Source: Rhodococcus sp. Z13
GTDB lineage: Bacteria; Actinomycetota; Actinomycetes; Mycobacteriales; Mycobacteriaceae
DNA length: 64,000 bases
Assembly (NCBI RefSeq): GCF_025837095.1
Contig: NZ_CP107551.1
Location: forward strand, 3,280,668-3,344,667
Direction of reading: 5' to 3'
In this document: one piece after another, positions 1-64,000 of the stretch
Position numbering within the stretch: the stretch's first letter is position 1
Layout: every line of letters starts with the position of its first letter
Notes under the pieces: model-generated
Databases searched by the model: none
What the model was told of the DNA's origin: nothing
What the model saw: only the letters and a program-made list of their open reading frames with translations
Position numbers and translations under genes: made by a program

Positions 1-604
<604 letters not shown>

Positions 605-621
605 CTAGTGGATGGAGTGAT

Positions 622-650
622 GTCCCACCGGCCCGGTCGGGCCGGAGGAC
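622..650 (-). other. GC-rich intercistronic hairpin between rpsD and rpoA
   Basis: An 8-bp perfect stem (CCGGCCCG / CGGGCCGG) with a two-base loop, extended outward by GTCC/GGAC across a small bulge. It sits between the rpsD stop and the rpoA start. It has no following T-run, so it may be an RNA processing or stability element or a weak attenuator rather than a terminator. Confidence 0.35.
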
Positions 651-703
651 ACCGTGACACGAAGTCGTGCCCGATCCGGGCGGACCGGGACACGCGGTGT
701 GTC

Positions 704-1309
704 TTACTTCGAGTAGTACTCGACGATCAGCTGTTCCTGCAGCGGGATGTCGATCTGGGCGCGCTCGGGGAGCTGGTGGACCAGCACCCGCAGACGCGGA
801 CCGACGACCTGCAGCCAACCCGGAACCGGGCGCTCGCCCTGGGTCTCGCGGGCGACCTGGAAGGGCAGCGTGCTCAGCGACTTCTCGCGGACGTCGATGA
901 TGTCGTACTGCGAGACGCGGTAGCTGGGGATGTCGACCTTCTTGCCGTTGACCAGGAAGTGGCCGTGGCTCACCAGCTGGCGGGCCTGACGACGCGTGCG
1001 GGCGAGGCCCGCACGGTAGACGACGTTGTCCAGACGCGACTCGAGGATGGACAGCAGCACCTCACCGGTCTTGCCGGGGCGGCTGGCGGCTTCCTCGTAG
1101 TAACGACGGAACTGCTTCTCCATGACGCCGTAGGAGAAGCGGGCCTTCTGCTTCTCCTGCAGCTGGAGCAGGTACTCGCTCTCCTTGATCCGCGCGCGGC
1201 CGTGCTGGCCCGGCGGGTAGGGGCGACGCTCGAACGCCTGGTCGCCTCCGACGAGGTCGACACGGAGACGACGCGACTTACGGGTGACAGGACCGGTATA
1301 ACGAGCCAT
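704..1309 (-). CDS. rpsD: 30S ribosomal protein S4
   Basis: S4 is a primary 16S rRNA-binding protein that starts 30S assembly, and in many bacteria represses its own operon. The 201-residue product begins MARYTGPVTRKSRRLRVDL, the mycobacterial/rhodococcal form lacking the N-terminal zinc cysteines. The S4 RNA-binding domain covers roughly residues 90-155 (RLDNVVYRAGLARTRRQARQ, then VSHGHFLVNG). It ends EQLIVEYYSK as in actinobacterial homologues. ATG at 1309 is preceded by GGAAGG. It lies 24 bp downstream of rpsK in the alpha operon. Confidence 0.98.
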   Translation of the reverse strand: MARYTGPVTRKSRRLRVDLVGGDQAFERRPYPPGQHGRARIKESEYLLQLQEKQKARFSYGVMEKQFRRYYEEAASRPGKTGEVLLSILESRLDNVVYRAGLARTRRQARQLVSHGHFLVNGKKVDIPSYRVSQYDIIDVREKSLSTLPFQVARETQGERPVPGWLQVVGPRLRVLVHQLPERAQIDIPLQEQLIVEYYSK

Positions 1310-1333
1310 TCTTCTTTACCTTCCTTTCCCGTA

Positions 1334-1747
1334 TTAGACGCGACGCCGCTTGGGCGGACGGCAGCCGTTGTGCGGCTGCGGGGTGACATCGGAGATGGTG
1401 CCGACCTCGAGGCCAGCGGCCTGGAGGGAACGGATCGCCGTCTCGCGGCCCGAGCCCGGGCCCTTGACGAAGACGTCGACCTTCTTGACACCGTGCTCCT
1501 GCGCCTTGCGGGCGGCGTTCTCGGCGGCGAGCTGCGCGGCGAACGGGGTCGACTTGCGCGAACCCTTGAAGCCGACGTGGCCGGAGGACGCCCAGGAGAT
1601 CACGTTGCCCTGCGGGTCCGTGATGGACACGATGGTGTTGTTGAACGTGCTCTTGATGTGAGCGGCACCGTGCGGAACGTTCTTCTTGTCCCTGCGCCGT
1701 GCCTTCTGGGTCTTCTTGGGACCGGTGCTGCGTGACTTGGGAGGCAT
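1334..1747 (-). CDS. rpsK: 30S ribosomal protein S11
   Basis: S11 lies on the 30S platform near the mRNA exit (E site). The 137-residue protein has the family signature region [20 protein letters not shown] followed by the conserved [17 protein letters not shown]-terminus, and a lysine/arginine-rich N-terminal tail of about 25 residues. Its ATG overlaps the TAA stop of rpsM (TAATG), indicating translational coupling. Length and ending are typical for the family. Confidence 0.98.
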
Positions 1748-2115
1748 TACTTCTTCTTTCCTGCGACGGTGCGCTTCGGACCCTTGCGGGTGCGGGCGTT
1801 GGTCTTGGTGCGCTGACCACGCACGGGCAGACCACGACGGTGTCGCAGGCCCTGGTAGCAGCCGATCTCGATCTTGCGACGGATGTCCGCCTGGACCTCG
1901 CGACGGAGGTCACCCTCGACCTTGTAGCTCTCCTCGATGTACTCGCGGAGCTTGGCGAGATCCTCGTCCGTCAGATCCTTGCTGCGCAGGTCCGGGCTGA
2001 CGCCGGTGGCCTCGAGGATCTCCTTGGAACGGGTACGGCCGATGCCGTAGATGTAGGTGAGTGCGATCTCCATCCGCTTTTCGCGGGGGAGATCAACACC
2101 TGCGAGACGTGCCAT
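1747..2115 (-). CDS. rpsM: 30S ribosomal protein S13
   Basis: S13 sits in the 30S head and contacts the 50S subunit and P-site tRNA. The 122-residue product starts [19 protein letters not shown], carries the helix-two-turn-helix region ([16 protein letters not shown]) near residues 23-38, and ends with the basic tRNA-contacting tail containing [14 protein letters not shown]. It overlaps rpsK by one base at its stop. The 208-bp gap upstream to rpmJ holds only short inverted repeats that I cannot assign. Confidence 0.98.
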
Positions 2116-2323
2116 GTGGCATTCCTATCGGTGTGCGGAGGTCTTCTCCCAGCCCGTCCCCTGCGTCGAAGAACTGTGTAGTCGATTAACACAGTGGGGC
2201 CCCGGCCTCCGTACCGGGGGTTGATCGCGCAGCTCCTCGACGGATCGAGGATCGTAACCGCGCGACTGGTGCTGGAAGGTCTTCTTGCTTGTTGCCAAGC
2301 AGATCTTCGAGACGAAGGTCGAT

Positions 2324-2437
2324 CTAGCCCTGACGCTGCTTGTGACGCAGGTTCTCGCAGATCACCATGACCCGACCGTTACGGCGGATCACCTTGCACT
2401 TCTCGCAGATCTTCTTGACGCTAGGCTGAACCTTCAC
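2324..2437 (-). CDS. rpmJ: 50S ribosomal protein L36 (zinc-binding form)
   Basis: A 37-residue protein starting at a GTG codon: [20 protein letters not shown] and ending LRHKQRQG. Three cysteines and one histidine (C11, C14, C27, H32) form the zinc ribbon of the C+ type L36. The ribosome site GGAGA lies about 8 bases before the GTG. It sits between infA and rpsM, the universal position for rpmJ. Confidence 0.96.
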
Positions 2438-2529
2438 GTAAGTCCGATCTCCTGTATGTGCGCCGCCGGACACGGCGAAGCCGGCCCGGCGACATGGTTC
2501 CCCCCGGACCGTGTGGCCGGGGAAGTCTG

Positions 2530-2751
2530 TTACTTGTAGCGGTAGACGATGCGCCCACGCGTGAGGTCGTAGGGAGACAGCTCCACGACGACGCGGTCCT
2601 CGGGAAGGATACGAATGTAGTGCTGACGCATCTTGCCGCTGATGTGGGCGAGAACCTTGTGCCCGTTCTCCAGCTCGATGCGGAACATCGCATTGGGCAG
2701 GGGTTCGATGACCCGGCCCTCGACCTCGATTGCCCCGTCCTTCTTAGCCAT
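2530..2751 (-). CDS. infA: Translation initiation factor IF-1
   Basis: IF-1 binds the 30S A site during initiation. The 73-residue single OB-fold protein starts [20 protein letters not shown] and ends [10 protein letters not shown], the standard bacterial length and ends. ATG at 2751 is preceded by the GGAGGA stretch of the sequence just upstream. It is the first gene of the infA-rpmJ-rpsM-rpsK-rpsD-rpoA unit; the divergent dtd gene lies upstream, so the 219-bp gap 2752-2970 must hold the operon promoter. Confidence 0.98.
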
Positions 2752-2894
2752 ATCCTCCGCGATCCGTTGTTCGGCGTTGTGGTTGCATCGGCATCCGTTA
2801 CCGTGACGCTCGGCAACTCCGGGACCGGAACGAATCGACATTCGACACGAACTCGACGCGGAACCGATCGGAGCGCAGCGCGCACCACCGATCA

Positions 2895-2924
2895 ATGGTA
2901 CGGGAAGTTGGCCGTCCAGGACAA
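2895..2924 (-). promoter_or_regulatory. Candidate promoter of the infA-rpoA operon
   Basis: On the minus strand a -35-like TTGTCC (2919-2924) and a -10-like TACCAT (2895-2900, fits TAnnnT) are separated by 18 bp, inside the divergent infA/dtd gap. This would give an untranslated leader of about 135 bases before infA. Based only on hexamer match and position. Confidence 0.45.
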
Positions 2925-2970
2925 ATGAGCTCGGGCACACCAGTGCCGACGACCAGGAGGAGGACCCTAC

Positions 2971-3408
2971 GTGCGGGCGCTGATCCAGCGGGTGACCACG
3001 GCGGCAGTGGCGGTGGACGGCACGGAGGTGGCCCGCATCACGCCACCCGAGGGCGGCCACGGTCTGCTCGTGCTCGTCGGTGTCACCCACGACGACGACG
3101 CCGAGAAGGCGGCGACGCTCGCCCGGAAGGTGTGGACGATGCGGATCCTCGCCGACGAACGGTCGGCCTCCGATGTGGACGCCCCGATCCTGGTCGTCAG
3201 CCAGTTCACCCTCATGGGTGACGCCCGGAAGAGCAGGCGGCCGTCGTGGTCGGCGGCAGCGCCGCGGCCGGTGGCCGAACCTCTCGTCGACGAGTTCGCG
3301 GACGCCCTGCGCCGGCTCGGCGCGAAGGTGGAGACCGGCCGGTTCGGTGCCCACATGGAGGTGAGCCTCGTCAACGACGGGCCGGTGACGCTCCTGTTGG
3401 ACGTGTGA
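2971..3408 (+). CDS. dtd: D-aminoacyl-tRNA deacylase
   Basis: Dtd hydrolyses D-amino acids (and glycine mischarged on tRNA-Ala) from tRNAs, protecting translation from wrong-handed residues. The 145-residue protein starts at GTG ([20 protein letters not shown]) after a strong AGGAGGAGG ribosome site. It carries the family motifs SQFTLMGD (about residues 79-86) and NDGPVT (about 135-140), which form the chiral-proofreading active site. It is the only plus-strand gene within the ribosomal super-operon, divergent from infA and convergent with map (27 bp between stops, no hairpin). Confidence 0.95.
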
Positions 3409-3435
3409 CCCTGCCGGTCGTGTGACGCCGGACCG

Positions 3436-4233
3436 TCAGGCGGGGCGCGTCGTGAGGATGCGCGGGCCGTCCTCGGTGACCGCGACCGTGTGCTCCCAAT
3501 GCGCGGCGCGGCTGCCGTCGAGGGTCACCACGGTCCACTCGTCGTCGAGGACCTCGGTCTCGTAGGTGCCGAGCGTGAGCATCGGCTCCACCGCGAGCAC
3601 CGAACCGACGACGAGCTTCGGTCCCTTGCCCGGCTTGCCCTCGTTGGGCAGGAACGGGTCCATGTGCATCTCACGGCCGATGCCGTGCCCGCCGTAGCCG
3701 TCCACGATGCCGTAGGACCGGCCGTGCAGCTTCTCGGCGGCGCGGGTGCCCTTCTCGATGGCGTGCGAGACGTCGGTGAGCCGGTTGCCCGGCAGCATCG
3801 CGGCGATGCCCGCCTCGAGGGACAGCCGGGTGGCCTCGCTCAGATCCTGGTCGGCCTGCGTCAGCTCCCCCACCCCGAAGGTCCACGCGGAGTCGCCGTG
3901 CCAGCCGTCGAGGATCGCACCGCAGTCGATCGACACGAGGTCGCCCTCGGCGAGGACGACCGAGGACGACGGGATCCCGTGGACGACCACCTCGTTGACC
4001 GACGAGCAGATCGACCCCGGGAATCCGTGGTAGCCCAGGAAGGACGGAACGGCCCCCGCGTCGCGGATGACCGCTTCCGCCACCTGGTCGAGTTCCAGGG
4101 TGCTCACGCCCGGCTTCGCCGCCTCCCGCACCGCGACGAGTGCGGCGCCGACCACGGCACCGGCCGCGGCCATGGCGTCGAGTTCACCCGAGGTGCGGAA
4201 AGGAACCACTGAGCGCTTGCGCCCGAAACCCAT
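3436..4233 (-). CDS. map: Methionine aminopeptidase, type I
   Basis: Removes the initiator methionine from nascent proteins. The 265-residue protein shows the pita-bread-fold metal ligands in order: two aspartates in [17 protein letters not shown], a histidine in GHGIGREMH, and glutamates in AVEPML and HWEHTVAV. It lacks the zinc-finger N-terminal extension found in some actinobacterial paralogues (short MetAP). It follows adk by 14 bp and is last in the secY-adk-map unit. Confidence 0.97.
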
Positions 4234-4247
4234 GTCGAACTACCCGT

Positions 4248-4793
4248 CTACTTTCCGAGCGCGGTGAGCGCCCGTGCGTTGATCTCCTCGACCTCACCGA
4301 CCGCGTCGACCGTGATGATCGAGTCGGAGTAGTAGTCGAGCAGCGGAGCCGTCTCCTCACGGTAGACCCGGAGGCGGTTGCGGATCACGTCCTCGGTGTC
4401 GTCGGCGCGACCGCGGGCGAGCATGCGCTCGACGACCACGTCCTCGTCGACGACGAAGGACAGCACGCCGTCGAGTTCGACGCCGAGGTTCTTCAGGATG
4501 TTCTCGAGCTCCTTGGCCTGCTCGACGCTGCGCGGGAAGCCGTCGAGGAGGAAGCCGTTCGCGGCGTCCGGCTCGGCGAGGCGCTCGCGCACCATGTTGT
4601 TGGTGATCTCCGCCGGGACGAGTTCGCCGGCGTCGATGTACTTCTTCGCCTCGATGCCGAGCGGGGTGCCCTGGCCGATGTTGGCGCGGAACAGGTCGCC
4701 CGTCGAGATGGCGGGGACGCCGAGCTTCTCGGACAGGATGGCGGCCTGCGTGCCCTTGCCGGCACCGGGAGGACCGAGCAGTACAAGTCTCAC
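4248..4793 (-). CDS. adk: Adenylate kinase (short-LID form)
   Basis: Interconverts AMP + ATP and 2 ADP in the cytosol. The 181-residue protein begins (GTG) [20 protein letters not shown] with the P-loop at about residues 7-15, has the DGFPRS motif of the AMP site, and a short LID ([15 protein letters not shown]) typical of the short bacterial form. The GTG start overlaps the secY stop as GTGA, so it is translationally coupled. I chose GTG because no ATG precedes the P-loop in this frame without running deep into secY. Confidence 0.97.
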
Positions 4794-6103
4794 TTGAGGA
4801 ACCCTTCGTAGTTGCGCTGCATCAGTTGACTTTCGATCTGCTTGACAGTGTCCAGCGCGACACTGACCAGAATGAGCACCGCTGCGCCACCGAAGATGCT
4901 CGAGGCGGTTTGGCCACCGGACAGGAAGAAGTTCGGCAGCGTCGCGATGAGACCGAGGTAGATCGAGCCCGGAACCGTGATGCGGTTGAGCACGAAGCTG
5001 AGGTATTCGGCCGTGGGCCGGCCCGGGCGGATGCCCGGGATGAAGCCACCGTACTTCTTCATTTCGTCCGCGCGTTCCTCCGGATTGAAGGTGATGGCGA
5101 CGTAGAAGAACACGAAGAAGACGATCAGACCGAAGTAGATCGCAATGTAGACCGGATTGCTCGGGTTGACCAGATATTCGTTGATGAACCGCTGCCACCA
5201 GCTCGGGTCGGGATTGGTGGTGGCCCCGGTGAGCTGCGCGATCAGGTTGGGCAGGTACAGCAACGAGGACGCGAAGATGACCGGGATGATGCCCGCCTGG
5301 TTCACCTTCAGCGGCAGGTAGGTCGAGGAGCCGCCGTACATGCGGCGTCCGACCATGCGCTTGGCGTACTGCACCGGGATACGGCGCTGACCCTGTTCGA
5401 TGAACACCACACCCGTGATGAGGACGAGCAGCGCCGCGCACACGACCGTGAAGACCAGGCCGCCGCGGGACTCGAGGATCATCCGTCCCTCGGTCGGCAG
5501 TGCGGCCGCGATACCCGAGAAGATCAACAGCGACATGCCGTTGCCGATGCCGCGCTCGGTGATGAGTTCACCGAACCACATCACGACGGCCGCACCGGCG
5601 GTCATCACGAGCACCATCACGACCATGCCGAAGATGCTGTCGTCGGCGAGGATCGGCTCCGAGCAGCCCTGCAGCAGCTGTCCTCGCGCGGCGAGGGCGA
5701 CGATTCCGGTGGCCTGCAGGATCGCCAGGGCGACGGCGAGATAGCGCGTGTACTGCGTCATCTTCGCCTGGCCGGACTGGCCTTCCTTGCGGAGTTCCTC
5801 GAAGCGGGGGATGACCACGGTGAGCAGCTGGATGATGATGCTCGCGGTGATGAAGGGCATGATGCCGATCGCGAAGACCGACAGCTGGAGCAGTGCCCCA
5901 CCCGAGAACAGGTTGATCAGCGAGTAGATCCCGGCCTGCTCGCCGCCGGCGAGCTGATCCACACAGGCCTGGACGTTCCCGTAGTCGACGCCCGGGGACG
6001 GCACGGTCGCACCGAGTCGGTACAACGCGATGAGCCCGAGGGCAATGAGAATCTTCCGCCTCAGGTCCGGTGTCCTGAGGGCCGAGACGAAGGCGGAAAG
6101 CAA
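4790..6103 (-). CDS. secY: Protein translocase subunit SecY
   Basis: Central pore of the SecYEG translocon in the cytoplasmic membrane. From a TTG at 6103 the product is 437 residues starting [19 protein letters not shown], matching actinobacterial SecY; CAGGAGGATC lies just upstream. A longer ATG start at 6166 would add a Pro/Gly-rich tail not seen in the family. Hydrophobic segments consistent with ten membrane helices are visible, with the plug region ([20 protein letters not shown]) and cytosolic loops. It starts a new transcription unit (secY-adk-map) after a hairpin downstream of rplO. Confidence 0.96.
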
Positions 6104-6211
6104 AGATCCTCCTGGCGGGCCGGTCGGGGACGACGGATCGAGAAGGACCCGTCGGACGGTAGACAACTCTGAAACTCTAACAGTGGCGTCTCGTCACAGG
6201 GCTACGCCGGT

Positions 6212-6240
6212 AGCGTATTCCACCACTCGGAGTACGCGAA
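6212..6240 (-). promoter_or_regulatory. Candidate secY promoter
   Basis: Minus-strand -35-like TTCGCG (6235-6240) and -10-like TACGCT (6212-6217) spaced by 17 bp, about 100 bases before the secY TTG. The -35 overlaps the foot of the rplO terminator hairpin. Weak match; offered because a new transcript is expected here. Confidence 0.28.
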
Positions 6241-6276
6241 CGGCCGCGGTGCAAGGAAATGCACCGCGGCCGTTCG
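6237..6276 (-). terminator. 17-bp perfect hairpin downstream of rplO
   Basis: Perfect inverted repeat, arms 6237-6253 and 6260-6276 (CGAACGGCCGCGGTGCA and its complement), loop AGGAAA. It starts 30 bp after the rplO stop. No T-run follows, as is common for GC-rich actinobacterial terminators. It separates the spc unit from secY-adk-map. Confidence 0.75.
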
Positions 6277-6306
6277 TCAGCCGTGATTCACACGCTGGGG
6301 ACCAGG

Positions 6307-6750
6307 TCAGGCCTGGACCGTCGCGGTGCCACCGGCTGCAGCGATCTTCTCCTGAGCGGAGGCCGAGAACTTGTCGGCGGTGACCTGAACGGCCACCGTC
6401 AGCTCGCCCTCACCGAGGACCTTGACGAGCTGGTTCTTGCGAACCAGGCCCTTCGCCACGAGGTCCGCGACACCGATCTGGCCGCCCTCGGGGAACGCGC
6501 GAGCGATGTCCCCGACGTTGACGATCTGGTACTCGGTGCGGAATGCGTTCTTGAAGCCCTTGAGCTTCGGCAGACGCATGTGCAGGGGCATCTGGCCACC
6601 CTCGAAGGCCGCCGACACGTTCTTGCGTGCCTTGGTGCCCTTCGTACCGCGGCCGGCGGTCTTGCCCTTGGAGCCCTCACCGCGGCCGACACGGGTCTTG
6701 TCCGTCTTGGCACCCGGAGCGGGGCGCAGGTGATGCAGCTTGATGGTCAT
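6307..6750 (-). CDS. rplO: 50S ribosomal protein L15
   Basis: L15 is a late-assembly protein of the large subunit, contacting 23S rRNA. The 147-residue product starts [20 protein letters not shown] and has the glycine/lysine-rich N-terminal extension [20 protein letters not shown] typical of the family, with a globular C-terminal half. It is last in the rplN-rplO unit, 2 bp after rpmD, and is followed by a strong hairpin. Confidence 0.97.
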
Positions 6751-6752
6751 TT

Positions 6753-6932
6753 TCAGACCTCCTCAACGGTCACGAGGTGACGCACCACGTTGATCAAGCC
6801 GCGGTTCTGCGCATTGTCCTCACGGACGACGGACTGGCGGATCTTCCGCAGGCCGAGGGTGCGCAGGCTGTCCCGCTGATTCGACTTGGCGCCGATGGTG
6901 CTCTTGATCTGGGTGATCTTCAGCTCTGCCAT
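6753..6932 (-). CDS. rpmD: 50S ribosomal protein L30
   Basis: Small large-subunit protein of 59 residues: [20 protein letters not shown], then the L30 core [17 protein letters not shown] and a [10 protein letters not shown] end. The start ATG overlaps the TAA of rpsE (TAATG). Located between rpsE and rplO, as in all spc operons. Confidence 0.97.
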
Positions 6933-7579
6933 TACTTCACGCTCCCAGCAGCCTGTGCACGGGCGCGAAGCATGCCGGCGGGAGCAACGTCCTCGAGGGC
7001 GAGGCCACGGCGAGCCGCGACCTCTTCCGGACGCTGCAGACCCTTGAGAGCCGCAACCGTCGCGTGCACCACATTGATGGCGTTGTCGGAGCCGAGCGAC
7101 TTCGACAGGATGTCGGAAACGCCCGCGCACTCCAGCACGGCGCGCACGGCGCCACCGGCGATCACACCGGTACCGGGGGAAGCCGGACGCAGCAGGACGA
7201 CGCCGGCTGCAGCCTCACCCTGGACGGGGTGGGTGATGGTTCCGCCGATGAGCGGAACGCGGAAGAAGTTCTTGCGAGCTTCCTCGACACCCTTCTGGAT
7301 GGCCGCGGGAACTTCCTTGGCCTTGCCGTAGCCGACACCGACCAGGCCGTTGCCGTCGCCCACGATCACCAGAGCGGTGAAGCTGAAGCGACGACCGCCC
7401 TTGACGACCTTCGACACACGGTTGATCGAGACGACACGCTCGATGTAGTTCGACTTCTCGGCAGCGTTGCCGCCGCGCGAGTCGCGGTCGCGGCGGTCGC
7501 GGCCGCCGCGGTTGTCACCGCTGTTGGGGTTCTGTCCGGCGGGGCCGTTTCCGCCGTCACGCCGCTGACGTCCCGGCAT
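6932..7579 (-). CDS. rpsE: 30S ribosomal protein S5
   Basis: S5 lies at the mRNA entry side of the 30S subunit and affects decoding fidelity. The 215-residue protein has an unusually Gly/Asn/Arg-rich disordered N-terminal extension of about 40 residues, then the double-stranded-RNA-binding-like S5 domain ([31 protein letters not shown]) and the C-terminal domain ([17 protein letters not shown]). Similar extensions occur in mycobacterial S5. It overlaps rpmD by one base. Confidence 0.97.
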
Positions 7580-7610
7580 CAGGCGTTCCTTCCGTTCGAG
7601 AAAATGGTCA

Positions 7611-8018
7611 TCAGAACTTCAACCCGCTTTCGCGCGCCGCGTCCGCGAGGGCCGCGATGCGTCCGCTGTAGGTGTGGCCACCGCGGTCGAAGACCACGGC
7701 CTCCACGCCGGCAGCCTTGGCACGCTCGGCGATCAGCTGACCGACCTTGGTGCTGCGGGCCTTCTTGTCGCCCTCGAGCGCACGCACATCGGGCTCCATG
7801 GAGGAGGCCGCGGCGATGGTGGTGCCCGTCAGGTCGTTGACCAGCTGGACGTGCACGTGGCGCGACGACCGGTTGACGACGAGGCGGGGACGCTCGGGGG
7901 TGCCGGAGATCTTCTTGCGGAGGCGGAAGTGACGACGCGTCTTCGAAAGGCGACGCGTGGTGGAGACGTCCTTGCCACGCGGGATCCGCTTGGCCTTCTG
8001 GTTCTCGGTCTGGCTCAT
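7611..8018 (-). CDS. rplR: 50S ribosomal protein L18
   Basis: L18 binds 5S rRNA together with L5 and L25 in the central protuberance. From ATG at 8018 the product is 135 residues ([15 protein letters not shown]), with the conserved core [20 protein letters not shown] and [24 protein letters not shown] at 8024 that overlaps the rplF stop (GTGA) would add two residues and is an equally possible coupled start. Confidence 0.95.
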
Positions 8019-8020
8019 GA

Positions 8021-8560
8021 TCACTTACCCGTCTTTCCGACCTTGCGACGGACCTGTTCACCCTCGTAGCGGATGCCCTTGCCCTTGTACGGGTCGGACT
8101 TGCGCAGCCGGCGGATGTTGGCCGCGATCTGGCCGACCTTCTGCTTGTCGATGCCCGAGATCGAGAAGCGCGTGGGGTTCTCGACGGCGAACGTGATGCC
8201 CTCGGGGGCCTCGATCAGCACGGGGTGGCTGTAGCCGAGCGAGAACTCGAGGTCCTTGCCCTTCAGGGCCACGCGGTAGCCGACGCCGTGGATCTCCATC
8301 TTGGTGGTGTAACCCTCGGTCACACCGATGATGAGGTTCTGGATGAGGGTCCGGGACAGGCCGTGCAGGGCACGGCTGCGACGCTCGTCGTTGGGACGCG
8401 TGACGTTGATGGAGCCGTCCTCGCCCTTGGCGACGGCGATCGGCTCGGCAACGGTCAGCGACAGGTTGCCCTTCGGGCCCTTGACGGCGACGTCCTGGCC
8501 GTCGATGTTCACCTCGACACCCGAGGGAACTGCAACGGGGAGTTTTCCGATTCGCGACAT
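8021..8560 (-). CDS. rplF: 50S ribosomal protein L6
   Basis: L6 sits near the factor-binding site of the large subunit. The 179-residue protein begins [20 protein letters not shown], has two similar alpha/beta domains, and ends with the signature region [20 protein letters not shown]. It lies 16 bp after rpsH. Earlier in-frame starts would extend into rpsH and are not used in the family. Confidence 0.97.
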
Positions 8561-8576
8561 TAGTGGTGGCCTCCCT

Positions 8577-8975
8577 TTACCAGACGTAGGCGAGGACTTC
8601 CCCGCCCACTCCCTGCTTGGCCGCCTGGCGATCGGTGAGCAGGCCGGAGGACGTGGAGATGATCGCCACGCCGAGGCCGCCCAGGACCTTGGGCAGGTTG
8701 GTGGATTTCGCGTACACGCGCAGGCCGGGCTTCGACACGCGGCGCACACCGGCGAGGCTGCGCTCACGGGACGGTCCGTACTTGAGGTTGACGACGAGGG
8801 TCTTGCCCACCTCGGCATCCTCGACACGGTAATCGGCGATGTAGCCCTCGCGCTTGAGGATCTCGGCGATGTTCACCTTGATCTTCGACGACGGGAGCGT
8901 CACCTCGTCGTGGTACGCCGTGTTGGCGTTACGCAGACGCGTCAAGAAGTCTGCGATGGGGTCGGTCATGGTCAT
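8577..8975 (-). CDS. rpsH: 30S ribosomal protein S8
   Basis: S8 binds the central domain of 16S rRNA and in some bacteria represses the spc operon. The 132-residue protein starts [20 protein letters not shown] at 8975 and has the conserved end [20 protein letters not shown] followed by [12 protein letters not shown] and [10 protein letters not shown] longer in-frame start at 9011 would add residues not found in S8 proteins. Confidence 0.97.
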
Positions 8976-9107
8976 GGCTGACCTGTACACCTTTCTCGAT
9001 GCGGTTCCCATGCAACACCGGGGACTCCCCGGCCGTGGGCCTACAACGAAACTCGGTTTCGATAGCGGATCCGCCCGCCGGACGGCAGCGGATCCATGAC
9101 AGCGTGG

Positions 9108-9143
9108 CGGTGGGCGGAGACCCCGAGGATCGTCCGCCCACCG
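9108..9143 (-). other. Hairpin between rpsN and rpsH
   Basis: An 11-bp perfect inverted repeat (CGGTGGGCGGA at 9108-9118, complement at 9133-9143) with a 14-base loop begins 6 bp downstream of the rpsN stop, in the longest gap (174 bp) inside the spc unit. It could be a partial terminator or an RNA-processing site that sets stoichiometry. No T-run. Confidence 0.4.
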
Positions 9144-9149
9144 ATCACG

Positions 9150-9335
9150 TCACCAGGAGCTCTTGTGAACTCCCGGAAGCTCTCCGCGGTGTGCCATCTC
9201 GCGCAGACAGATGCGGCAGAGACCGAACTTGCGGAACACCGAGTGCGGGCGGCCGCAGCGCTGGCAGCGGGTGTAGGCGCGCACCGCGAACTTCGGCTTC
9301 TTGTTGGCCTTGTTGACCAGTGCCTTCTTAGCCAT
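9150..9335 (-). CDS. rpsN: 30S ribosomal protein S14, type Z (zinc form)
   Basis: The 61-residue short S14 with the zinc motif C24-x2-C27 and C40-x2-C43 ([20 protein letters not shown]), located in the 30S head. Actinobacteria often keep a second, zinc-free S14 elsewhere for zinc starvation. It follows rplE by 4 bp and precedes rpsH after a 174-bp gap with a hairpin. Confidence 0.98.
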
Positions 9336-9339
9336 GGGC

Positions 9340-9906
9340 TCAGTTCTCCTTGAACGGGAAGCCGAGGTGCTTCAGCAGGGCACGGCCTTCTTCGTTGTTG
9401 GTAGCGGTGGTCACGACAGTGATGTCCATGCCGCGCGGGCGGTCGATCTTGTCCACGTCGATCTCGTGGAACATCGACTGCTCGTTCAGGCCGAACGTGT
9501 AGTTGCCGTTGCCGTCGAACTGGTTGCCGTTCAGGCCACGGAAGTCCCGGATACGGGGCAGAGCGATGGACACGAGACGGTCCAGGAACTCCCACATGCG
9601 GTCGCCGCGCAGCGTGACGCGCGCACCGATCGGCATGCCCTCACGCAGCTTGAACTGCGCGATGGACTTGCGGGCCTTGCGGATCTCGGGCTTCTGGCCG
9701 GTGATCAGCGCGAGGTCGTTGACAGCCCCGTTGATCAGCTTCGCGTCGCGGGCGGCGTCGCCGACACCCATGTTGACGACGACCTTCACGACGCCCGGGA
9801 TCTGCATGACGTTCGCGTAGTCGAACTCCGCGTTCAGCGCGTCGCGGATCTCCTCGCGGTACCGCACCTTGAGGCGCGGCTGGGTCTTGGTTTCGGTGCT
9901 GGTCAT
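9340..9906 (-). CDS. rplE: 50S ribosomal protein L5
   Basis: L5 binds 5S rRNA and forms an inter-subunit bridge. The product from ATG at 9906 is 188 residues: [20 protein letters not shown], with the family signature [20 protein letters not shown] and a C-terminal IDVVTT-like strand ([20 protein letters not shown]). Longer in-frame starts overlap rplX and are not conserved. It begins 1 bp after the rplX stop. Confidence 0.97.
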
Positions 9907-9907
9907 G

Positions 9908-10225
9908 TCAGATGTCCTTCCCGTTCTTCCGGGAAATCCGAACGCGCTTGCCGGTCTCCTCGTCGACGCGGTAGCCCACGCGGGTGGGGTTCCCGTCCGA
10001 GTCGATGACGGCGACGTTGGAAACGTGGATCGGGGCCTCCTGCGTGACGATGCCCCCGGAAGAGGCACCACGCTCGTTGGCCGAGACCGCGGTGTGCTTC
10101 TTGATTCGGTTCACGCCCTCGACGAGGACACGGTTCTCCTTCGGGTAGGCCGCGATGACCTTACCCTTGGCGCCCTTGTCCTTGCCCGAGATGACGAGCA
10201 CGGTGTCACCCTTGTGCACCTTCAT
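9908..10225 (-). CDS. rplX: 50S ribosomal protein L24
   Basis: L24 is an assembly-initiator protein of the large subunit near the exit tunnel. From ATG at 10225 the product is 105 residues, [20 protein letters not shown], containing the KOW motif. The ATG overlaps the rplN TGA stop (TGATG). A GTG three bases upstream is also possible. Confidence 0.97.
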
Positions 10226-10593
10226 CACAGCACCTCCGGAGCCAGCGAGACGATCTTCATGAACCGCTTGTCGCGGAGCTCGCGACCGACGGGGCCGAAG
10301 ATGCGGGTACCGCGAGGATCGTTGTCGCCCTTGATGATGACGGCAGCGTTCTCGTCGAACTTGATGTAGGAACCGTCCGGCCGGCGGCGCTCCTTGGTGG
10401 TGCGCACGACCACGGCCTTGACGACGTCGCCACGCTTGACGTTGCCGCCGGGGATCGCGTCCTTGACGGTGGCGACGATGACGTCACCGATTCCGGCGTA
10501 GCGACGGGACGAGCCACCGAGAACGCGGATGCAGAGGATCTCCTTGGCACCCGTGTTGTCGGCGACGCGCAGTCGCGACTCCTGCTGGATCAC
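10225..10593 (-). CDS. rplN: 50S ribosomal protein L14
   Basis: L14 contacts 16S rRNA in an inter-subunit bridge. The 122-residue protein is nearly universal in sequence: [20 protein letters not shown] and ending [16 protein letters not shown]-like ([16 protein letters not shown]). It is first in its transcription unit; the 305-bp gap upstream holds the rpsQ terminator and a candidate promoter. Confidence 0.98.
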
Positions 10594-10710
10594 TTGTTCT
10601 CCTTGACCTGGATTGGTGTGTACGTCAGATTTCCGACCTGGACGTACGCGGTCGTCGGCTGCTCACGGCGCACGCGCGAAAGACACACGGGTCCCGCGGG
10701 CAACCCGTAC

Positions 10711-10740
10711 AGACTAGGCTATATACCGTACGCAGGGCAA
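10711..10740 (-). promoter_or_regulatory. Candidate promoter of the rplN-rplO (spc) unit
   Basis: Minus-strand -35-like TTGCCC (10735-10740) and -10-like TAGTCT (10711-10716) spaced by 18 bp. A TATATA run lies in the spacer next to the -10 and could itself serve in an overlapping promoter. It would leave a leader of about 110 bases before rplN. This is the only AT-rich patch in the 305-bp gap 10,594-10,898. Confidence 0.5.
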
Positions 10741-10830
10741 ACTCGCGAATTGTGATGTGGCTCCTCACCCCGGAACCGGGCGTGTCGCGAGCCCTCTCTC
10801 CCCTCCCCCACGGCGGCCCGAAACGCGCAG

Positions 10831-10865
10831 CACCCCACCACCCGGTGTAACCGGGTGATGGGGTG
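10831..10865 (-). terminator. 16-bp terminator hairpin downstream of rpsQ
   Basis: Arms 10831-10846 and 10850-10865 with a three-base loop; the single C/A mismatch on the plus strand becomes a G-U pair in minus-strand RNA, so the rpsQ transcript forms a full 16-bp stem. It lies 33 bp after the rpsQ stop and ends the S10 unit. No long T-run follows. Confidence 0.72.
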
Positions 10866-10898
10866 CGGTCTGCGTGTTCCCGTCGAGGACGAGGAGGC

Positions 10899-11183
10899 CT
10901 ACTTGGCCTTCTCGAGCACCTCGACCAGACGCCAGCGCTTGGTGGCGGACAGCGGACGGGTCTCCATCAGCTGCACGCGGTCACCGATGCCGGCGAGGCC
11001 GTTCTCGTCGTGGGCCTTCACCTTGGTCGTACGGCGGATGATCTTGCCGTACAGCGGGTGCTTCACACGGTCCTCGAGCTCGACGACGATGGTCTTCTCC
11101 ATCTTGTCCGAGACGACGTAACCGATGCGGACCTTGCGGCTGCCGCGCTCTTCGTTGTTGCTCACTGCCTTGTCCTCACTCAT
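10899..11183 (-). CDS. rpsQ: 30S ribosomal protein S17
   Basis: S17 is a primary 16S-binding protein with an OB-fold. The 94-residue product has an acidic N-terminal extension ([14 protein letters not shown]), then the conserved [20 protein letters not shown] and the [20 protein letters not shown] signature. Its ATG overlaps the rpmC TGA stop (ATGA). It is last in the S10 unit. Confidence 0.97.
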
Positions 11184-11416
11184 GCCGCGCCACCCGCGTT
11201 CGGGCCGGTGGCCAGTCCGAGCTCACGCTCGCGCAGCACCGTGTAGATGCGGGCGATCTCGTTGCGCACGACGCGAAGCCGACGGTTGTTGTCCAGCTGG
11301 CCGGTGGCCATCTGGAAGCGGAGGTTGAACAGCTCTTCCTTGGCCTCGCGGAGCTTGTCGGTCAGCTCTTCGTCGCTCAGCTCGCGGAGTTCCGCGGCGG
11401 GGGTACCGGTAGCCAT
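11180..11416 (-). CDS. rpmC: 50S ribosomal protein L29
   Basis: L29 lies beside the tunnel exit and helps dock trigger factor and SRP. The 78-residue helical hairpin starts [20 protein letters not shown] and includes the family segment [20 protein letters not shown]. The ATG overlaps the rplP TGA (TGATG) and the stop overlaps rpsQ (ATGA), so all three are coupled. Confidence 0.97.
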
Positions 11417-11832
11417 CAGAACTGCTCCTCCCTCGTCACGATGCGGCACTTGCACGGGAGCTTGTGCATCGCGCGACGCAGGGCCTCGCGGGCAATCTCC
11501 TCGTTGGGGTAGCTCATCTCGAACAGCACGCGACCGGGCTTGACGTTCGCGACCCACCACTCCGGCGAACCCTTACCGGAACCCATTCGGGTCTCGGCAG
11601 GCTTCTTGGTGAGGGGACGATCCGGGAAGATGTTGATCCAGATCTTGCCGCCACGCTTGATGTGCCGGGTCATGGCGATACGAGCGGACTCGATCTGCCG
11701 GTTGGTGATGTAGGCCGGCTCGAGAGCCTGGATGCCGTAGTCACCGAAGGCCACCTGGGTTCCGCCCTTGGCGGCACCCGTACGGCTCGGATGGTGCTGC
11801 TTGCGGTGTTTGACCCGCCGGGGGATCAACAT
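11416..11832 (-). CDS. rplP: 50S ribosomal protein L16
   Basis: L16 positions the acceptor arm of A-site tRNA. The 138-residue protein from ATG at 11832 reads [20 protein letters not shown] and has the signatures [20 protein letters not shown] and [20 protein letters not shown]. Longer in-frame starts overlap rpsC and are not conserved. It begins 4 bp after rpsC. Confidence 0.97.
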
Positions 11833-11836
11833 TGCG

Positions 11837-13022
<1,186 letters not shown>

Positions 13023-13026
<4 letters not shown>

Positions 13027-13304
13027 CGACGCTTGCTCTTCCGGTCGTCCTTGATGTGGCCCTTGAACGTACGGGTCGGCGCGAACTCACCGAGCTTGTG
13101 ACCGACCATGGACTCCGAGACGAACACCGGCACGTGCTTGCGACCGTCGTGGACGGCGAACGTGTGACCGATGAAGTCGGGCAGGATCGTGGAACGGCGC
13201 GACCAGGTCTTGATGACCTGCTTGGTGCCCTTCTCGTTCTGTGCGTCCACCTTCGCCAGGAGGTGGTCGTCGACGAACGGGCCCTTCTTGAGGCTGCGTG
13301 GCAT
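13023..13304 (-). CDS. rpsS: 30S ribosomal protein S19
   Basis: S19 forms the S13-S19 complex in the 30S head. The 93-residue product [20 protein letters not shown] and the signature [20 protein letters not shown] are standard. It lies 19 bp after rplB and overlaps rplV by 4 bases. Confidence 0.98.
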
Positions 13305-13323
13305 TCTCTAACTCCCTCCTTGA

Positions 13324-14157
13324 CTAGCGCTTCTTGCCGGTGCGGCGGCGACGAACGATGAGCTTGTCGGACGCCTTGTTCTTGCGGGTGCGGCCCTCGG
13401 GCTTGCCCCACGGGCTGACCGGGTGGCGACCACCGGAGGTCTTGCCCTCACCACCGCCGTGCGGGTGGTCGACCGGGTTCATCACGACACCGCGGACGGT
13501 CGGGCGCTTGCCCTTCCAGCGCATACGGCCGGCCTTGCCCCAGTTGATGTTCGACTGCTCGGCGTTGCCGACCTCGCCGACGGTGGCGCGGCAGCGCACG
13601 TCGACGCGACGGATCTCACCGGAGGGCATACGCAGCGTGGCGTAGGCGCCTTCCTTGCCGAGGAGCTGGATGCTCGCGCCGGCGGAGCGGGCCATCTTGG
13701 CGCCGCCACCCGGACGCAGCTCGACCGCGTGGATGGTCGTACCCGTCGGGATGTTGCGCAGCGGCAGGTTGTTGCCCGGCTTGATGTCGGCGTTGGGGCC
13801 GGACTCGACCGCGGCACCCTGCACGAGGCCCTTGGGCGCGATGATGTAGCGCTTCTCGCCGTCCACGTAGTGGAGCAGCGCGATGCGGGCGGTGCGGTTG
13901 GGGTCGTACTCGATGTGAGCGACCTTGGCCGGGATGCCGTCCTTGTCGTTGCGACGGAAATCGATCAGGCGGTAGGCGCGCTTGTGTCCGCCACCCTTGT
14001 GCCGGGTGGTGATGCGGCCGTGCGCGTTGCGTCCACCGCGACCGTGCAGCGGGCGAACCAGCGACTTCTCGGGCGTCGACCGAGTGATCTCGGCGAAGTC
14101 CGACACGCTGGCGCCACGGCGGCCCGGCGTAGTCGGCTTGTACTTACGGATTGCCAT
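13324..14157 (-). CDS. rplB: 50S ribosomal protein L2
   Basis: L2 is close to the peptidyl transferase centre and needed for subunit joining. The 277-residue protein starts [20 protein letters not shown] and contains the catalytic-region motif [20 protein letters not shown] with the conserved histidine, and the basic C-terminus [15 protein letters not shown]. Length matches the family (about 275-280). It follows rplW by 38 bp. Confidence 0.98.
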
Positions 14158-14195
14158 GAGTCTTCTCGTCCTCTATCTCTCGAGAGTTCCGATCG

Positions 14196-14501
14196 CTACG
14201 CGACCGGGCCTCCGAAGATCTCGATGGGCTTGCTGTCGGCCGTGAGGGTCACGAGCGCGCGCTTGGTGTTCTTGCGCTTGCCGTAGCCGAAACGGGTCCG
14301 CTTGCGCTTGCCCTGACGGTTGGCGGTGTTGACGCTGCTCACCTTGACGCCGAAGACCTTCTCGACGGCAATCTTGATCTGCGTCTTGTTCGAGTCCGGG
14401 TGGACCAGGAAGGTGTAGGTGCCCTCTTCCATCAGCCCGTAGGACTTCTCGGAGACGACGGGAGCCAGCAGGATGTCGCGAGGATCGGCGATCGTGCTCA
14501 C
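14196..14501 (-). CDS. rplW: 50S ribosomal protein L23
   Basis: L23 is the tunnel-exit docking site for trigger factor and SRP. The 101-residue product from GTG at 14501 reads [20 protein letters not shown], then the conserved [20 protein letters not shown] and the [16 protein letters not shown] loop. The GTG overlaps the rplD TGA as GTGA. Longer in-frame starts run into rplD and are rejected. Confidence 0.96.
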
Positions 14502-15178
14502 TTGCTCTCCTCCTTCACTTCCTGGCCGGACTCGGCCGGCCCGTGGATGAACGTGTTGAGCGCCTCGACGCTGAACACGACGTCGTCGCTGTAGAGCACG
14601 TCGTAGGTGTTCAGCTGGTCCGGCGCGAGCACGTGGACGTTCGGCAGGTTCTGCGCGGACTTCCACGCCGTGATGTCCTCGCGGCCGACGACGAGCAGCA
14701 GGTTCTTGCGCTCCGTGAGCTCACCGAGGAAGGTGCGCGCGCTCTTGGTCGACGGGACCTGGCCGGCGACGAGCTCGGTGATCACATGGATGCGCTCGTT
14801 GCGCGCCCGGTCGGAGAGGGCACCGCGGAGAGCGGCGGCCTTCATCTTCTTCGGGGTGCGCTGGCTGTAGTCGCGCGGCTGCGGGCCGTGGACGGTGCCA
14901 CCACCGGTGAACTGCGGAGCGCGGGTCGAACCCTGACGGGCGCGGCCGGTGCCCTTCTGGCGGTACGGCTTCTTGCCACCGCCGCGGACGTCGCCGCGGG
15001 TCTTGGTGGCGTGCGTGCCCTGGCGAGCCGCCGCGAGCTGCGCGGTGACGACCTGGTGCAGAAGCGCGATGTTGGCGGGAGCGTCGAAGATCTCCGCGGG
15101 GAGCTCGACGGAGCCGGAGGTCTGGCCGCCGGGGGCCTTGACGTCCAGCGTCAGCTTGGTTGCGGTCTCGGTGCTCAT
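14498..15178 (-). CDS. rplD: 50S ribosomal protein L4
   Basis: L4 lines the exit tunnel; in enterobacteria it also controls the S10 operon. The 226-residue protein starts [20 protein letters not shown], has the loop [20 protein letters not shown] that reaches into the tunnel, and the globular region [20 protein letters not shown]. It overlaps rplC by 4 bases (ATGA). Confidence 0.97.
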
Positions 15179-15828
15179 GCCCGTGCACCACCCTTCACTG
15201 CGGTCTTGACGATCACGAGGCCGCCCTTACGGCCGGGGATCGCGCCCTTGATCAGCAGCAGACCGTTCTCGGCGTCCACCTTGTGGACCGAGAGGTTCTG
15301 CGTCGTGATGCGGTCGGAGCCCATGCGGCCGGACATGCGCGTGCCCTTGAACACGCGGCCCGGGGTGGCGCAGCCACCGATGGAGCCCGGACGACGGTGC
15401 ACAGCCTGCGTACCGTGCGACGCACCCTGGCCGGCGAAGCCGTGGCGCTTCATGGTGCCGGCGAAGCCCTTGCCCTTGGAGGTGCCGGTGACGTCGACGT
15501 AAGCGCCGTCCTCGAAGACCTCGGCGGTGAGCTCCTGGCCGACCTCGTACTCCGAGGTGTCCTCGACACGGATCTCGACGAGGTGGCGACGCGGGGTCAC
15601 GCCCGCCTTCTCGAACTGGCCGCGGACCGGCTTGGTGACCTTGCGCGGCGCGATGGCACCGTAGGCGAGCTGCACGGCGTTGTAGCCGTCGCGCTCCTCG
15701 GTGCGGATCTGCGTGACCACGTTCGGTCCGGCCTTGACGACGGTCACCGGAACGACCCGGTTGTTCTCGTCGAAGACCTGGGTCATGCCGAGCTTGGTGC
15801 CCAGGATTCCCTTGATCTGGTTAGTCAT
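15175..15828 (-). CDS. rplC: 50S ribosomal protein L3
   Basis: L3 starts 50S assembly and reaches the peptidyl transferase centre. The 217-residue product begins [20 protein letters not shown], has the signature [20 protein letters not shown] and the tip [20 protein letters not shown]. It lies 45 bp downstream of rpsJ with a GGAGA ribosome site. Confidence 0.97.
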
Positions 15829-15873
15829 GTGTTGTCTCCGCTGCGTCTTTCACAAGCTCGCTGTAATCGAATG

Positions 15874-16179
15874 TCACTGAATGTTGACGTCGACGCTGGC
15901 CGGGAGATCGATGCGCATGAGCGCGTCGACGGTCTTCGGCGTCGGGTCGAGGATGTCGATGAGCCGCTTGTGCGTCCGCATCTCGAAGTGCTCGCGCGAG
16001 TCCTTGTACTTGTGCGGCGAGCGGATGACGCAGTACACGTTCTTCTCGGTGGGCAACGGCACAGGGCCGACCACACGGGCACCCGTACGGGTCACCGTCT
16101 CGACGATCTTGCGCGCAGATGCGTCGATCGCCTCGTGGTCATAGGCCTTGAGCCTGATGCGGATCTTCTGTCCCGCCAC
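15874..16179 (-). CDS. rpsJ: 30S ribosomal protein S10
   Basis: S10 works in the 30S head and also as NusE in antitermination complexes. From GTG at 16179 the product is 101 residues, [20 protein letters not shown], with the signature [20 protein letters not shown] and the end [17 protein letters not shown]. The longer in-frame ATG at 16326 adds a tail not seen in S10. A GGAC ribosome site precedes the GTG. It is first in the S10 unit. Confidence 0.97.
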
Positions 16180-16630
16180 GCTTAGTGTCCTTTTCTTGCC
16201 GCGTTTCGTGATCCCCGGCGAGCCGGAGACCACCTCGTCTGCACAGTTCCCCTCGGAACGGCGACCGAGAACAGCACTCGAAACACATGGGAGCCGGACG
16301 TATCCGATCCGCTGGCCGCTGTTCATCTGTCATTGTTCTCCGGTCCACGCGGTCGGGCGTGTCGGCCCGCCGCTCATTCTCCGGATGCCGAAACTCTCGT
16401 CTCGACATCGCACAGAACGGAACCGGCTGCGTCCGTGCGGACGCACTGGGGTACTGCTTCCGTCTTGCATGTGGCCGCGACCAGGCCGTGAGGCTCGATC
16501 CGCGACTGCAATGTCTTTCCTGTTCCGAGCCGCGAAACATCCATGGCCCGGTCAAGGCAACCCGATCAGTATGCAGGAGCGAGCCCCGAAGTTCAACTCC
16601 TCGGGGTTCGCCCTCGCATCGGCCGGTCTC
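16180..16630 (-). other. 451-bp gap upstream of rpsJ (S10 leader/promoter region and amidase 3' end)
   Basis: No convincing gene. It must contain the promoter and leader of the S10 unit, but I found no clear -35/-10 pair. A small hairpin (arms AGCCCCGA at 16582-16589 and TCGGGGTT at 16601-16608, one wobble pair) lies about 20 bp after the amidase stop and may be its terminator. fusA and tuf, which often precede rpsJ, are absent here. Confidence 0.5.
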
Positions 16631-18289
16631 TCACCCGACCGGACTCATGGGCAGAGCCCGGAAGGGCGCCATCGCACCGACGGTGTTGGTCGGATCGGGA
16701 CCGGGACCGGGCGTCGTCGCGGCCACCTCGGGGATCCGCGCCGGCGCGGGTGACAGGGGCGGCACGTCCCGCCACACCGGCAGCGCCTCCTGGATCTCGA
16801 GGCCGAGCGCGATCAGCTCGGCATCCTGCCAGGGACGCGCCCCGATCTGCACTCCGACGGGCAGGCCCGTCGTGTCCGAGTAACCGGCGGGCAGGGTGAC
16901 CACGGGAGCGCCCGCATAGTTGGCCCATCCCACGTCGCCGGTGACTCCCTCGGTGACACTGACCCCGAGGAAGTCCGTGCGCCGCGCGCCGTCGACAGAT
17001 GTGCCCGGAAGCATGATCGCGTCGAGGTCGTGATCGACGAACATCCGGTTGTAGTCGTTCTGGTATCTCAGGCGATCACGTTCGAACATCAGGTAGTCGG
17101 CGACGGGGACGGCGAGCGACGCCACGGCACCACCCACCATCGGGACGTGTTCCGCCCGGTACAGACCCAGGCGATCGGCGAACTGCTGATGGTAGGAGCC
17201 CATCTCCACGAGGTCACCCGTCGCGAGAGAATCCGGCATGCCCGGCAACTCGACGGGAACGGTTGTGGCGCCGAGAGAGCGGATCACCTCTTCGACGGCT
17301 CCCATCACCCGGCGGATCGCCCCGTCGGGTGCCGGGTGAACATTCGACACCACGCCGATCCGCCGACCGGCGAGAGGCGCAGCCCCTCCCTGAGCGGTCA
17401 GCGCGTATCCGCCCTCCGGAACCGCCGGACCGAGTGCAGTGATCGGGTCGGTGGCGTCGGAGCCGGCGAGCACCGTCATCATCAGCGCAGCATCGGCGAG
17501 ACTGCGACCCATCATCCCGACGTGGTCCCGTGTCCAGGTCAGCGGAATCATCCCGTACGAGGTGATACGTCCGTAGGTCGGCTTGATCGACGACACCCCG
17601 CAGGCACTCGCCGGAAGACGTACCGAGCCCCCGGTGTCGCTACCGAGAGCCAGAGGGGCGAACCGTGCCGCGAGCACCGCCGCGCTACCTCCGGAGGAAC
17701 CGCCCGGTGAGAATTCCGGATTCCACGGATTACCCACCTGCGGCGTCGCCAGACCGATGGCGAATTCATCCGTGTGCGCGTGCCCCATGAGAACGGCACC
17801 GGCCTCCTCCAACCGGCGCCAGGCACCCGAATCGCCCGAGGCGATGTTGCCTTCGAGCACCCTGCTCGAGGCGGTGAGCGGTAGGCCCGCGACCGCATAG
17901 ATGTCCTTGACCGCAACGGGGAGGCCACACACGAGCGGAACCGAGGTTCCGTCGCGCCGCGCCCGGGCCAACCGCTCCCCCGCGACGTCCGCCGCCGCGT
18001 AGGCCTTCTCCGGATACAGGCGGACCCACGCACCGATCTCTCCGTCGAATTCCCTCGTCCTCGACAGACAGGCATCGAGCAGCTCGCGCGGATGCAGCCG
18101 CCCTGCCTGCAGCAACGCGGCAGCCTCCACGGCAGTCAGAAGAGCCGGATCGGACTCCGGGACATCCCCCGGATCCGGTAACCGATGGCGAGGCGCCGCC
18201 GCCGCACGTCCCCCTGCGCCGACGCCCCATGTCAGTGCTCCACCGGCAACTACACCGAACAATCCCCGACGGGATATTTCCCTCTTCAT
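16631..18289 (-). CDS. Tat-exported amidase (amidase signature family)
   Basis: Hydrolyses carboxamide bonds with a Ser-cisSer-Lys triad; the substrate is not deducible. From ATG at 18289 the protein is 552 residues. The N-terminus MKREISRRGLFGVVAGGALT is a twin-arginine signal followed by an Ala-rich cleavage region, so the enzyme should act outside the membrane. Catalytic residues by eye: K128 in GLPVAVKDI, cis-Ser S198 in SPGGSSGGS, nucleophile S222 in GSDTGGSVR. A longer ATG at 18442 would bury the signal and is rejected; the ribosome site TGGAGGA is unusually close to the chosen ATG. It is divergent from the ABC exporter, with a 24-bp palindrome between them, and could act on a secreted peptide or be unrelated. 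Confidence 0.88.
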   Translation of the reverse strand: MKREISRRGLFGVVAGGALTWGVGAGGRAAAAPRHRLPDPGDVPESDPALLTAVEAAALLQAGRLHPRELLDACLSRTREFDGEIGAWVRLYPEKAYAAADVAGERLARARRDGTSVPLVCGLPVAVKDIYAVAGLPLTASSRVLEGNIASGDSGAWRRLEEAGAVLMGHAHTDEFAIGLATPQVGNPWNPEFSPGGSSGGSAAVLAARFAPLALGSDTGGSVRLPASACGVSSIKPTYGRITSYGMIPLTWTRDHVGMMGRSLADAALMMTVLAGSDATDPITALGPAVPEGGYALTAQGGAAPLAGRRIGVVSNVHPAPDGAIRRVMGAVEEVIRSLGATTVPVELPGMPDSLATGDLVEMGSYHQQFADRLGLYRAEHVPMVGGAVASLAVPVADYLMFERDRLRYQNDYNRMFVDHDLDAIMLPGTSVDGARRTDFLGVSVTEGVTGDVGWANYAGAPVVTLPAGYSDTTGLPVGVQIGARPWQDAELIALGLEIQEALPVWRDVPPLSPAPARIPEVAATTPGPGPDPTNTVGAMAPFRALPMSPVG

Positions 18290-18381
18290 TCCTCCAGACA
18301 AACATAACGGCTGCGCATCCACCGATACGTACAATTGCGGCATTCCAGGCTTATTGCTCGTACCATCGTCCGGCTGTCGAT

Positions 18382-18405
18382 GTATTCCGGACATATCCGG
18401 AATAC
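18382..18405. promoter_or_regulatory. Palindromic operator-like site between amidase and ABC exporter
   Basis: Perfect inverted repeat with arms GTATTCCGGA (18382-18391) and TCCGGAATAC (18396-18405) around the spacer CATA. It lies in the 260-bp divergent region between the amidase and drrA-like starts, in an unusually AT-rich patch. Size and symmetry resemble operators of TetR-type repressors. No regulator gene is present nearby in the window. Confidence 0.55.
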
Positions 18406-18549
18406 GAATCGATGTATGCGAAATCTTGATTTTCTGAATCATCGCTCACGAGTCAAATCTCACACGGAACGGTAGCATCGCGACGAGCGTCGACTCGCGC
18501 TTCGGCCGAGCCAACGTCCCGTGGGACCGTTCGAGACCGTGGGAGTGTG

Positions 18550-19578
18550 ATGCCCAGATCTTTCGACCAGGCCGTGCACGTCGAGGACGTCCACAAGTGG
18601 TTCGACGACGTGCACGCTCTCGCAGGAATCTCGTTCTCCGCTGCCCCCGGGTCCGCCCTCGGCGTCCTCGGTCCCAACGGTGCCGGCAAGACGACAACCG
18701 TCAAGATCCTCTCCACCCTCCTCCGGCCCAGTGAGGGCAGCGCCTCGGTGGCCGGCTTCGACGTCGTGACCGAGGCCGCGGAGGTGCGTCGATCGATCAT
18801 GATGACCGGCCAGTTCGCCGCCCTGGACGACGCCCTGACCGGCCGGGAGAATCTCGTCCTGTTCGGGCGGCTCATGGGCCTCGACCGGCGGGCCGCCCGG
18901 CAACGTGCTGCGCAGCTCCTCGAGGAGTTCGACCTGACGGATGCCGGGGATCGGCCGGTGAAGGGCTACTCGGGAGGGATGCGCCGACGTGTCGATCTGG
19001 CATGCGGCCTAGTGGTCCGGCCCCAGGTGGTCTTCCTCGACGAACCGACCACCGGACTGGACCCACGGTCTCGGCAGGCGGTGTGGAACCTCGTGTCGAA
19101 GCTCAAGGAACAGGGCATCACCGTTCTGCTCACCACCCAGTACCTCGAGGAAGCCGATGTGCTGAGCGACGACATCATCGTCATCGACAAGGGGACGGTG
19201 ATCGCCCGCGGCACGGCCGACGAACTCAAGGCGGCGACGGGACGGAGTTTCTGCGAGATCGTCCCGGTCGACGCACACGATCTTCCCCGAATCGTCGAGG
19301 CCCTCGGTCCGCTGGTACCGGATCACGTCAGAGCGGAGCTCTCGTCGAGGCCCGAGTCGGCCCGTCTGTCGATCCCCGCCCCGCACGGGGCGGTGACCCT
19401 CGGTGAGGTGCTTCGCCTTCTCGCCCCGCTCGAGGTGGAACTGACCGATATCGGGCTGCGCCGCCCCTCGCTCGACGACGTCTTCCTCGAGCTGACGGGA
19501 CACAGCGCAACGACCGGGGACCCGCTCGCACCGAACGACGAGATCGACGAACCTGTCATCGCCGCGAGCCGGGAGTGA
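18550..19578 (+). CDS. ABC exporter ATP-binding protein, DrrA (daunorubicin resistance) type
   Basis: Energises export of a small amphipathic molecule together with the two following permeases. The 342-residue protein has Walker A LGPNGAGKTTTVKIL, the Q-loop region, signature YSGGMRRRVDLACG, Walker B VVFLDEPTTGLDPRSRQAVW and the H-loop region, then the C-terminal DrrA-type domain ending with LRRPSLDDVFLELTGHS. GTG at 18547 immediately precedes the ATG at 18550; GGGAG lies upstream. The stop is one base before the next ATG, so the three genes form one operon. The neighbouring NRPS locus makes a lipopeptide-like product the natural candidate substrate. Confidence 0.92.
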   Translation: MPRSFDQAVHVEDVHKWFDDVHALAGISFSAAPGSALGVLGPNGAGKTTTVKILSTLLRPSEGSASVAGFDVVTEAAEVRRSIMMTGQFAALDDALTGRENLVLFGRLMGLDRRAARQRAAQLLEEFDLTDAGDRPVKGYSGGMRRRVDLACGLVVRPQVVFLDEPTTGLDPRSRQAVWNLVSKLKEQGITVLLTTQYLEEADVLSDDIIVIDKGTVIARGTADELKAATGRSFCEIVPVDAHDLPRIVEALGPLVPDHVRAELSSRPESARLSIPAPHGAVTLGEVLRLLAPLEVELTDIGLRRPSLDDVFLELTGHSATTGDPLAPNDEIDEPVIAASRE

Positions 19579-19579
19579 C

Positions 19580-20419
19580 ATGGTCACCAGATCCGAGGAA
19601 CCGAGACTCCGCGGGCTCCCCGACCCCGGTCGGCCACGGGTGGAGGGCGCGCATCGCTCGGTGGAACCGACGGCCGGTGCCCAGTGGTCGACCCTCACCG
19701 GACGAGCGCTCCGGATCCTGGCCCGGTATGGCGAACTGGTCCTGGCCGTAATCGTGCCGGTCGTCTTCGGCCTGAGTTTCTATCTGCCGCTCGAGTTCGT
19801 CATGCAGCTGGGTGGCCTCGACTACGCGCAGTACCTGATGCCGATCATCGTGCTCCAGTCGATGGCGTTCGCTGCCATCTCGGCCGCCCAGACCTCGGCT
19901 CACGAGTCGACGACCGGACTCACCCAGCGCATGCAGACGATGCCCGTCGCGGTGGGTGTTCCCCTCCTCGCTCGCATGACGGCGTGCTCGGTCCGTTCGG
20001 TGATCTCGGTGCTGGCCTCGATCGGCTTCGGCTACGTCATCGGATTCAGGTTCTCCGCCGGTATCGGGCAGGCTCTGTTGTTCTGTGTGTCGGCGCTGCT
20101 GATCTCCGCGGTGCTGTGTTTCGGAGCGGATGCGATCGGGAGTCTCTCGAAGAGTCCCGAGGCGACAGCTCAGGCATTGACCCTGCCGCAGTTGATTCTG
20201 GGAATGCTGTCCACCGGGTTCGTGCCCGAGAAGGATTTTCCCGAGTGGATTCGCCCGTTCGTGCGCAACCAGCCGATCTCGCAGTTCTCGGATGCGATGA
20301 GAGCCATGACCGACACGGGCGCGACCTGGCAGGCCCTCGTGCCGAGCGTGCTGTGGCTCGCAGGTCTCGCCGTCGTCTGCATCCCGATGGCCGTGTGGGC
20401 GAGCACGAGGCGGGGGTGA
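19580..20419 (+). CDS. ABC-2 type permease, DrrB-like (first of two)
   Basis: Membrane half of the exporter. The 279-residue protein has a cytosolic N-terminus of about 45 residues, then hydrophobic segments starting at YGELVLAVIVPVVFGLSFYL and spread to the C-terminus (about six), with the ABC-2 family segment FVPEKDFPEWIRPFVRNQPI between the last helices. It follows the ATPase by one base. Confidence 0.9.
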   Translation: MVTRSEEPRLRGLPDPGRPRVEGAHRSVEPTAGAQWSTLTGRALRILARYGELVLAVIVPVVFGLSFYLPLEFVMQLGGLDYAQYLMPIIVLQSMAFAAISAAQTSAHESTTGLTQRMQTMPVAVGVPLLARMTACSVRSVISVLASIGFGYVIGFRFSAGIGQALLFCVSALLISAVLCFGADAIGSLSKSPEATAQALTLPQLILGMLSTGFVPEKDFPEWIRPFVRNQPISQFSDAMRAMTDTGATWQALVPSVLWLAGLAVVCIPMAVWASTRRG

Positions 20420-20423
20420 CGGG

Positions 20424-21278
20424 GTGGACGAGATGACCGGAACCGTCCCCGGGGTGGACACGAGCCGTTCGTTCGCTCCTACGCCGGCCCGCGGTGCGGA
20501 CGAGAGATCCCTGCAGGCTCTGTGGACCGGCAGCCGTCTCCAGTGCGGCCGGATGCTCCGCCGATGGGTTCGCGATCCGGCGACCGTCATCCAGGCACTC
20601 GTCTATCCGGCCGTGACCCTGGTGATGCTGCACATCGTGCTCGGGAATCGGATCACCGCAGCGACCGGGACACCCGCCGTATACGGGATGGTGCCGCTGG
20701 TGGTGCTGATCGGCGCGATGTTCGGCTCGGTGGTCAGCGCCGTGGGCCTGCGGGCCGAGCGCGAGTCCGGTCTGCTGTCGCGGTTCTACACCCTCCCGAC
20801 CCATCGGGCGGCGGGACTCGTGGGCCGGTTGATGGCCGAACTGATCCGGGTGGTCGTCACGTCCCTCGTGATCCTCGCCGCAGGCATCGCTCTCGGTTTC
20901 CGGTTCACCCAGGGATTCGGATCCGGCCTTCTCCTGCTGGTGGTCCCTCTCGGCTTCGGCCTGGGTTTCGCGCTGATGGTCACCTTCCTGGCGACACTGT
21001 CGACCAGGCTGCCCCTGGTCGAGCTGGTCTCCACCATCGCGACCCTGCTGATGTTCTTCAACTCGGGTTTCGTGCCGGTGATGGCCTACCCGCGGTGGTT
21101 GCAGCCGTTCGTCGAGCACCAACCCATGTCGTGTGCGATCGACACCATGCGGGCCCTCGCCGAAGGGGGGGAACTGGCGAGGCCGCTCCTCGAGACGGTC
21201 GCCTGGTCGGTCGGCATGATCGCCGTCTTCGCCGTCCCTGCCGCGCGCGGCTACCGCCGCGCAGCCGAGAACGGTTGA
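20424..21278 (+). CDS. ABC-2 type permease, DrrC-like (second of two)
   Basis: Second membrane subunit, 284 residues, about six hydrophobic segments, with the ABC-2 segment NSGFVPVMAYPRWLQPFVEH near the end. GTG at 20424 lies 4 bp after the preceding stop; ATG at 20433 is an alternative start three codons in. A small inverted repeat (21268-21274 / 21282-21288) spans the stop codon and may be a weak terminator. Confidence 0.9.
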   Translation: MDEMTGTVPGVDTSRSFAPTPARGADERSLQALWTGSRLQCGRMLRRWVRDPATVIQALVYPAVTLVMLHIVLGNRITAATGTPAVYGMVPLVVLIGAMFGSVVSAVGLRAERESGLLSRFYTLPTHRAAGLVGRLMAELIRVVVTSLVILAAGIALGFRFTQGFGSGLLLLVVPLGFGLGFALMVTFLATLSTRLPLVELVSTIATLLMFFNSGFVPVMAYPRWLQPFVEHQPMSCAIDTMRALAEGGELARPLLETVAWSVGMIAVFAVPAARGYRRAAENG

Positions 21279-21367
21279 TCTCCGTTCTGTAACGGTGAGT
21301 GCCGTCGGGAACGACAACACTGCCGGACGGTACCGTGACTCCGGCTGCACCAGTGGGCATGCGCTTG

Positions 21368-21373
21368 TATGCT
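21368..21373 (+). promoter_or_regulatory. Candidate -10 of the mycolyltransferase-like gene
   Basis: TATGCT, preceded 17 bp upstream by a poor -35 (CTGCAC). A transcript starting near 21,380 leaves about 48 bases before the TTG start at 21428 and would exclude the upstream in-frame ATG codons at 21299 and 21358 as translation starts. Confidence 0.35.
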
Positions 21374-21427
21374 TCCAGTTCGCGCCGTCACCGGACCCCC
21401 GCCGCCCCGACCGAGAGGAAAGTCGTC

Positions 21428-22471
21428 TTGACGCGTCACAGCACTGCGACCTGGAAACGCGCCGTCGGCGCCGCCGCGACGGCCGCGGCATGCATCCTGG
21501 TTCCTGCAGGACAGGCCCTTGCAGCACCGGCCACCGAAGGTACCTCCGCTGTTTCCGAGGGGTCGTACGTCGAGTCGGTCGAGACCGTCAGCGACCGCGA
21601 GATCGTGATCAACGTGTACTCGGCGTCGATGGACAGGACGATCCCGGTCGAGGTCATCCTCCCCGCCGATCGCAGCGAGCCGCGGCCCGTTCTCTACCTG
21701 CTGAACGGTGCAGGCGGTGGTGTGGACCGCGCGACCTGGAAGCGTCAGACCGACCTGCTCGAGTTCTTCGAGGACAAGAACGTCAATGTGGTGACGCCGA
21801 TCGGTGGTGCCTGGTCGTACTACACCGACTGGCAGCAGGACGATGCGGTCATCGGTACCCACAAGTGGGAGACGTTCCTGAACGAGGAGATGCCTCCGCT
21901 CGTCGAGGCGGAGCTGAACGCGGACGGCAATCGCGCGCTCGCAGCGATCTCGATGTCGGCCACGTCGGTCTTCAACCTCGCGATCCACAAGCCCGGCTTC
22001 TACAACGGCGTCGCCGCGTACAGCGGTTGCGTCCAGTCGAGCGACCCCATCGGCCAGCAGTTCATCAAGACCGTCGTCGAGGTGTGGGGCGGAGCCGAGA
22101 GCGTCGAGAACATGTGGGGCCCGCTCGACGGCCCCGGCTGGGTCGAGAACGATCCCTACGTCCAGGCCGAGAAGCTGCGTGGCACCAAGATCTACATGAG
22201 CACGGGCAACGGTCTGCCCGGCATCCCGAACGACACCCCGGCGAACCCCCGGATGCAGAACGGCCAAGCCGATCTCGCGAACCAGATCATCGTCGGTGGA
22301 GTGATCGAGGCCGCCACCAACTACTGCACCGCCAACATGGCTCGGCGACTGTACGAACTGGGCATTCCTGCCGTCGTCGACTTCCGTCCGACCGGCACCC
22401 ACTCGTGGGGATACTGGCAGGACGACCTCCACAAGTCGTGGCCGTTCCTGGCCGACGCGCTCGGTATCTGA
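21428..22471 (+). CDS. Secreted mycolyltransferase / esterase, antigen 85 family
   Basis: Alpha/beta hydrolase related to antigen 85, which moves mycolic acids between trehalose esters and onto arabinogalactan. I chose TTG at 21428 because GAGAGGAAAG lies 7-8 bases upstream and because it places a normal signal peptide at the N-terminus (MTRHSTATWKRAVGAAATAA, cleavage near residue 33 after QALAA). The product is then 347 residues. The nucleophile is Ser175 in AISMSATSV, where the usual leading Gly is Ala; the catalytic His325 is in THSWGYW, matching the Ag85 HSWxYW motif. It implies a mycolic-acid envelope. It is convergent with the NRPS genes and shares a terminator with them. Confidence 0.88.
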   Translation: MTRHSTATWKRAVGAAATAAACILVPAGQALAAPATEGTSAVSEGSYVESVETVSDREIVINVYSASMDRTIPVEVILPADRSEPRPVLYLLNGAGGGVDRATWKRQTDLLEFFEDKNVNVVTPIGGAWSYYTDWQQDDAVIGTHKWETFLNEEMPPLVEAELNADGNRALAAISMSATSVFNLAIHKPGFYNGVAAYSGCVQSSDPIGQQFIKTVVEVWGGAESVENMWGPLDGPGWVENDPYVQAEKLRGTKIYMSTGNGLPGIPNDTPANPRMQNGQADLANQIIVGGVIEAATNYCTANMARRLYELGIPAVVDFRPTGTHSWGYWQDDLHKSWPFLADALGI

Positions 22472-22523
22472 GCGGGTCCGACAGTCGACACCCCGGGGTA
22501 TGTGCCCCGGCGTCCACCAGCCA

Positions 22524-22561
22524 CAACGGGTTGTCCCTTCTCCGGAAGGGGCAACCCGTTG
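22524..22561. terminator. Bidirectional terminator between mycolyltransferase and NRPS genes
   Basis: A 16-bp stem (arms 22524-22539 and 22546-22561, with one G-T pair) around CTCCGG, followed on the plus strand by TTCGTTCT. It lies 53 bp after the esterase stop and 7 bp after the A-T-TE stop on the other strand. Confidence 0.78.
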
Positions 22562-22567
22562 TTCGTT

Positions 22568-25219
22568 CTACCGGCGGCAGCCTTTCAGCCAGTCGTCGAG
22601 AACGGGAGCGATGACGGCGACGGACTCCTCCGAGACCATGTCGTTGTGCACCGACGGGATCATCCGGACGACGATCGTTCCGTCCACCACTTCGCGCCAC
22701 GGATCGACGACCTCGTTCGGGTCCTCCCGTTCCTTCTCTGCGGCGAGAAAGAGGAGATCACCCCGGAACGTCGCGGGTGAATGATTGTTGACCTGCTCCG
22801 GCGAATCGACCGCCATGGAGAACACCCTGCGAACCTGCTCCGGCGTGATCGGCCCCACGTTGGCCGAGACCAGATCGGCGATGCGCTGGGCGTTCTCCGT
22901 GCTGAGACCGTCGACTGCCTCGTCGGCGGTCAGGTGGACCCCCATCGGGGCGAAGGCTTGGACCAGGGCGTCGTAGAAGTTCTCGAGCTTCGAATCGAGG
23001 AGGGCGTCCATCAGGACGAGGCTGCCGACCTCGGCTCCGGACTCCTGCAGAGTGGTCGCCATGCAGTGGGCTATGACGCCGCCGAGCGACCACCCCACGA
23101 GGTGAAACGGCCCCTCGGGTTGGATCGACCTGATCTCGGCGACATAGCGCGCTGCGAGTTCGCCGATCGATTCGGGAAGCGGACCGTCGTCGGTCAGGGC
23201 CGGCGTCTGCAGTCCGACGACGGGGCCGGGAAAGTCCAGGGCGAGAGCAAGACCGATGTACGACCACGCGAGTCCCATCAAGGGGTGGACGATGAAGACC
23301 CCGGGACCTTCACCCGCTCGCAGCGGGAAGAGGACCTCCAGTCCCGAGGCGGTGGCTCCCGACCGGAACGTCTCGCTCGCCGCCGCATCGATGCGGCTCG
23401 CCAGACCGGCGGGCGTCGGCGTGGCCATCACCCATCGGAGATCGACGTCCTGCCCGAGCGAGTCCCGCAGCATCGCCACGGCAGCCGCGGCGAGGAGCGA
23501 GTTCCCCCCGAGTTCGAAGAATCCGTCGTCGAGCCCGATGCGCTCGACGTCCAGCACGTCGGCGAACACCGTCGCCACACAGCGTTCCGTCTCCGTTCGG
23601 GGTGCTCTGTACGGCTTGGTGGACACGAACACCGGGGCGGGCAGAGCCGCGCGGTCCAGTTTTCCGTTGACGGTGAGCGGCAGACGTTCGAGGAGCACGA
23701 CCGCGTCCGGCACCATGTAGGGGGGCAGGAACGCAGCAAGCCGGGTCCGGGCGGCCGCGGGGTCCACGGATTCGCCTTCTCGTACGACGATGTATCCGAC
23801 GAGCCGATCACCGAACCGGTCGTCCGTCCGTACCGCGGCGGCGGCGTTCACCACGGGCTCACATCCGAGCAGCGCGGCTTCCACCTCCTCCAGCTCGATC
23901 CGGAATCCCCGCACCTGCACCTGCGCGTCCGATCTGCCGAGGTAGACCAGACGTTCCTGCTCGTCCCACCGGGCGACGTCGCCGGTGCGGTACATCACCG
24001 TTCCAGTGGACGAGTACGGGTCCGCGACGAACCTCGTTGCGGTGAGAGCACTTCGGTTCACATATCCCTGCGCCACCTGATCGCCGGTCACGTACACCTC
24101 CCCCGCCTGCCCCATAGGGACGGGATTCAGGCGATCGTCGAGGACGTGGATGCCCACGTCCGGGAGCGGCCGGCCGATCAGGGAGGGAACCCCCTGCAGC
24201 GCCAGATCGGCGGTGATCCGTTGGAACGACGTATGGACCGTCGTCTCGGTGATGCCGTACATGTTGGTCACGCATGGCGTCTCGTCTCCGTACCGCGAGA
24301 ACCAGGGAGCCAGGTGCACGAGCTTGAGGGCTTCCCCGCCGAGGATCACGTGTCGCAGAGCGAGGGTGGACTCCCCCGCGCCCTCCGAGGCGGTCCGGTC
24401 GGCCTCGACGAACTGATAGAACGCGGAGGGGGTCAGGTTCAGAACCGTGACACCTTCCGCGGCGACCAGCGCCCGGAACTTCTCGGGGTCCCTCGAGGTC
24501 GGGTGGTCCACCACGACGAGCCGGGCACCGTGAACGAGAGCGCCCCACATCTCCCAGACCGCGAAGTCGAATGCGCAGCTGTGGAAGAGCGTCCACACGT
24601 CGGTTCCACCGAACTCGAAGAGCGGCAGAGTGCGCACGAACAGCGAGGTCACATTGCGGTGCGAGACGGCGACACCCTTCGGCGTGCCCGTCGATCCCGA
24701 GGTGTAGACCACATAGGCGGTGTCGTCCCGGTGTACCGGGCCGCGACGGTCCGCATCGGTGATCGGGACTGCGCTCCAGTTCGCCGGGTCCTCGTCCTCG
24801 ATCTCGAGGACAGGTGGGAGGGAGCGCGTCGCTTCCACCTGGAACTGTGCGGATTCCACGATCAGCAGATCCGGTTCGGCGTCCTCGAGAATTCTCACCA
24901 GCCGTTCCGGCGGGTGGGTCGTGTCGAGCGGGAGGTAGGCCGCCCCGGTCTTCGCCACGGCGACGACGAGCACGACGAGTGAGATGTCGCGGGGCAACGC
25001 TACGGCGACGGTACGCCCGGGTGCAGCGCCTGCCGCGATCAGGCGCCGAGCCCAGCGGTTCGACAACTCGTCCAGTTCGCCGTAGGTGACCGAACGCTCG
25101 CCGGCTGTGACGGCGACCAGGTCGGCCGAGGCCCGCGCCCGTACCTCGAACAGGTCGGCCACGGAGACCGTGGGCGCCGGTTCCTCGGTCGGCACCAGAT
25201 CGGTGTGTACTGCTGGCAT
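22568..25219 (-). CDS. Free-standing NRPS of A-T-TE architecture, threonine-type
   Basis: Activates an amino acid as an adenylate, loads it on its own carrier domain and carries a releasing thioesterase, without a condensation domain. The 883 residues divide into A (about 15-520, with [18 protein letters not shown] and NGKLDRAALP), T ([15 protein letters not shown], phosphopantetheine Ser near 574) and TE (GWSLGG, nucleophile Ser near 710; His in PSVHNDMV). The specificity residues read by eye are D-F-W-N-I-G-M-V-H-K, the classic threonine code, as in modules 3 and 5. It starts 160 bp after the big synthetase stop, with a GGGGG ribosome-site-like run. It may supply Thr in trans or be a split-off terminal module. 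Confidence 0.92.
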   Translation of the reverse strand: MPAVHTDLVPTEEPAPTVSVADLFEVRARASADLVAVTAGERSVTYGELDELSNRWARRLIAAGAAPGRTVAVALPRDISLVVLVVAVAKTGAAYLPLDTTHPPERLVRILEDAEPDLLIVESAQFQVEATRSLPPVLEIEDEDPANWSAVPITDADRRGPVHRDDTAYVVYTSGSTGTPKGVAVSHRNVTSLFVRTLPLFEFGGTDVWTLFHSCAFDFAVWEMWGALVHGARLVVVDHPTSRDPEKFRALVAAEGVTVLNLTPSAFYQFVEADRTASEGAGESTLALRHVILGGEALKLVHLAPWFSRYGDETPCVTNMYGITETTVHTSFQRITADLALQGVPSLIGRPLPDVGIHVLDDRLNPVPMGQAGEVYVTGDQVAQGYVNRSALTATRFVADPYSSTGTVMYRTGDVARWDEQERLVYLGRSDAQVQVRGFRIELEEVEAALLGCEPVVNAAAAVRTDDRFGDRLVGYIVVREGESVDPAAARTRLAAFLPPYMVPDAVVLLERLPLTVNGKLDRAALPAPVFVSTKPYRAPRTETERCVATVFADVLDVERIGLDDGFFELGGNSLLAAAAVAMLRDSLGQDVDLRWVMATPTPAGLASRIDAAASETFRSGATASGLEVLFPLRAGEGPGVFIVHPLMGLAWSYIGLALALDFPGPVVGLQTPALTDDGPLPESIGELAARYVAEIRSIQPEGPFHLVGWSLGGVIAHCMATTLQESGAEVGSLVLMDALLDSKLENFYDALVQAFAPMGVHLTADEAVDGLSTENAQRIADLVSANVGPITPEQVRRVFSMAVDSPEQVNNHSPATFRGDLLFLAAEKEREDPNEVVDPWREVVDGTIVVRMIPSVHNDMVSEESVAVIAPVLDDWLKGCRR

Positions 25220-25379
25220 TTCGAAACCCCCATCACAGGACGACTACAGGAGGCCTCCAACCACCCTGTTGCAGGCTTCCTCGCACTCCTCACCGCCGTG
25301 GAACGAGAAACCGAAGCCTTCCCGTGCCGGTGAAGCGTCAAATTCCAGAGCCGTCGTAGCCTCCCCCGATGGCCACCGG

Positions 25380-28300
25380 CTATTCCTGAGTCGGCCTCCC
25401 ATCCCACTTCGACACCTCTTTGCCCGTCAGGACCCCGTTCACGGCGTCGCCGACGATTCCCAACGCTCGCGGAGTTCCCAGCTCACCGTGGGTGAACGGG
25501 AGCGGCACGATGTCGATCGTTCCGTCCACGTGCGGGCGCCATTGCCGCGCACCGCTCGGGTCCTCCCCCTGCTCCTGCGCCGCGAAGTACACCATGTTCC
25601 CGGAGAACACGCGTGGGGCATGCTCGTCGATGAGACGCGCTGCTTCCACCGCCGCCGAGGTCAGCCCTCTCAGCTGCTGCAACGACGGTGCGAGCGACTC
25701 ACCCACGAATTCGACCACTCGCCGATGGAATTCGTCGAGCGCATCACTGGTACCGCTGGGAGACACGAAGTCCGACACCGAGATGCCGAATGCCGCGTTC
25801 AGCTCCAGATAGGTCGCCTCCTTGTCCACATCGAGGTAGCTGTCGAGCAGGACGAGAGCGGCGACCTCGTCGCCGAGTTCCTGCAGCTGCACCGCGATCT
25901 CGTGGGCGATCACCCCGCCGAGCGACCAACCCACCAGGTGGTACGGCCCGTGCTTCTGGACCTGCTTGATCTCCTCGACGTATCGGCTCGCCATCCGGCG
26001 GATCGACACCGCACGGTAGTCGGGTTCCGTCGCTGCGGGGCTCTGCAGACCGTAGATGCCGATCTCAGGATCCACATGCGGGACGAGTCCGGCATAACTC
26101 CACGACAGGCCCTGGACGGGGTGGACACAGAACAGCGCTTCACGGTCCGGGTTCCCCTTCCGCAGAGGAAGAAGGACACCGTACATGTCCACCTCTTCCC
26201 GGTCGACGCTGTCGAGGGCTTCCGTAGCACCGACGACCGCGGACACTCGTCTGCGTCCTTCGAGTTCTGCGGCGAGTCCCGCGACGTCGCTGACACGGAA
26301 GATGTCTCCGACCGGAACGGGAACTGCCAGTTTGCGTTCCAGGGTCGACACCAGGCGCACCGCCAGCAGCGAGTTGCCGCCGAGAGCGAAGAAATCATCG
26401 TCCGCACCGACCCGCTCGACCCCGAGCACCTCGGCGAACACACCCGCCACGATCTCCTCGACCGGCGTCGACGGCGCCCGGAACTCCCGCACCTCGAACA
26501 CCGGCTCCGGCAACGCCCGCCGATCCACCTTGCCCGACGCATTGAGCGGCAACTCCTCGAGCACCACCAACACCGACGGCACCATGTAACTCGGCAACGA
26601 CCCCGCCACAGCAGAGCGCACCGCATCCACATCGACCACAGCACCGGCAGCCGGCACCACATAGGCCACCAACTGCTCACCACGCACCGCATCCCGATGC
26701 ACCACCGCCACCACGACCTCGACACCCGGCTGCCCACGCAACACCGCCTCGACCTCACCGAGCTCGAGACGCTGACCACGCAACTTCACCTGGAAGTCCG
26801 CACGCCCCACATACCGCAACACACCATCGGCACGCCGCACCACCAGATCACCGGTGCGATACAACCGCTCCCCCGCACCGAACGGATCGGCGACGAACCG
26901 CTCCGCCGTCAACCCCGCCCGCCCGTGATAACCCCGAGCGAGCTGCACACCGGCCAGATACAACTCACCGACCACACCCACCGGCACCGGATGCAGACGC
27001 CCATCGAGCACACAGGCACGCACACCCGACACCGGAGAGCCGATGGGCACACTCGTCCCCTCGACCGCACCCGGCACCTCGAAGAAGGTGGCATTGACCG
27101 TCGACTCGGCCGGACCGTACACATTCACCACACGCGCAGCAGGCAGCACCCGACGAACCCGCACCGCAGTCGCCGCCGGCAACTCCTCACCACCGGCGAA
27201 GACCCACCGCACACTGCCGCACGCCACCGGATCCACCTCGGCGACGAACACATCGAGCAACGACGGCACGAACTGCACCCACGTGACCGACTGCTCGGCG
27301 ATCACCCGCGCCAGATACACCGGATCCCGATGCCCCTCCGGCGCCGCCACCACCAACCGGGCACCGACCTGCAACGGCCAGAACAACTCCCACACCGACG
27401 CATCGAACGTGATCGGCGCCTTGTGCAACACCGCATCGATCTGCGACAACGGATAGGTCGCCTGCGCCCACGCCAGCAGATTCACCACCGACGCATGCGG
27501 CACCGCCACACCCTTCGGCCGACCCGTCGACCCCGACGTGAACAACACGTACGCGGTGTTCTCCGCACGCAACGGCGCGATCCGATCGACATCGGTCACC
27601 GCCTCGGCCGACACCGCCGACAGATCCAGCGAATCGATCGCCACACCCGGGACAGACCCCTGCCCCGGCACCGCCACACCGTCACGCTCGGTGGTCAACA
27701 CCACCGCCGGAGCAGCAACCTCGAACAGATACGCATTGCGCTCGGCCGGCTGATCCGGATCGATCGGCACATACGCACCACCGGCGGCGAGCACCGCATA
27801 CATACCCACCAGCAACTCCGTCGACCGGCGCATCGCCAACGCCACCGTCGACTCCGGACCCACACCCAGAGAAATCAGATGCCGCGCAAGACGATTCACC
27901 CGAGACGCGAACTCACCATAGGTCAGCGACTCACCCTCGAACACCACCGCAACCGCATCCGGCGACCGCCGAACCTGCTCGAAGAACTCGTCGAGCAACA
28001 ACCCCCCACCGATACCGTCCGCATCGGTGGCATTCCACGTCTCGAGCACCCGCGACCGCTCGGCATCGCCGAGGATCTCGATATCCCCGACCACGGCCGA
28101 CGGTTCGGATGTCACGGCTTCGAGCACCCGCACGAACCGCTCCGCGAACGACACCACCGTGTCCTCGTCGAACAGATCCGTCGCATAGTTCAGGTCGACG
28201 AGATATGCCCCGCCGGACCCCTCGACGAACGTCCACGACAGGTCGAACTTGGCGGTGGCGGTATCCACATCCACGCCGCTGACGGTCAACCCCGGAAGTT

Positions 28301-30773
28301 CCAGAGCCGACTGTCCCAGATTCTGGAATGCCAGCATCACCTGGAACAACGGGGTCCGCGCCTGCGACCGCTCCGGATCGAGGATCTCCACCAGACGCTC
28401 GAACGGCACATCCGCATGCCCGAAGGCCTCGAGATCCGCACCCCGCACCCGCGACAACAGACCCTCGAACGACTCACCCGCATCGACCTGCGTCCGCAGA
28501 ACGAGAGTGTTGACGAACATACCCACCAGGTCGTCCAACGCGGCCTCACCACGACCGGCCACCGGGGTGCCGATCGCAATGTCGTCGGCGTTCGCCAACC
28601 GGGCCAGCAGCACCGACAACGCGGCATGGACGACCATGAACTCGGTCGCCGACGTCCGATGCGCGAGATCGGTCACGGCAGAGCGGAGTCCGGGGTCGAT
28701 GGTGAACCGGTGCGACGCACCCCGATGCGACATCACCCGTGGACGCGGCCGATCCGCCGGCAGATCGAGCCGATCCGGCACACCCGCCAGAGTCTTCGTC
28801 CAGAACCCGATCTGCGCCGAGATCAGCGACTGCGGATCGTCCTCGCTACCGAGCACCTCACGCTGCCAGATCGCGAAATCGGCATACTGCACCTCGAGCG
28901 GCGCCCACGCCGGGGCCTCACCGGCAACCCGAGACGCGTAGGCCGTGACGAGGTCCCGCGTGAGCGGCCCCATCGAGAAACCATCCGCCGCAATGTGATG
29001 CACCACCAGCACCAGCACATGCTCGGACTCCGACACCGCGAACAACCGCACCCGGAACGGCACCTCGACGGTCACATCGAAACCGACCCCGACGACCGCC
29101 GCCGCCTCGGCGAACAGATCCTCCTCGGCCACCGGCACCGGAGTCAGATCCGGCACCACCTCCGCCGCCGGCAACACCTGCTGGTAACCGACACCGTCGA
29201 GTTCGGGGTACACGGTACGCAACGACTCCTGCCGGGCGAGCACATCGGCCACCGCCGCCTGCAGCGCCGCCACATCCAGGTTGCCCGACAACCGGATCGC
29301 CACCGGGATGTTGTTCGCTGCAGACTCCGGGTTCAGCCGGTTGAGGAACCACATGCGCTGCTGCGCCAACGACAGCAATGCGAATTCCGGATGGACCGGT
29401 ACCGACGGCAGTTCCACGGTCTCCGCAGGCACCGGTTCCACCAGTTGCACCAACCCGGATTCCACCTGGGCCAGCGTCGCCGGAGTCCCGTCCGTTTCCT
29501 GCCAGTCCGTCAGCGACATATGCCCGCCGGCTCCGATCTCGGATTCGACCCGAGCCGCCAACGCCGACACCGTCGACGCCTCGAACAACAACCGCACCGG
29601 CACCGCCGTGTCCAACGCCGCACCCAGCCGCGCCGTCAACCGCATCGCGACCAGCGAGTTACCACCCAGAGCGAAGAAATCGTCGTCCACACCGACCCGC
29701 TCGACCCCGAGCACCTCGGCGAACACACCCGCCACCGTCTCCTCGACCGGCGTCGACGGCGCCCGGAACTCCCGAACCTCGAACACCGGATCCGGCAACG
29801 CCTTCCGATCCAGCTTGCCCGACGCATTGAGCGGGAACTCGTCGAGCACCACGAACTGCTCCGGCACCATGTACCGCGGCAGAGACGCACCGAGCACCGA
29901 CTGCGCAGTCGCCCGATCGAAGGTCTGATCCGGAGCGGGAACGACGTACGCGATCAGCTGATCCCGACGAACAGCTGCCACCACCTGAGACACGGCCGTG
30001 TGCTCGAGCAGAGCGGTCTCGATCTCGCCGAGCTCGATCCGCAGACCACGCAACTTCACCTGGAAGTCCGTCCGCCCGATGTACTCGAGCTCGCCATCAC
30101 CGGTCCACCGCACCAGATCACCCGTGCGATACAACCGCTCCCCCGAACCGAACGGCGACGCCACGAACCGCTCCGCCGTCAGATCCGGCCGCGCCACATA
30201 CCCCCGGGCCAACTGCACACCCGACAGATACAACTCACCCGTCACACCCACCGGAACCGGCCGCAACCGCCCATCGAGCACATACGCCCCGGTATTCCAC
30301 ACCGGCACACCCATCGGCACCGAACCACCCACGACACCGGCAACCGCACGCGCAGTCGCATGCACCGTCGCCTCCGTCGGCCCGTACAAATTGTGCAGCT
30401 CCGCATCCGAGACACGAGCGAACTGCTCGGCCACCGACATCGGGAACGCCTCACCGGCCACGAGCACCGTCCGCAACGACACACAGTCCTCACGCGAGAC
30501 CGACGTCGCGAACACCGCCAACATCGACGGCACGAACGACGTCGCCGTCACCCCACGCTCCCGGATCACCCGACCCAGATACACCGGATCCCGATGCCCG
30601 TCCGGCGCCGCCACCACCAACGACGCACCCACCGCCAACGTGCCGAACAACTCCCACACCGACACATCGAACGTGAACGGCGTCTTCTGCAACACCACAT
30701 CACCGGGACCGAACCCGTACTCCGCAGTGATCCACCGGATCTGATTCACCACCGACCCGTGCGACACCGCCAC
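25380..30773 (-). CDS. NRPS 2, C-terminal part (end of A9, T9, module 10, thioesterase), after a frameshift
   Basis: This is the 1797-codon continuation of the synthetase that starts at 40,897; the frame changes at about 30,787 where one C is missing, so the ATG at 30,773 ([11 protein letters not shown]) is not a real start. Domains: rest of A9, T9 ([12 protein letters not shown]), an unusually long linker, C10 (HHIAADGFS), A10, T10 ([12 protein letters not shown]) and TE (GWSLGG, then FTHGEL with the catalytic His). The TE should release the finished peptide by hydrolysis or cyclisation. It ends at TAG, 160 bp before the A-T-TE gene. The gene is probably intact in the organism. Confidence 0.9.
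25383..29370 (-). other. NRPS module 10 with thioesterase: C10-A10-T10-TE
   Basis: C10 about 29,370-28,070, A10 28,030-26,530, T10 26,470-26,270, TE 26,180-25,383. Code by eye D-A-W-Q-F-G-V-V-N-K; the first six match known Gln codes (DAWQFG...), so Gln or Glu is a tentative call. The TE ends the assembly line. Confidence 0.8.
28283..29335 (-). repeat. Condensation-domain repeat (C10 copy of C9)
   Basis: Near-identical to about 31,543-32,595 at an offset of 3,260 bp, one module length. It covers most of C10 including HHIAADGFS. Confidence 0.8.
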
Positions 30774-31372
30774 ACCCTTCGGCCGACCGTCGACCCCGAC
30801 GTGAAGATCACATACGCCGTATTGCCCGACCGCAACGCAGCCACCCGATCCGCATCCGACACCACCGCATCGGACACCGCCGACAGATCCAGCGAATCGA
30901 TCGCCACACTCGGGACAGACCCCTGCCCCGGCACCACCACACCGTCACGCTCGGTGGTCAACACCACCACCGGCTCGGCGACCTCGAGAATGTACCCGTT
31001 GCGCTCATCCGGCTGATCCGGATCGATCGGCACATACGCACCACCGGCGGCGAGCACCGCATACATACCCACCAGCAACTCCGTCGACCGGCGCATCGCC
31101 AACGCCACCGTCGACTCCGGACCCACACCCAGAGAAATCAGATGCCGCGCAAGACGATTCACCCGAGACGCGAACTCACCATAGGTCAGCGACTCACCCT
31201 CGAACACCACCGCAACCGCATCCGGCGACCGCCGCACCTGCTCGACGAACACCCCCGGCAACGAACCCGGACCATCGACCACACGCGCCGTGTCGTTCCA
31301 CACCTCGAGCACCCGCGACCGCTCGACCTCATCGAGCAGATCCACCTCACCCACCGGCACAGCAGGATCGGC
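30018..31372 (-). repeat. Third copy of the A2/A4-type adenylation DNA (A9)
   Basis: Near-identical to 57,861-59,216. The offset is 27,843 bp below 30,787 and 27,844 bp above it, which pins the single-base deletion. Confidence 0.82.
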
Positions 31373-34300
31373 GACGGCTGCACCGAGAACACGGGTGAAC
31401 CGGTCGGCAAAGGTTTCCATCGTCTCGGCGTCGAACAGGTCCGTCGCATAGTTCAGGTCCACGAGGTAACCGTCGCCGGCGTCGGCCACCGTGACCTGCA
31501 GATCGAACTTGGCGGTGGTCGTCTCCACGTCCACACCCGCAACCGTCAGACCCGGCAACTCCAGTTCCGACTGTCCCAGGTTCTGGAATGCCAGCATCAC
31601 CTGGAACAACGGGGTCCGCGCCTGCGACCGCTCCGGATCGAGGATCTCCACCAGACGCTCGAACGGCACATCCGCATGCCCGAAGGCCTCGAGATCCGCA
31701 CCCCGCACCCGCGACAACAGACCCTCGAACGACTCACCCGCATCGACCTGCGTCCGCAGAACGAGAGTGTTGACGAACATACCCACCAGGTCGTCCAACG
31801 CGGCCTCACCACGACCGGCCACCGGGGTGCCGATCGCAATGTCGTCGGCGTTCGCCAACCGGGCCAGCAGCACCGACAACGCGGCATGGACGACCATGAA
31901 CTCGGTCGCCGACGTCCGATGCGCGAGATCGGTCACGGCAGAGCGGAGTCCGGGGTCGATGGTGAACCGGTGCGACGCACCCCGATGCGACATCACCCGT
32001 GGACGCGGCCGATCCGCCGGCAGATCCAGCTGCTCCGGCACACCCGCCAGAGTCTTCGTCCAGAACCCGATCTGCGCCGAGATCAGCGACTGCGGATCGT
32101 CCTCGCTACCGAGCACCTCACGCTGCCAGATCGCGAAATCGGCATACTGCACCTCGAGCGGCGCCCACGCCGGGGCCTCACCGGCAACCCGAGACGCGTA
32201 GGCCGTGACGAGGTCCCGCGTGAGCGGCCCCATCGAGAAACCATCCGCCGCAATGTGATGCACCACCAGCACCAGCACATGCTCGGACTCCGACACCGCG
32301 AACAACCGCACCCGGAACGGCACCTCGACGGTCACATCGAAACCGACCCCGACGACCGCCGCCGCCTCGGCGAACAGATCCTCCTCGGCCACCGGCACCG
32401 GAGTCAGATCCGGCACCACCTCCGCCGCCGGCAGCACCTGCTGGTAACCGACACCGTCGAGTTCGGGGTACACGGTACGCAACGACTCGTGCCGGGCGAG
32501 CACATCGGCCACCGCCGCCTGCAGCGCCGCCACATCCAGGTTGCCCGACAACCGGATCGCCACCGGAATGTTGTTCACCGCCGACTCGGGCTCGAACCGG
32601 TTGAGGAACCACATGCGCTGCTGCGCCAACGACAACGGCACCCGCTCCGGACGCTCCTGCGCCACCAGCGGAGCACGACCGGCGGTGTCGAGCTGCTCGA
32701 TCCGCGCAGCCAACGCCGACACCGTCGAAGCCTCGAACAACACCCGCACCGGCACCGACGTCTCCAACGCCGTTCCCAACCGGGCAGCCACCCGCGTCGC
32801 GATCAGAGAGTTGCCGCCGAGCGCGAAGAAGTCGTCGTCCGCACCGACCCGCTCTACGCCGAGGAGTTCGGCGAACACACCCGCCACGATCTCCTCGATC
32901 GGCGTCGACGGCGCCCGGTACTGCCGGGTTTCGAACACCGGTTCCGGCAACGCGCGACGATCCAGTTTGCCGTTGACGTTCAGCGGCAGCTCGTCCATGG
33001 TCACGAACGCCGACGGCATCATGTGCGACGGCAACCGTGTCGTCAGGGCCTCCCTGACCCCGGCGGGATCGAACGCGGCGGCATCTTGCGGAACGATGTA
33101 CGCCACCAGTTGCTGACCCGTGCGAGCGGAGTCGTGCACGACCACTGCTGCCCGGGCAACGTCGGCGAGCGCTCTCAGTGCTTCCTCGATCTCGCCGAGC
33201 TCGATCCGGAAACCGCGAATCTTGACCTGGAAATCGGCACGTCCGACGTATTCGAGTTCCGGGCCTTCACCGGTTTCCGTCCACCGCACGAGGTCGCCCG
33301 TCCGGTACATCCGGGTGCCGGTCCCGAAGGGAGACGCGACGAATCGATCCGCGGTCAGATCGGCACGGTCGTGGTATCCGCGGGCCAGCTGGGCCCCGGA
33401 CAGATACAGCTCGCCCACGACTCCGACGGGGACCGGATGCAGCCGGGTGTCGAGCACCAGCAGGTCGGTGTTCCATTCGGCCGTACCGATCGGAACCGAC
33501 CTGTCATCGGCGTCGCCGACACGATGTGCCGTCACGGAGACGGCAGCCTCGGTGGGCCCGTACAGGTTGTGGACGTCCGCGCGGGAGTTCGCCCGCAGGC
33601 GCTGCGCCAACTCGGCGGGCAGGGCCTCGCCGATCGCCAGAACGAGTCGCACGGCGTCCGGCAGCCGTCGATCGCCCACGGCGAGCAACGCCTCCAGGGT
33701 GGAGGGCACCGCATGCAGCACCGTCACGGCCTGCGCGTCCAGAAGGTCCGAGAGGTAGTCCGGATCCTGCTGCCCGCCGGGCCGTGCGATCACGAGCCGG
33801 CCTCCCGACACGAGGGCGCCCCAGAACTCCCAGACCGACAGGTCGAAGGTCGCCGCGGTCTTCAGCAGCGCCGCATCCGACGCATCGAGACCGAAGAAGG
33901 TGCTCTTCCAGACGAGCTGATTGACCACCGCGGAGTGCGGTACCGAGACGCCCTTCGGCCGACCCGTCGACCCCGACGTGAACAACACGTACGCGGTGTT
34001 CTCCGGCCGCAACGGCAGGAGCCGCTCCTCGTCGGACAGCGGCGCATCCGAGTGTTCCGCGAAGGCGGGTCCGTCGATCGAGACGACCTCGACGCCGGCC
34101 ACGACCGGCAGATCGGATGCATCGCGGGTGGTTGTCAGGACCAGGACCGGCTGCGCCGCCGCGAGGATGTAGTCGTTGCGGTCGGCGGGGTGGTCTGGGT
34201 CGATCGGCACGTACGCTCCACCGGCCGTCGAGATGGCGTACATGCCCACCAGCAGGTCCACCGAACGGCAGATGGCCAGGCCCACCCGGGCTTCCGGCCC

Positions 34301-37300
34301 GACGCCCTTCGCGATCAGGTACCGCGCGAGACGGTTCACGCGAGATGCGAACCCACCGTAGGTCAAGGACTCGTCCTCGGAGACCAGCGCGATCGCGCCG
34401 GGGGCCCGCTCGACCTGTTCGGCGAACAGTGCCGGCAGGGTGGTCGCGGGTACCGTCCGCTCCTCGCCGTGTCCGACGGAGATGACCGCCGACCGTTCGG
34501 CCGAGGTGAGCACCGGCAGGTCACCGACGGAGAGGGACGTGTCGTCCGCCACGGCCTCGAGGAGCCGTACCAGGCGCTCGACGATCCCGCGCACGGTGGA
34601 CTCGTCGAACAGCGCCGAGGCATAGGTGAGCACCCCGCCGAGCCCCTGCGGCTCGCCGTCCTCACCGTAGGAGTCGCTGACGATCAGATGCAGGTCGTAC
34701 TGCGAGTTCGGATTGTCGAACTCCACTCCGGAGATCGTCAGTCCCGGAAGAGCCAGAGTCGCCTTCTCGGTGTTCTGGAACGACAGCCCCACCTGCACCA
34801 AGGGGTGGTGAGCGGTCGTCCGCACCGGGTCGAGGGCCTCGACCAGCTGTTCGAACGGCACATCGGCGTTCGCGAACGCCGCGAGGTCGACCTCCCGGGT
34901 TCGGGTCAGCAGTTCGTCGAATCGCTCGTCGCCCCGGATCCGGCTGCGAAGGACCAGAGTGTTGGCGAACTGACCGACCACGTCGTCGAGCACGGCCTCG
35001 CCCCGGCCTGCGATCGGAGTGCCGACGGCCACGTCGTCGGATCCCGACAACCGGGCCAGCAGGGCGGCCCACGTCGCCTGGACGACCATGAAGAGGGTCG
35101 TGTTCGTGCGCGACGCGACCCGCACGAGCGAGCGGTGCAGGTCGGGTGTCACAGCTACGGGGACGCTGCCGCCCGCGAAGGACTGGACGGCGGGTCGCGG
35201 GCGATCCGTCGGCAGTTCCAGCAGATCGGGGAGGTCGGCGAGCGTCTCCTTCCAGAACGAGATCTGCTGGGCCATCAGCGAATCCGGATCGGAGGGATCG
35301 CCGAGCACCTCCCGCTGCCAGAGCGCGAAGTCCGCGTACTGGACCGGCAGGGGCGACCACTGGGGCAGGTCCCCACGGGACCTCGCCTCGTAGGCCTGCA
35401 CGAGGTCGCGCGTGAACGGCGCCATGGACGAGCCGTCGGCGGCGATGTGGTGCACGACCGCGACGAGGACGTACTCGTCGGGAGCCGGCTCGAACAGCCG
35501 AATACGGAAGGGCACCTCGGTACTCACGTCGAATCCTGCGGACAGGACCTCCGCGACACGTTCGGCGATCTCGGCTTCCGAAGTCTTCTCCGGGGTGACG
35601 ACCACTCGCACGTCGGATGCCGGCAGCACCTTCTGGTAGCCGACACCGTCGATCTCCGGATACACGGTGCGCAACGACTCGTGCCGGGCCAGCACGTCGG
35701 TGACGGCCTCCTGCAGCGCCTTCACGTTCAGGCGTCCCGACAACCGGATGGCGACCGGCAGGTTGTAGGCGGTCGACTCCGGGTCGAACCGGTTGAGGAA
35801 CCACATCCGCTGCTGAGCCAGGGACAGCGGCACGTGCTCGGGACGCGGACGCGCGACCAGCTCCGCGCGCTTGCCGGCTCCGATCTCGGATTCGACCCGA
35901 GCCGCCAACGCCGACACCGTCGACGCCTCGAACAACAACCGCACCGGCACCGCCGTGTCCAACGCCGCACCCAGCCGTGCCGTCAACCGCATCGCGACCA
36001 GCGAGTTACCACCCAGAGCGAAGAAATCGTCGTCCGCACCGACCCGCTCGACCCCGAGCACCTCGGCGAACACACCCGCCACCGTCTCCTCGACCGGCGT
36101 CGATGGCGCCCGGAACTCCCGAACCTCGAACACCGGATCCGGCAACGCCTTCCGGTCCAGCTTGCCCGACGCATTGAGCGGGAACTCGTCGAGCACCACG
36201 AACTGCTCCGGCACCATGTACCGCGGCAGCGACGCACCGACGGCCTCGGTCAGTTCCTCCACCGGCACCGAGCCATCGGACCCGAACACCACGTAGGCCA
36301 CCAGACGATCACCGACCGGTGACGACACCACTTCCACCGCCGCCTGCGACACCGCAGGATGAGCGACCACAGCCGCCTCGATCTCTCCCAGCTCGATCCG
36401 CTGACCACGGAACTTGACCTGGAAATCGGTACGGCCGATGTATTCGAGCGTCCCGTCGGCGGCCCACCGCACCAGATCCCCGGTGCGGTACATGCGCTCA
36501 CCCGGAGCACCGAACGGATTCGCCACGAAACGATCCGCCGCCAGATCCGGCCGGTTCAGATAACCACGCGCCAACTGCACGCCCGCCAGATACAACTCAC
36601 CCGGAGCACCCGGCACCGTCGGATTCAGACGGGAATCCAGCACGTACACACGGCAATTCCACTGCGGCACACCGATCGACGCCGACGCCCCCGCATCCGC
36701 CCCGGTCACGTCCGCATAGGTGAACGACACCGCAGCCTCGGTCGGACCGTACAGATTGTGCACTCGCGTGCGACCGAGCCGGCGCACCTGACGCACCGTC
36801 TGCACCGGCAACGCCTCACCGATGACGAACACGTCCCGCACCGTCCCGAGCGCACCGGCCGGCACCGCCTGCGCGAACATCGACAGCATCGACGGAACGA
36901 AGTCGGTCACCGTCACCGCGTGCGTCTCGACGAGACGGGCCAGGTAGGCCGGATCACGATGCCCGTCCGGCGTCGTCACCACCAGGGTCGCACCGACCCG
37001 CAGCGGAAGGAAATAACCCCACAACGACACGTCGAACGTGGTCGCGGTCTTCTGCAGATACACGTCCTCCGGCGTCAACCGGTACTCGTGCTGCATCCAG
37101 GCCATCTGGTTGACGATCGCCTCGTGCGGCACCGCCACACCCTTGGGCCGGCCCGTCGACCCCGAGGTGAAGATCACGTACGCGGTGTTACCCGGCCGCA
37201 CCGGCGCGATCCGCTCCGCATCCGCCAACGGCTCATCCGGCACACCCGACAGATCGAGCTCGTCGACCACGAGCGTCCGAGCCGACCACTCCGACGGCAC

Positions 37301-40300
37301 CGCCACCGCATCACTCGCACGGGACAGCACCAGCACCGGACCGGCGGTCTCCAGGATGTACCGATTGCGCTCGACCGGATGCTCCGGATCGATCGGCACG
37401 TACGCACCGCCGGCAGCGACGACCGCATACATCGCCACCACCAGATCCAGCGATCGGCCCAACGCGAGCACCACACGGGACTCCGGGCCCACGCCCTGAG
37501 AAATCAGATGTCGTGCAAGGCGATTCACCCGAGAAGCGAACTCGCCGTAGGTCAGGGACTCATCCTCGAACACCACCGCAGGCGCATCCGGCGACCGCCG
37601 AACCTGCTCGAAGAACTCGTCGAGCAACAATCCCCCACCGATACCGTCCGCATCGGTGGCATTCCAGTCGCTCAGGATCGCACGACGTTCGTCGTCCTCC
37701 ATGAACTCGAGGTCGCCGATCGCCTGCTCCGGGTTGCCGAGCGCAGAGCGCAGTACGGTCTCGAATCGCCGAGCGAACGCTTCGACGGTTCCGTGTTCGA
37801 AGAGATCGACGGCGTACTGCCAGCTGACGTCGAGGGGAGCGTCGTCGTTCCCCTGCGACACGATGTTGAGCTGAAGGTCGAACTTGGAGACGACGAATCC
37901 CGCGTCGACGGCATCCACCCCGGATGCGGCGTTCGGCTCCGCGAAGTTCTGGAAGAACAGCGCCACCTGGAACAGGGGGTGCCGGTCGGTGGCCCGCGCC
38001 GGATCGAGGACCTCCACCAGACGTTCGAACGGGACGTCGGCGTTCTCGAACGCCTCGAGGTCGACGTGCTGGACCTGCTGCAGGAATTCGGTGAACGGTG
38101 TGTTCGGGTCGATGCGGGTACGCAGGACGAGGGTGTTGACGAACATGCCCACCAGATCGTCCAGCGCTTCCTCGCCACGACCGGCGATCGGGCTGCCGAC
38201 AACCACGTCCTGTTCGCCCGACAACCGCCACAACGTGACCGCGTAGAGGGCGTGTACCAGCATGAACAGCGAGACACCCTGTGTCCGGGCGAGTTCCGCG
38301 AGAGCGACGTGGACGTCCCCGTCCAGAACCGAGCGATGGACCGCACCCCGGTACGAGGGGGTCTGCGGACGCGGCCGGTCGAACGGCAGTGCGATCTGTT
38401 CCGGAAGCCCGTCCAGTGTCGTGCGCCAGTAACCGACCTGCGACGCGATGAGGCTGGTCGGATCGGACTCGTCGCCGAGCACCGTCCGCTGCCAGAGCGT
38501 GTAGTCGGCGTACTGCACCGGCAGTTCGGACCACTCCGGAGCGGACCCCGCACTGCGCGCCGTGTAGGCGGTGAGCAGGTCCCGCACGAACGGCGCCAGC
38601 GACGAGCCGTCCGCCGCGATGTGGTGCAGAACCAGGACGAGCACGTGCTCCCCGTCCGGCAGGCGCAGCAGTTCGACGCGGATCGGGATGTCGGTGGTGA
38701 CGTCGAATCCGGTGGAGGCAGCGCGCACCAACCGGGTGTGCATCTCCTCCTCGGTGACCACGTCGACCGTGAGCCGCAGGTCGACCTCGTCGATGTCGAG
38801 CACCTGCTGCCAGCCGACGCCGTCCTGCTCCGGGAAGACCGTGCGGAGAACCTCGTGACGGGCGAGCACGTCGCGGAGCGCTGCGGCCAGCACGTCGGGA
38901 CGCAGGTCTGCCGGCAACCGGACGGGCAGCGGGATGTTGTTCACCGGCGAGTCGCTGTCGAACCGGCTCAGGAACCAGATCCGTTGCTGTGCAAGCGACA
39001 ACGGGATCCGCTCGGGCCGCGGCACAGGGGCCAGCGGGATCCGGGTCCCCGTCCCCGACTGCTCGTCGAGCAGGGTGGCCAGTCCCGAGACGGTCGATGC
39101 CTCGAACAGCATCCGTACCGGCACCGTGGTGTTCGTCGCCGCGCCGATGCGGGCTGCGACGCGCGTCGCGATCAATGAGTTGCCGCCGAGGTCGAAGAAG
39201 TCGTCGTCGGCGCCGACCCGGTCCACGCCGAGGACCTCGGCGAAGACGCCCGCCACGGTCTCCTCGGCCGGAGTCGACGGCGCCCGGAACTCCCGCACCT
39301 CGAACACCGGTTCGGGCAGGGCGTCCCGGTCGAGCTTCCCGTTGGGGGTGAGCGGAATCGAGTCCAGCACGACGATCGTCGCCGGAACCATGTGGCGGGG
39401 AAGAGCTTTGCGCGCAGCGTCGAGCAGATCATCCGGATCGATCGTCGTGTCCGCGACCGGCTGGACGTAGGAGACGAGCACGTCGTCCTCGCCGGGGCCG
39501 GGGCGGGTGAGGGTGACCGCGAAGGACACCCCGGGGAGTCCCGCCAGGACGGCGTCGATCTCCCCGAGTTCGATGCGGAAACCCCGGATCTTGACCTGGA
39601 AGTCGCTGCGTCCGACGATCGTGAGGGTTCCGTCCGCACTCCGGCGCGCCAGGTCGCCCGTCCTGTACAGGCGCCCGAACAGCGTGCGGCCGGCGTCGTC
39701 CTCGGTCAGGAACGGGTTGGCGACGAATCGTGATGCGGTCAGCGAGGGACGCTCGTGATAGCCGCGTGCGACCTGCCCACCCGCGACGTACAGCTCGCCG
39801 ACCGAGCCGTCCGCGACAGGAGAGAGCCGTTCGTCCAGCACGTACGCCCTGATGCCCCGCAGTGGCAGACCGATGGGGGTTCCCTCCCCCGCCTCCAGTG
39901 GCTGGAGGTTGGTCGCGATCGTGGACTCGGTGGGTCCGTAGACGTTCACGAACCGGCGGCCGGCACCCCACCGATCCACCAGTTCCGACGAGAACCCCTC
40001 GCCGCCGACACCGAGCACCGTCAGGTCGGGCAGCCGCTGCGGATCGAGGGAGGTGAGCACCGAGGGGGTGAAGAAGGAATGCGAGACCCGCTCGGCGGCG
40101 AGGAGCGCCTCGAGTTCGTCGCCGCCGTAGACCTCGGGCGGTACGACGACGAGACACGACCCGCTCGCGGCGGCCATGAGGACCTCGAGCATCGACGCGT
40201 CGAAGCTGGGCGAGGCGAACTGGGAGACCCGCGCCTCCGGCGTCAGCTGCATGCGATCGGTCAGTTCGGGCAGAAAGGTCTCGAAACCCGCATGGGTCAC

Positions 40301-40897
40301 GACGACGCCCTTGGGCTTGCCGGTCGATCCCGAGGTGTAGATGATCCACGCCGGGTGGTCCGCGCGCAGTGTGTGCACGCGCTCGTCGTAGGTGACGGCC
40401 CGGTCGGGAACGTCCTCGAGCGAACCGAGGACGTCGGGCGCGTCGAGGACGAGCCAGTCCACGGTGGACGGCAGGTTCTCGACCACACCGCCCACGGTCA
40501 GCCCGAGGACGGCACGTGAGTCCTCGACCATGTAGCGGACCCGGTCGACCGGGTATTTCGGATCGACGGGCACGAACGCCGCTCCGGATTTGGCGACGGC
40601 CCATACGGCGACGACCGACTCGAAGGACCGGGGTACGGCGAGCGCCACCCGGTCCTCGGGGCCGATTCCCCGCTGGATGAGCAGCCGGGCCAGCTTCGAG
40701 GAGCGCGCATCGAGTTCGGCGTAGGTCAGCGATCCTCCACCGAAGCGCACCGCGACGGCGGTCGCGGACCGCTCGACCGCAGCGCCGAAGATCTGGGGCA
40801 GCAGCAGAGCGCGAGTGCGGGCCTGTCGCCGTGGCCGGTTCGGCCGGGGACGGCGCCCTTCGCGTCCGGTCCGGGCATCGGTTCCGTGCGGTGTCAT
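30746..40897 (-). CDS. NRPS 2, N-terminal part (A6-T6, modules 7 and 8, C9, start of A9), before a frameshift
   Basis: Begins with ATG at 40897 (GAGGTGG ribosome site upstream) directly into an adenylation domain, without a condensation domain. The first 30 residues contain ten arginines ([20 protein letters not shown] onward). Domain order: A6-T6, C7-A7-T7, C8-A8-T8, C9-A9. All C domains have HHIAADG and the [11 protein letters not shown] start typical of LCL domains. The frame ends in [12 protein letters not shown] where other copies read [14 protein letters not shown]: a one-base deletion at 30,787-30,788. Together with the next part it would be about 5,170 residues with four full modules and one split module. 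Confidence 0.92.
31543..32595 (-). repeat. Condensation-domain repeat (C9 copy)
   Basis: Partner of 28,283-29,335. The identity continues on the far side into the N-terminal part of the adjacent A domains (27,620-27,960 vs 30,880-31,230). Confidence 0.8.
32680..35850 (-). other. NRPS module 8: C8-A8-T8
   Basis: C8 about 35,850-34,500 (HHIAADGSS), A8 34,450-32,960, T8 32,910-32,690. Code by eye D-L-W-H-L-I-L-V-S-K; it partly resembles serine codes (DVWHL...), a weak suggestion only. L residue expected. Confidence 0.78.
35880..39040 (-). other. NRPS module 7: C7-A7-T7
   Basis: C7 about 39,040-37,690 (HHIAADGSS), A7 37,650-36,160, T7 36,120-35,890. Code by eye D-V-W-D-F-I-L-V-S-K, unassigned. 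L residue expected. Confidence 0.78.
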
Positions 40898-43350
40898 TCC
40901 GACACCACCTCGTCACGGCACAGGACGGACCCGAACTCGTTCACCAAAGCGAACCACCCTTTCGCATTCCGGGGCAACGTCCTCGCCGCTCCCCTACCAC
41001 GCCGGCGCGGACTTCCTCGACTCGCTCCTGGCACCGCTGGTACGTGGTACGGGCGATGCAACGTACGCTGCATCGCCCGTACCACCTCACGCCGAACTCA
41101 CTTCCCGAAGTGCGCACTCCAGGAGCCGAGAGCAACGACATCTACCGCGCCGCTGCCGTCCTCGGCCGGCGTGTCCGTGTCTTCCACGATGAAACACTCC
41201 AGGTCATCCAGCGAAGTCGTATCCACCTTACCGGGTGCGTCGGACCCCACGACCGCGTGAGTGACCCACTCGTCCGCGAGGACATCCGTGAGGTCGTCCC
41301 CGGATCCGTTTCCGTTACCCGTCGTCACATAGGCGGCACCGGCGGCACCGGCCAGCAACGGGGTGAGCGCCTTGCCGTGGCCTTCGCCCGACCCACCGTA
41401 GAACAGCCTCGACTCGTAGGTGACACCGAAGCGTTCCTGACTGTTCTCCAGCCACCCCGCCAGGGATCCGTGATCCACGACACCCACCCGGGAGCCGCTC
41501 ACGTGGACCCAGGCCGGATCGTCGGGCGTCAGTCCCCGCAGTCGGTCCGTGTAGGTGACCTGAGCGGCGGACGCCTCGTCGACGCGGGCTTCGACCGCCG
41601 GATCCGTCAGATCGAGGATCCGGGGGTGGCCGGTCACGGCACCGCGCGAGAGGACCAGTTCCACGGCGGGCGTCGCCTCGGGGAGCGGCTCCCCCGACGG
41701 ATCGAGCACGAGGAAGGCCGCGCCCGACTTGAGGACCGCCCACAGTGCGCAGACGCCGTCGACGGAGCCGTCCAGGACCACACCGACGACATCGCCGGTG
41801 CCGATCCCCTCCTCGATCAGCAGCCTCGCGATCTGCGACGACCTCCGGTCGATCTCCCGGTAGGTGACCTCGTCGCCGTCCACCGACACCGCAGGAGCCT
41901 CCGGATCCTGCTCCACGTTGGCCGTGAACAGCTGGGACACCACCCGGGTGGACCTGCCGGAGGTACCGGTCTCCTGTTCGGCTGCTCCCGAGGTCAGAGC
42001 CCGGCGTTCCTCGTCCGACAGGATCTCGACGTCACCCACCGGAACCGAGGAGTCGGTCGTGACCGCGTCGAGGACGCGGACGAACCGGTCGGAGAGCTTC
42101 TCGACGGTGGCCCGGTCGAACAGATCGGCTGCGTAGATCCATTCCCCGACGAATCCGTTTCCGTTGTCGGCGAGAGTGAGCTGCAGATCGAACTTCGCGG
42201 TCGGAGCGCCCCCCTGGAGCGGTTCGATCGTCAGGCCGGGCAACGTGAACTCGGCCTGACCCATGGGCTCGACCGACAGGACCACCTGGATCAGCGGCGC
42301 CGCCGTGCCCTTCGGTACGACCTCGTCCACGATCCGCTCGAACGGCAGGTCCGCGTTGTCGAGTGCCTCCAGGTCCGCCGTGCGCACCCGGTCCACCAGT
42401 TCGGCGAACGGAAGCGACGGGTCGAGACTCGTCCGGAGCGGCAACGTGTTGACGAACATGCCGACGAGGTCGTCGAGCTCGGAGATGCCGCGACCTGCGA
42501 CCGGCGTACCGATCGCGAAGTCCCGCGCACCGCTGAGGCGCGTGACCAGCACCGCGAGAGCACTGTGGACGACCATGAACAGGGTCGCGTTGTGTGCCCG
42601 GGCGAGTGCGGTCAGCCGTTCCTGGACGTCGGCACCCACGGTGAAGCGGACGGATCCACCCGCCGGCGACGGGTTCGACGTACGAGGACGGTCGGTCGGC
42701 AGATCGATCTGCTGCGGCATCCCCGCGAGCGCGTCCCGCCAGTAGGCGAGCTGCCGGGCGACCAGGGACTCGTCGTCCGACTCGTCTCCCATCACCGTGC
42801 GCTGCCACAGGGCATAGTCCGCGTACTGGACGGGCAACGGCTTCCAGCCGGGCGCCGCATCCCGGGTGCGTGCCAGGTACGCCGTCATCATGTCCCGTCC
42901 CAGGGGAGCCATCGACTCACCGTCGGCGGTGATGTGGTGCACGACGAACGCCAGCACGTGGTCCTCGGCGCCGAGTTCGAACAGGCGGACCCGAACCGGC
43001 GGACGCTGCGTGACGTCGAAGCCCTCGTTCAGCATCGTCGCCGCCTGTTCGAACAGGTCCGATTCGGAGTCGACCCGGACGTGCCCGACGGACAGCCCGG
43101 CCTCCTCCGGCGCCAGAACCTCCTGGTACGGGCCGTCCTGATCGCTCGGGTAGCGGGTGCGCAGCGATTCGTGCCGTGCCACCAGATCGGCGACCGCGGC
43201 GTCGATCGCATCCCGGTCGAGTGCACCCTTCAGACGCAGCGCCATCGGGATGTTGTAGACCGGCGACGTGGTGTCCATCTGGTTGAGGAACCACATCCGC
43301 TGCTGCGCCAGGGACAGCGGGATACGCTCCGGCCGGTCCCCTGCCGTGAT
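39070..43350 (-). other. Split NRPS module 6: C6 (+ degenerate A tail) on NRPS 1, A6-T6 on NRPS 2
   Basis: C6 (43,350-42,010) has no functional A partner in its own protein; the tail 41,940-41,098 is a decayed half A domain. A6 (40,800-39,310) and T6 (39,290-39,070; [11 protein letters not shown]) start the next protein. A6 code by eye D-A-L-F-G-G-V-I-A-K, unassigned. Product line logic requires C6 to work in trans with A6-T6. Confidence 0.75.
41044..41085 (-). terminator. 17-bp perfect hairpin between NRPS 1 and NRPS 2
   Basis: Arms 41044-41060 (GTGGTACGGGCGATGCA) and 41069-41085 are exact complements around an 8-base loop ACGTACGC. It starts 12 bp after the NRPS 1 stop, in the 200-bp gap to NRPS 2. 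No T-run follows in either direction. It may be a terminator or attenuator that lowers NRPS 2 relative to NRPS 1, or an RNA processing site. Confidence 0.6.
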
Positions 43351-43962
43351 CGGCGGGCGCGACACCGTCTCCGTGACCGTGCCGATCGCGACCGCCAACT
43401 GCTCGACGGTGGGTGCTTCGAACAGTGTCCGCACGGGCACCTTGGTGTCGAACGCCGCACCGAGGCGTGCTGCGACCTTGGTCGCCAGCAGCGAGTTGCC
43501 GCCGAGAGCGAAGAACGAATCGTCCGCACCGACCCGCTCCACACCGAGCACCTCGGCGAACACACCCGCAACGATCTCCTCCACCGGAGACGACACCGCC
43601 CGGAACTCCGAAGAACTGGTGAACTCCGGCGCCGGCAACGCCCGACGATCCAACTTGCCGTTCGCCGTCAACGGCAACGCCTCGAGCACCACCACCGCAT
43701 CCGGAACCATGTACTCCGGCAGGAACCGACCCGACGCCTCGATCGCCGCGGCCGCATCGACCGCACAACCGGTCCGCGGCACCACATAACCGACCAACCG
43801 CTCACCGAGCCGCTCGTCGACCACCACCGCAGCCACCGACTGCGCCACACCCTCGACCTGCAGCAACGCCGCCTCGACCTCACCGAGCTCGATACGGAAA
43901 CCACGCAACTGCACCTGCGAATCGGCCCGACCACATATTCGAGATGCCCATCGGCATTCCAC
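41098..43962 (-). CDS. NRPS 1, C-terminal part (end of A5, T5, C6, degenerate A tail), after a frameshift
   Basis: Continuation of the giant synthetase after a one-base loss near 43,931; the ATG at 43,962 is not a real start. It contains the end of A5 ([30 protein letters not shown]), T5 ([14 protein letters not shown]), C6 ([24 protein letters not shown] type), and then about 280 residues resembling only the first half of an adenylation domain. That tail keeps the A1- and A2-like motifs (TYREIDRRSSQIARLL, LKSGAAFLVLDP) but has lost the ATP-binding TSGSTGxPKG loop, the FDxS motif, and everything from A5 onward, and ends in a Glu/Asp-rich stretch (VEDTDTPAEDGSGAVD). Confidence 0.9.
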   Translation of the reverse strand: MECRWASRICGRADSQVQLRGFRIELGEVEAALLQVEGVAQSVAAVVVDERLGERLVGYVVPRTGCAVDAAAAIEASGRFLPEYMVPDAVVVLEALPLTANGKLDRRALPAPEFTSSSEFRAVSSPVEEIVAGVFAEVLGVERVGADDSFFALGGNSLLATKVAARLGAAFDTKVPVRTLFEAPTVEQLAVAIGTVTETVSRPPITAGDRPERIPLSLAQQRMWFLNQMDTTSPVYNIPMALRLKGALDRDAIDAAVADLVARHESLRTRYPSDQDGPYQEVLAPEEAGLSVGHVRVDSESDLFEQAATMLNEGFDVTQRPPVRVRLFELGAEDHVLAFVVHHITADGESMAPLGRDMMTAYLARTRDAAPGWKPLPVQYADYALWQRTVMGDESDDESLVARQLAYWRDALAGMPQQIDLPTDRPRTSNPSPAGGSVRFTVGADVQERLTALARAHNATLFMVVHSALAVLVTRLSGARDFAIGTPVAGRGISELDDLVGMFVNTLPLRTSLDPSLPFAELVDRVRTADLEALDNADLPFERIVDEVVPKGTAAPLIQVVLSVEPMGQAEFTLPGLTIEPLQGGAPTAKFDLQLTLADNGNGFVGEWIYAADLFDRATVEKLSDRFVRVLDAVTTDSSVPVGDVEILSDEERRALTSGAAEQETGTSGRSTRVVSQLFTANVEQDPEAPAVSVDGDEVTYREIDRRSSQIARLLIEEGIGTGDVVGVVLDGSVDGVCALWAVLKSGAAFLVLDPSGEPLPEATPAVELVLSRGAVTGHPRILDLTDPAVEARVDEASAAQVTYTDRLRGLTPDDPAWVHVSGSRVGVVDHGSLAGWLENSQERFGVTYESRLFYGGSGEGHGKALTPLLAGAAGAAYVTTGNGNGSGDDLTDVLADEWVTHAVVGSDAPGKVDTTSLDDLECFIVEDTDTPAEDGSGAVDVVALGSWSAHFGK

Positions 43963-46600
43963 ATCGCCACATCCCCGGTCCGGTACATCACCGAACCCGG
44001 CGCACCGAACGGATCCGCCACGAACCGCGCCGACGTCAGATCCGGCCGACCCAGATAACCCCGCGTGAGCTGCTCACCACGCACATAGATCTCACCCGGC
44101 ATCCCCACCGGCACCGGATGCAACCGCTCATCGAGCACATACGCACCCAGACCCGGAATCGGACGACCGATCACACTCGCCGACGCCCCATCGGCCAACG
44201 ACCGATCCAACGCCAGATACGACACGTGCACCGTCGTCTCGGTGATGCCGTACATGTTCACCAGCAACGGCGCATCCTCGGCATGCCGGTCGTACCAACC
44301 ACCGAGCTGCCGCAGATCCAGCGCCTCACCACCGAAGATCACATACCGCAACGCCAACGGCGTCGCCGCACCCGACTCCTCGGCCACCCGATCGGCCTCG
44401 ACGAACTGATAGAACGCCGACGGCGTCTGGTTCAGCACCGTCACACCCTCACGCGCCACCAACTCCCGGAACTGCTCCGGCGACCGCGACGTGAAGTAGT
44501 CCACCACCACCAGGCGACCACCGTGCAACAGCGGACCCCACAACTCCCACACCGAGAAGTCGAACGCATACGAATGGAACAACGTCCACACATCCGACGC
44601 GCCGAACCCGTAACGGGACGCCGTGTTGTCGAACAACCGCACCACCGTCCGATGCGGCACCTGCACACCCTTCGGCCGACCCGTCGACCCCGACGTGTAG
44701 ATCACATACGCCAGATTCTCCGGCCGCAACGGCGCCCGACGCTCCGCCTCGACCACCGGCGCATCATCGAACACCGACACATCCACCGCACCGAGCTCGA
44801 CCACCGGCACATCCGTCGCCGGCAACCCCGCCTCGGCCGCATCCGCCACCAGCACACACACCGGCCGCGCATCGGACAACATGAACGCCAACCGATCCGC
44901 CGGATACGACACATCCACCGGCAGGTAACCACCACCAGCGGTCAACACCGCCAACAGCGCCACCACCAGCTCCTCCGACCGCGGCAACGCCACCGCGACC
45001 AGATCATCCGGACCCACACCCTCGGCGATCAACCACCGCGCCAGACGATTGACCCGCGACGCCAACTCGCCATAGGTCAACGACCGACCCTCGAACGACA
45101 CCGCCACCGCATCCGGCACCGCCGCCGCCCGCTCGTGGAACCGACCGATCAACGTATCCGAGCTCGCCGCAACACCCGGCTCACTCCACCCCGCCAACAC
45201 CAACCGCCGCTCGACCTCATCGAGCAACGACACATCACCGACCACACCCGACGAACCCGCAACGAACGAATCCAGCACACGTTCCAGACGTGTACCGAAC
45301 ACGCGGACCTCGTCCTCTCCGAAGACCTCGTCGAGGTACTCGAAGGCGATGGTGATCGTCCGGCCGACGGTGATGACGAGCGACAGGGGGTAGTGCGGAG
45401 CATCGTTCGAGGCGACTCCGTCGATCGACATGCCGTCGATCGCGGCGGCCTGCTCGGCCAGGCCCTTCGCGTCGACCGGATAGGACTCGAACACCGTCAA
45501 CGTGTCGAATACCGCGCCCTGTCCCGCAACGCGCTGGATGTCGGCCAGCCCCACATAGTGGTGATCGAGCAACTCCGCCTGCTCACGCTGCACACGCGCC
45601 AGGAAATGCTCCACCGACTCGTTCGGATACACCTGCACCCGCACCGGCAACGTGTTGATGAACAGACCCACCATCGACTCGACACCGTCGAGCTGCGGCG
45701 GACGACCCGACACCGTCGCACCGAACACCACATCGTCCCGACCCGTCACCCGGGCCAGCACCAGACCCCACGCCGCCTGCGTGACCGTATTGACCGTCAC
45801 ACCCAGACGCTGCGCCAGCCCACGCAACGCAGCAGACCGCTCGGCGTCGATCTCCAACTCCCAGCGCTTCGCCCGCGCAGTCGGCGCGGACGGAGTACGG
45901 CCCCGAGCGACGAGAGTGGGTTCGCTGCTGCCTTCGAGGGCTCGATCCCATACCTGGAGGGACTCGCGCAGGTCCTGTTCGGCCAGCCACGCCAGGTACG
46001 ACCGGTAGGAGCGCACCCGCGGCAGCACCGACACCTCACCCCTGGTCGCGTACAACGCCAGGAGATCACGCATCAGCAGCGGCAGCGACCAGCCGTCGAG
46101 CAGGATGTGATGGTTGGCCAGCACCAGCTTGAACCGGCCCGGCGCCATCGTCACCAGGGTGAACCGCATCAACGGCGCGGTCGCCATGTCGAAGTGGTCG
46201 GCCTGGTCCTCCTTCAGGAACCGGGCGAGAGCCTCGTCCGCGTCGTCGTCACCGGTGAGATCCAATTCGCGCCACGGCACCTCGACCCGGTCGAGGACCA
46301 CCTGCACCGAATCGCCCCGGGAGTCGCTGACGAAGGCGGTCCGCAGGTTCGGGTAGCGGTCGAGCACACCCTGGGCTGCTGCCCGGAGTCGCTCGGCGTC
46401 CACCGCGCCGGACAGATCGAGCACCGTCTGGATCAGGTACATGTCCACCGAGGCCTCGGCGAACATCGCGTGGAACAGCAGACCCGACTGCAACGGCGCC
46501 AGCGGCCACACGTCCGATAGAGTCGGGTAGCCGGATTCGAGGACGTCGATGTCCCGCTGGTCGAGCCGAACGAGCGGGAAATCGGACGGGGTGAAACCAC
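43400..46600 (-). other. NRPS module 5: C5-A5-T5 (threonine, frameshifted copy)
   Basis: C5 about 46,600-45,250, A5 45,180-43,640, T5 43,590-43,410. A5 is near-identical to A3 and has the Thr code D-F-W-N-I-G-M-V-H-K. There is no epimerase; T5 has LGGNSL and the next C domain is LCL-like, so L-Thr is expected. The frameshift at about 43,931 lies in A5. Confidence 0.84.
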
Positions 46601-49600
46601 GGCCCCCCGACTGCACGTGCTCTGCAATCGCTCCGAGTGCTCGAGTCCACAGGTCTGCGAAGAACTGCACGTCCGCTTCGGAGACGATCTCCGACGCGTA
46701 CGCGAACGTCGCCTCCAGACGCGGGCCCTCGTCGCCGTCGACCACCACGGCATTGATGTCGACGACTCCGTTCGCCGCCATGCCGGAATCGAATTCCACG
46801 TCGAGCGTGCCGAGCGCCGCTGTCGGCAGCCAGTCGAGCTCGGCAGCATCCTCCGAGAGTTCGCCGGCCGTCATCTGCCCCAGGTAGTTGAAGCTGATCT
46901 GAGGGGCCCGCAGCGGTGTCAGCTCCGGGGAGGTCTCGGAGTTCAGATACCGCAGCAGGCCGTAGCCGATGCCCTTGTCCGGCACCGCTGCCAGCTGCTC
47001 CTTGACCCTCTTCACGGCCGCACCGGCCGCCGATCCACCGGCGAACGCGTCGTCGACGTCGACACCGGACAGATCCAGCCGCACCGGGAACACCGTCGTG
47101 AACCAGCCCACCGTCCGCGACAGATCCGCACCCGGGACCACGGACTCCTCACGACCGTGACCCTCGAGCTGCACGAACGCAGACGACTCGACGACACCAC
47201 GCTCGCGCCGCCACGCGGTCAGTGCCAGAGCCAGCGCCGCCAGCAGACCGTCGTTGACCCCTCCACGGAAGGCTGTGGGAACGCTCCGCAGGATCGCGTC
47301 CGTGACGCCGGCATCCACTGTTGCTCGAACTCCCCGAACCGTCGACAGCGTGTCGACCGCCGGGTCGAAGGGCCGCGTGCCGACCACCGGATCGGAGCCG
47401 TGGATCACGTTCCGCCAGAAGTCGACCTGCGCAACGATCTCGGGAGCGGTGGCTCGTTCTGCGAGGGCGTGTGCCCAACGGCGCACCGAGGTCCCCACCG
47501 GCGGCAGGCTCGGCGTCGCCCCCGCTGCGAGCTGCGCTCCGGCGGACACGAAGTCCGGCACCAGGATCCGCCACGACACACCGTCGACCGCGAGGTGGTG
47601 GGCGAGAACCAGGACGGCACCGGGACGACCCTCGTCGACGTTCTCCGCCCCGAAGTCGAACCAGACGAACCGCACGATGTTCCCGGTGGCCGGGTCGAGG
47701 CGATCAGCAGCTGCATTCGCGGCTTCCGAAGCCAGTACCCGTACCGTCGCCTCGTCCGCATCGACCGGTAGTTCGACCCGTTCGACCGCCGCACTCACAT
47801 CCACGGCGTCGGCGGGAAGAACTTCGATCGTCGCCGAGTCGACGAGGCGGGTCCTCAAGGCATCGTGGCGATTCACCACGGCACCCAGGGTCTCGACGAC
47901 GCGCGCGCGTTCGATATCGGCGGGTACCGCGAGCACGGTCGACTGGGTGAAGCGGTGGCCGCCGCGCCGCTCGAGCATCCAATGCTCCACCGGCATCAAC
48001 GGACGCGCACCCACACCACCACCGGGCAACTCCTCGAGCACCTGCTCCTCACCGGCACCCTCGACCCGAGCGACCTCCGCCAGACCGGCCACGGTCCGCT
48101 GCTCGAACACATCCCGCGGCGAGATCACCACACCACGAGACTTCGCCCGCGCCACCAACTGGATCGACACGATCGAATCGCCACCGAGAGCGAAGAAATC
48201 GTCGTCCACACCGACCCGCTCGACCCCGAGCACCTCGGCGAACAGATCCGCCAACGCCTGCTCGACCGGCGTCACCGGAGCACGGAACACCGCATCCGAC
48301 ACGAACTCCGGATCCGGCAACGCCTTCCGATCCAGCTTGCCCGACGCATTGAGCGGGAACTCGTCGAGCACCACCACATGCTCAGGAACCATGTAGGCAG
48401 GCAACGACCGCCCCACCTGCACACGCACCTCGTGCACGTCCACCGCACACCCGGCAGCCGGAACCACATAGGCCACCAACTGATCCCGACGCACCAGCAC
48501 CGCAACCTGCGCGATCCCCGACAACCCCGCCAGAACCGCCTCGATCTCGCCGAGCTCGATCCGCAGACCACGCAACTTCACCTGGAAGTCCGTCCGCCCG
48601 ATGTACTCGAGCTCGCCATCACCGGTCCACCGCACCAGATCACCCGTGCGATACAACCGCTCCCCCGAACCGAACGGCGACGCCACGAACCGCTCCGCCG
48701 TCAGATCCGGCCGCGCCACATATCCGCGGGCCAACTGCACACCCGACAGATACAACTCACCCGTCACACCCACCGGAACCGGACGCAACCGCCCATCGAG
48801 CACATACGCCCCGGTATTCCACACCGGCACACCCATCGGCACCGAACCACCCACGACACCGGCAACCGCACGCGCAGTCGCATGCACCGTCGCCTCCGTC
48901 GGCCCGTACAAATTGTGCAGCTCCGCATCCGAGACACGAGCGAACTGCTCGGCCACCGACATCGGGAACGCCTCACCGGCCACGAGCACCGTCCGCAACG
49001 ACACACAGTCCTCACGCGAGACCGACGTCGCGAACACCGCCAACATCGACGGCACGAACGACGTCGCCGTCACCCCACGCTCCCGGATCACCCGACCCAG
49101 ATACACCGGATCCCGATGCCCGTCCGGCGCCGCCACCACCAACGACGCACCCACCGCCAACGTGCCGAACAACTCCCACACCGACACATCGAACGTGAAC
49201 GGCGTCTTCTGCAACACCACATCACCGGGACCGAACCCGTACTCCGCAGTGATCCACCGGATCTGATTCACCACCGACCCGTGCGACACCGCCACACCCT
49301 TCGGCCGGCCCGTCGACCCCGACGTGAAGATCACATACGCCGTATTGCCCGACCGCAACGCAGCCACCCGATCCGCATCCGACACCACCGCATCGGACAC
49401 CGCCGACAGATCCAGCGAATCGATCGCCACACTCGGGACAGACCCCTGCCCCGGCACCACCACACCGTCACGCTCGGTGGTCAACACCACCACCGGCTCG
49501 GCGACCTCGAGAATGTACCCGTTGCGCTCATCCGGCTGATCCGGATCGATCGGCACATACGCACCACCGGCAGCGAGCACCGCATACATACCCACCAGCA

Positions 49601-49850
49601 ACTCCGTCGACCGGCGCATCGCCAACGCCACCCGCGACTCCGGACCCACACCCAGAGAAATCAGATGCCGCGCAAGACGATTCACCCGAGACGCGAACTC
49701 ACCATAGGTCAGCGACTCACCCTCGAATACCACCGCAACCGCATCCGGCGACCGCCGCACCTGCTCGACGAACACCCCCGGCAACGACACCGGACCATCG
49801 ACCACACGCGCCGTGTCGTTCCACACCTCGAGCACCCGCGACCGCTCGTC
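43490..49850 (-). repeat. Two-module tandem repeat, downstream copy (modules 4-5)
   Basis: Second copy of the module 2-3 unit. Similarity stops at its lower end in the middle of the T domain: the upstream copy continues LGGDSI-E, this one LGGNSL-C. Confidence 0.85.
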
Positions 49851-52800
49851 CCCGACCAATACGTCGAGATCCCCCACGGGAGCAGAGGTGTCGGCCACGA
49901 ACTGTTCCAGCACACGGACCACCCGGTGCCCGATCGCTTCGACCTCGGACTCGTCGAAATAGCGGGGAAGGTATTCGAACGACAGGACGATTTCCTGCTT
50001 CGCCATGACGATGATCGAGAGCGGATAGTGCGGAGCGTCGTTCGACGAGACACCCTCGATGTTCATCCCACCGATCGAGCCTGCCTGCGCCGCAAGGCCT
50101 TCCTCGTCCACCGGATAGGACTCGAACACCGTGATCGTGTCGAAGAGACTGCCTCGCCCGGCCGCTCGCTGGATATCGGCCAGGTTCACATAGTGGTGAT
50201 CGAGCAGGTCTGCCTGTTCACCCTGAACACGACGCAGCAGATCCTCGACGGACTCGGAACCGTCGAATCGCATCCGCACCGGGAGCGTGTTGATGAACAG
50301 GCCCACCATCGACTCGACACCGTCGAGCTGGGGCGGACGACCCGACACGGTCGCGCCGAAGACCACGTCGTCGCGACCGAGAAGCCGGCCCAGGACCAGA
50401 GCCCAGGCCGCCTGCACGGCCGTGTTGAGCGTGACCCCGAGACGCGACACCAGACCTGTCAGTGCGGCCGTGGACTCGGAGTCGACGACGACCTGGTGGT
50501 TCGCCACACGGGTGTCGATCTCCGTACCGGGAGCGTCCCCGGCCAGCATGGCCGGTTCGACGCCTTCGAGTGTGCGTTCCCAGACCTGCAAGGACTCGAA
50601 CGGGTCCTGCTCACCCAGCCACGCCAGATAGGACCGGTAGGACCGCACCCGCGGCAACACCGACGCATCCCCGCCGGTGGCGTACAGCACCAGGAGGTCC
50701 TTGAACAACAGCGGCATGGACCAGCCGTCGAGCAGGATGTGATGGCTTGCCATGAGGAGTCGATACCGACCCGGGGCCACCGTCGCGAAGGTGAAACGCA
50801 GCAACGGCGGAGCGCTCATGTCGAACCGCATCGCCTGGTCTTCGTCGAGAACTCTGCGCCACGCGTCCTCCGCGTCGGGCTCTCCGGTCAGATCCACTTC
50901 GGTCCACGGAACGATGACGTCGTTCAGCACGATCTGGACCGGGTGACCGTCCGAGTCGGAGACGAAAGCGGTCCGCAGGTTCGGGTGGCGTTCCACCACG
51001 GCCTCGGCAGCACGGTGCAGTTTCTGCGTGTCGACGGTTCCCGAGAGGTCGAGCACCGTCTGGATCGCATACATGTCCACGGACTGCTCGGCGAGCATGG
51101 CGTGGAACAACAGACCCGACTGCAGCGGCGCCAACGGCCACACATCGCTCAGGGCCGGGAACCGGCCCTCGAACACCTCGATGTCCGACTGCGACAACGA
51201 CACCAACGGCAGATCCGAGGGCGTCAGACCACCCGCCGCCGGCGACGCCACATGGCTTGCCAACGCCTCGAGCGCCTGCACCCACAGATCCGCCAGACGC
51301 CGCACATCCGCCTCGTCGAGCACCGACGACACGAACGCGAAGGTCGCACCCAACTGCGGACCGTCCGAACCATCCGACACCACCGCATTGATGTCGACCA
51401 GCTTGTTGGCCGGCATCTCGTCGTCCGCGGCGAGTTCGAGGTCGCCCGTTCCGCCGGCCGGGGTCCACGGCAGCTGCCCGGCGTCGGTGTCGATGTCGCC
51501 CAGGAGCAGCTGACCCAGGTAGTTGAAGCTGATCTGTCCGTCCGGCAGCCCCGCGAACACCTCGGCGGTCTCGGGGTTCAGGTAACGCAGCAGGCCGTAG
51601 CCGATGCCCTTGTCCGGCACGGCAAGCAACTGTTCCTTCACCGCCTTGACGGCGGCGCCGGCGTGGCGCCCACCGGCGAAAGCATCGGCGAGGTCGACGC
51701 CCTGGATGTCCAGCCGGACCGGGAAGGCGGTCGTGAACCAGCCGACGGTGCGGGAGAGATCGGCACCCGGGACGACGTTCTCCTCACGACCGTGGCCCTC
51801 GAGCTGGATGAGGACCGACGGCTCCGACTGTCCACGCTCGGCACGCCACTTCGCCACGGCCAGCGCGAGGGCTGCGAGCAACCCGTCGTTCACTCCGCCG
51901 TGGTAGGCCGCCGGGACGCCCTTGAGCAACGCATCGGTGACCGACGCGTCGACCGTCGCGCGGAGTCGCCGAACCGTGGAGACGACGTCCTGCCGCGGAT
52001 CGAACGGACGCGAGCCGAGCAGCGGGTCGGGGCCGTCCAGGACGCGCTGCCACAGTTCGATCTCGCGGACGCGATCCTCGGACCTCGCTTCCTCGGACAA
52101 GGCGTGCGCCCACCGGCGCATCGAGGTGCCGATGTCGTCGAGTCGGGGCGTCTGCCCCTCCGCGACCTGCAGGCCCGCGCTCACGAAGTCGGGCACGAGG
52201 ACACGCCAGGACACACCGTCGACGGTCAGGTGGTGCGCGACGATGAGCAGGCGTCCGCCACCGGTCTCACCGATGTCGCCGTCGAACCAGACGAACTGGA
52301 GCATCCGTCCGGCTTCGGGATCGAGACGTCCCATGGCCGAATCGAGTTCGGCGGTGGCGATCTCGTTGATCCGGTCCTCGTCCCATTCCGCTCCGACGGG
52401 GACGTGGTGGAGCAGGGTGTCCACGTCGATGCTTCCCGGAGCCGTGAATTCGAGACCCCAGCCCCGCTGCTCGTCGTGGACCAGCCGCGACCGGAGTGCG
52501 TCGTGCCGGTCGACCACCGCGGTGATCGTGGCGACGATCGTGGAACGCTCGATTCCGGCGGGGAGCAGCAGCATCATGGTCTGGCTGTTGCGCCGGTAGC
52601 CGCCTTCGTCCACCATGCGGCGAGCGATCGGCAGCAACGGCGCCCAGCCGACGCCACCACCGGACAGTTCCTCGAGAACGACTGCGTCCGTGTCGATTTC
52701 GTGACGAGCAACCTCGGCGATACCCGCGACGGTCTTCTTCTCGAAGACGTCGCGCGGCGTGAAGAAGACACCTCGGCTCTTGGCGCGTGCGACGAGCTGG

Positions 52801-55800
52801 ATGGACACGATCGAGTCGCCGCCGAGGGCGAAGAACGAATCGTCCGCACCGACCCGCTCCACACCGAGCACCTCGGCGAACACACCCGCAACGATCTCCT
52901 CCACCGGAGACGACACCGCCCGGAACTCCGAAGAACTGGTGAACTCCGGCGCCGGCAACGCCCGACGATCCAACTTGCCGTTCGCCGTCAACGGCAACGC
53001 CTCGAGCACCACCACCGCATCCGGAACCATGTACTCCGGCAGGAACCGACCCGACGCCTCGATCGCCGCGGCCGCATCGACCGCACAACCGGTCCGCGGC
53101 ACCACATAACCGACCAACCGCTCACCGAGCCGCTCGTCGACCACCACCGCAGCCACCGACTGCGCCACACCCTCGACCTGCAGCAACGCCGCCTCGACCT
53201 CACCGAGCTCGATACGGAAACCACGCAACTGCACCTGCGAATCGGCCCGGCCCACATATTCGAGATGCCCATCGGCATTCCACATCGCCACATCCCCGGT
53301 CCGGTACATCACCGAACCCGGCGCACCGAACGGATCCGCCACGAACCGCGCCGACGTCAGATCCGGCCGACCCAGATAACCCCGCGTGAGCTGCTCACCA
53401 CGCACATAGATCTCACCCGGCATCCCCACCGGCACCGGATGCAACCGCTCATCGAGCACATACGCACCCAGACCCGGAATCGGACGACCGATCACACTCG
53501 CCGACGCCCCATCGGCCAACGACCGATCCAACGCCAGATACGACACGTGCACCGTCGTCTCGGTGATGCCGTACATGTTCACCAGCAACGGCGCATCCTC
53601 GGCATGCCGGTCGTACCAACCACCGAGCTGCCGCAGATCCAGCGCCTCACCACCGAAGATCACATACCGCAACGCCAACGGCGTCGCCGCACCCGACTCC
53701 TCGGCCACCCGATCGGCCTCGACGAACTGATAGAACGCCGACGGCGTCTGGTTCAGCACCGTCACACCCTCACGCGCCACCAACTCCCGGAACTGCTCCG
53801 GCGACCGCGACGTGAAGTAGTCCACCACCACCAGGCGACCACCGTGCAACAGCGGACCCCACAACTCCCACACCGAGAAGTCGAACGCATACGAATGGAA
53901 CAACGTCCACACATCCGACGCGCCGAACCCGTAACGGGACGCCGTGTTGTCGAACAACCGCACCACCGTCCGATGCGGCACCTGCACACCCTTCGGCCGA
54001 CCCGTCGACCCCGACGTGTAGATCACATACGCCAGATTCTCCGGCCGCAACGGCGCCCGACGCTCCGCCTCGACCACCGGCGCATCATCGAACACCGACA
54101 CATCCACCGCACCGAGCTCGACCACCGGCACATCCGTCGCCGGCAACCCCGCCTCGGCCGCATCCGCCACCAGCACACACACCGGCCGCGCATCGGACAA
54201 CATGAACGCCAACCGATCCGCCGGATACGACACATCCACCGGCAGGTAACCACCACCAGCGGTCAACACCGCCAACAGCGCCACCACCAGCTCCTCCGAC
54301 CGCGGCAACGCCACCGCGACCAGATCATCCGGACCCACACCCTCGGCGATCAACCACCGCGCCAGACGATTGACCCGCGACGCCAACTCGCCATAGGTCA
54401 ACGACCGACCCTCGAACGACACCGCCACCGCATCCGGCACCGCCGCCGCCCGCTCGTGGAACCGACCGATCAACGTATCCGAGCTCGCCGCAACACCCGG
54501 CTCACTCCACCCCGCCAACACCAACCGCCGCTCGACCTCATCGAGCAACGACACATCACCGACCACACCCGACGAACCCGCAACGAACGAATCCAGCACA
54601 CGGCCGAACCAGGTCGCGAGCATCTCGGCGTATCCGCGGTCGAAGATCCTCGTGTCGTAGGTGAGGTGCATCTCCAGTTCGGCACCCGACTGCACGATGA
54701 GGGTGATCGGATAGTGGGTGTCGTCGGTGCCCTTCACTCCGTCGATCGACATGCCGTCGATCGCGGCGGCCTGCTCGGCCAGGCCCTTCTCGTCGACCGG
54801 ATAGGACTCGAACACCGTCAGCGTATCGAACAGTGCCGGGAATCCGGCGGCACGCTGGATGTCGGCCAGCCCCACATAGTGGTGATCGAGCAACTCCGCC
54901 TGCTCACGCTGCACACGCGCCAGGAAATGCTCCACCGACTCGTTCGGATACACCTGCACCCGCACCGGCAACGTGTTGATGAACAGACCCACCATCGACT
55001 CGACACCGTCGAGCTGCGGCGGACGACCCGACACCGTCGCACCGAACACCACATCGTCCCGGCCCGTCACCCGGGCCAGCACCAGACCCCACGCCGCCTG
55101 CGTGACCGTATTGACCGTCACACCCAGACGCTGCGCCAGCCCACGCAACGCAGCAGACCGCTCGGCGTTCCACTCGATCGGGACCTCGCCGGATTCCGCG
55201 GTGGTCTCCTCGGGAGAATCGTTGCGCGCCAACAGGGTCGGCTCGGACAGCCCGGACAGTGCGCGCTCCCACACTCCGAGGGAGGCACGGACATCCTGTT
55301 CGGCCAGCCACGCCAGGTACGACCGGTAGGAGCGCACCCGCGGCAACACCGACACCTCACCCCTGGTCGCGTACAACGCCAGGAGATCACGCATCAGCAG
55401 CGGCAGCGACCAGCCGTCGAGCAGGATGTGATGGTTGGCCAGCACCAGCTTGAACCGGCCCGGCGCCATCGTCACCAGGGTGAACCGCATCAACGGCGGA
55501 GTCGCCATGTCGAAGTGGTCGGCCCGGTCCCGTTCCAGGAACCCGGCCAGTTCGGCATCGGCGTCCTCGGCCCCGCTCAGATCCAGCTCGCGCCACGGCA
55601 CCTCGACCCGGTCGAGGACCACCTGCACCGAGTCACCCCGGGAGTCGCTCACGAAGGCGGTCCGCAGGTTCGGGTAGCGATCCAGGACGGCCTGCGCCGC
55701 CGACCGCAGCCGGTCGGCATCCACCGAACCCGACAGGTCGAGGACGACCTGCATCGAGTAGGCGTCCATCGACTGCTCGGCGAACATCGCGTGGAACAGC

Positions 55801-58800
55801 AGACCCGACTGCAACGGGGCCAGCGGCCATACGTCGTTCAGGGCCGGGTACCGGGCCTCGAGCTCTTCGATCTCGTTCTGCGACAAGCGCACGAGAGGCA
55901 GATCGGAGGGCGTGAGACCACCGGACTCCGGCTTCGCCACGTGTGACGCCAGTCCCGCCAGGGCCTGCACCCAGAGGTCGGCGAGACGCTGCACGTCCGC
56001 TTCGTCGAGGATCTCGGATGCGTAGGCGAAGGTTGCACCGATCGCCTGTCCCTCCTCGGTGGGAGTGACGAGAGCGTTGATATCGACGACGTTGTTCGCC
56101 GCCATCTCCGGATCTCCGGCCACGGACGCGTCTCCGAGGACGTCCGTGGGCAACCAGCTCAGACCGGACACGTCGGCCGGCAGATCTCCACCGGCGATCT
56201 GGCCGAGATAGTTGAAGCTGATCTGGGGGACCCCGCCGGATGCGAGGACGTCACGTGTCTCGCCGTGGAGGTAGCGGAGGACGCCGTAGCCGATGCCCTT
56301 GTCCGGCACCGCTGCCAGCTGCTCCTTGACCCTCTTCACGGCCGCACCGGCCGCCGATCCACCGGCGAACGCGTCGTCGACGTCGACACCGGACAGATCC
56401 AGCCGCACCGGGAACACCGTCGTGAACCAGCCCACCGTCCGCGACAGATCCGCACCCGGGACCACGGACTCCTCACGACCGTGACCCTCGAGCTGCACGA
56501 ACGCAGACGACTCGACGACACCACGCTCGCGCCGCCACGCGGTCAGCGCCAGAGCCAGCGCCGCCAGCAGACCGTCGTTGACACCGGACCGGAAGGCCTC
56601 CGGCACGCCCCGGAGGATCGCGTCGGTGACACCGGCCGGCACGTCGACCCGGAGCCGCTTCACCGTCGGGAGCACATCGATGTCCGGGTCGAATCCACGG
56701 GATCCCAGCACCGGGTCCGGTGCGGCCACGATGTCCTGCCACAACTCGAGTTCGGCGCTCCGCTCGCGGACGAAGGTCTCGTCCGCGAGGGCATGCGCCC
56801 AGCGGCGGACCGAGGTACCCACGGGAGGAAGATCGGGGCTCTGCCCGGCCGAGATCTGTGTCCACGCCGAGACGAAGTCCGGCACCAGGATCCGCCACGA
56901 CACGCCGTCGACCACGGTGTGGTGAGCGACGACCGCGAGCGCTCCCTCGCGGTCGGGTCCGAAGTCGAACCACACGAACCGGATCGGTACGCCTGCTTCG
57001 AGGTCGAGCCGGTCGGTCGCCTCGTCGATCGCCGCGGCGGCGATCTCGGTGATCCGCGCGTCGTCCGCGCCGGCGGACACGTCGATCCGCTCGACGAGGG
57101 AGGCGACGTCGATCGTTCCGGCAGGGCGTGATTCGACGACGAATCGTCCGTCGTCGTCACGCATCCACCGGGTTCGGAGTGCGTCGTGGCGGTCGACCAC
57201 CGCTTCGACGGTCGCGATCAGCCGGTCGTACTCGATGCCGGCGGGCACCTCGAGGGTCAGGCTCTGGGTGAAGCGGTGGCCGCCGCGCCGCTCGAGCATC
57301 CAATGCTCCACCGGCATCAACGGACGCGCACCCACACCACCACCGGGCAACTCCTCGAGCACCTGCTCCTCACCGGCACCCTCGACCCGAGCGACCTCCG
57401 CCAGACCGGCCACGGTCCGCTGCTCGAACACATCCCGCGGCGAGATCACCACACCACGAGACTTCGCCCGCGCCACCAACTGGATCGACACGATCGAATC
57501 GCCACCGAGAGCGAAGAAATCGTCGTCCACACCGACCCGCTCGACCCCGAGCACCTCGGCGAACAGATCCGCCAACGCCTGCTCGACCGGCGTCACCGGA
57601 GCACGGAACACCGCATCCGACACGAACTCCGGATCCGGCAACGCCTTCCGATCCAGCTTGCCCGACGCATTGAGCGGGAACTCGTCGAGCACCACCACAT
57701 GCTCAGGAACCATGTAGGCAGGCAACGACCGCCCCACCTGCACACGCACCTCGTGCACGTCCACCGCACACCCGGCAGCCGGAACCACATAGGCCACCAA
57801 CTGATCCCGACGCACCAGCACCGCAACCTGCGCGATCCCCGACAACCCCGCCAGAACCGCCTCGATCTCGCCGAGCTCGATCCGCAGACCACGCAACTTC
57901 ACCTGGAAGTCCGTCCGCCCGATGTACTCGAGCTCGCCATCACCGGTCCACCGCACCAGATCACCCGTGCGATACAACCGCTCCCCCGAACCGAACGGCG
58001 ACGCCACGAACCGCTCCGCCGTCAGATCCGGCCGCGCCACATATCCGCGGGCCAACTGCACACCCGACAGATACAACTCACCCGTCACACCCACCGGAAC
58101 CGGCCGCAACCGCCCATCGAGCACATACGCCCCGGTATTCCACACCGGCACACCCATCGGCACCGAACCACCCACGACACCGGCAACCGCACGCGCAGTC
58201 GCATGCACCGTCGCCTCCGTCGGCCCGTACAAATTGTGCAGCTCCGCATCCGAGACACGAGCGAACTGCTCGGCCACCGACATCGGGAACGCCTCACCGG
58301 CCACGAGCACCGTCCGCAACGACACACAGTCCTCACGCGAGACCGACGTCGCGAACACCGCCAACATCGACGGCACGAACGACGTCGCCGTCACCCCACG
58401 CTCCCGGATCACCCGACCCAGATACACCGGATCCCGATGCCCGTCCGGCGCCGCCACCACCAACGACGCACCCACCGCCAACGTGCCGAACAACTCCCAC
58501 ACCGACACATCGAACGTGAACGGCGTCTTCTGCAACACCACATCACCGGGACCGAACCCGTACTCCGCAGTGATCCACCGGATCTGATTCACCACCGACC
58601 CGTGCGACACCGCCACACCCTTCGGCCGGCCCGTCGACCCCGACGTGAAGATCACATACGCCGTATTGCCCGACCGCAACGCAGCCACCCGATCCGCATC
58701 CGACACCACCGCATCGGACACCGCCGACAGATCCAGCGAATCGATCGCCACACTCGGGACAGACCCCTGCCCCGGCACCACCACACCGTCACGCTCGGTG

Positions 58801-61800
58801 GTCAACACCACCACCGGCTCGGCGACCTCGAGAATGTACCCGTTGCGCTCATCCGGCTGATCCGGATCGATCGGCACATACGCACCACCGGCGGCGAGCA
58901 CCGCATACATACCCACCAGCAACTCCGTCGACCGGCGCATCGCCAACGCCACCGTCGACTCCGGACCCACACCCAGAGAAATCAGATGCCGCGCAAGACG
59001 ATTCACCCGAGACGCGAACTCACCATAGGTCAGCGACTCACCCTCGAACACCACCGCAACCGCATCCGGCGACCGCCGCACCTGCTCGACGAACACCCCC
59101 GGCAACGACACCGGACCATCGACCACACGCGCCGTGTCGTTCCACACCTCGAGCACCCGCGACCGCTCGACCTCATCGAGCAGATCCACCTCGCCCACCG
59201 GCACAGCAGGATCGGCCACGAACTGGTCCAGAACCCGGACCACGCGGTCGAGGATCGTCTGGGCGCCGGCCGGATCCACGGATCCCGGCAGGTACTTCAG
59301 ACGCAGTTCGAGCGAGGACGAACCCATGATCATCAGGGTGATCGGGTAGGTCGTGGTGTCGTCCATCTCGAGGGATTCGAGACCCATCCCGTCGATCGCA
59401 GCCGCCTGGGCCGCAAGGCCTTCGGCGTCCACCGGATAGGACTCGAACACCACCAGAGAGTCGAACCGGACTCCGCCGTCGACCCTCCGCTGGATCTCGG
59501 GGAGCCCGACGTAGTGGTGATCGAGCAGCGAGGCCTGCTCGCTCTGGACACGGGTGACGGTCTGCTCGACCGTGTCCGCCCGGTTCAGGCGCACCCGCAC
59601 GGGCAGCGTGTTGATGAACAGACCCACCATCGACTCGACACCGTCGAGCTGGGGCGGACGACCCGACACGGTCGCACCGAAGACCACATCGTCCTGGCCC
59701 GTCAGACGTGAGACGAGGACACCCCACGCGGACTGCATCAGGGTGTTCACGGTGACACCGAGACGGCCTGCCAGTTCACCCAGTCGCGCGGTGCGGTCCG
59801 CACCGAGATCGACGGACACACTGTTCGACCGGCCTTCGATGACCGTCTCCTGCGCCCTGCCGGTGAGCAGGGCCGGTTCGTCGAGTCCTGCGAGGGCGTT
59901 CGCCCAGGCCGACAGCGATGCGTCCTTGTCCTGACCGGTGAGCCATTCGAGGTACGTGCGGTACGGCCGCTGTCGCGGCAGCACACTGCTGTCGCCCCGC
60001 GTCGCGTACAGCACCAGCATGTCCTGCAGGAGCAGCGGCATGGACCACCCGTCGAGAACGATGTGGTGGTGCATGACGATCAGCCGGTAGTCGCCCTCGG
60101 CAAGACGTGCCAGCGTGAACCGCAGCAGCGGCGGCTGTGCCATGTCGAAGTGGGTGGACTGCTCCCGCTTCAGCAGATCCGCGAAGGCGCGGCCCGGGTC
60201 GCCGGATCCGGTGAGGTCGACCTCGCGCCACGGCACGGCGACCCGGTCCAGGACGACCTGGACGGCCTTGCCCTGCGAGTCCGTGACGAAGGCGGTCCGC
60301 AGGTTCGGGTGACGTGCGACCAAGCCTTCCGCGGCCGTCCGGAGCCGCGCTGCGTCCACGTCGCCCGAGAGTCCGAGCACGACGTGCATCGTGTACACGT
60401 CGAGCGAGGACTCCGCCATCAGGGCATGGAAGAGCAGACCCGACTGCAGCGGCGTGAGCGGCCAGACGTCCGACATGGCCGGATAGGTCCGGGACAGCTC
60501 GTCGACCTCCGCCTGGGTCAACCGGACCAGCGGAAGGTCGGACGGGGTGAAGCCGCCGGCACCCGGGACGGACACGTGGCGGGCCAGAGCCGAGAGGGCT
60601 TCGACCCACAGGTCGACCAGCCTCCGGACGTCCGGCTCCGTCACCAGGCGGGACGCGAAGCGGAACGAGCCGGTGAGACGGGTGTCCCCGTTCTCGCCCT
60701 CGACGGCGACGACGTTGATGTCGACGGCACGGTTCGCGGGCATGTCGTCGTTGCCGGCGGCCGAGAGATCTCCCAGTTCGGCAGTGGGCTGCCATCCCAG
60801 TGCCGCGATCTCGTCGGAGATCTCCCCGGCACCCGACTGGCCGAGGTAGTTGAAGCTGATCTGTCCACCCGGAAGGGCGGCCAGCGTCGGTGCGGTCCGG
60901 TCGTTGAGGTACCGGAGCAGGCCGTAGCCCATGCCCTTGTCGGGCACGGCGAGCAGCTGTTCCTTGACCGCCTTGACCGCTGCTCCGGCAGCCGATCCCG
61001 CAGCGAACGCATCGTGCAGATCGACGCCGTCGAGGTCCAGCCGCACCGGATAGGCAGAGGTGAACCAGCCCACCGTCCGCGACAGATCCGCCCCGGGCAC
61101 CAGGGATTCCTCGCGACCGTGGCCTTCGAGGTGCAGCAGCAGCGACGAGTTCGCTCGCCCCTGTTCCTCACGCCAGCGTGCGACAGCCAGGGCGAGCGCG
61201 GCGAGAAGACCGTCGTTCACGCCGCCGCGGAATGCGGCGGGAACCGCCTTCAGGACGGCGTCGGTGACGTCGCCCGGCACCGTGACCTCGACCTCGCGCA
61301 CCGTTGCGACGGTGTCGAGCTCGGGGTCGTAGGCGACCTCGCCGAAGAGCGGGTCGGGCGCCGACAGGACGCCGGTCCAGAACGCCAGTTCCTCGGTGCG
61401 CGACTCCGTCACGGCTTCGTCCGCCAGCGCGTGCGCCCACCGCCGCACGGACGTGCCCACCTCGGGCAGTGCCGGGCGTTCGCCGTTCGCCACCTGAGCC
61501 CCGGCTGCGACGAAATCTGGAACGAGGATCCGCCAGGACACACCGTCGACGACCAAGTGGTGCGCCACGACGAGGAGGTACCCGGCGACCTCGGGGCCGC
61601 GGTCGAGCCAGACGAACTGGAGCATGACGCCCTCGTAGGGCGCCAACCGGTCGGCGGCGGAGTCGAGCTCGGCGGCCGCACGCTCGGACACGTCCGAGAC
61701 CGGCAGATCCGCCGGAAGTTCCACGTGCCGGATCAGACCCGCGACGTCGACCGTTCCGGGCTCGCCGACGACGAGCGCGGGGCCGTCCTCGGTGATCTCG

Positions 61801-64000
61801 ACGCGGGACCGCAGCATGTCGTGCCGATCGACGAGGGCAGCGATCGTCGTCTCGATCCCCGCCCGATCGACACCGATCGGGAGGGTCAGGGTCGTGGACT
61901 GGTTGAACCGGTCGATCGATCCCGGAAGGGAGAACAGGAAGTGGTGGATCGGCAGCGGGGGCATCGACCCGACGCCGCCACCCGGCAGTTCGTCGAGACG
62001 GACCACCTCGTCGCCACCGGCGACCGCCACGTCGGCGAGACCGGCGATCGTCTTCTGTTCGAAGACGTCGCGCGGGGAGATCCCGATCCCGCGGGCGCGG
62101 GCACGGGAAGCGAGCTGGATCGAGATGATCGAGTCGCCACCGAGAGCGAAGAAGGACTCGTCGACACCGACCCGCTCGAGACCGAGCAGGTCGGACACGA
62201 TCCCCGCGAGGATCCGCTCGGTCTCGGTGGTAGGTGCGTGGTAGGCACGTTCCTCGAAGACCGGTTCGGGCAGCGCCTTCCGGTCCAGTTTGCCCGCAGG
62301 GGTCAGCGGGATCGACTCGATCGGCACGATGGCGGCGGGCACCATGTGCGTCGGGAGCATCCGAGCTGCGAAGTCGCTCAGCGCCACGGGATCGAGGGTC
62401 CGGCCGGCGACGGGAAGCACGTGGGCCACGAGGGCCGTCGAGCCGGAGGTGCGCTCCCAGCCGGACGTCGTGGCGAAACGAACGTCCGGATGGGATTCGA
62501 GCACTGCGTCGATCTCACCGAGCTCCACGCGCAGGCCACGGATCTTGACCTGGAAGTCGCTTCGGCCGACGTACTCCAGGGTGCCGTCGGCGGTCCACCG
62601 GACCAGGTCGCCGGTCCGGTACATCCGCTCGGCCGACGAGGAATAGGGGTTCGCCACGAAGCGCTCGGCAGTGAGCGACTTCCGGTTCAGGTAACCCCGG
62701 GCGAGCGCGTCGCCGGCGACGTACAGTTCGCCGACCACGCCCTGCGGCACCGGATGCAGGCGCTCGTCAAGGACGTAGAGGCTCATGCCGCGGGTCGCGC
62801 GGCCGATCGTCACCGGTTCTCCCGCGACCAGCGGGCCGAAGGTCGACACGATCGTCGCCTCGGTCGGGCCGTAGGCGTTGACGTACCGTCGTCCCGGCTG
62901 CCAGGTGTCCAGCAGCTCCTGGGTGGTGGCGTCGCCACCCACCATGAGCACTTCGAGACTTTCGAGGTCGCCGGGATCGAGAGTGCCCAGCACGGCCGGT
63001 GTGATGAGGGCGTGCGTGGCCCGTTCGGACCGCATCAGTTCGGCGAGTTCGGTGCCGCCCGCGACGTCTGCGGGCACGACGACGAGCGTTCCGCCGATCG
63101 GGAAGCAGCTGATGAGGTCGTGGACGGATGCGTCGAAGCTCGGGGAGGCGAGCTGGAGGAAGCGGGCGCCCTCGGTCGCGCCGAAAATGTCCGACGCGCC
63201 GTCGACGGCCGCGGCGATGCCGGAGTTCGTGACCACCACGCCCTTGGGCAGGCCGGTCGAACCCGACGTGTAGATGACGTAGGCGGGCGTCGCCGGCCGG
63301 ATCGTTCCACGTCGTTCGGCGTCGGCGACGGGCTCCGGCGACCGGGCCGCGACCTCGGCCGCGAACTCCGGATCGTCGAGCACCGACCACGGGACGGTCG
63401 CGGGAAGCTCACCCACGTGTTCGATGGTGGTGAGACCCAGCAGCGCCTCGGAGTCGGTGAGCATGTGGACCACACGGTCGTGCGGGTACTTCGGGTCCAC
63501 CGGCACGAAGGCCGCACCGGTCTTCGTCACCGCCCACACGGCGAGAACCGTCTCGTAGGAGCGCGGAAGCGCCAGCGCCACAATGGATTCCGGACCTGCA
63601 CCCTGCTCGATCAGCACGCGGGCGAGTCGCGACGACGCCTCGTCCAGTTCCCGGTAGGTGACGGAGCGGCCCTGGTAGCGCACGGCGACGGCGTCGGGCG
63701 TCCGCTCGACCGGGGCGCGCAGGAGGTCCACCAGGTTGCCGCGGCGCACCGGGTCCTGACCGCGCACGGTCGTCCACGCCTCGAATTCGGCCGCCTCGAG
63801 GAGTCGGACGTCGCCGACCGGAGCCGTCGGATCAGCGACGACGCCCTCGAGGATCCTGTTGAACCGCTCGGCGAAACGCTCGATCGTGGCCCGGTCGAAC
63901 AGGTCGGTCGCGTACGTCCATTCGACGGTCATTCCGCCGAACGAGCCGTCCTCACCGATACTTTCGACGAGGGTGACCTGCAGGTCCATGCGGGCGTGAG
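43668..64000 (-). CDS. NRPS 1, main part (modules 1-4 and start of module 5); start beyond right edge
   Basis: More than 6,690 codons of one peptide synthetase before the frameshift near 43,931 (last correct residues MWNADGHLEYV). The frame is open to base 64,000, so the gene begins outside the window. Domain order: end of C1, A1-T1-E1, C2-A2-T2-E2, C3-A3-T3-E3, C4-A4-T4-E4, C5-A5. Each T before an epimerase has the LGGDSI form seen before E domains; E domains have HHxxVDG and FNYLGQ; the C domains after E (C2-C5) have HHI(V/L)LDGW and should accept a D-configured donor. Modules 2-3 and 4-5 are near copies of each other. Confidence 0.93.
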   Translation of the reverse strand, partial: HARMDLQVTLVESIGEDGSFGGMTVEWTYATDLFDRATIERFAERFNRILEGVVADPTAPVGDVRLLEAAEFEAWTTVRGQDPVRRGNLVDLLRAPVERTPDAVAVRYQGRSVTYRELDEASSRLARVLIEQGAGPESIVALALPRSYETVLAVWAVTKTGAAFVPVDPKYPHDRVVHMLTDSEALLGLTTIEHVGELPATVPWSVLDDPEFAAEVAARSPEPVADAERRGTIRPATPAYVIYTSGSTGLPKGVVVTNSGIAAAVDGASDIFGATEGARFLQLASPSFDASVHDLISCFPIGGTLVVVPADVAGGTELAELMRSERATHALITPAVLGTLDPGDLESLEVLMVGGDATTQELLDTWQPGRRYVNAYGPTEATIVSTFGPLVAGEPVTIGRATRGMSLYVLDERLHPVPQGVVGELYVAGDALARGYLNRKSLTAERFVANPYSSSAERMYRTGDLVRWTADGTLEYVGRSDFQVKIRGLRVELGEIDAVLESHPDVRFATTSGWERTSGSTALVAHVLPVAGRTLDPVALSDFAARMLPTHMVPAAIVPIESIPLTPAGKLDRKALPEPVFEERAYHAPTTETERILAGIVSDLLGLERVGVDESFFALGGDSIISIQLASRARARGIGISPRDVFEQKTIAGLADVAVAGGDEVVRLDELPGGGVGSMPPLPIHHFLFSLPGSIDRFNQSTTLTLPIGVDRAGIETTIAALVDRHDMLRSRVEITEDGPALVVGEPGTVDVAGLIRHVELPADLPVSDVSERAAAELDSAADRLAPYEGVMLQFVWLDRGPEVAGYLLVVAHHLVVDGVSWRILVPDFVAAGAQVANGERPALPEVGTSVRRWAHALADEAVTESRTEELAFWTGVLSAPDPLFGEVAYDPELDTVATVREVEVTVPGDVTDAVLKAVPAAFRGGVNDGLLAALALAVARWREEQGRANSSLLLHLEGHGREESLVPGADLSRTVGWFTSAYPVRLDLDGVDLHDAFAAGSAAGAAVKAVKEQLLAVPDKGMGYGLLRYLNDRTAPTLAALPGGQISFNYLGQSGAGEISDEIAALGWQPTAELGDLSAAGNDDMPANRAVDINVVAVEGENGDTRLTGSFRFASRLVTEPDVRRLVDLWVEALSALARHVSVPGAGGFTPSDLPLVRLTQAEVDELSRTYPAMSDVWPLTPLQSGLLFHALMAESSLDVYTMHVVLGLSGDVDAARLRTAAEGLVARHPNLRTAFVTDSQGKAVQVVLDRVAVPWREVDLTGSGDPGRAFADLLKREQSTHFDMAQPPLLRFTLARLAEGDYRLIVMHHHIVLDGWSMPLLLQDMLVLYATRGDSSVLPRQRPYRTYLEWLTGQDKDASLSAWANALAGLDEPALLTGRAQETVIEGRSNSVSVDLGADRTARLGELAGRLGVTVNTLMQSAWGVLVSRLTGQDDVVFGATVSGRPPQLDGVESMVGLFINTLPVRVRLNRADTVEQTVTRVQSEQASLLDHHYVGLPEIQRRVDGGVRFDSLVVFESYPVDAEGLAAQAAAIDGMGLESLEMDDTTTYPITLMIMGSSSLELRLKYLPGSVDPAGAQTILDRVVRVLDQFVADPAVPVGEVDLLDEVERSRVLEVWNDTARVVDGPVSLPGVFVEQVRRSPDAVAVVFEGESLTYGEFASRVNRLARHLISLGVGPESTVALAMRRSTELLVGMYAVLAAGGAYVPIDPDQPDERNGYILEVAEPVVVLTTERDGVVVPGQGSVPSVAIDSLDLSAVSDAVVSDADRVAALRSGNTAYVIFTSGSTGRPKGVAVSHGSVVNQIRWITAEYGFGPGDVVLQKTPFTFDVSVWELFGTLAVGASLVVAAPDGHRDPVYLGRVIRERGVTATSFVPSMLAVFATSVSREDCVSLRTVLVAGEAFPMSVAEQFARVSDAELHNLYGPTEATVHATARAVAGVVGGSVPMGVPVWNTGAYVLDGRLRPVPVGVTGELYLSGVQLARGYVARPDLTAERFVASPFGSGERLYRTGDLVRWTGDGELEYIGRTDFQVKLRGLRIELGEIEAVLAGLSGIAQVAVLVRRDQLVAYVVPAAGCAVDVHEVRVQVGRSLPAYMVPEHVVVLDEFPLNASGKLDRKALPDPEFVSDAVFRAPVTPVEQALADLFAEVLGVERVGVDDDFFALGGDSIVSIQLVARAKSRGVVISPRDVFEQRTVAGLAEVARVEGAGEEQVLEELPGGGVGARPLMPVEHWMLERRGGHRFTQSLTLEVPAGIEYDRLIATVEAVVDRHDALRTRWMRDDDGRFVVESRPAGTIDVASLVERIDVSAGADDARITEIAAAAIDEATDRLDLEAGVPIRFVWFDFGPDREGALAVVAHHTVVDGVSWRILVPDFVSAWTQISAGQSPDLPPVGTSVRRWAHALADETFVRERSAELELWQDIVAAPDPVLGSRGFDPDIDVLPTVKRLRVDVPAGVTDAILRGVPEAFRSGVNDGLLAALALALTAWRRERGVVESSAFVQLEGHGREESVVPGADLSRTVGWFTTVFPVRLDLSGVDVDDAFAGGSAAGAAVKRVKEQLAAVPDKGIGYGVLRYLHGETRDVLASGGVPQISFNYLGQIAGGDLPADVSGLSWLPTDVLGDASVAGDPEMAANNVVDINALVTPTEEGQAIGATFAYASEILDEADVQRLADLWVQALAGLASHVAKPESGGLTPSDLPLVRLSQNEIEELEARYPALNDVWPLAPLQSGLLFHAMFAEQSMDAYSMQVVLDLSGSVDADRLRSAAQAVLDRYPNLRTAFVSDSRGDSVQVVLDRVEVPWRELDLSGAEDADAELAGFLERDRADHFDMATPPLMRFTLVTMAPGRFKLVLANHHILLDGWSLPLLMRDLLALYATRGEVSVLPRVRSYRSYLAWLAEQDVRASLGVWERALSGLSEPTLLARNDSPEETTAESGEVPIEWNAERSAALRGLAQRLGVTVNTVTQAAWGLVLARVTGRDDVVFGATVSGRPPQLDGVESMVGLFINTLPVRVQVYPNESVEHFLARVQREQAELLDHHYVGLADIQRAAGFPALFDTLTVFESYPVDEKGLAEQAAAIDGMSIDGVKGTDDTHYPITLIVQSGAELEMHLTYDTRIFDRGYAEMLATWFGRVLDSFVAGSSGVVGDVSLLDEVERRLVLAGWSEPGVAASSDTLIGRFHERAAAVPDAVAVSFEGRSLTYGELASRVNRLARWLIAEGVGPDDLVAVALPRSEELVVALLAVLTAGGGYLPVDVSYPADRLAFMLSDARPVCVLVADAAEAGLPATDVPVVELGAVDVSVFDDAPVVEAERRAPLRPENLAYVIYTSGSTGRPKGVQVPHRTVVRLFDNTASRYGFGASDVWTLFHSYAFDFSVWELWGPLLHGGRLVVVDYFTSRSPEQFRELVAREGVTVLNQTPSAFYQFVEADRVAEESGAATPLALRYVIFGGEALDLRQLGGWYDRHAEDAPLLVNMYGITETTVHVSYLALDRSLADGASASVIGRPIPGLGAYVLDERLHPVPVGMPGEIYVRGEQLTRGYLGRPDLTSARFVADPFGAPGSVMYRTGDVAMWNADGHLEYVGRADSQVQLRGFRIELGEVEAALLQVEGVAQSVAAVVVDERLGERLVGYVVPRTGCAVDAAAAIEASGRFLPEYMVPDAVVVLEALPLTANGKLDRRALPAPEFTSSSEFRAVSSPVEEIVAGVFAEVLGVERVGADDSFFALGGDSIVSIQLVARAKSRGVFFTPRDVFEKKTVAGIAEVARHEIDTDAVVLEELSGGGVGWAPLLPIARRMVDEGGYRRNSQTMMLLLPAGIERSTIVATITAVVDRHDALRSRLVHDEQRGWGLEFTAPGSIDVDTLLHHVPVGAEWDEDRINEIATAELDSAMGRLDPEAGRMLQFVWFDGDIGETGGGRLLIVAHHLTVDGVSWRVLVPDFVSAGLQVAEGQTPRLDDIGTSMRRWAHALSEEARSEDRVREIELWQRVLDGPDPLLGSRPFDPRQDVVSTVRRLRATVDASVTDALLKGVPAAYHGGVNDGLLAALALAVAKWRAERGQSEPSVLIQLEGHGREENVVPGADLSRTVGWFTTAFPVRLDIQGVDLADAFAGGRHAGAAVKAVKEQLLAVPDKGIGYGLLRYLNPETAEVFAGLPDGQISFNYLGQLLLGDIDTDAGQLPWTPAGGTGDLELAADDEMPANKLVDINAVVSDGSDGPQLGATFAFVSSVLDEADVRRLADLWVQALEALASHVASPAAGGLTPSDLPLVSLSQSDIEVFEGRFPALSDVWPLAPLQSGLLFHAMLAEQSVDMYAIQTVLDLSGTVDTQKLHRAAEAVVERHPNLRTAFVSDSDGHPVQIVLNDVIVPWTEVDLTGEPDAEDAWRRVLDEDQAMRFDMSAPPLLRFTFATVAPGRYRLLMASHHILLDGWSMPLLFKDLLVLYATGGDASVLPRVRSYRSYLAWLGEQDPFESLQVWERTLEGVEPAMLAGDAPGTEIDTRVANHQVVVDSESTAALTGLVSRLGVTLNTAVQAAWALVLGRLLGRDDVVFGATVSGRPPQLDGVESMVGLFINTLPVRMRFDGSESVEDLLRRVQGEQADLLDHHYVNLADIQRAAGRGSLFDTITVFESYPVDEEGLAAQAGSIGGMNIEGVSSNDAPHYPLSIIVMAKQEIVLSFEYLPRYFDESEVEAIGHRVVRVLEQFVADTSAPVGDLDVLVGDERSRVLEVWNDTARVVDGPVSLPGVFVEQVRRSPDAVAVVFEGESLTYGEFASRVNRLARHLISLGVGPESRVALAMRRSTELLVGMYAVLAAGGAYVPIDPDQPDERNGYILEVAEPVVVLTTERDGVVVPGQGSVPSVAIDSLDLSAVSDAVVSDADRVAALRSGNTAYVIFTSGSTGRPKGVAVSHGSVVNQIRWITAEYGFGPGDVVLQKTPFTFDVSVWELFGTLAVGASLVVAAPDGHRDPVYLGRVIRERGVTATSFVPSMLAVFATSVSREDCVSLRTVLVAGEAFPMSVAEQFARVSDAELHNLYGPTEATVHATARAVAGVVGGSVPMGVPVWNTGAYVLDGRLRPVPVGVTGELYLSGVQLARGYVARPDLTAERFVASPFGSGERLYRTGDLVRWTGDGELEYIGRTDFQVKLRGLRIELGEIEAVLAGLSGIAQVAVLVRRDQLVAYVVPAAGCAVDVHEVRVQVGRSLPAYMVPEHVVVLDEFPLNASGKLDRKALPDPEFVSDAVFRAPVTPVEQALADLFAEVLGVERVGVDDDFFALGGDSIVSIQLVARAKSRGVVISPRDVFEQRTVAGLAEVARVEGAGEEQVLEELPGGGVGARPLMPVEHWMLERRGGHRFTQSTVLAVPADIERARVVETLGAVVNRHDALRTRLVDSATIEVLPADAVDVSAAVERVELPVDADEATVRVLASEAANAAADRLDPATGNIVRFVWFDFGAENVDEGRPGAVLVLAHHLAVDGVSWRILVPDFVSAGAQLAAGATPSLPPVGTSVRRWAHALAERATAPEIVAQVDFWRNVIHGSDPVVGTRPFDPAVDTLSTVRGVRATVDAGVTDAILRSVPTAFRGGVNDGLLAALALALTAWRRERGVVESSAFVQLEGHGREESVVPGADLSRTVGWFTTVFPVRLDLSGVDVDDAFAGGSAAGAAVKRVKEQLAAVPDKGIGYGLLRYLNSETSPELTPLRAPQISFNYLGQMTAGELSEDAAELDWLPTAALGTLDVEFDSGMAANGVVDINAVVVDGDEGPRLEATFAYASEIVSEADVQFFADLWTRALGAIAEHVQSGGRGFTPSDFPLVRLDQRDIDVLESGYPTLSDVWPLAPLQSGLLFHAMFAEASVDMYLIQTVLDLSGAVDAERLRAAAQGVLDRYPNLRTAFVSDSRGDSVQVVLDRVEVPWRELDLTGDDDADEALARFLKEDQADHFDMATAPLMRFTLVTMAPGRFKLVLANHHILLDGWSLPLLMRDLLALYATRGEVSVLPRVRSYRSYLAWLAEQDLRESLQVWDRALEGSSEPTLVARGRTPSAPTARAKRWELEIDAERSAALRGLAQRLGVTVNTVTQAAWGLVLARVTGRDDVVFGATVSGRPPQLDGVESMVGLFINTLPVRVQVYPNESVEHFLARVQREQAELLDHHYVGLADIQRVAGQGAVFDTLTVFESYPVDAKGLAEQAAAIDGMSIDGVASNDAPHYPLSLVITVGRTITIAFEYLDEVFGEDEVRVFGTRLERVLDSFVAGSSGVVGDVSLLDEVERRLVLAGWSEPGVAASSDTLIGRFHERAAAVPDAVAVSFEGRSLTYGELASRVNRLARWLIAEGVGPDDLVAVALPRSEELVVALLAVLTAGGGYLPVDVSYPADRLAFMLSDARPVCVLVADAAEAGLPATDVPVVELGAVDVSVFDDAPVVEAERRAPLRPENLAYVIYTSGSTGRPKGVQVPHRTVVRLFDNTASRYGFGASDVWTLFHSYAFDFSVWELWGPLLHGGRLVVVDYFTSRSPEQFRELVAREGVTVLNQTPSAFYQFVEADRVAEESGAATPLALRYVIFGGEALDLRQLGGWYDRHAEDAPLLVNMYGITETTVHVSYLALDRSLADGASASVIGRPIPGLGAYVLDERLHPVPVGMPGEIYVRGEQLTRGYLGRPDLTSARFVADPFGAPGSVMYRTGDVAMWNADGHLEYVVGPIRRCSCVVSVSSSVRSRRRCCRSRVWRSRWLRWWSTSGSVSGWSVMWCRGPVVRSMRPRRSRRRVGSCRSTWFRMRWWCSRRCR
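46640..51230 (-). other. NRPS module 4: C4-A4-T4-E4
   Basis: C4 about 51,230-49,900 (HHILLDG), A4 49,830-48,330, T4 48,280-48,090, E4 48,030-46,650 (HHLAVDG). A4 is near-identical to A2 at DNA level and has the same unassigned code D-V-W-S-L-A-L-V-H-K. Residue should be D. Confidence 0.82.
51290..55930 (-). other. NRPS module 3: C3-A3-T3-E3 (threonine)
   Basis: C3 about 55,930-54,600 (HHILLDG), A3 54,470-52,960, T3 52,900-52,720, E3 52,680-51,300 (HHLTVDG). Code D-F-W-N-I-G-M-V-H-K equals the classic Thr code; with E3 the residue should be D-Thr or D-allo-Thr depending on the donor. Confidence 0.85.
52811..59171 (-). repeat. Two-module tandem repeat, upstream copy (modules 2-3)
   Basis: Pairs with 43,490-49,850 at a constant offset of 9,321 bp (9,320 below the 43,931 deletion). 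Anchors checked by eye: the A2/A4 start (59,161 vs 49,840), the T2-E2 junction (57,264 vs 47,943), C3/C5 (54,862 vs 45,541) and T3/T5 (52,831 vs 43,511). The A domains are near-identical, and the E and C domains have diverged in patches. Confidence 0.85.
55960..60560 (-). other. NRPS module 2: C2-A2-T2-E2
   Basis: C2 about 60,560-59,200 (HHIVLDG), A2 59,150-57,640, T2 57,590-57,400, E2 57,340-55,980 (HHTVVDG). Code by eye D-V-W-S-L-A-L-V-H-K, unassigned, identical to modules 4 and 9. Incorporated residue should be D. Confidence 0.82.
60600..63989 (-). other. NRPS module 1: (C)-A1-T1-E1
   Basis: A1 spans about 63,770-62,280 ([28 protein letters not shown]), T1 about 62,250-62,050, E1 about 62,000-60,640 (HHLVVDG, FNYLGQ). 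Specificity residues read by eye: D-A-H-L-M-G-A-I-V-K, which I cannot assign. Product residue should be D. The condensation domain is cut by the right edge. Confidence 0.8.

Follow-up and report, generated by a model that had tools for sequence, protein, structure and literature searches.

For the subunits of nonribosomal peptide synthetases (NRPSs), docking had previously been described at T|C and E|C borders. Beta-hairpin docking domains are short end domains that act at T|C junctions. Short end domains at a T|C junction also characterize PAX-type docking in the accessible part of its description (PMC9113145). According to the passages available, the COM domains of the tyrocidine and bacitracin NRPSs work at E|C junctions through a helix-in-hand arrangement, and their trans form is suggested by the authors to have originated by gene splitting (PMC12402864, PMC9113145). 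Among large assembly lines, NRPS cluster #20 of Nocardia otitidiscaviarum has two thioesterase proteins; the accessible text says that its right half is widely conserved in Rhodococcus, leaves open whether the product has 12 or 19 residues, and mentions neither a docking device nor an A fragment (PMC4035055).

The window, that is, the whole stretch of DNA that was analysed, comprises 64,000 nt of Rhodococcus sp. Z13 (NZ_CP107551.1, 3,280,668-3,344,667), and the feature lies on its minus strand. An earlier note on this DNA had placed the split between two proteins, NRPS 1 and NRPS 2, inside a module, an observation that is confirmed on the minus strand with two corrections. One ORF (43962-41098) holds the end of A5, T5, C6 and then a 281-residue tail; the next (40897-30746) starts with ATG and continues with an Arg-rich leader and complete A6 and T6 domains. 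The acceptor side of C6 would be served in trans by T6 of this next protein. NRPS 1 does end in C6 and a partial A domain, but not, as had been thought, in one open frame, because the frame changes near 43.9 kb: the long frame of NRPS 1 runs to a stop at 43668, T5-C6-tail is encoded in another frame opening at 43962, and the gene is thus frame-broken in this assembly. Relatives have intact copies of the junction. A second frame change lies near 30770, in NRPS 2. The features are the following:

43668..43962, minus strand: overlap of the two NRPS 1 frames; gene frame-broken here in the assembly
43654..43881, minus strand: C-terminal subdomain of A5, in the tail's frame (PF13193)
43393..43572, minus strand: T5 carrier domain, donor for C6 (PF00550)
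41944..43329, minus strand: C6 condensation domain (PF00668, 4-456 of 456)
41101..41943, minus strand: pseudo-adenylation tail that closes the protein (281 aa); decayed remnant of an A core's N-terminal half, without ATP loop or FDxS
41098-41100, minus strand: stop codon of the tail
40898..41097, minus strand: intergenic gap, 200 bases
40805..40897, minus strand: leader with which the downstream protein begins, Arg-rich (10 Arg among its first 30 residues)
39218..40804, minus strand: A6, complete adenylation domain, the tail's partner
39014..39277, minus strand: T6 carrier domain, with a match that overlaps the last part of the A6 match
30746..40897, minus strand: downstream NRPS, first open frame, leader-A-T-C-A-T-C-A-T-C-A(part)
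25380..30773, minus strand: downstream NRPS continued in another frame, A(part)-T-C-A-T-thioesterase

Several details of the earlier description of the two ends hold. The acidic run quoted for the NRPS 1 tail is present, and the whole tail is acidic (16 K+R, 46 D+E, net charge -30). NRPS 2 opens with a complete A6-T6, A6 covering positions 4-384 of the 384 of PF00501, the only Pfam match of leader-A6; the ten Arg among the first 30 leader residues are also there.

The tail had been described as A-like only up to motif A2. It is indeed an A fragment, but its likeness reaches about A5: whereas Pfam AMP-binding recognises only the first 79 of 384 profile positions in the window tail, TIGR01733 matches residues 27-185, and a profile of the tail family's divergent half aligns with TycA 170-312. 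By sequence and model it has the A-core fold of catalytic NRPS A domains (PF00501/TIGR01733). The ATP loop (A3) and FDxS (A4) are absent as reported, and so is everything from about A5 onward (A5-A10 and Asub), the protein ending near A5. The ATP-loop pattern occurs in 0/93 tails, against 120/132 other A domains. The pseudo-A is about 280 aa long with a median net charge of -23, and across 67 non-redundant tails R179, G202, W226, H229, D247 and L248 are conserved at 1.00 (two decimals). AlphaFold2 predicts the tail to be folded as half of an A core. Its C6-tail model aligns 721 of 743 residues with the Txo2 C-A didomain, but the match has an rmsd of 22 A across both domains and the pTM is 0.64, so the relative placement of C6 and tail is not fixed in the model, which neither supports nor contradicts the proposal that the remnant keeps the usual C-A interface.

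The C-tail model is otherwise well folded, and one might suppose that the pseudo-A merely stabilises the C domain or the protein end while something else joins the subunits; in glidonin, likewise, module 13 has partial A and T domains that may maintain the correct fold of that protein, as far as the available account goes (PMC10587159). Such a folding role seems unlikely to be the whole explanation, as it accounts neither for the selected Arg-rich leader on the next protein, nor for the residues common to tail and partner A, nor for the fact that tails end proteins and have A-first partners next to them.

The tail is not a local scar, and all 18 genomes of the genus carry one. With the divergent-half profile, tails score at least 98 bits and other A domains at most 95; a single tail, the short one of L167, falls below (84 bits), and three ORF-end fragments (5-21 bits) that satisfied the end rule were left out of the tail count. 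Among the matches listed, 75 of 80 named loci have a protein that ends with the tail. Of the five exceptions, three are matches inside partner-type A domains (L102, L139, L165) and two are tails truncated where the locus ends (L117, L148). The earlier note had proposed a search for C-terminal fragments paired with basic-leader A-first proteins, and this pairing is widespread: an A-first ORF lies within 1.5 kb of 68 of the 75 protein-ending tails among the loci listed, and all 66 partner leaders measured are basic. Four of the seven remaining tails are at a locus end, no partner was seen within about 4 kb of those of L147 and L167, and in L094 the Arg-leader protein lies about 3.6 kb from the tail with other ORFs between them. 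Other ORFs also separate tail and leader protein in G008, at a distance of 2 kb. The separated pairs G008 and L094 make translational coupling or read-through unlikely as the cause of the pairing.

A survey of 60 loci, some of them repeats and partly overlapping the training genomes, gave 47 scores of at least 118, all C-terminal and without the ATP-loop pattern; the other 13 score 72-94, 12 of them are not C-terminal and three lack the pattern too. With 9-11 candidates per genome scored, matches of at least 97 bits come only from the GTDB family of the window, the draws from the order (348) and class (394) overlapping and their share outside the family not being stated. The earlier expectation of finding the tail in "other Mycobacteriales" was therefore too wide. 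A hand count, with frames checked in part, puts the family genomes that have a match of at least 97 bits at about 107 of 401. A full A-T in the tail's place after C6, which had been named as evidence against a docking role, is absent from the 14 cluster stretches mapped.

The leaders of the partner proteins have a median of 10 Arg in 35 residues, versus 3 ahead of internal A domains (7-14, n=66, versus 1-7, n=31, the 35-aa stretch possibly taking in residues ahead of the start codon), and a median net charge of +7 versus -5. Over the last 25 codons, Arg makes up 35% in frame and 11-13% in the other two forward frames, 17% being expected from composition and 33% being reached in one reverse frame. 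Leader pN/pS is 0.37, versus 1.00 in the stretch preceding the leader, for pairs preselected by a leader identity of at least 50%, which lowers the 0.37. The in-frame excess and pN/pS speak against a chance Arg-richness of GC-rich DNA, even with one reverse frame about as Arg-rich and the pairs preselected.

Arg leaders also occur, without an adjacent tail, on the first proteins of five clusters (G132, G388, G348, G080 and G270), so the leader may have a further role. These proteins could suggest that tail or leader recruits another partner (an MbtH-like protein, a tailoring enzyme, a membrane or nucleic acid) and that the pairing is a by-product of operon order. This is very improbable given that the pairing is kept where other ORFs separate tail and leader, and that at the other C|A junction of these lines the A-first proteins have no Arg leader: the 35 aa ahead of A contain 0-1 Arg in 6/6 junctions shown (G000, G005, G006, G008, G052 and G170).

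The comparison of dN/dS proposed in the earlier note indicates purifying selection on the tail, with a median of 0.28 and values below 1 in 58/58 pairs. The tail values are about twice those of partner A and C, and exceed partner A in 52/58 pairs; the constraint is real but looser than on either. A neutrally decaying scar of a gene split would fit this excess over partner A, the loss of the catalytic motifs and the two frame changes at the locus in this genome. Yet the dN/dS below 1 in every pair, the six residues conserved across the non-redundant tails and the single old origin of the tails make this reading barely credible; neutral decay, as one sense of the "scar" that had been suggested, is contradicted by the tail dN/dS and the leader pN/pS.

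The sampled tails form one clade both in a quick tree with 69 tail rows (SH-aLRT 100) and in a second tree with 26 (100/100), and they stand closest to the A domains of the partner proteins. In the former the window tail joined one long branch, L046, which was left out of the 80-row tree. Nine residues are common to tails and partner A, each being present in <30% of the remaining A domains. Distances among tails correlate with those among partners (r 0.76 over 80 pairs, 0 of 2000 permutations; partial r 0.58 with C taken into account), as do those of tail and C (r 0.66), and the correlation between tail and partner partly reflects shared descent. The partner A group needs three changes on the quick tree and four on the tree with 26 tail rows, where tails and partners together need three; a constraint that unites them in a single clade passes the AU test (p 0.27). 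The shared residues favour a sister relationship of tails and partner A domains, of which this AU value is no proof. The most likely origin of the pseudo-A is a single event in which a partner-kind A domain had its N-terminal half duplicated as a C-A-T module split.

Taken together, these sequence data and models indicate a recurring pair whose tails have one origin, whose two parts are both selected and oppositely charged, and whose pseudo-A is predicted to fold as an A core. A conserved C-terminal end matched by an N-terminal one across a subunit junction, as seen here, is what NRPS docking domains generally show. There is a good probability that tail and leader together form a docking device, one half each, for a module divided between C and A. 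The upstream protein would close with C and a pseudo-A, a copy of an A domain's N-terminal half that folds but is blind to ATP; the downstream protein would open with a short leader rich in Arg and go on with an intact A-T. Their docking would set A6-T6 beside C6, allowing C6 to link the T5-bound peptide with the amino acid carried by T6. Tail and leader protein would bind through contacts of the leader with acidic residues, through contact of the pseudo-A with the partner A, or through both. The earlier idea that the remnant docks NRPS 2 electrostatically stands as to the conserved, oppositely charged pair; the putative electrostatic contact itself fits the charges. The proposed modelling of the tail with A6, done as a tail-leader-A chain, gave a pTM of 0.70, by estimate above what one domain alone could give, a value obtained with 6 sequences, for two paralogous domains joined in a single chain, and without PAE. 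The leader is disordered in this model (pLDDT 24-36), so no specific contact is predicted, and with a pTM that is only suggestive, physical binding for chain transfer is putative.

The 14 cluster stretches contain 36 Arg leaders against 20 tails, of which two score 86 and 89 bits. There are more leaders than tails in nine stretches, equal numbers in five and fewer leaders in none; in five stretches the first protein has a leader without a visible tail, and leaders remain in excess in 7/14 without those five. Several leader proteins bear a thioesterase. This, with the excess of leaders, suggests branching, although several stretches are cut and the excess is therefore no proof. It is conceivable, if somewhat doubtful, that an upstream protein ending in a tail can pass its peptide on to any of several alternative leader proteins, a single locus thereby producing a family of peptides. 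Some leader proteins would extend the peptide and end in a tail again (A-T-C-A-T-C-tail), and others would end with their own thioesterase (A-T-C-A-T-TE, or longer). If leaders do share tails, the multi-thioesterase loci of Rhodococcus and Nocardia would be explained and their product prediction would become testable.

The tail-leader pair probably reconnects the two halves of split giant NRPSs in Rhodococcus and Nocardia relatives, and may give a single upstream protein a choice among several endings. A device for a module cut between C and A would be a further docking class and, if true, its connector would be a catalytic domain turned to this use, built from the dead half of the kind of domain that was cut off. 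It might allow A-T units to be swapped behind a fixed C domain, and its single origin, clear sequence signatures and simple basic partner make it testable. The literature searched includes the accessible parts of PMC9113145, PMC12402864, PMC4035055, PMC5550956, PMC11433410, PMC11186497, PMC11253843 and PMC10587159; nowhere in it is a C-terminal A fragment described together with an Arg-rich leader on the partner, which is weak evidence as most subscription papers lie outside it. The best reading is that of a docking class for C|A-split modules, undescribed in this literature and seen in one GTDB family only.

As far as the available accounts go, the device would resemble COM domains in that the element which docks the subunits of an NRPS also sets the adjacent domains in place. 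It differs from them in its junction and its parts: COM domains join E to C by a helix-in-hand, whereas here the upstream protein ends in C-pseudoA, the downstream one starts with A-T, and a decayed half of an A core faces an Arg leader. The C|A junction likewise separates it from the T|C junctions of PAX-type and beta-hairpin docking. With glidonin and kutzneride it shares, in the published passages accessible, a non-catalytic A fragment retained in a module, which in kutzneride is required for an A domain acting in trans. The glidonin A* keeps the C-terminal subdomain and has lost the core (PMC10587159), whereas the tail keeps the N-terminal half of the core and ends before Asub; here, moreover, the protein ends at the fragment and is followed by an A-first subunit with a basic leader. 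The TomB adaptor, from what its accessible text describes, is also a non-catalytic domain for inter-subunit recognition, but a PCP-like one that recruits the donor carrier at the N-terminus of a C domain, so that both parent domain and junction differ (PMC11186497). The likeness to cluster #20 is that of a large two-thioesterase line, compared by its partial description and without implying identity with the present locus (PMC4035055). Finally, RXP-type docking, in the part of its account available, also lets subunits act in varied order and yields peptide libraries, but its subunits have a single module, whereas those considered here have several, with a pseudo-A tail and, we infer, alternative terminating proteins (PMC6195595).

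The NRPS locus is a giant one on the minus strand, covering genome positions ~3375391 to 3306050; the window spans genome 3280668-3344667. In the window, the upstream NRPS (NRPS 1) ends with a carrier domain (T5), a condensation domain (C6) and 281 further residues (the tail), and the downstream NRPS (NRPS 2), found 200 bases beyond the upstream stop, is ordered Arg-rich leader, adenylation (A) domain A6, T6. This layout, proposed in the earlier note, stands in essence. However, NRPS 1 is not one open frame: its long frame has a stop at window position 43668, and T5-C6-tail belongs to a different one that begins at 43962. A second frame change lies in NRPS 2, near 30770 (window ~30746-30773). 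In this one-contig genome, the two frame changes could be either assembly errors or real lesions and beginning decay; in relatives, the corresponding junction lies within one frame. A separate A-T-thioesterase protein of 883 aa (window 22568-25219, minus strand), without an Arg leader, directly follows the NRPS genes.

The tail, a decayed N-terminal half of an A domain, is recurrent. Used as a query on 18 genomes of the genus, it has matches at 35-44% identity besides itself, and the stretches fetched around them contain 20 protein-ending tails in 15 genomes. The divergent-half profile has a match of at least 122 bits in 18/18 of these genomes, each with a frame seen ending at the tail match and lacking the ATP loop. 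A scan of named genomes gave at least 80 loci, those listed coming from Rhodococcus, Prescottella, Rhodococcoides, Nocardia, Antrihabitans, Aldersonia, Williamsia, Millisia and Smaragdicoccus. The tail is the end of the protein in 75 of the 80 loci listed, the other five being matches within partner-type A domains or cut loci. The ATP-loop pattern is absent from all 93 tails (67 non-redundant) vs present in 120 of 132 other A domains; conservation in the tails is 1.00 (two decimals) at R179, G202, W226, H229, D247 and L248. Their median net charge is -23 (range -34 to -13); the corresponding medians are -11 for other A domains from these loci (n = 64) and -13 for A-first ones (n = 68). Tails are separable from ordinary A domains by profile score: 47 of 60 survey loci score at least 118 bits, all C-terminal and without the ATP-loop pattern, and 13 score 72-94 bits, 12 of them not C-terminal. 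Draws of 348 genomes from the order and 394 from the class gave no match of at least 97 bits outside the window's GTDB family. The C domain before the tail (73 loci) is LCL-like in 58 cases, of another subtype in nine and unclear in six; thus, tails are not tied to a single kind of C domain.

Loci with a WPLSPLQxGLLFHA-like C domain (the subtype of the nine) before the tail: L089, L093, L094, L121, L127, L136, L144, L146, L159

All tails fall in one clade, both in a carefully built 80-sequence tree (26/26 tails; support 100/100) and in a quick tree of 176 (69/69; SH-aLRT 100). Other tails aside, the nearest sequences to the window tail in the 80-sequence tree are the A domains of partner proteins, and the best-scoring non-tail A domains are mostly partner A domains as well. 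Tails and partner A domains share E11, S35, W68, K72, R136, S178, R179, L222 and H229 against other A domains; the ATP loop is gone from the tails, as are FDxS and some neighbouring residues, and P17, D142, E177 and W226 are specific to them. The AU test does not reject a tree that joins tails and partner A domains in a single clade (p = 0.27). Tail dN/dS is 0.28 (0.09-0.56) over 58 close pairs (dS 0.08-0.6), all 58 below 1, vs 0.12 for partner A and 0.14 for C (52 pairs); the pairs are non-independent, since some genomes are present under two locus names, and 19 disjoint pairs give 0.275 for the tail. Tail distances correlate better with those of partner A (r = 0.76, 80 pairs) than with those of C (r = 0.66); controlling for C leaves a partial correlation of 0.58.

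An A-first ORF lies within 1.5 kb of 68 of the 75 protein-ending tails; among the 20 genus tails, it adjoins in 16 and lies 2 kb further in one (genome G008), and the locus or contig ends in three. The 35 residues before partner A contain 7-14 Arg (median 10, n = 66), vs 1-7 before internal A domains (median 3, n = 31). The leader of most Nocardia loci is a short conserved peptide (MTRPxRxRPTRxRRPRVT-like). Over the last 25 codons of 72 leaders, Arg amounts to 35% in frame, whereas composition predicts 17% and the two remaining forward frames have 11-13%, with the caveat that one reverse frame likewise reaches 33%. Leader pN/pS is 0.37 vs 1.00 further upstream in the same 567 pairs (mostly Nocardia), which were picked at 50% leader identity or more, a choice that lowers the leader figure. 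In our reading, the leader is translated and under selection.

Leaders and tails are not equally numerous. Fourteen cluster stretches contain 20 tails and 36 leaders, with leaders exceeding tails in nine, equalling them in five and never fewer. The first NRPS of five stretches (genomes G132, G388, G348, G080 and G270; L258-L268), all from one genus (g23, presumably Nocardia), has another leader type (RRRRSxSPxFGQLL-like) and no tail protein visible upstream; the same type follows a tail in loci L099 and L151. These leader-first proteins explain part of the excess and count against strict pairing. In several lines, a run of Arg-leader proteins follows the last tail. Genome G005 combines two tails with four leaders, and three of its leader proteins carry thioesterases (two are A-T-C-A-T-TE, and a protein of five modules follows). 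Genome G008 has the same counts, genome G007 likewise has two tails and four leaders, and the line in the window has a single tail and a single leader. That one tail serves several endings is conceivable, if somewhat on the improbable side. The consulted sections of a Nocardia survey describe two thioesterases in one cluster and leave the product length open (PMC4035055).

The complete Rhodococcus lines have a different C/A device one junction before the tail/leader junction, and thus two kinds of C/A joint. At this second joint, the C domain at the end of the upstream protein is followed by a short A1-like stretch and a helical-looking one. The downstream protein begins with a homologous piece ahead of its A domain, and the 35 residues preceding that domain contain 0-1 Arg (6/6 junctions). 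In the window's own line, both protein ends carry such pieces, which match no Pfam or NCBIfam model:

genome 3353924-3354262 (L039:9257-9595), minus strand, second-joint piece just outside the window
genome ~3354392-3354766 (L039:9725-10099), minus strand, second-joint piece just outside the window

The N-terminal piece has a match in 17 of 18 genus genomes. The probe for the second-joint piece also matches an Arg-leader protein of genome G052 and the tail protein of G061, in both cases in the A1 region, which we read as overlap. A small stand-alone protein is homologous to this piece (L229:3307-3744, plus strand, genome 1555444-1555719; L232:3455-4231, minus strand); short-frame matches of this kind occur in nine of the genus genomes. 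It matches no family model and, in the two cases inspected, adjoins an apparent carboxylesterase gene, judged by eye only.

The tail and leader probably form a docking device. The pseudo-A would be a socket behind C, and the Arg leader with partner A the plug; once plugged in, T6 could reach the acceptor side of C6. Sequence and model establish the recurrence, origin, selection and fold of the pair; its binding, the electrostatic part of it and its geometry are what we infer.

Our literature search found no account of a pseudo-A tail with an Arg leader in the parts of the sources consulted. These describe COM and PAX docking and name beta-hairpin docking (PMC9113145, section 11; PMC12402864), and report an adaptor that folds like a carrier domain (PMC11186497). 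The glidonin and kutzneride lines contain partial A domains (PMC10587159), but, as far as the consulted part of that source goes, their content differs from that of the pseudo-A tail. We file the tail/leader pair as a new class within the NRPS docking domains.
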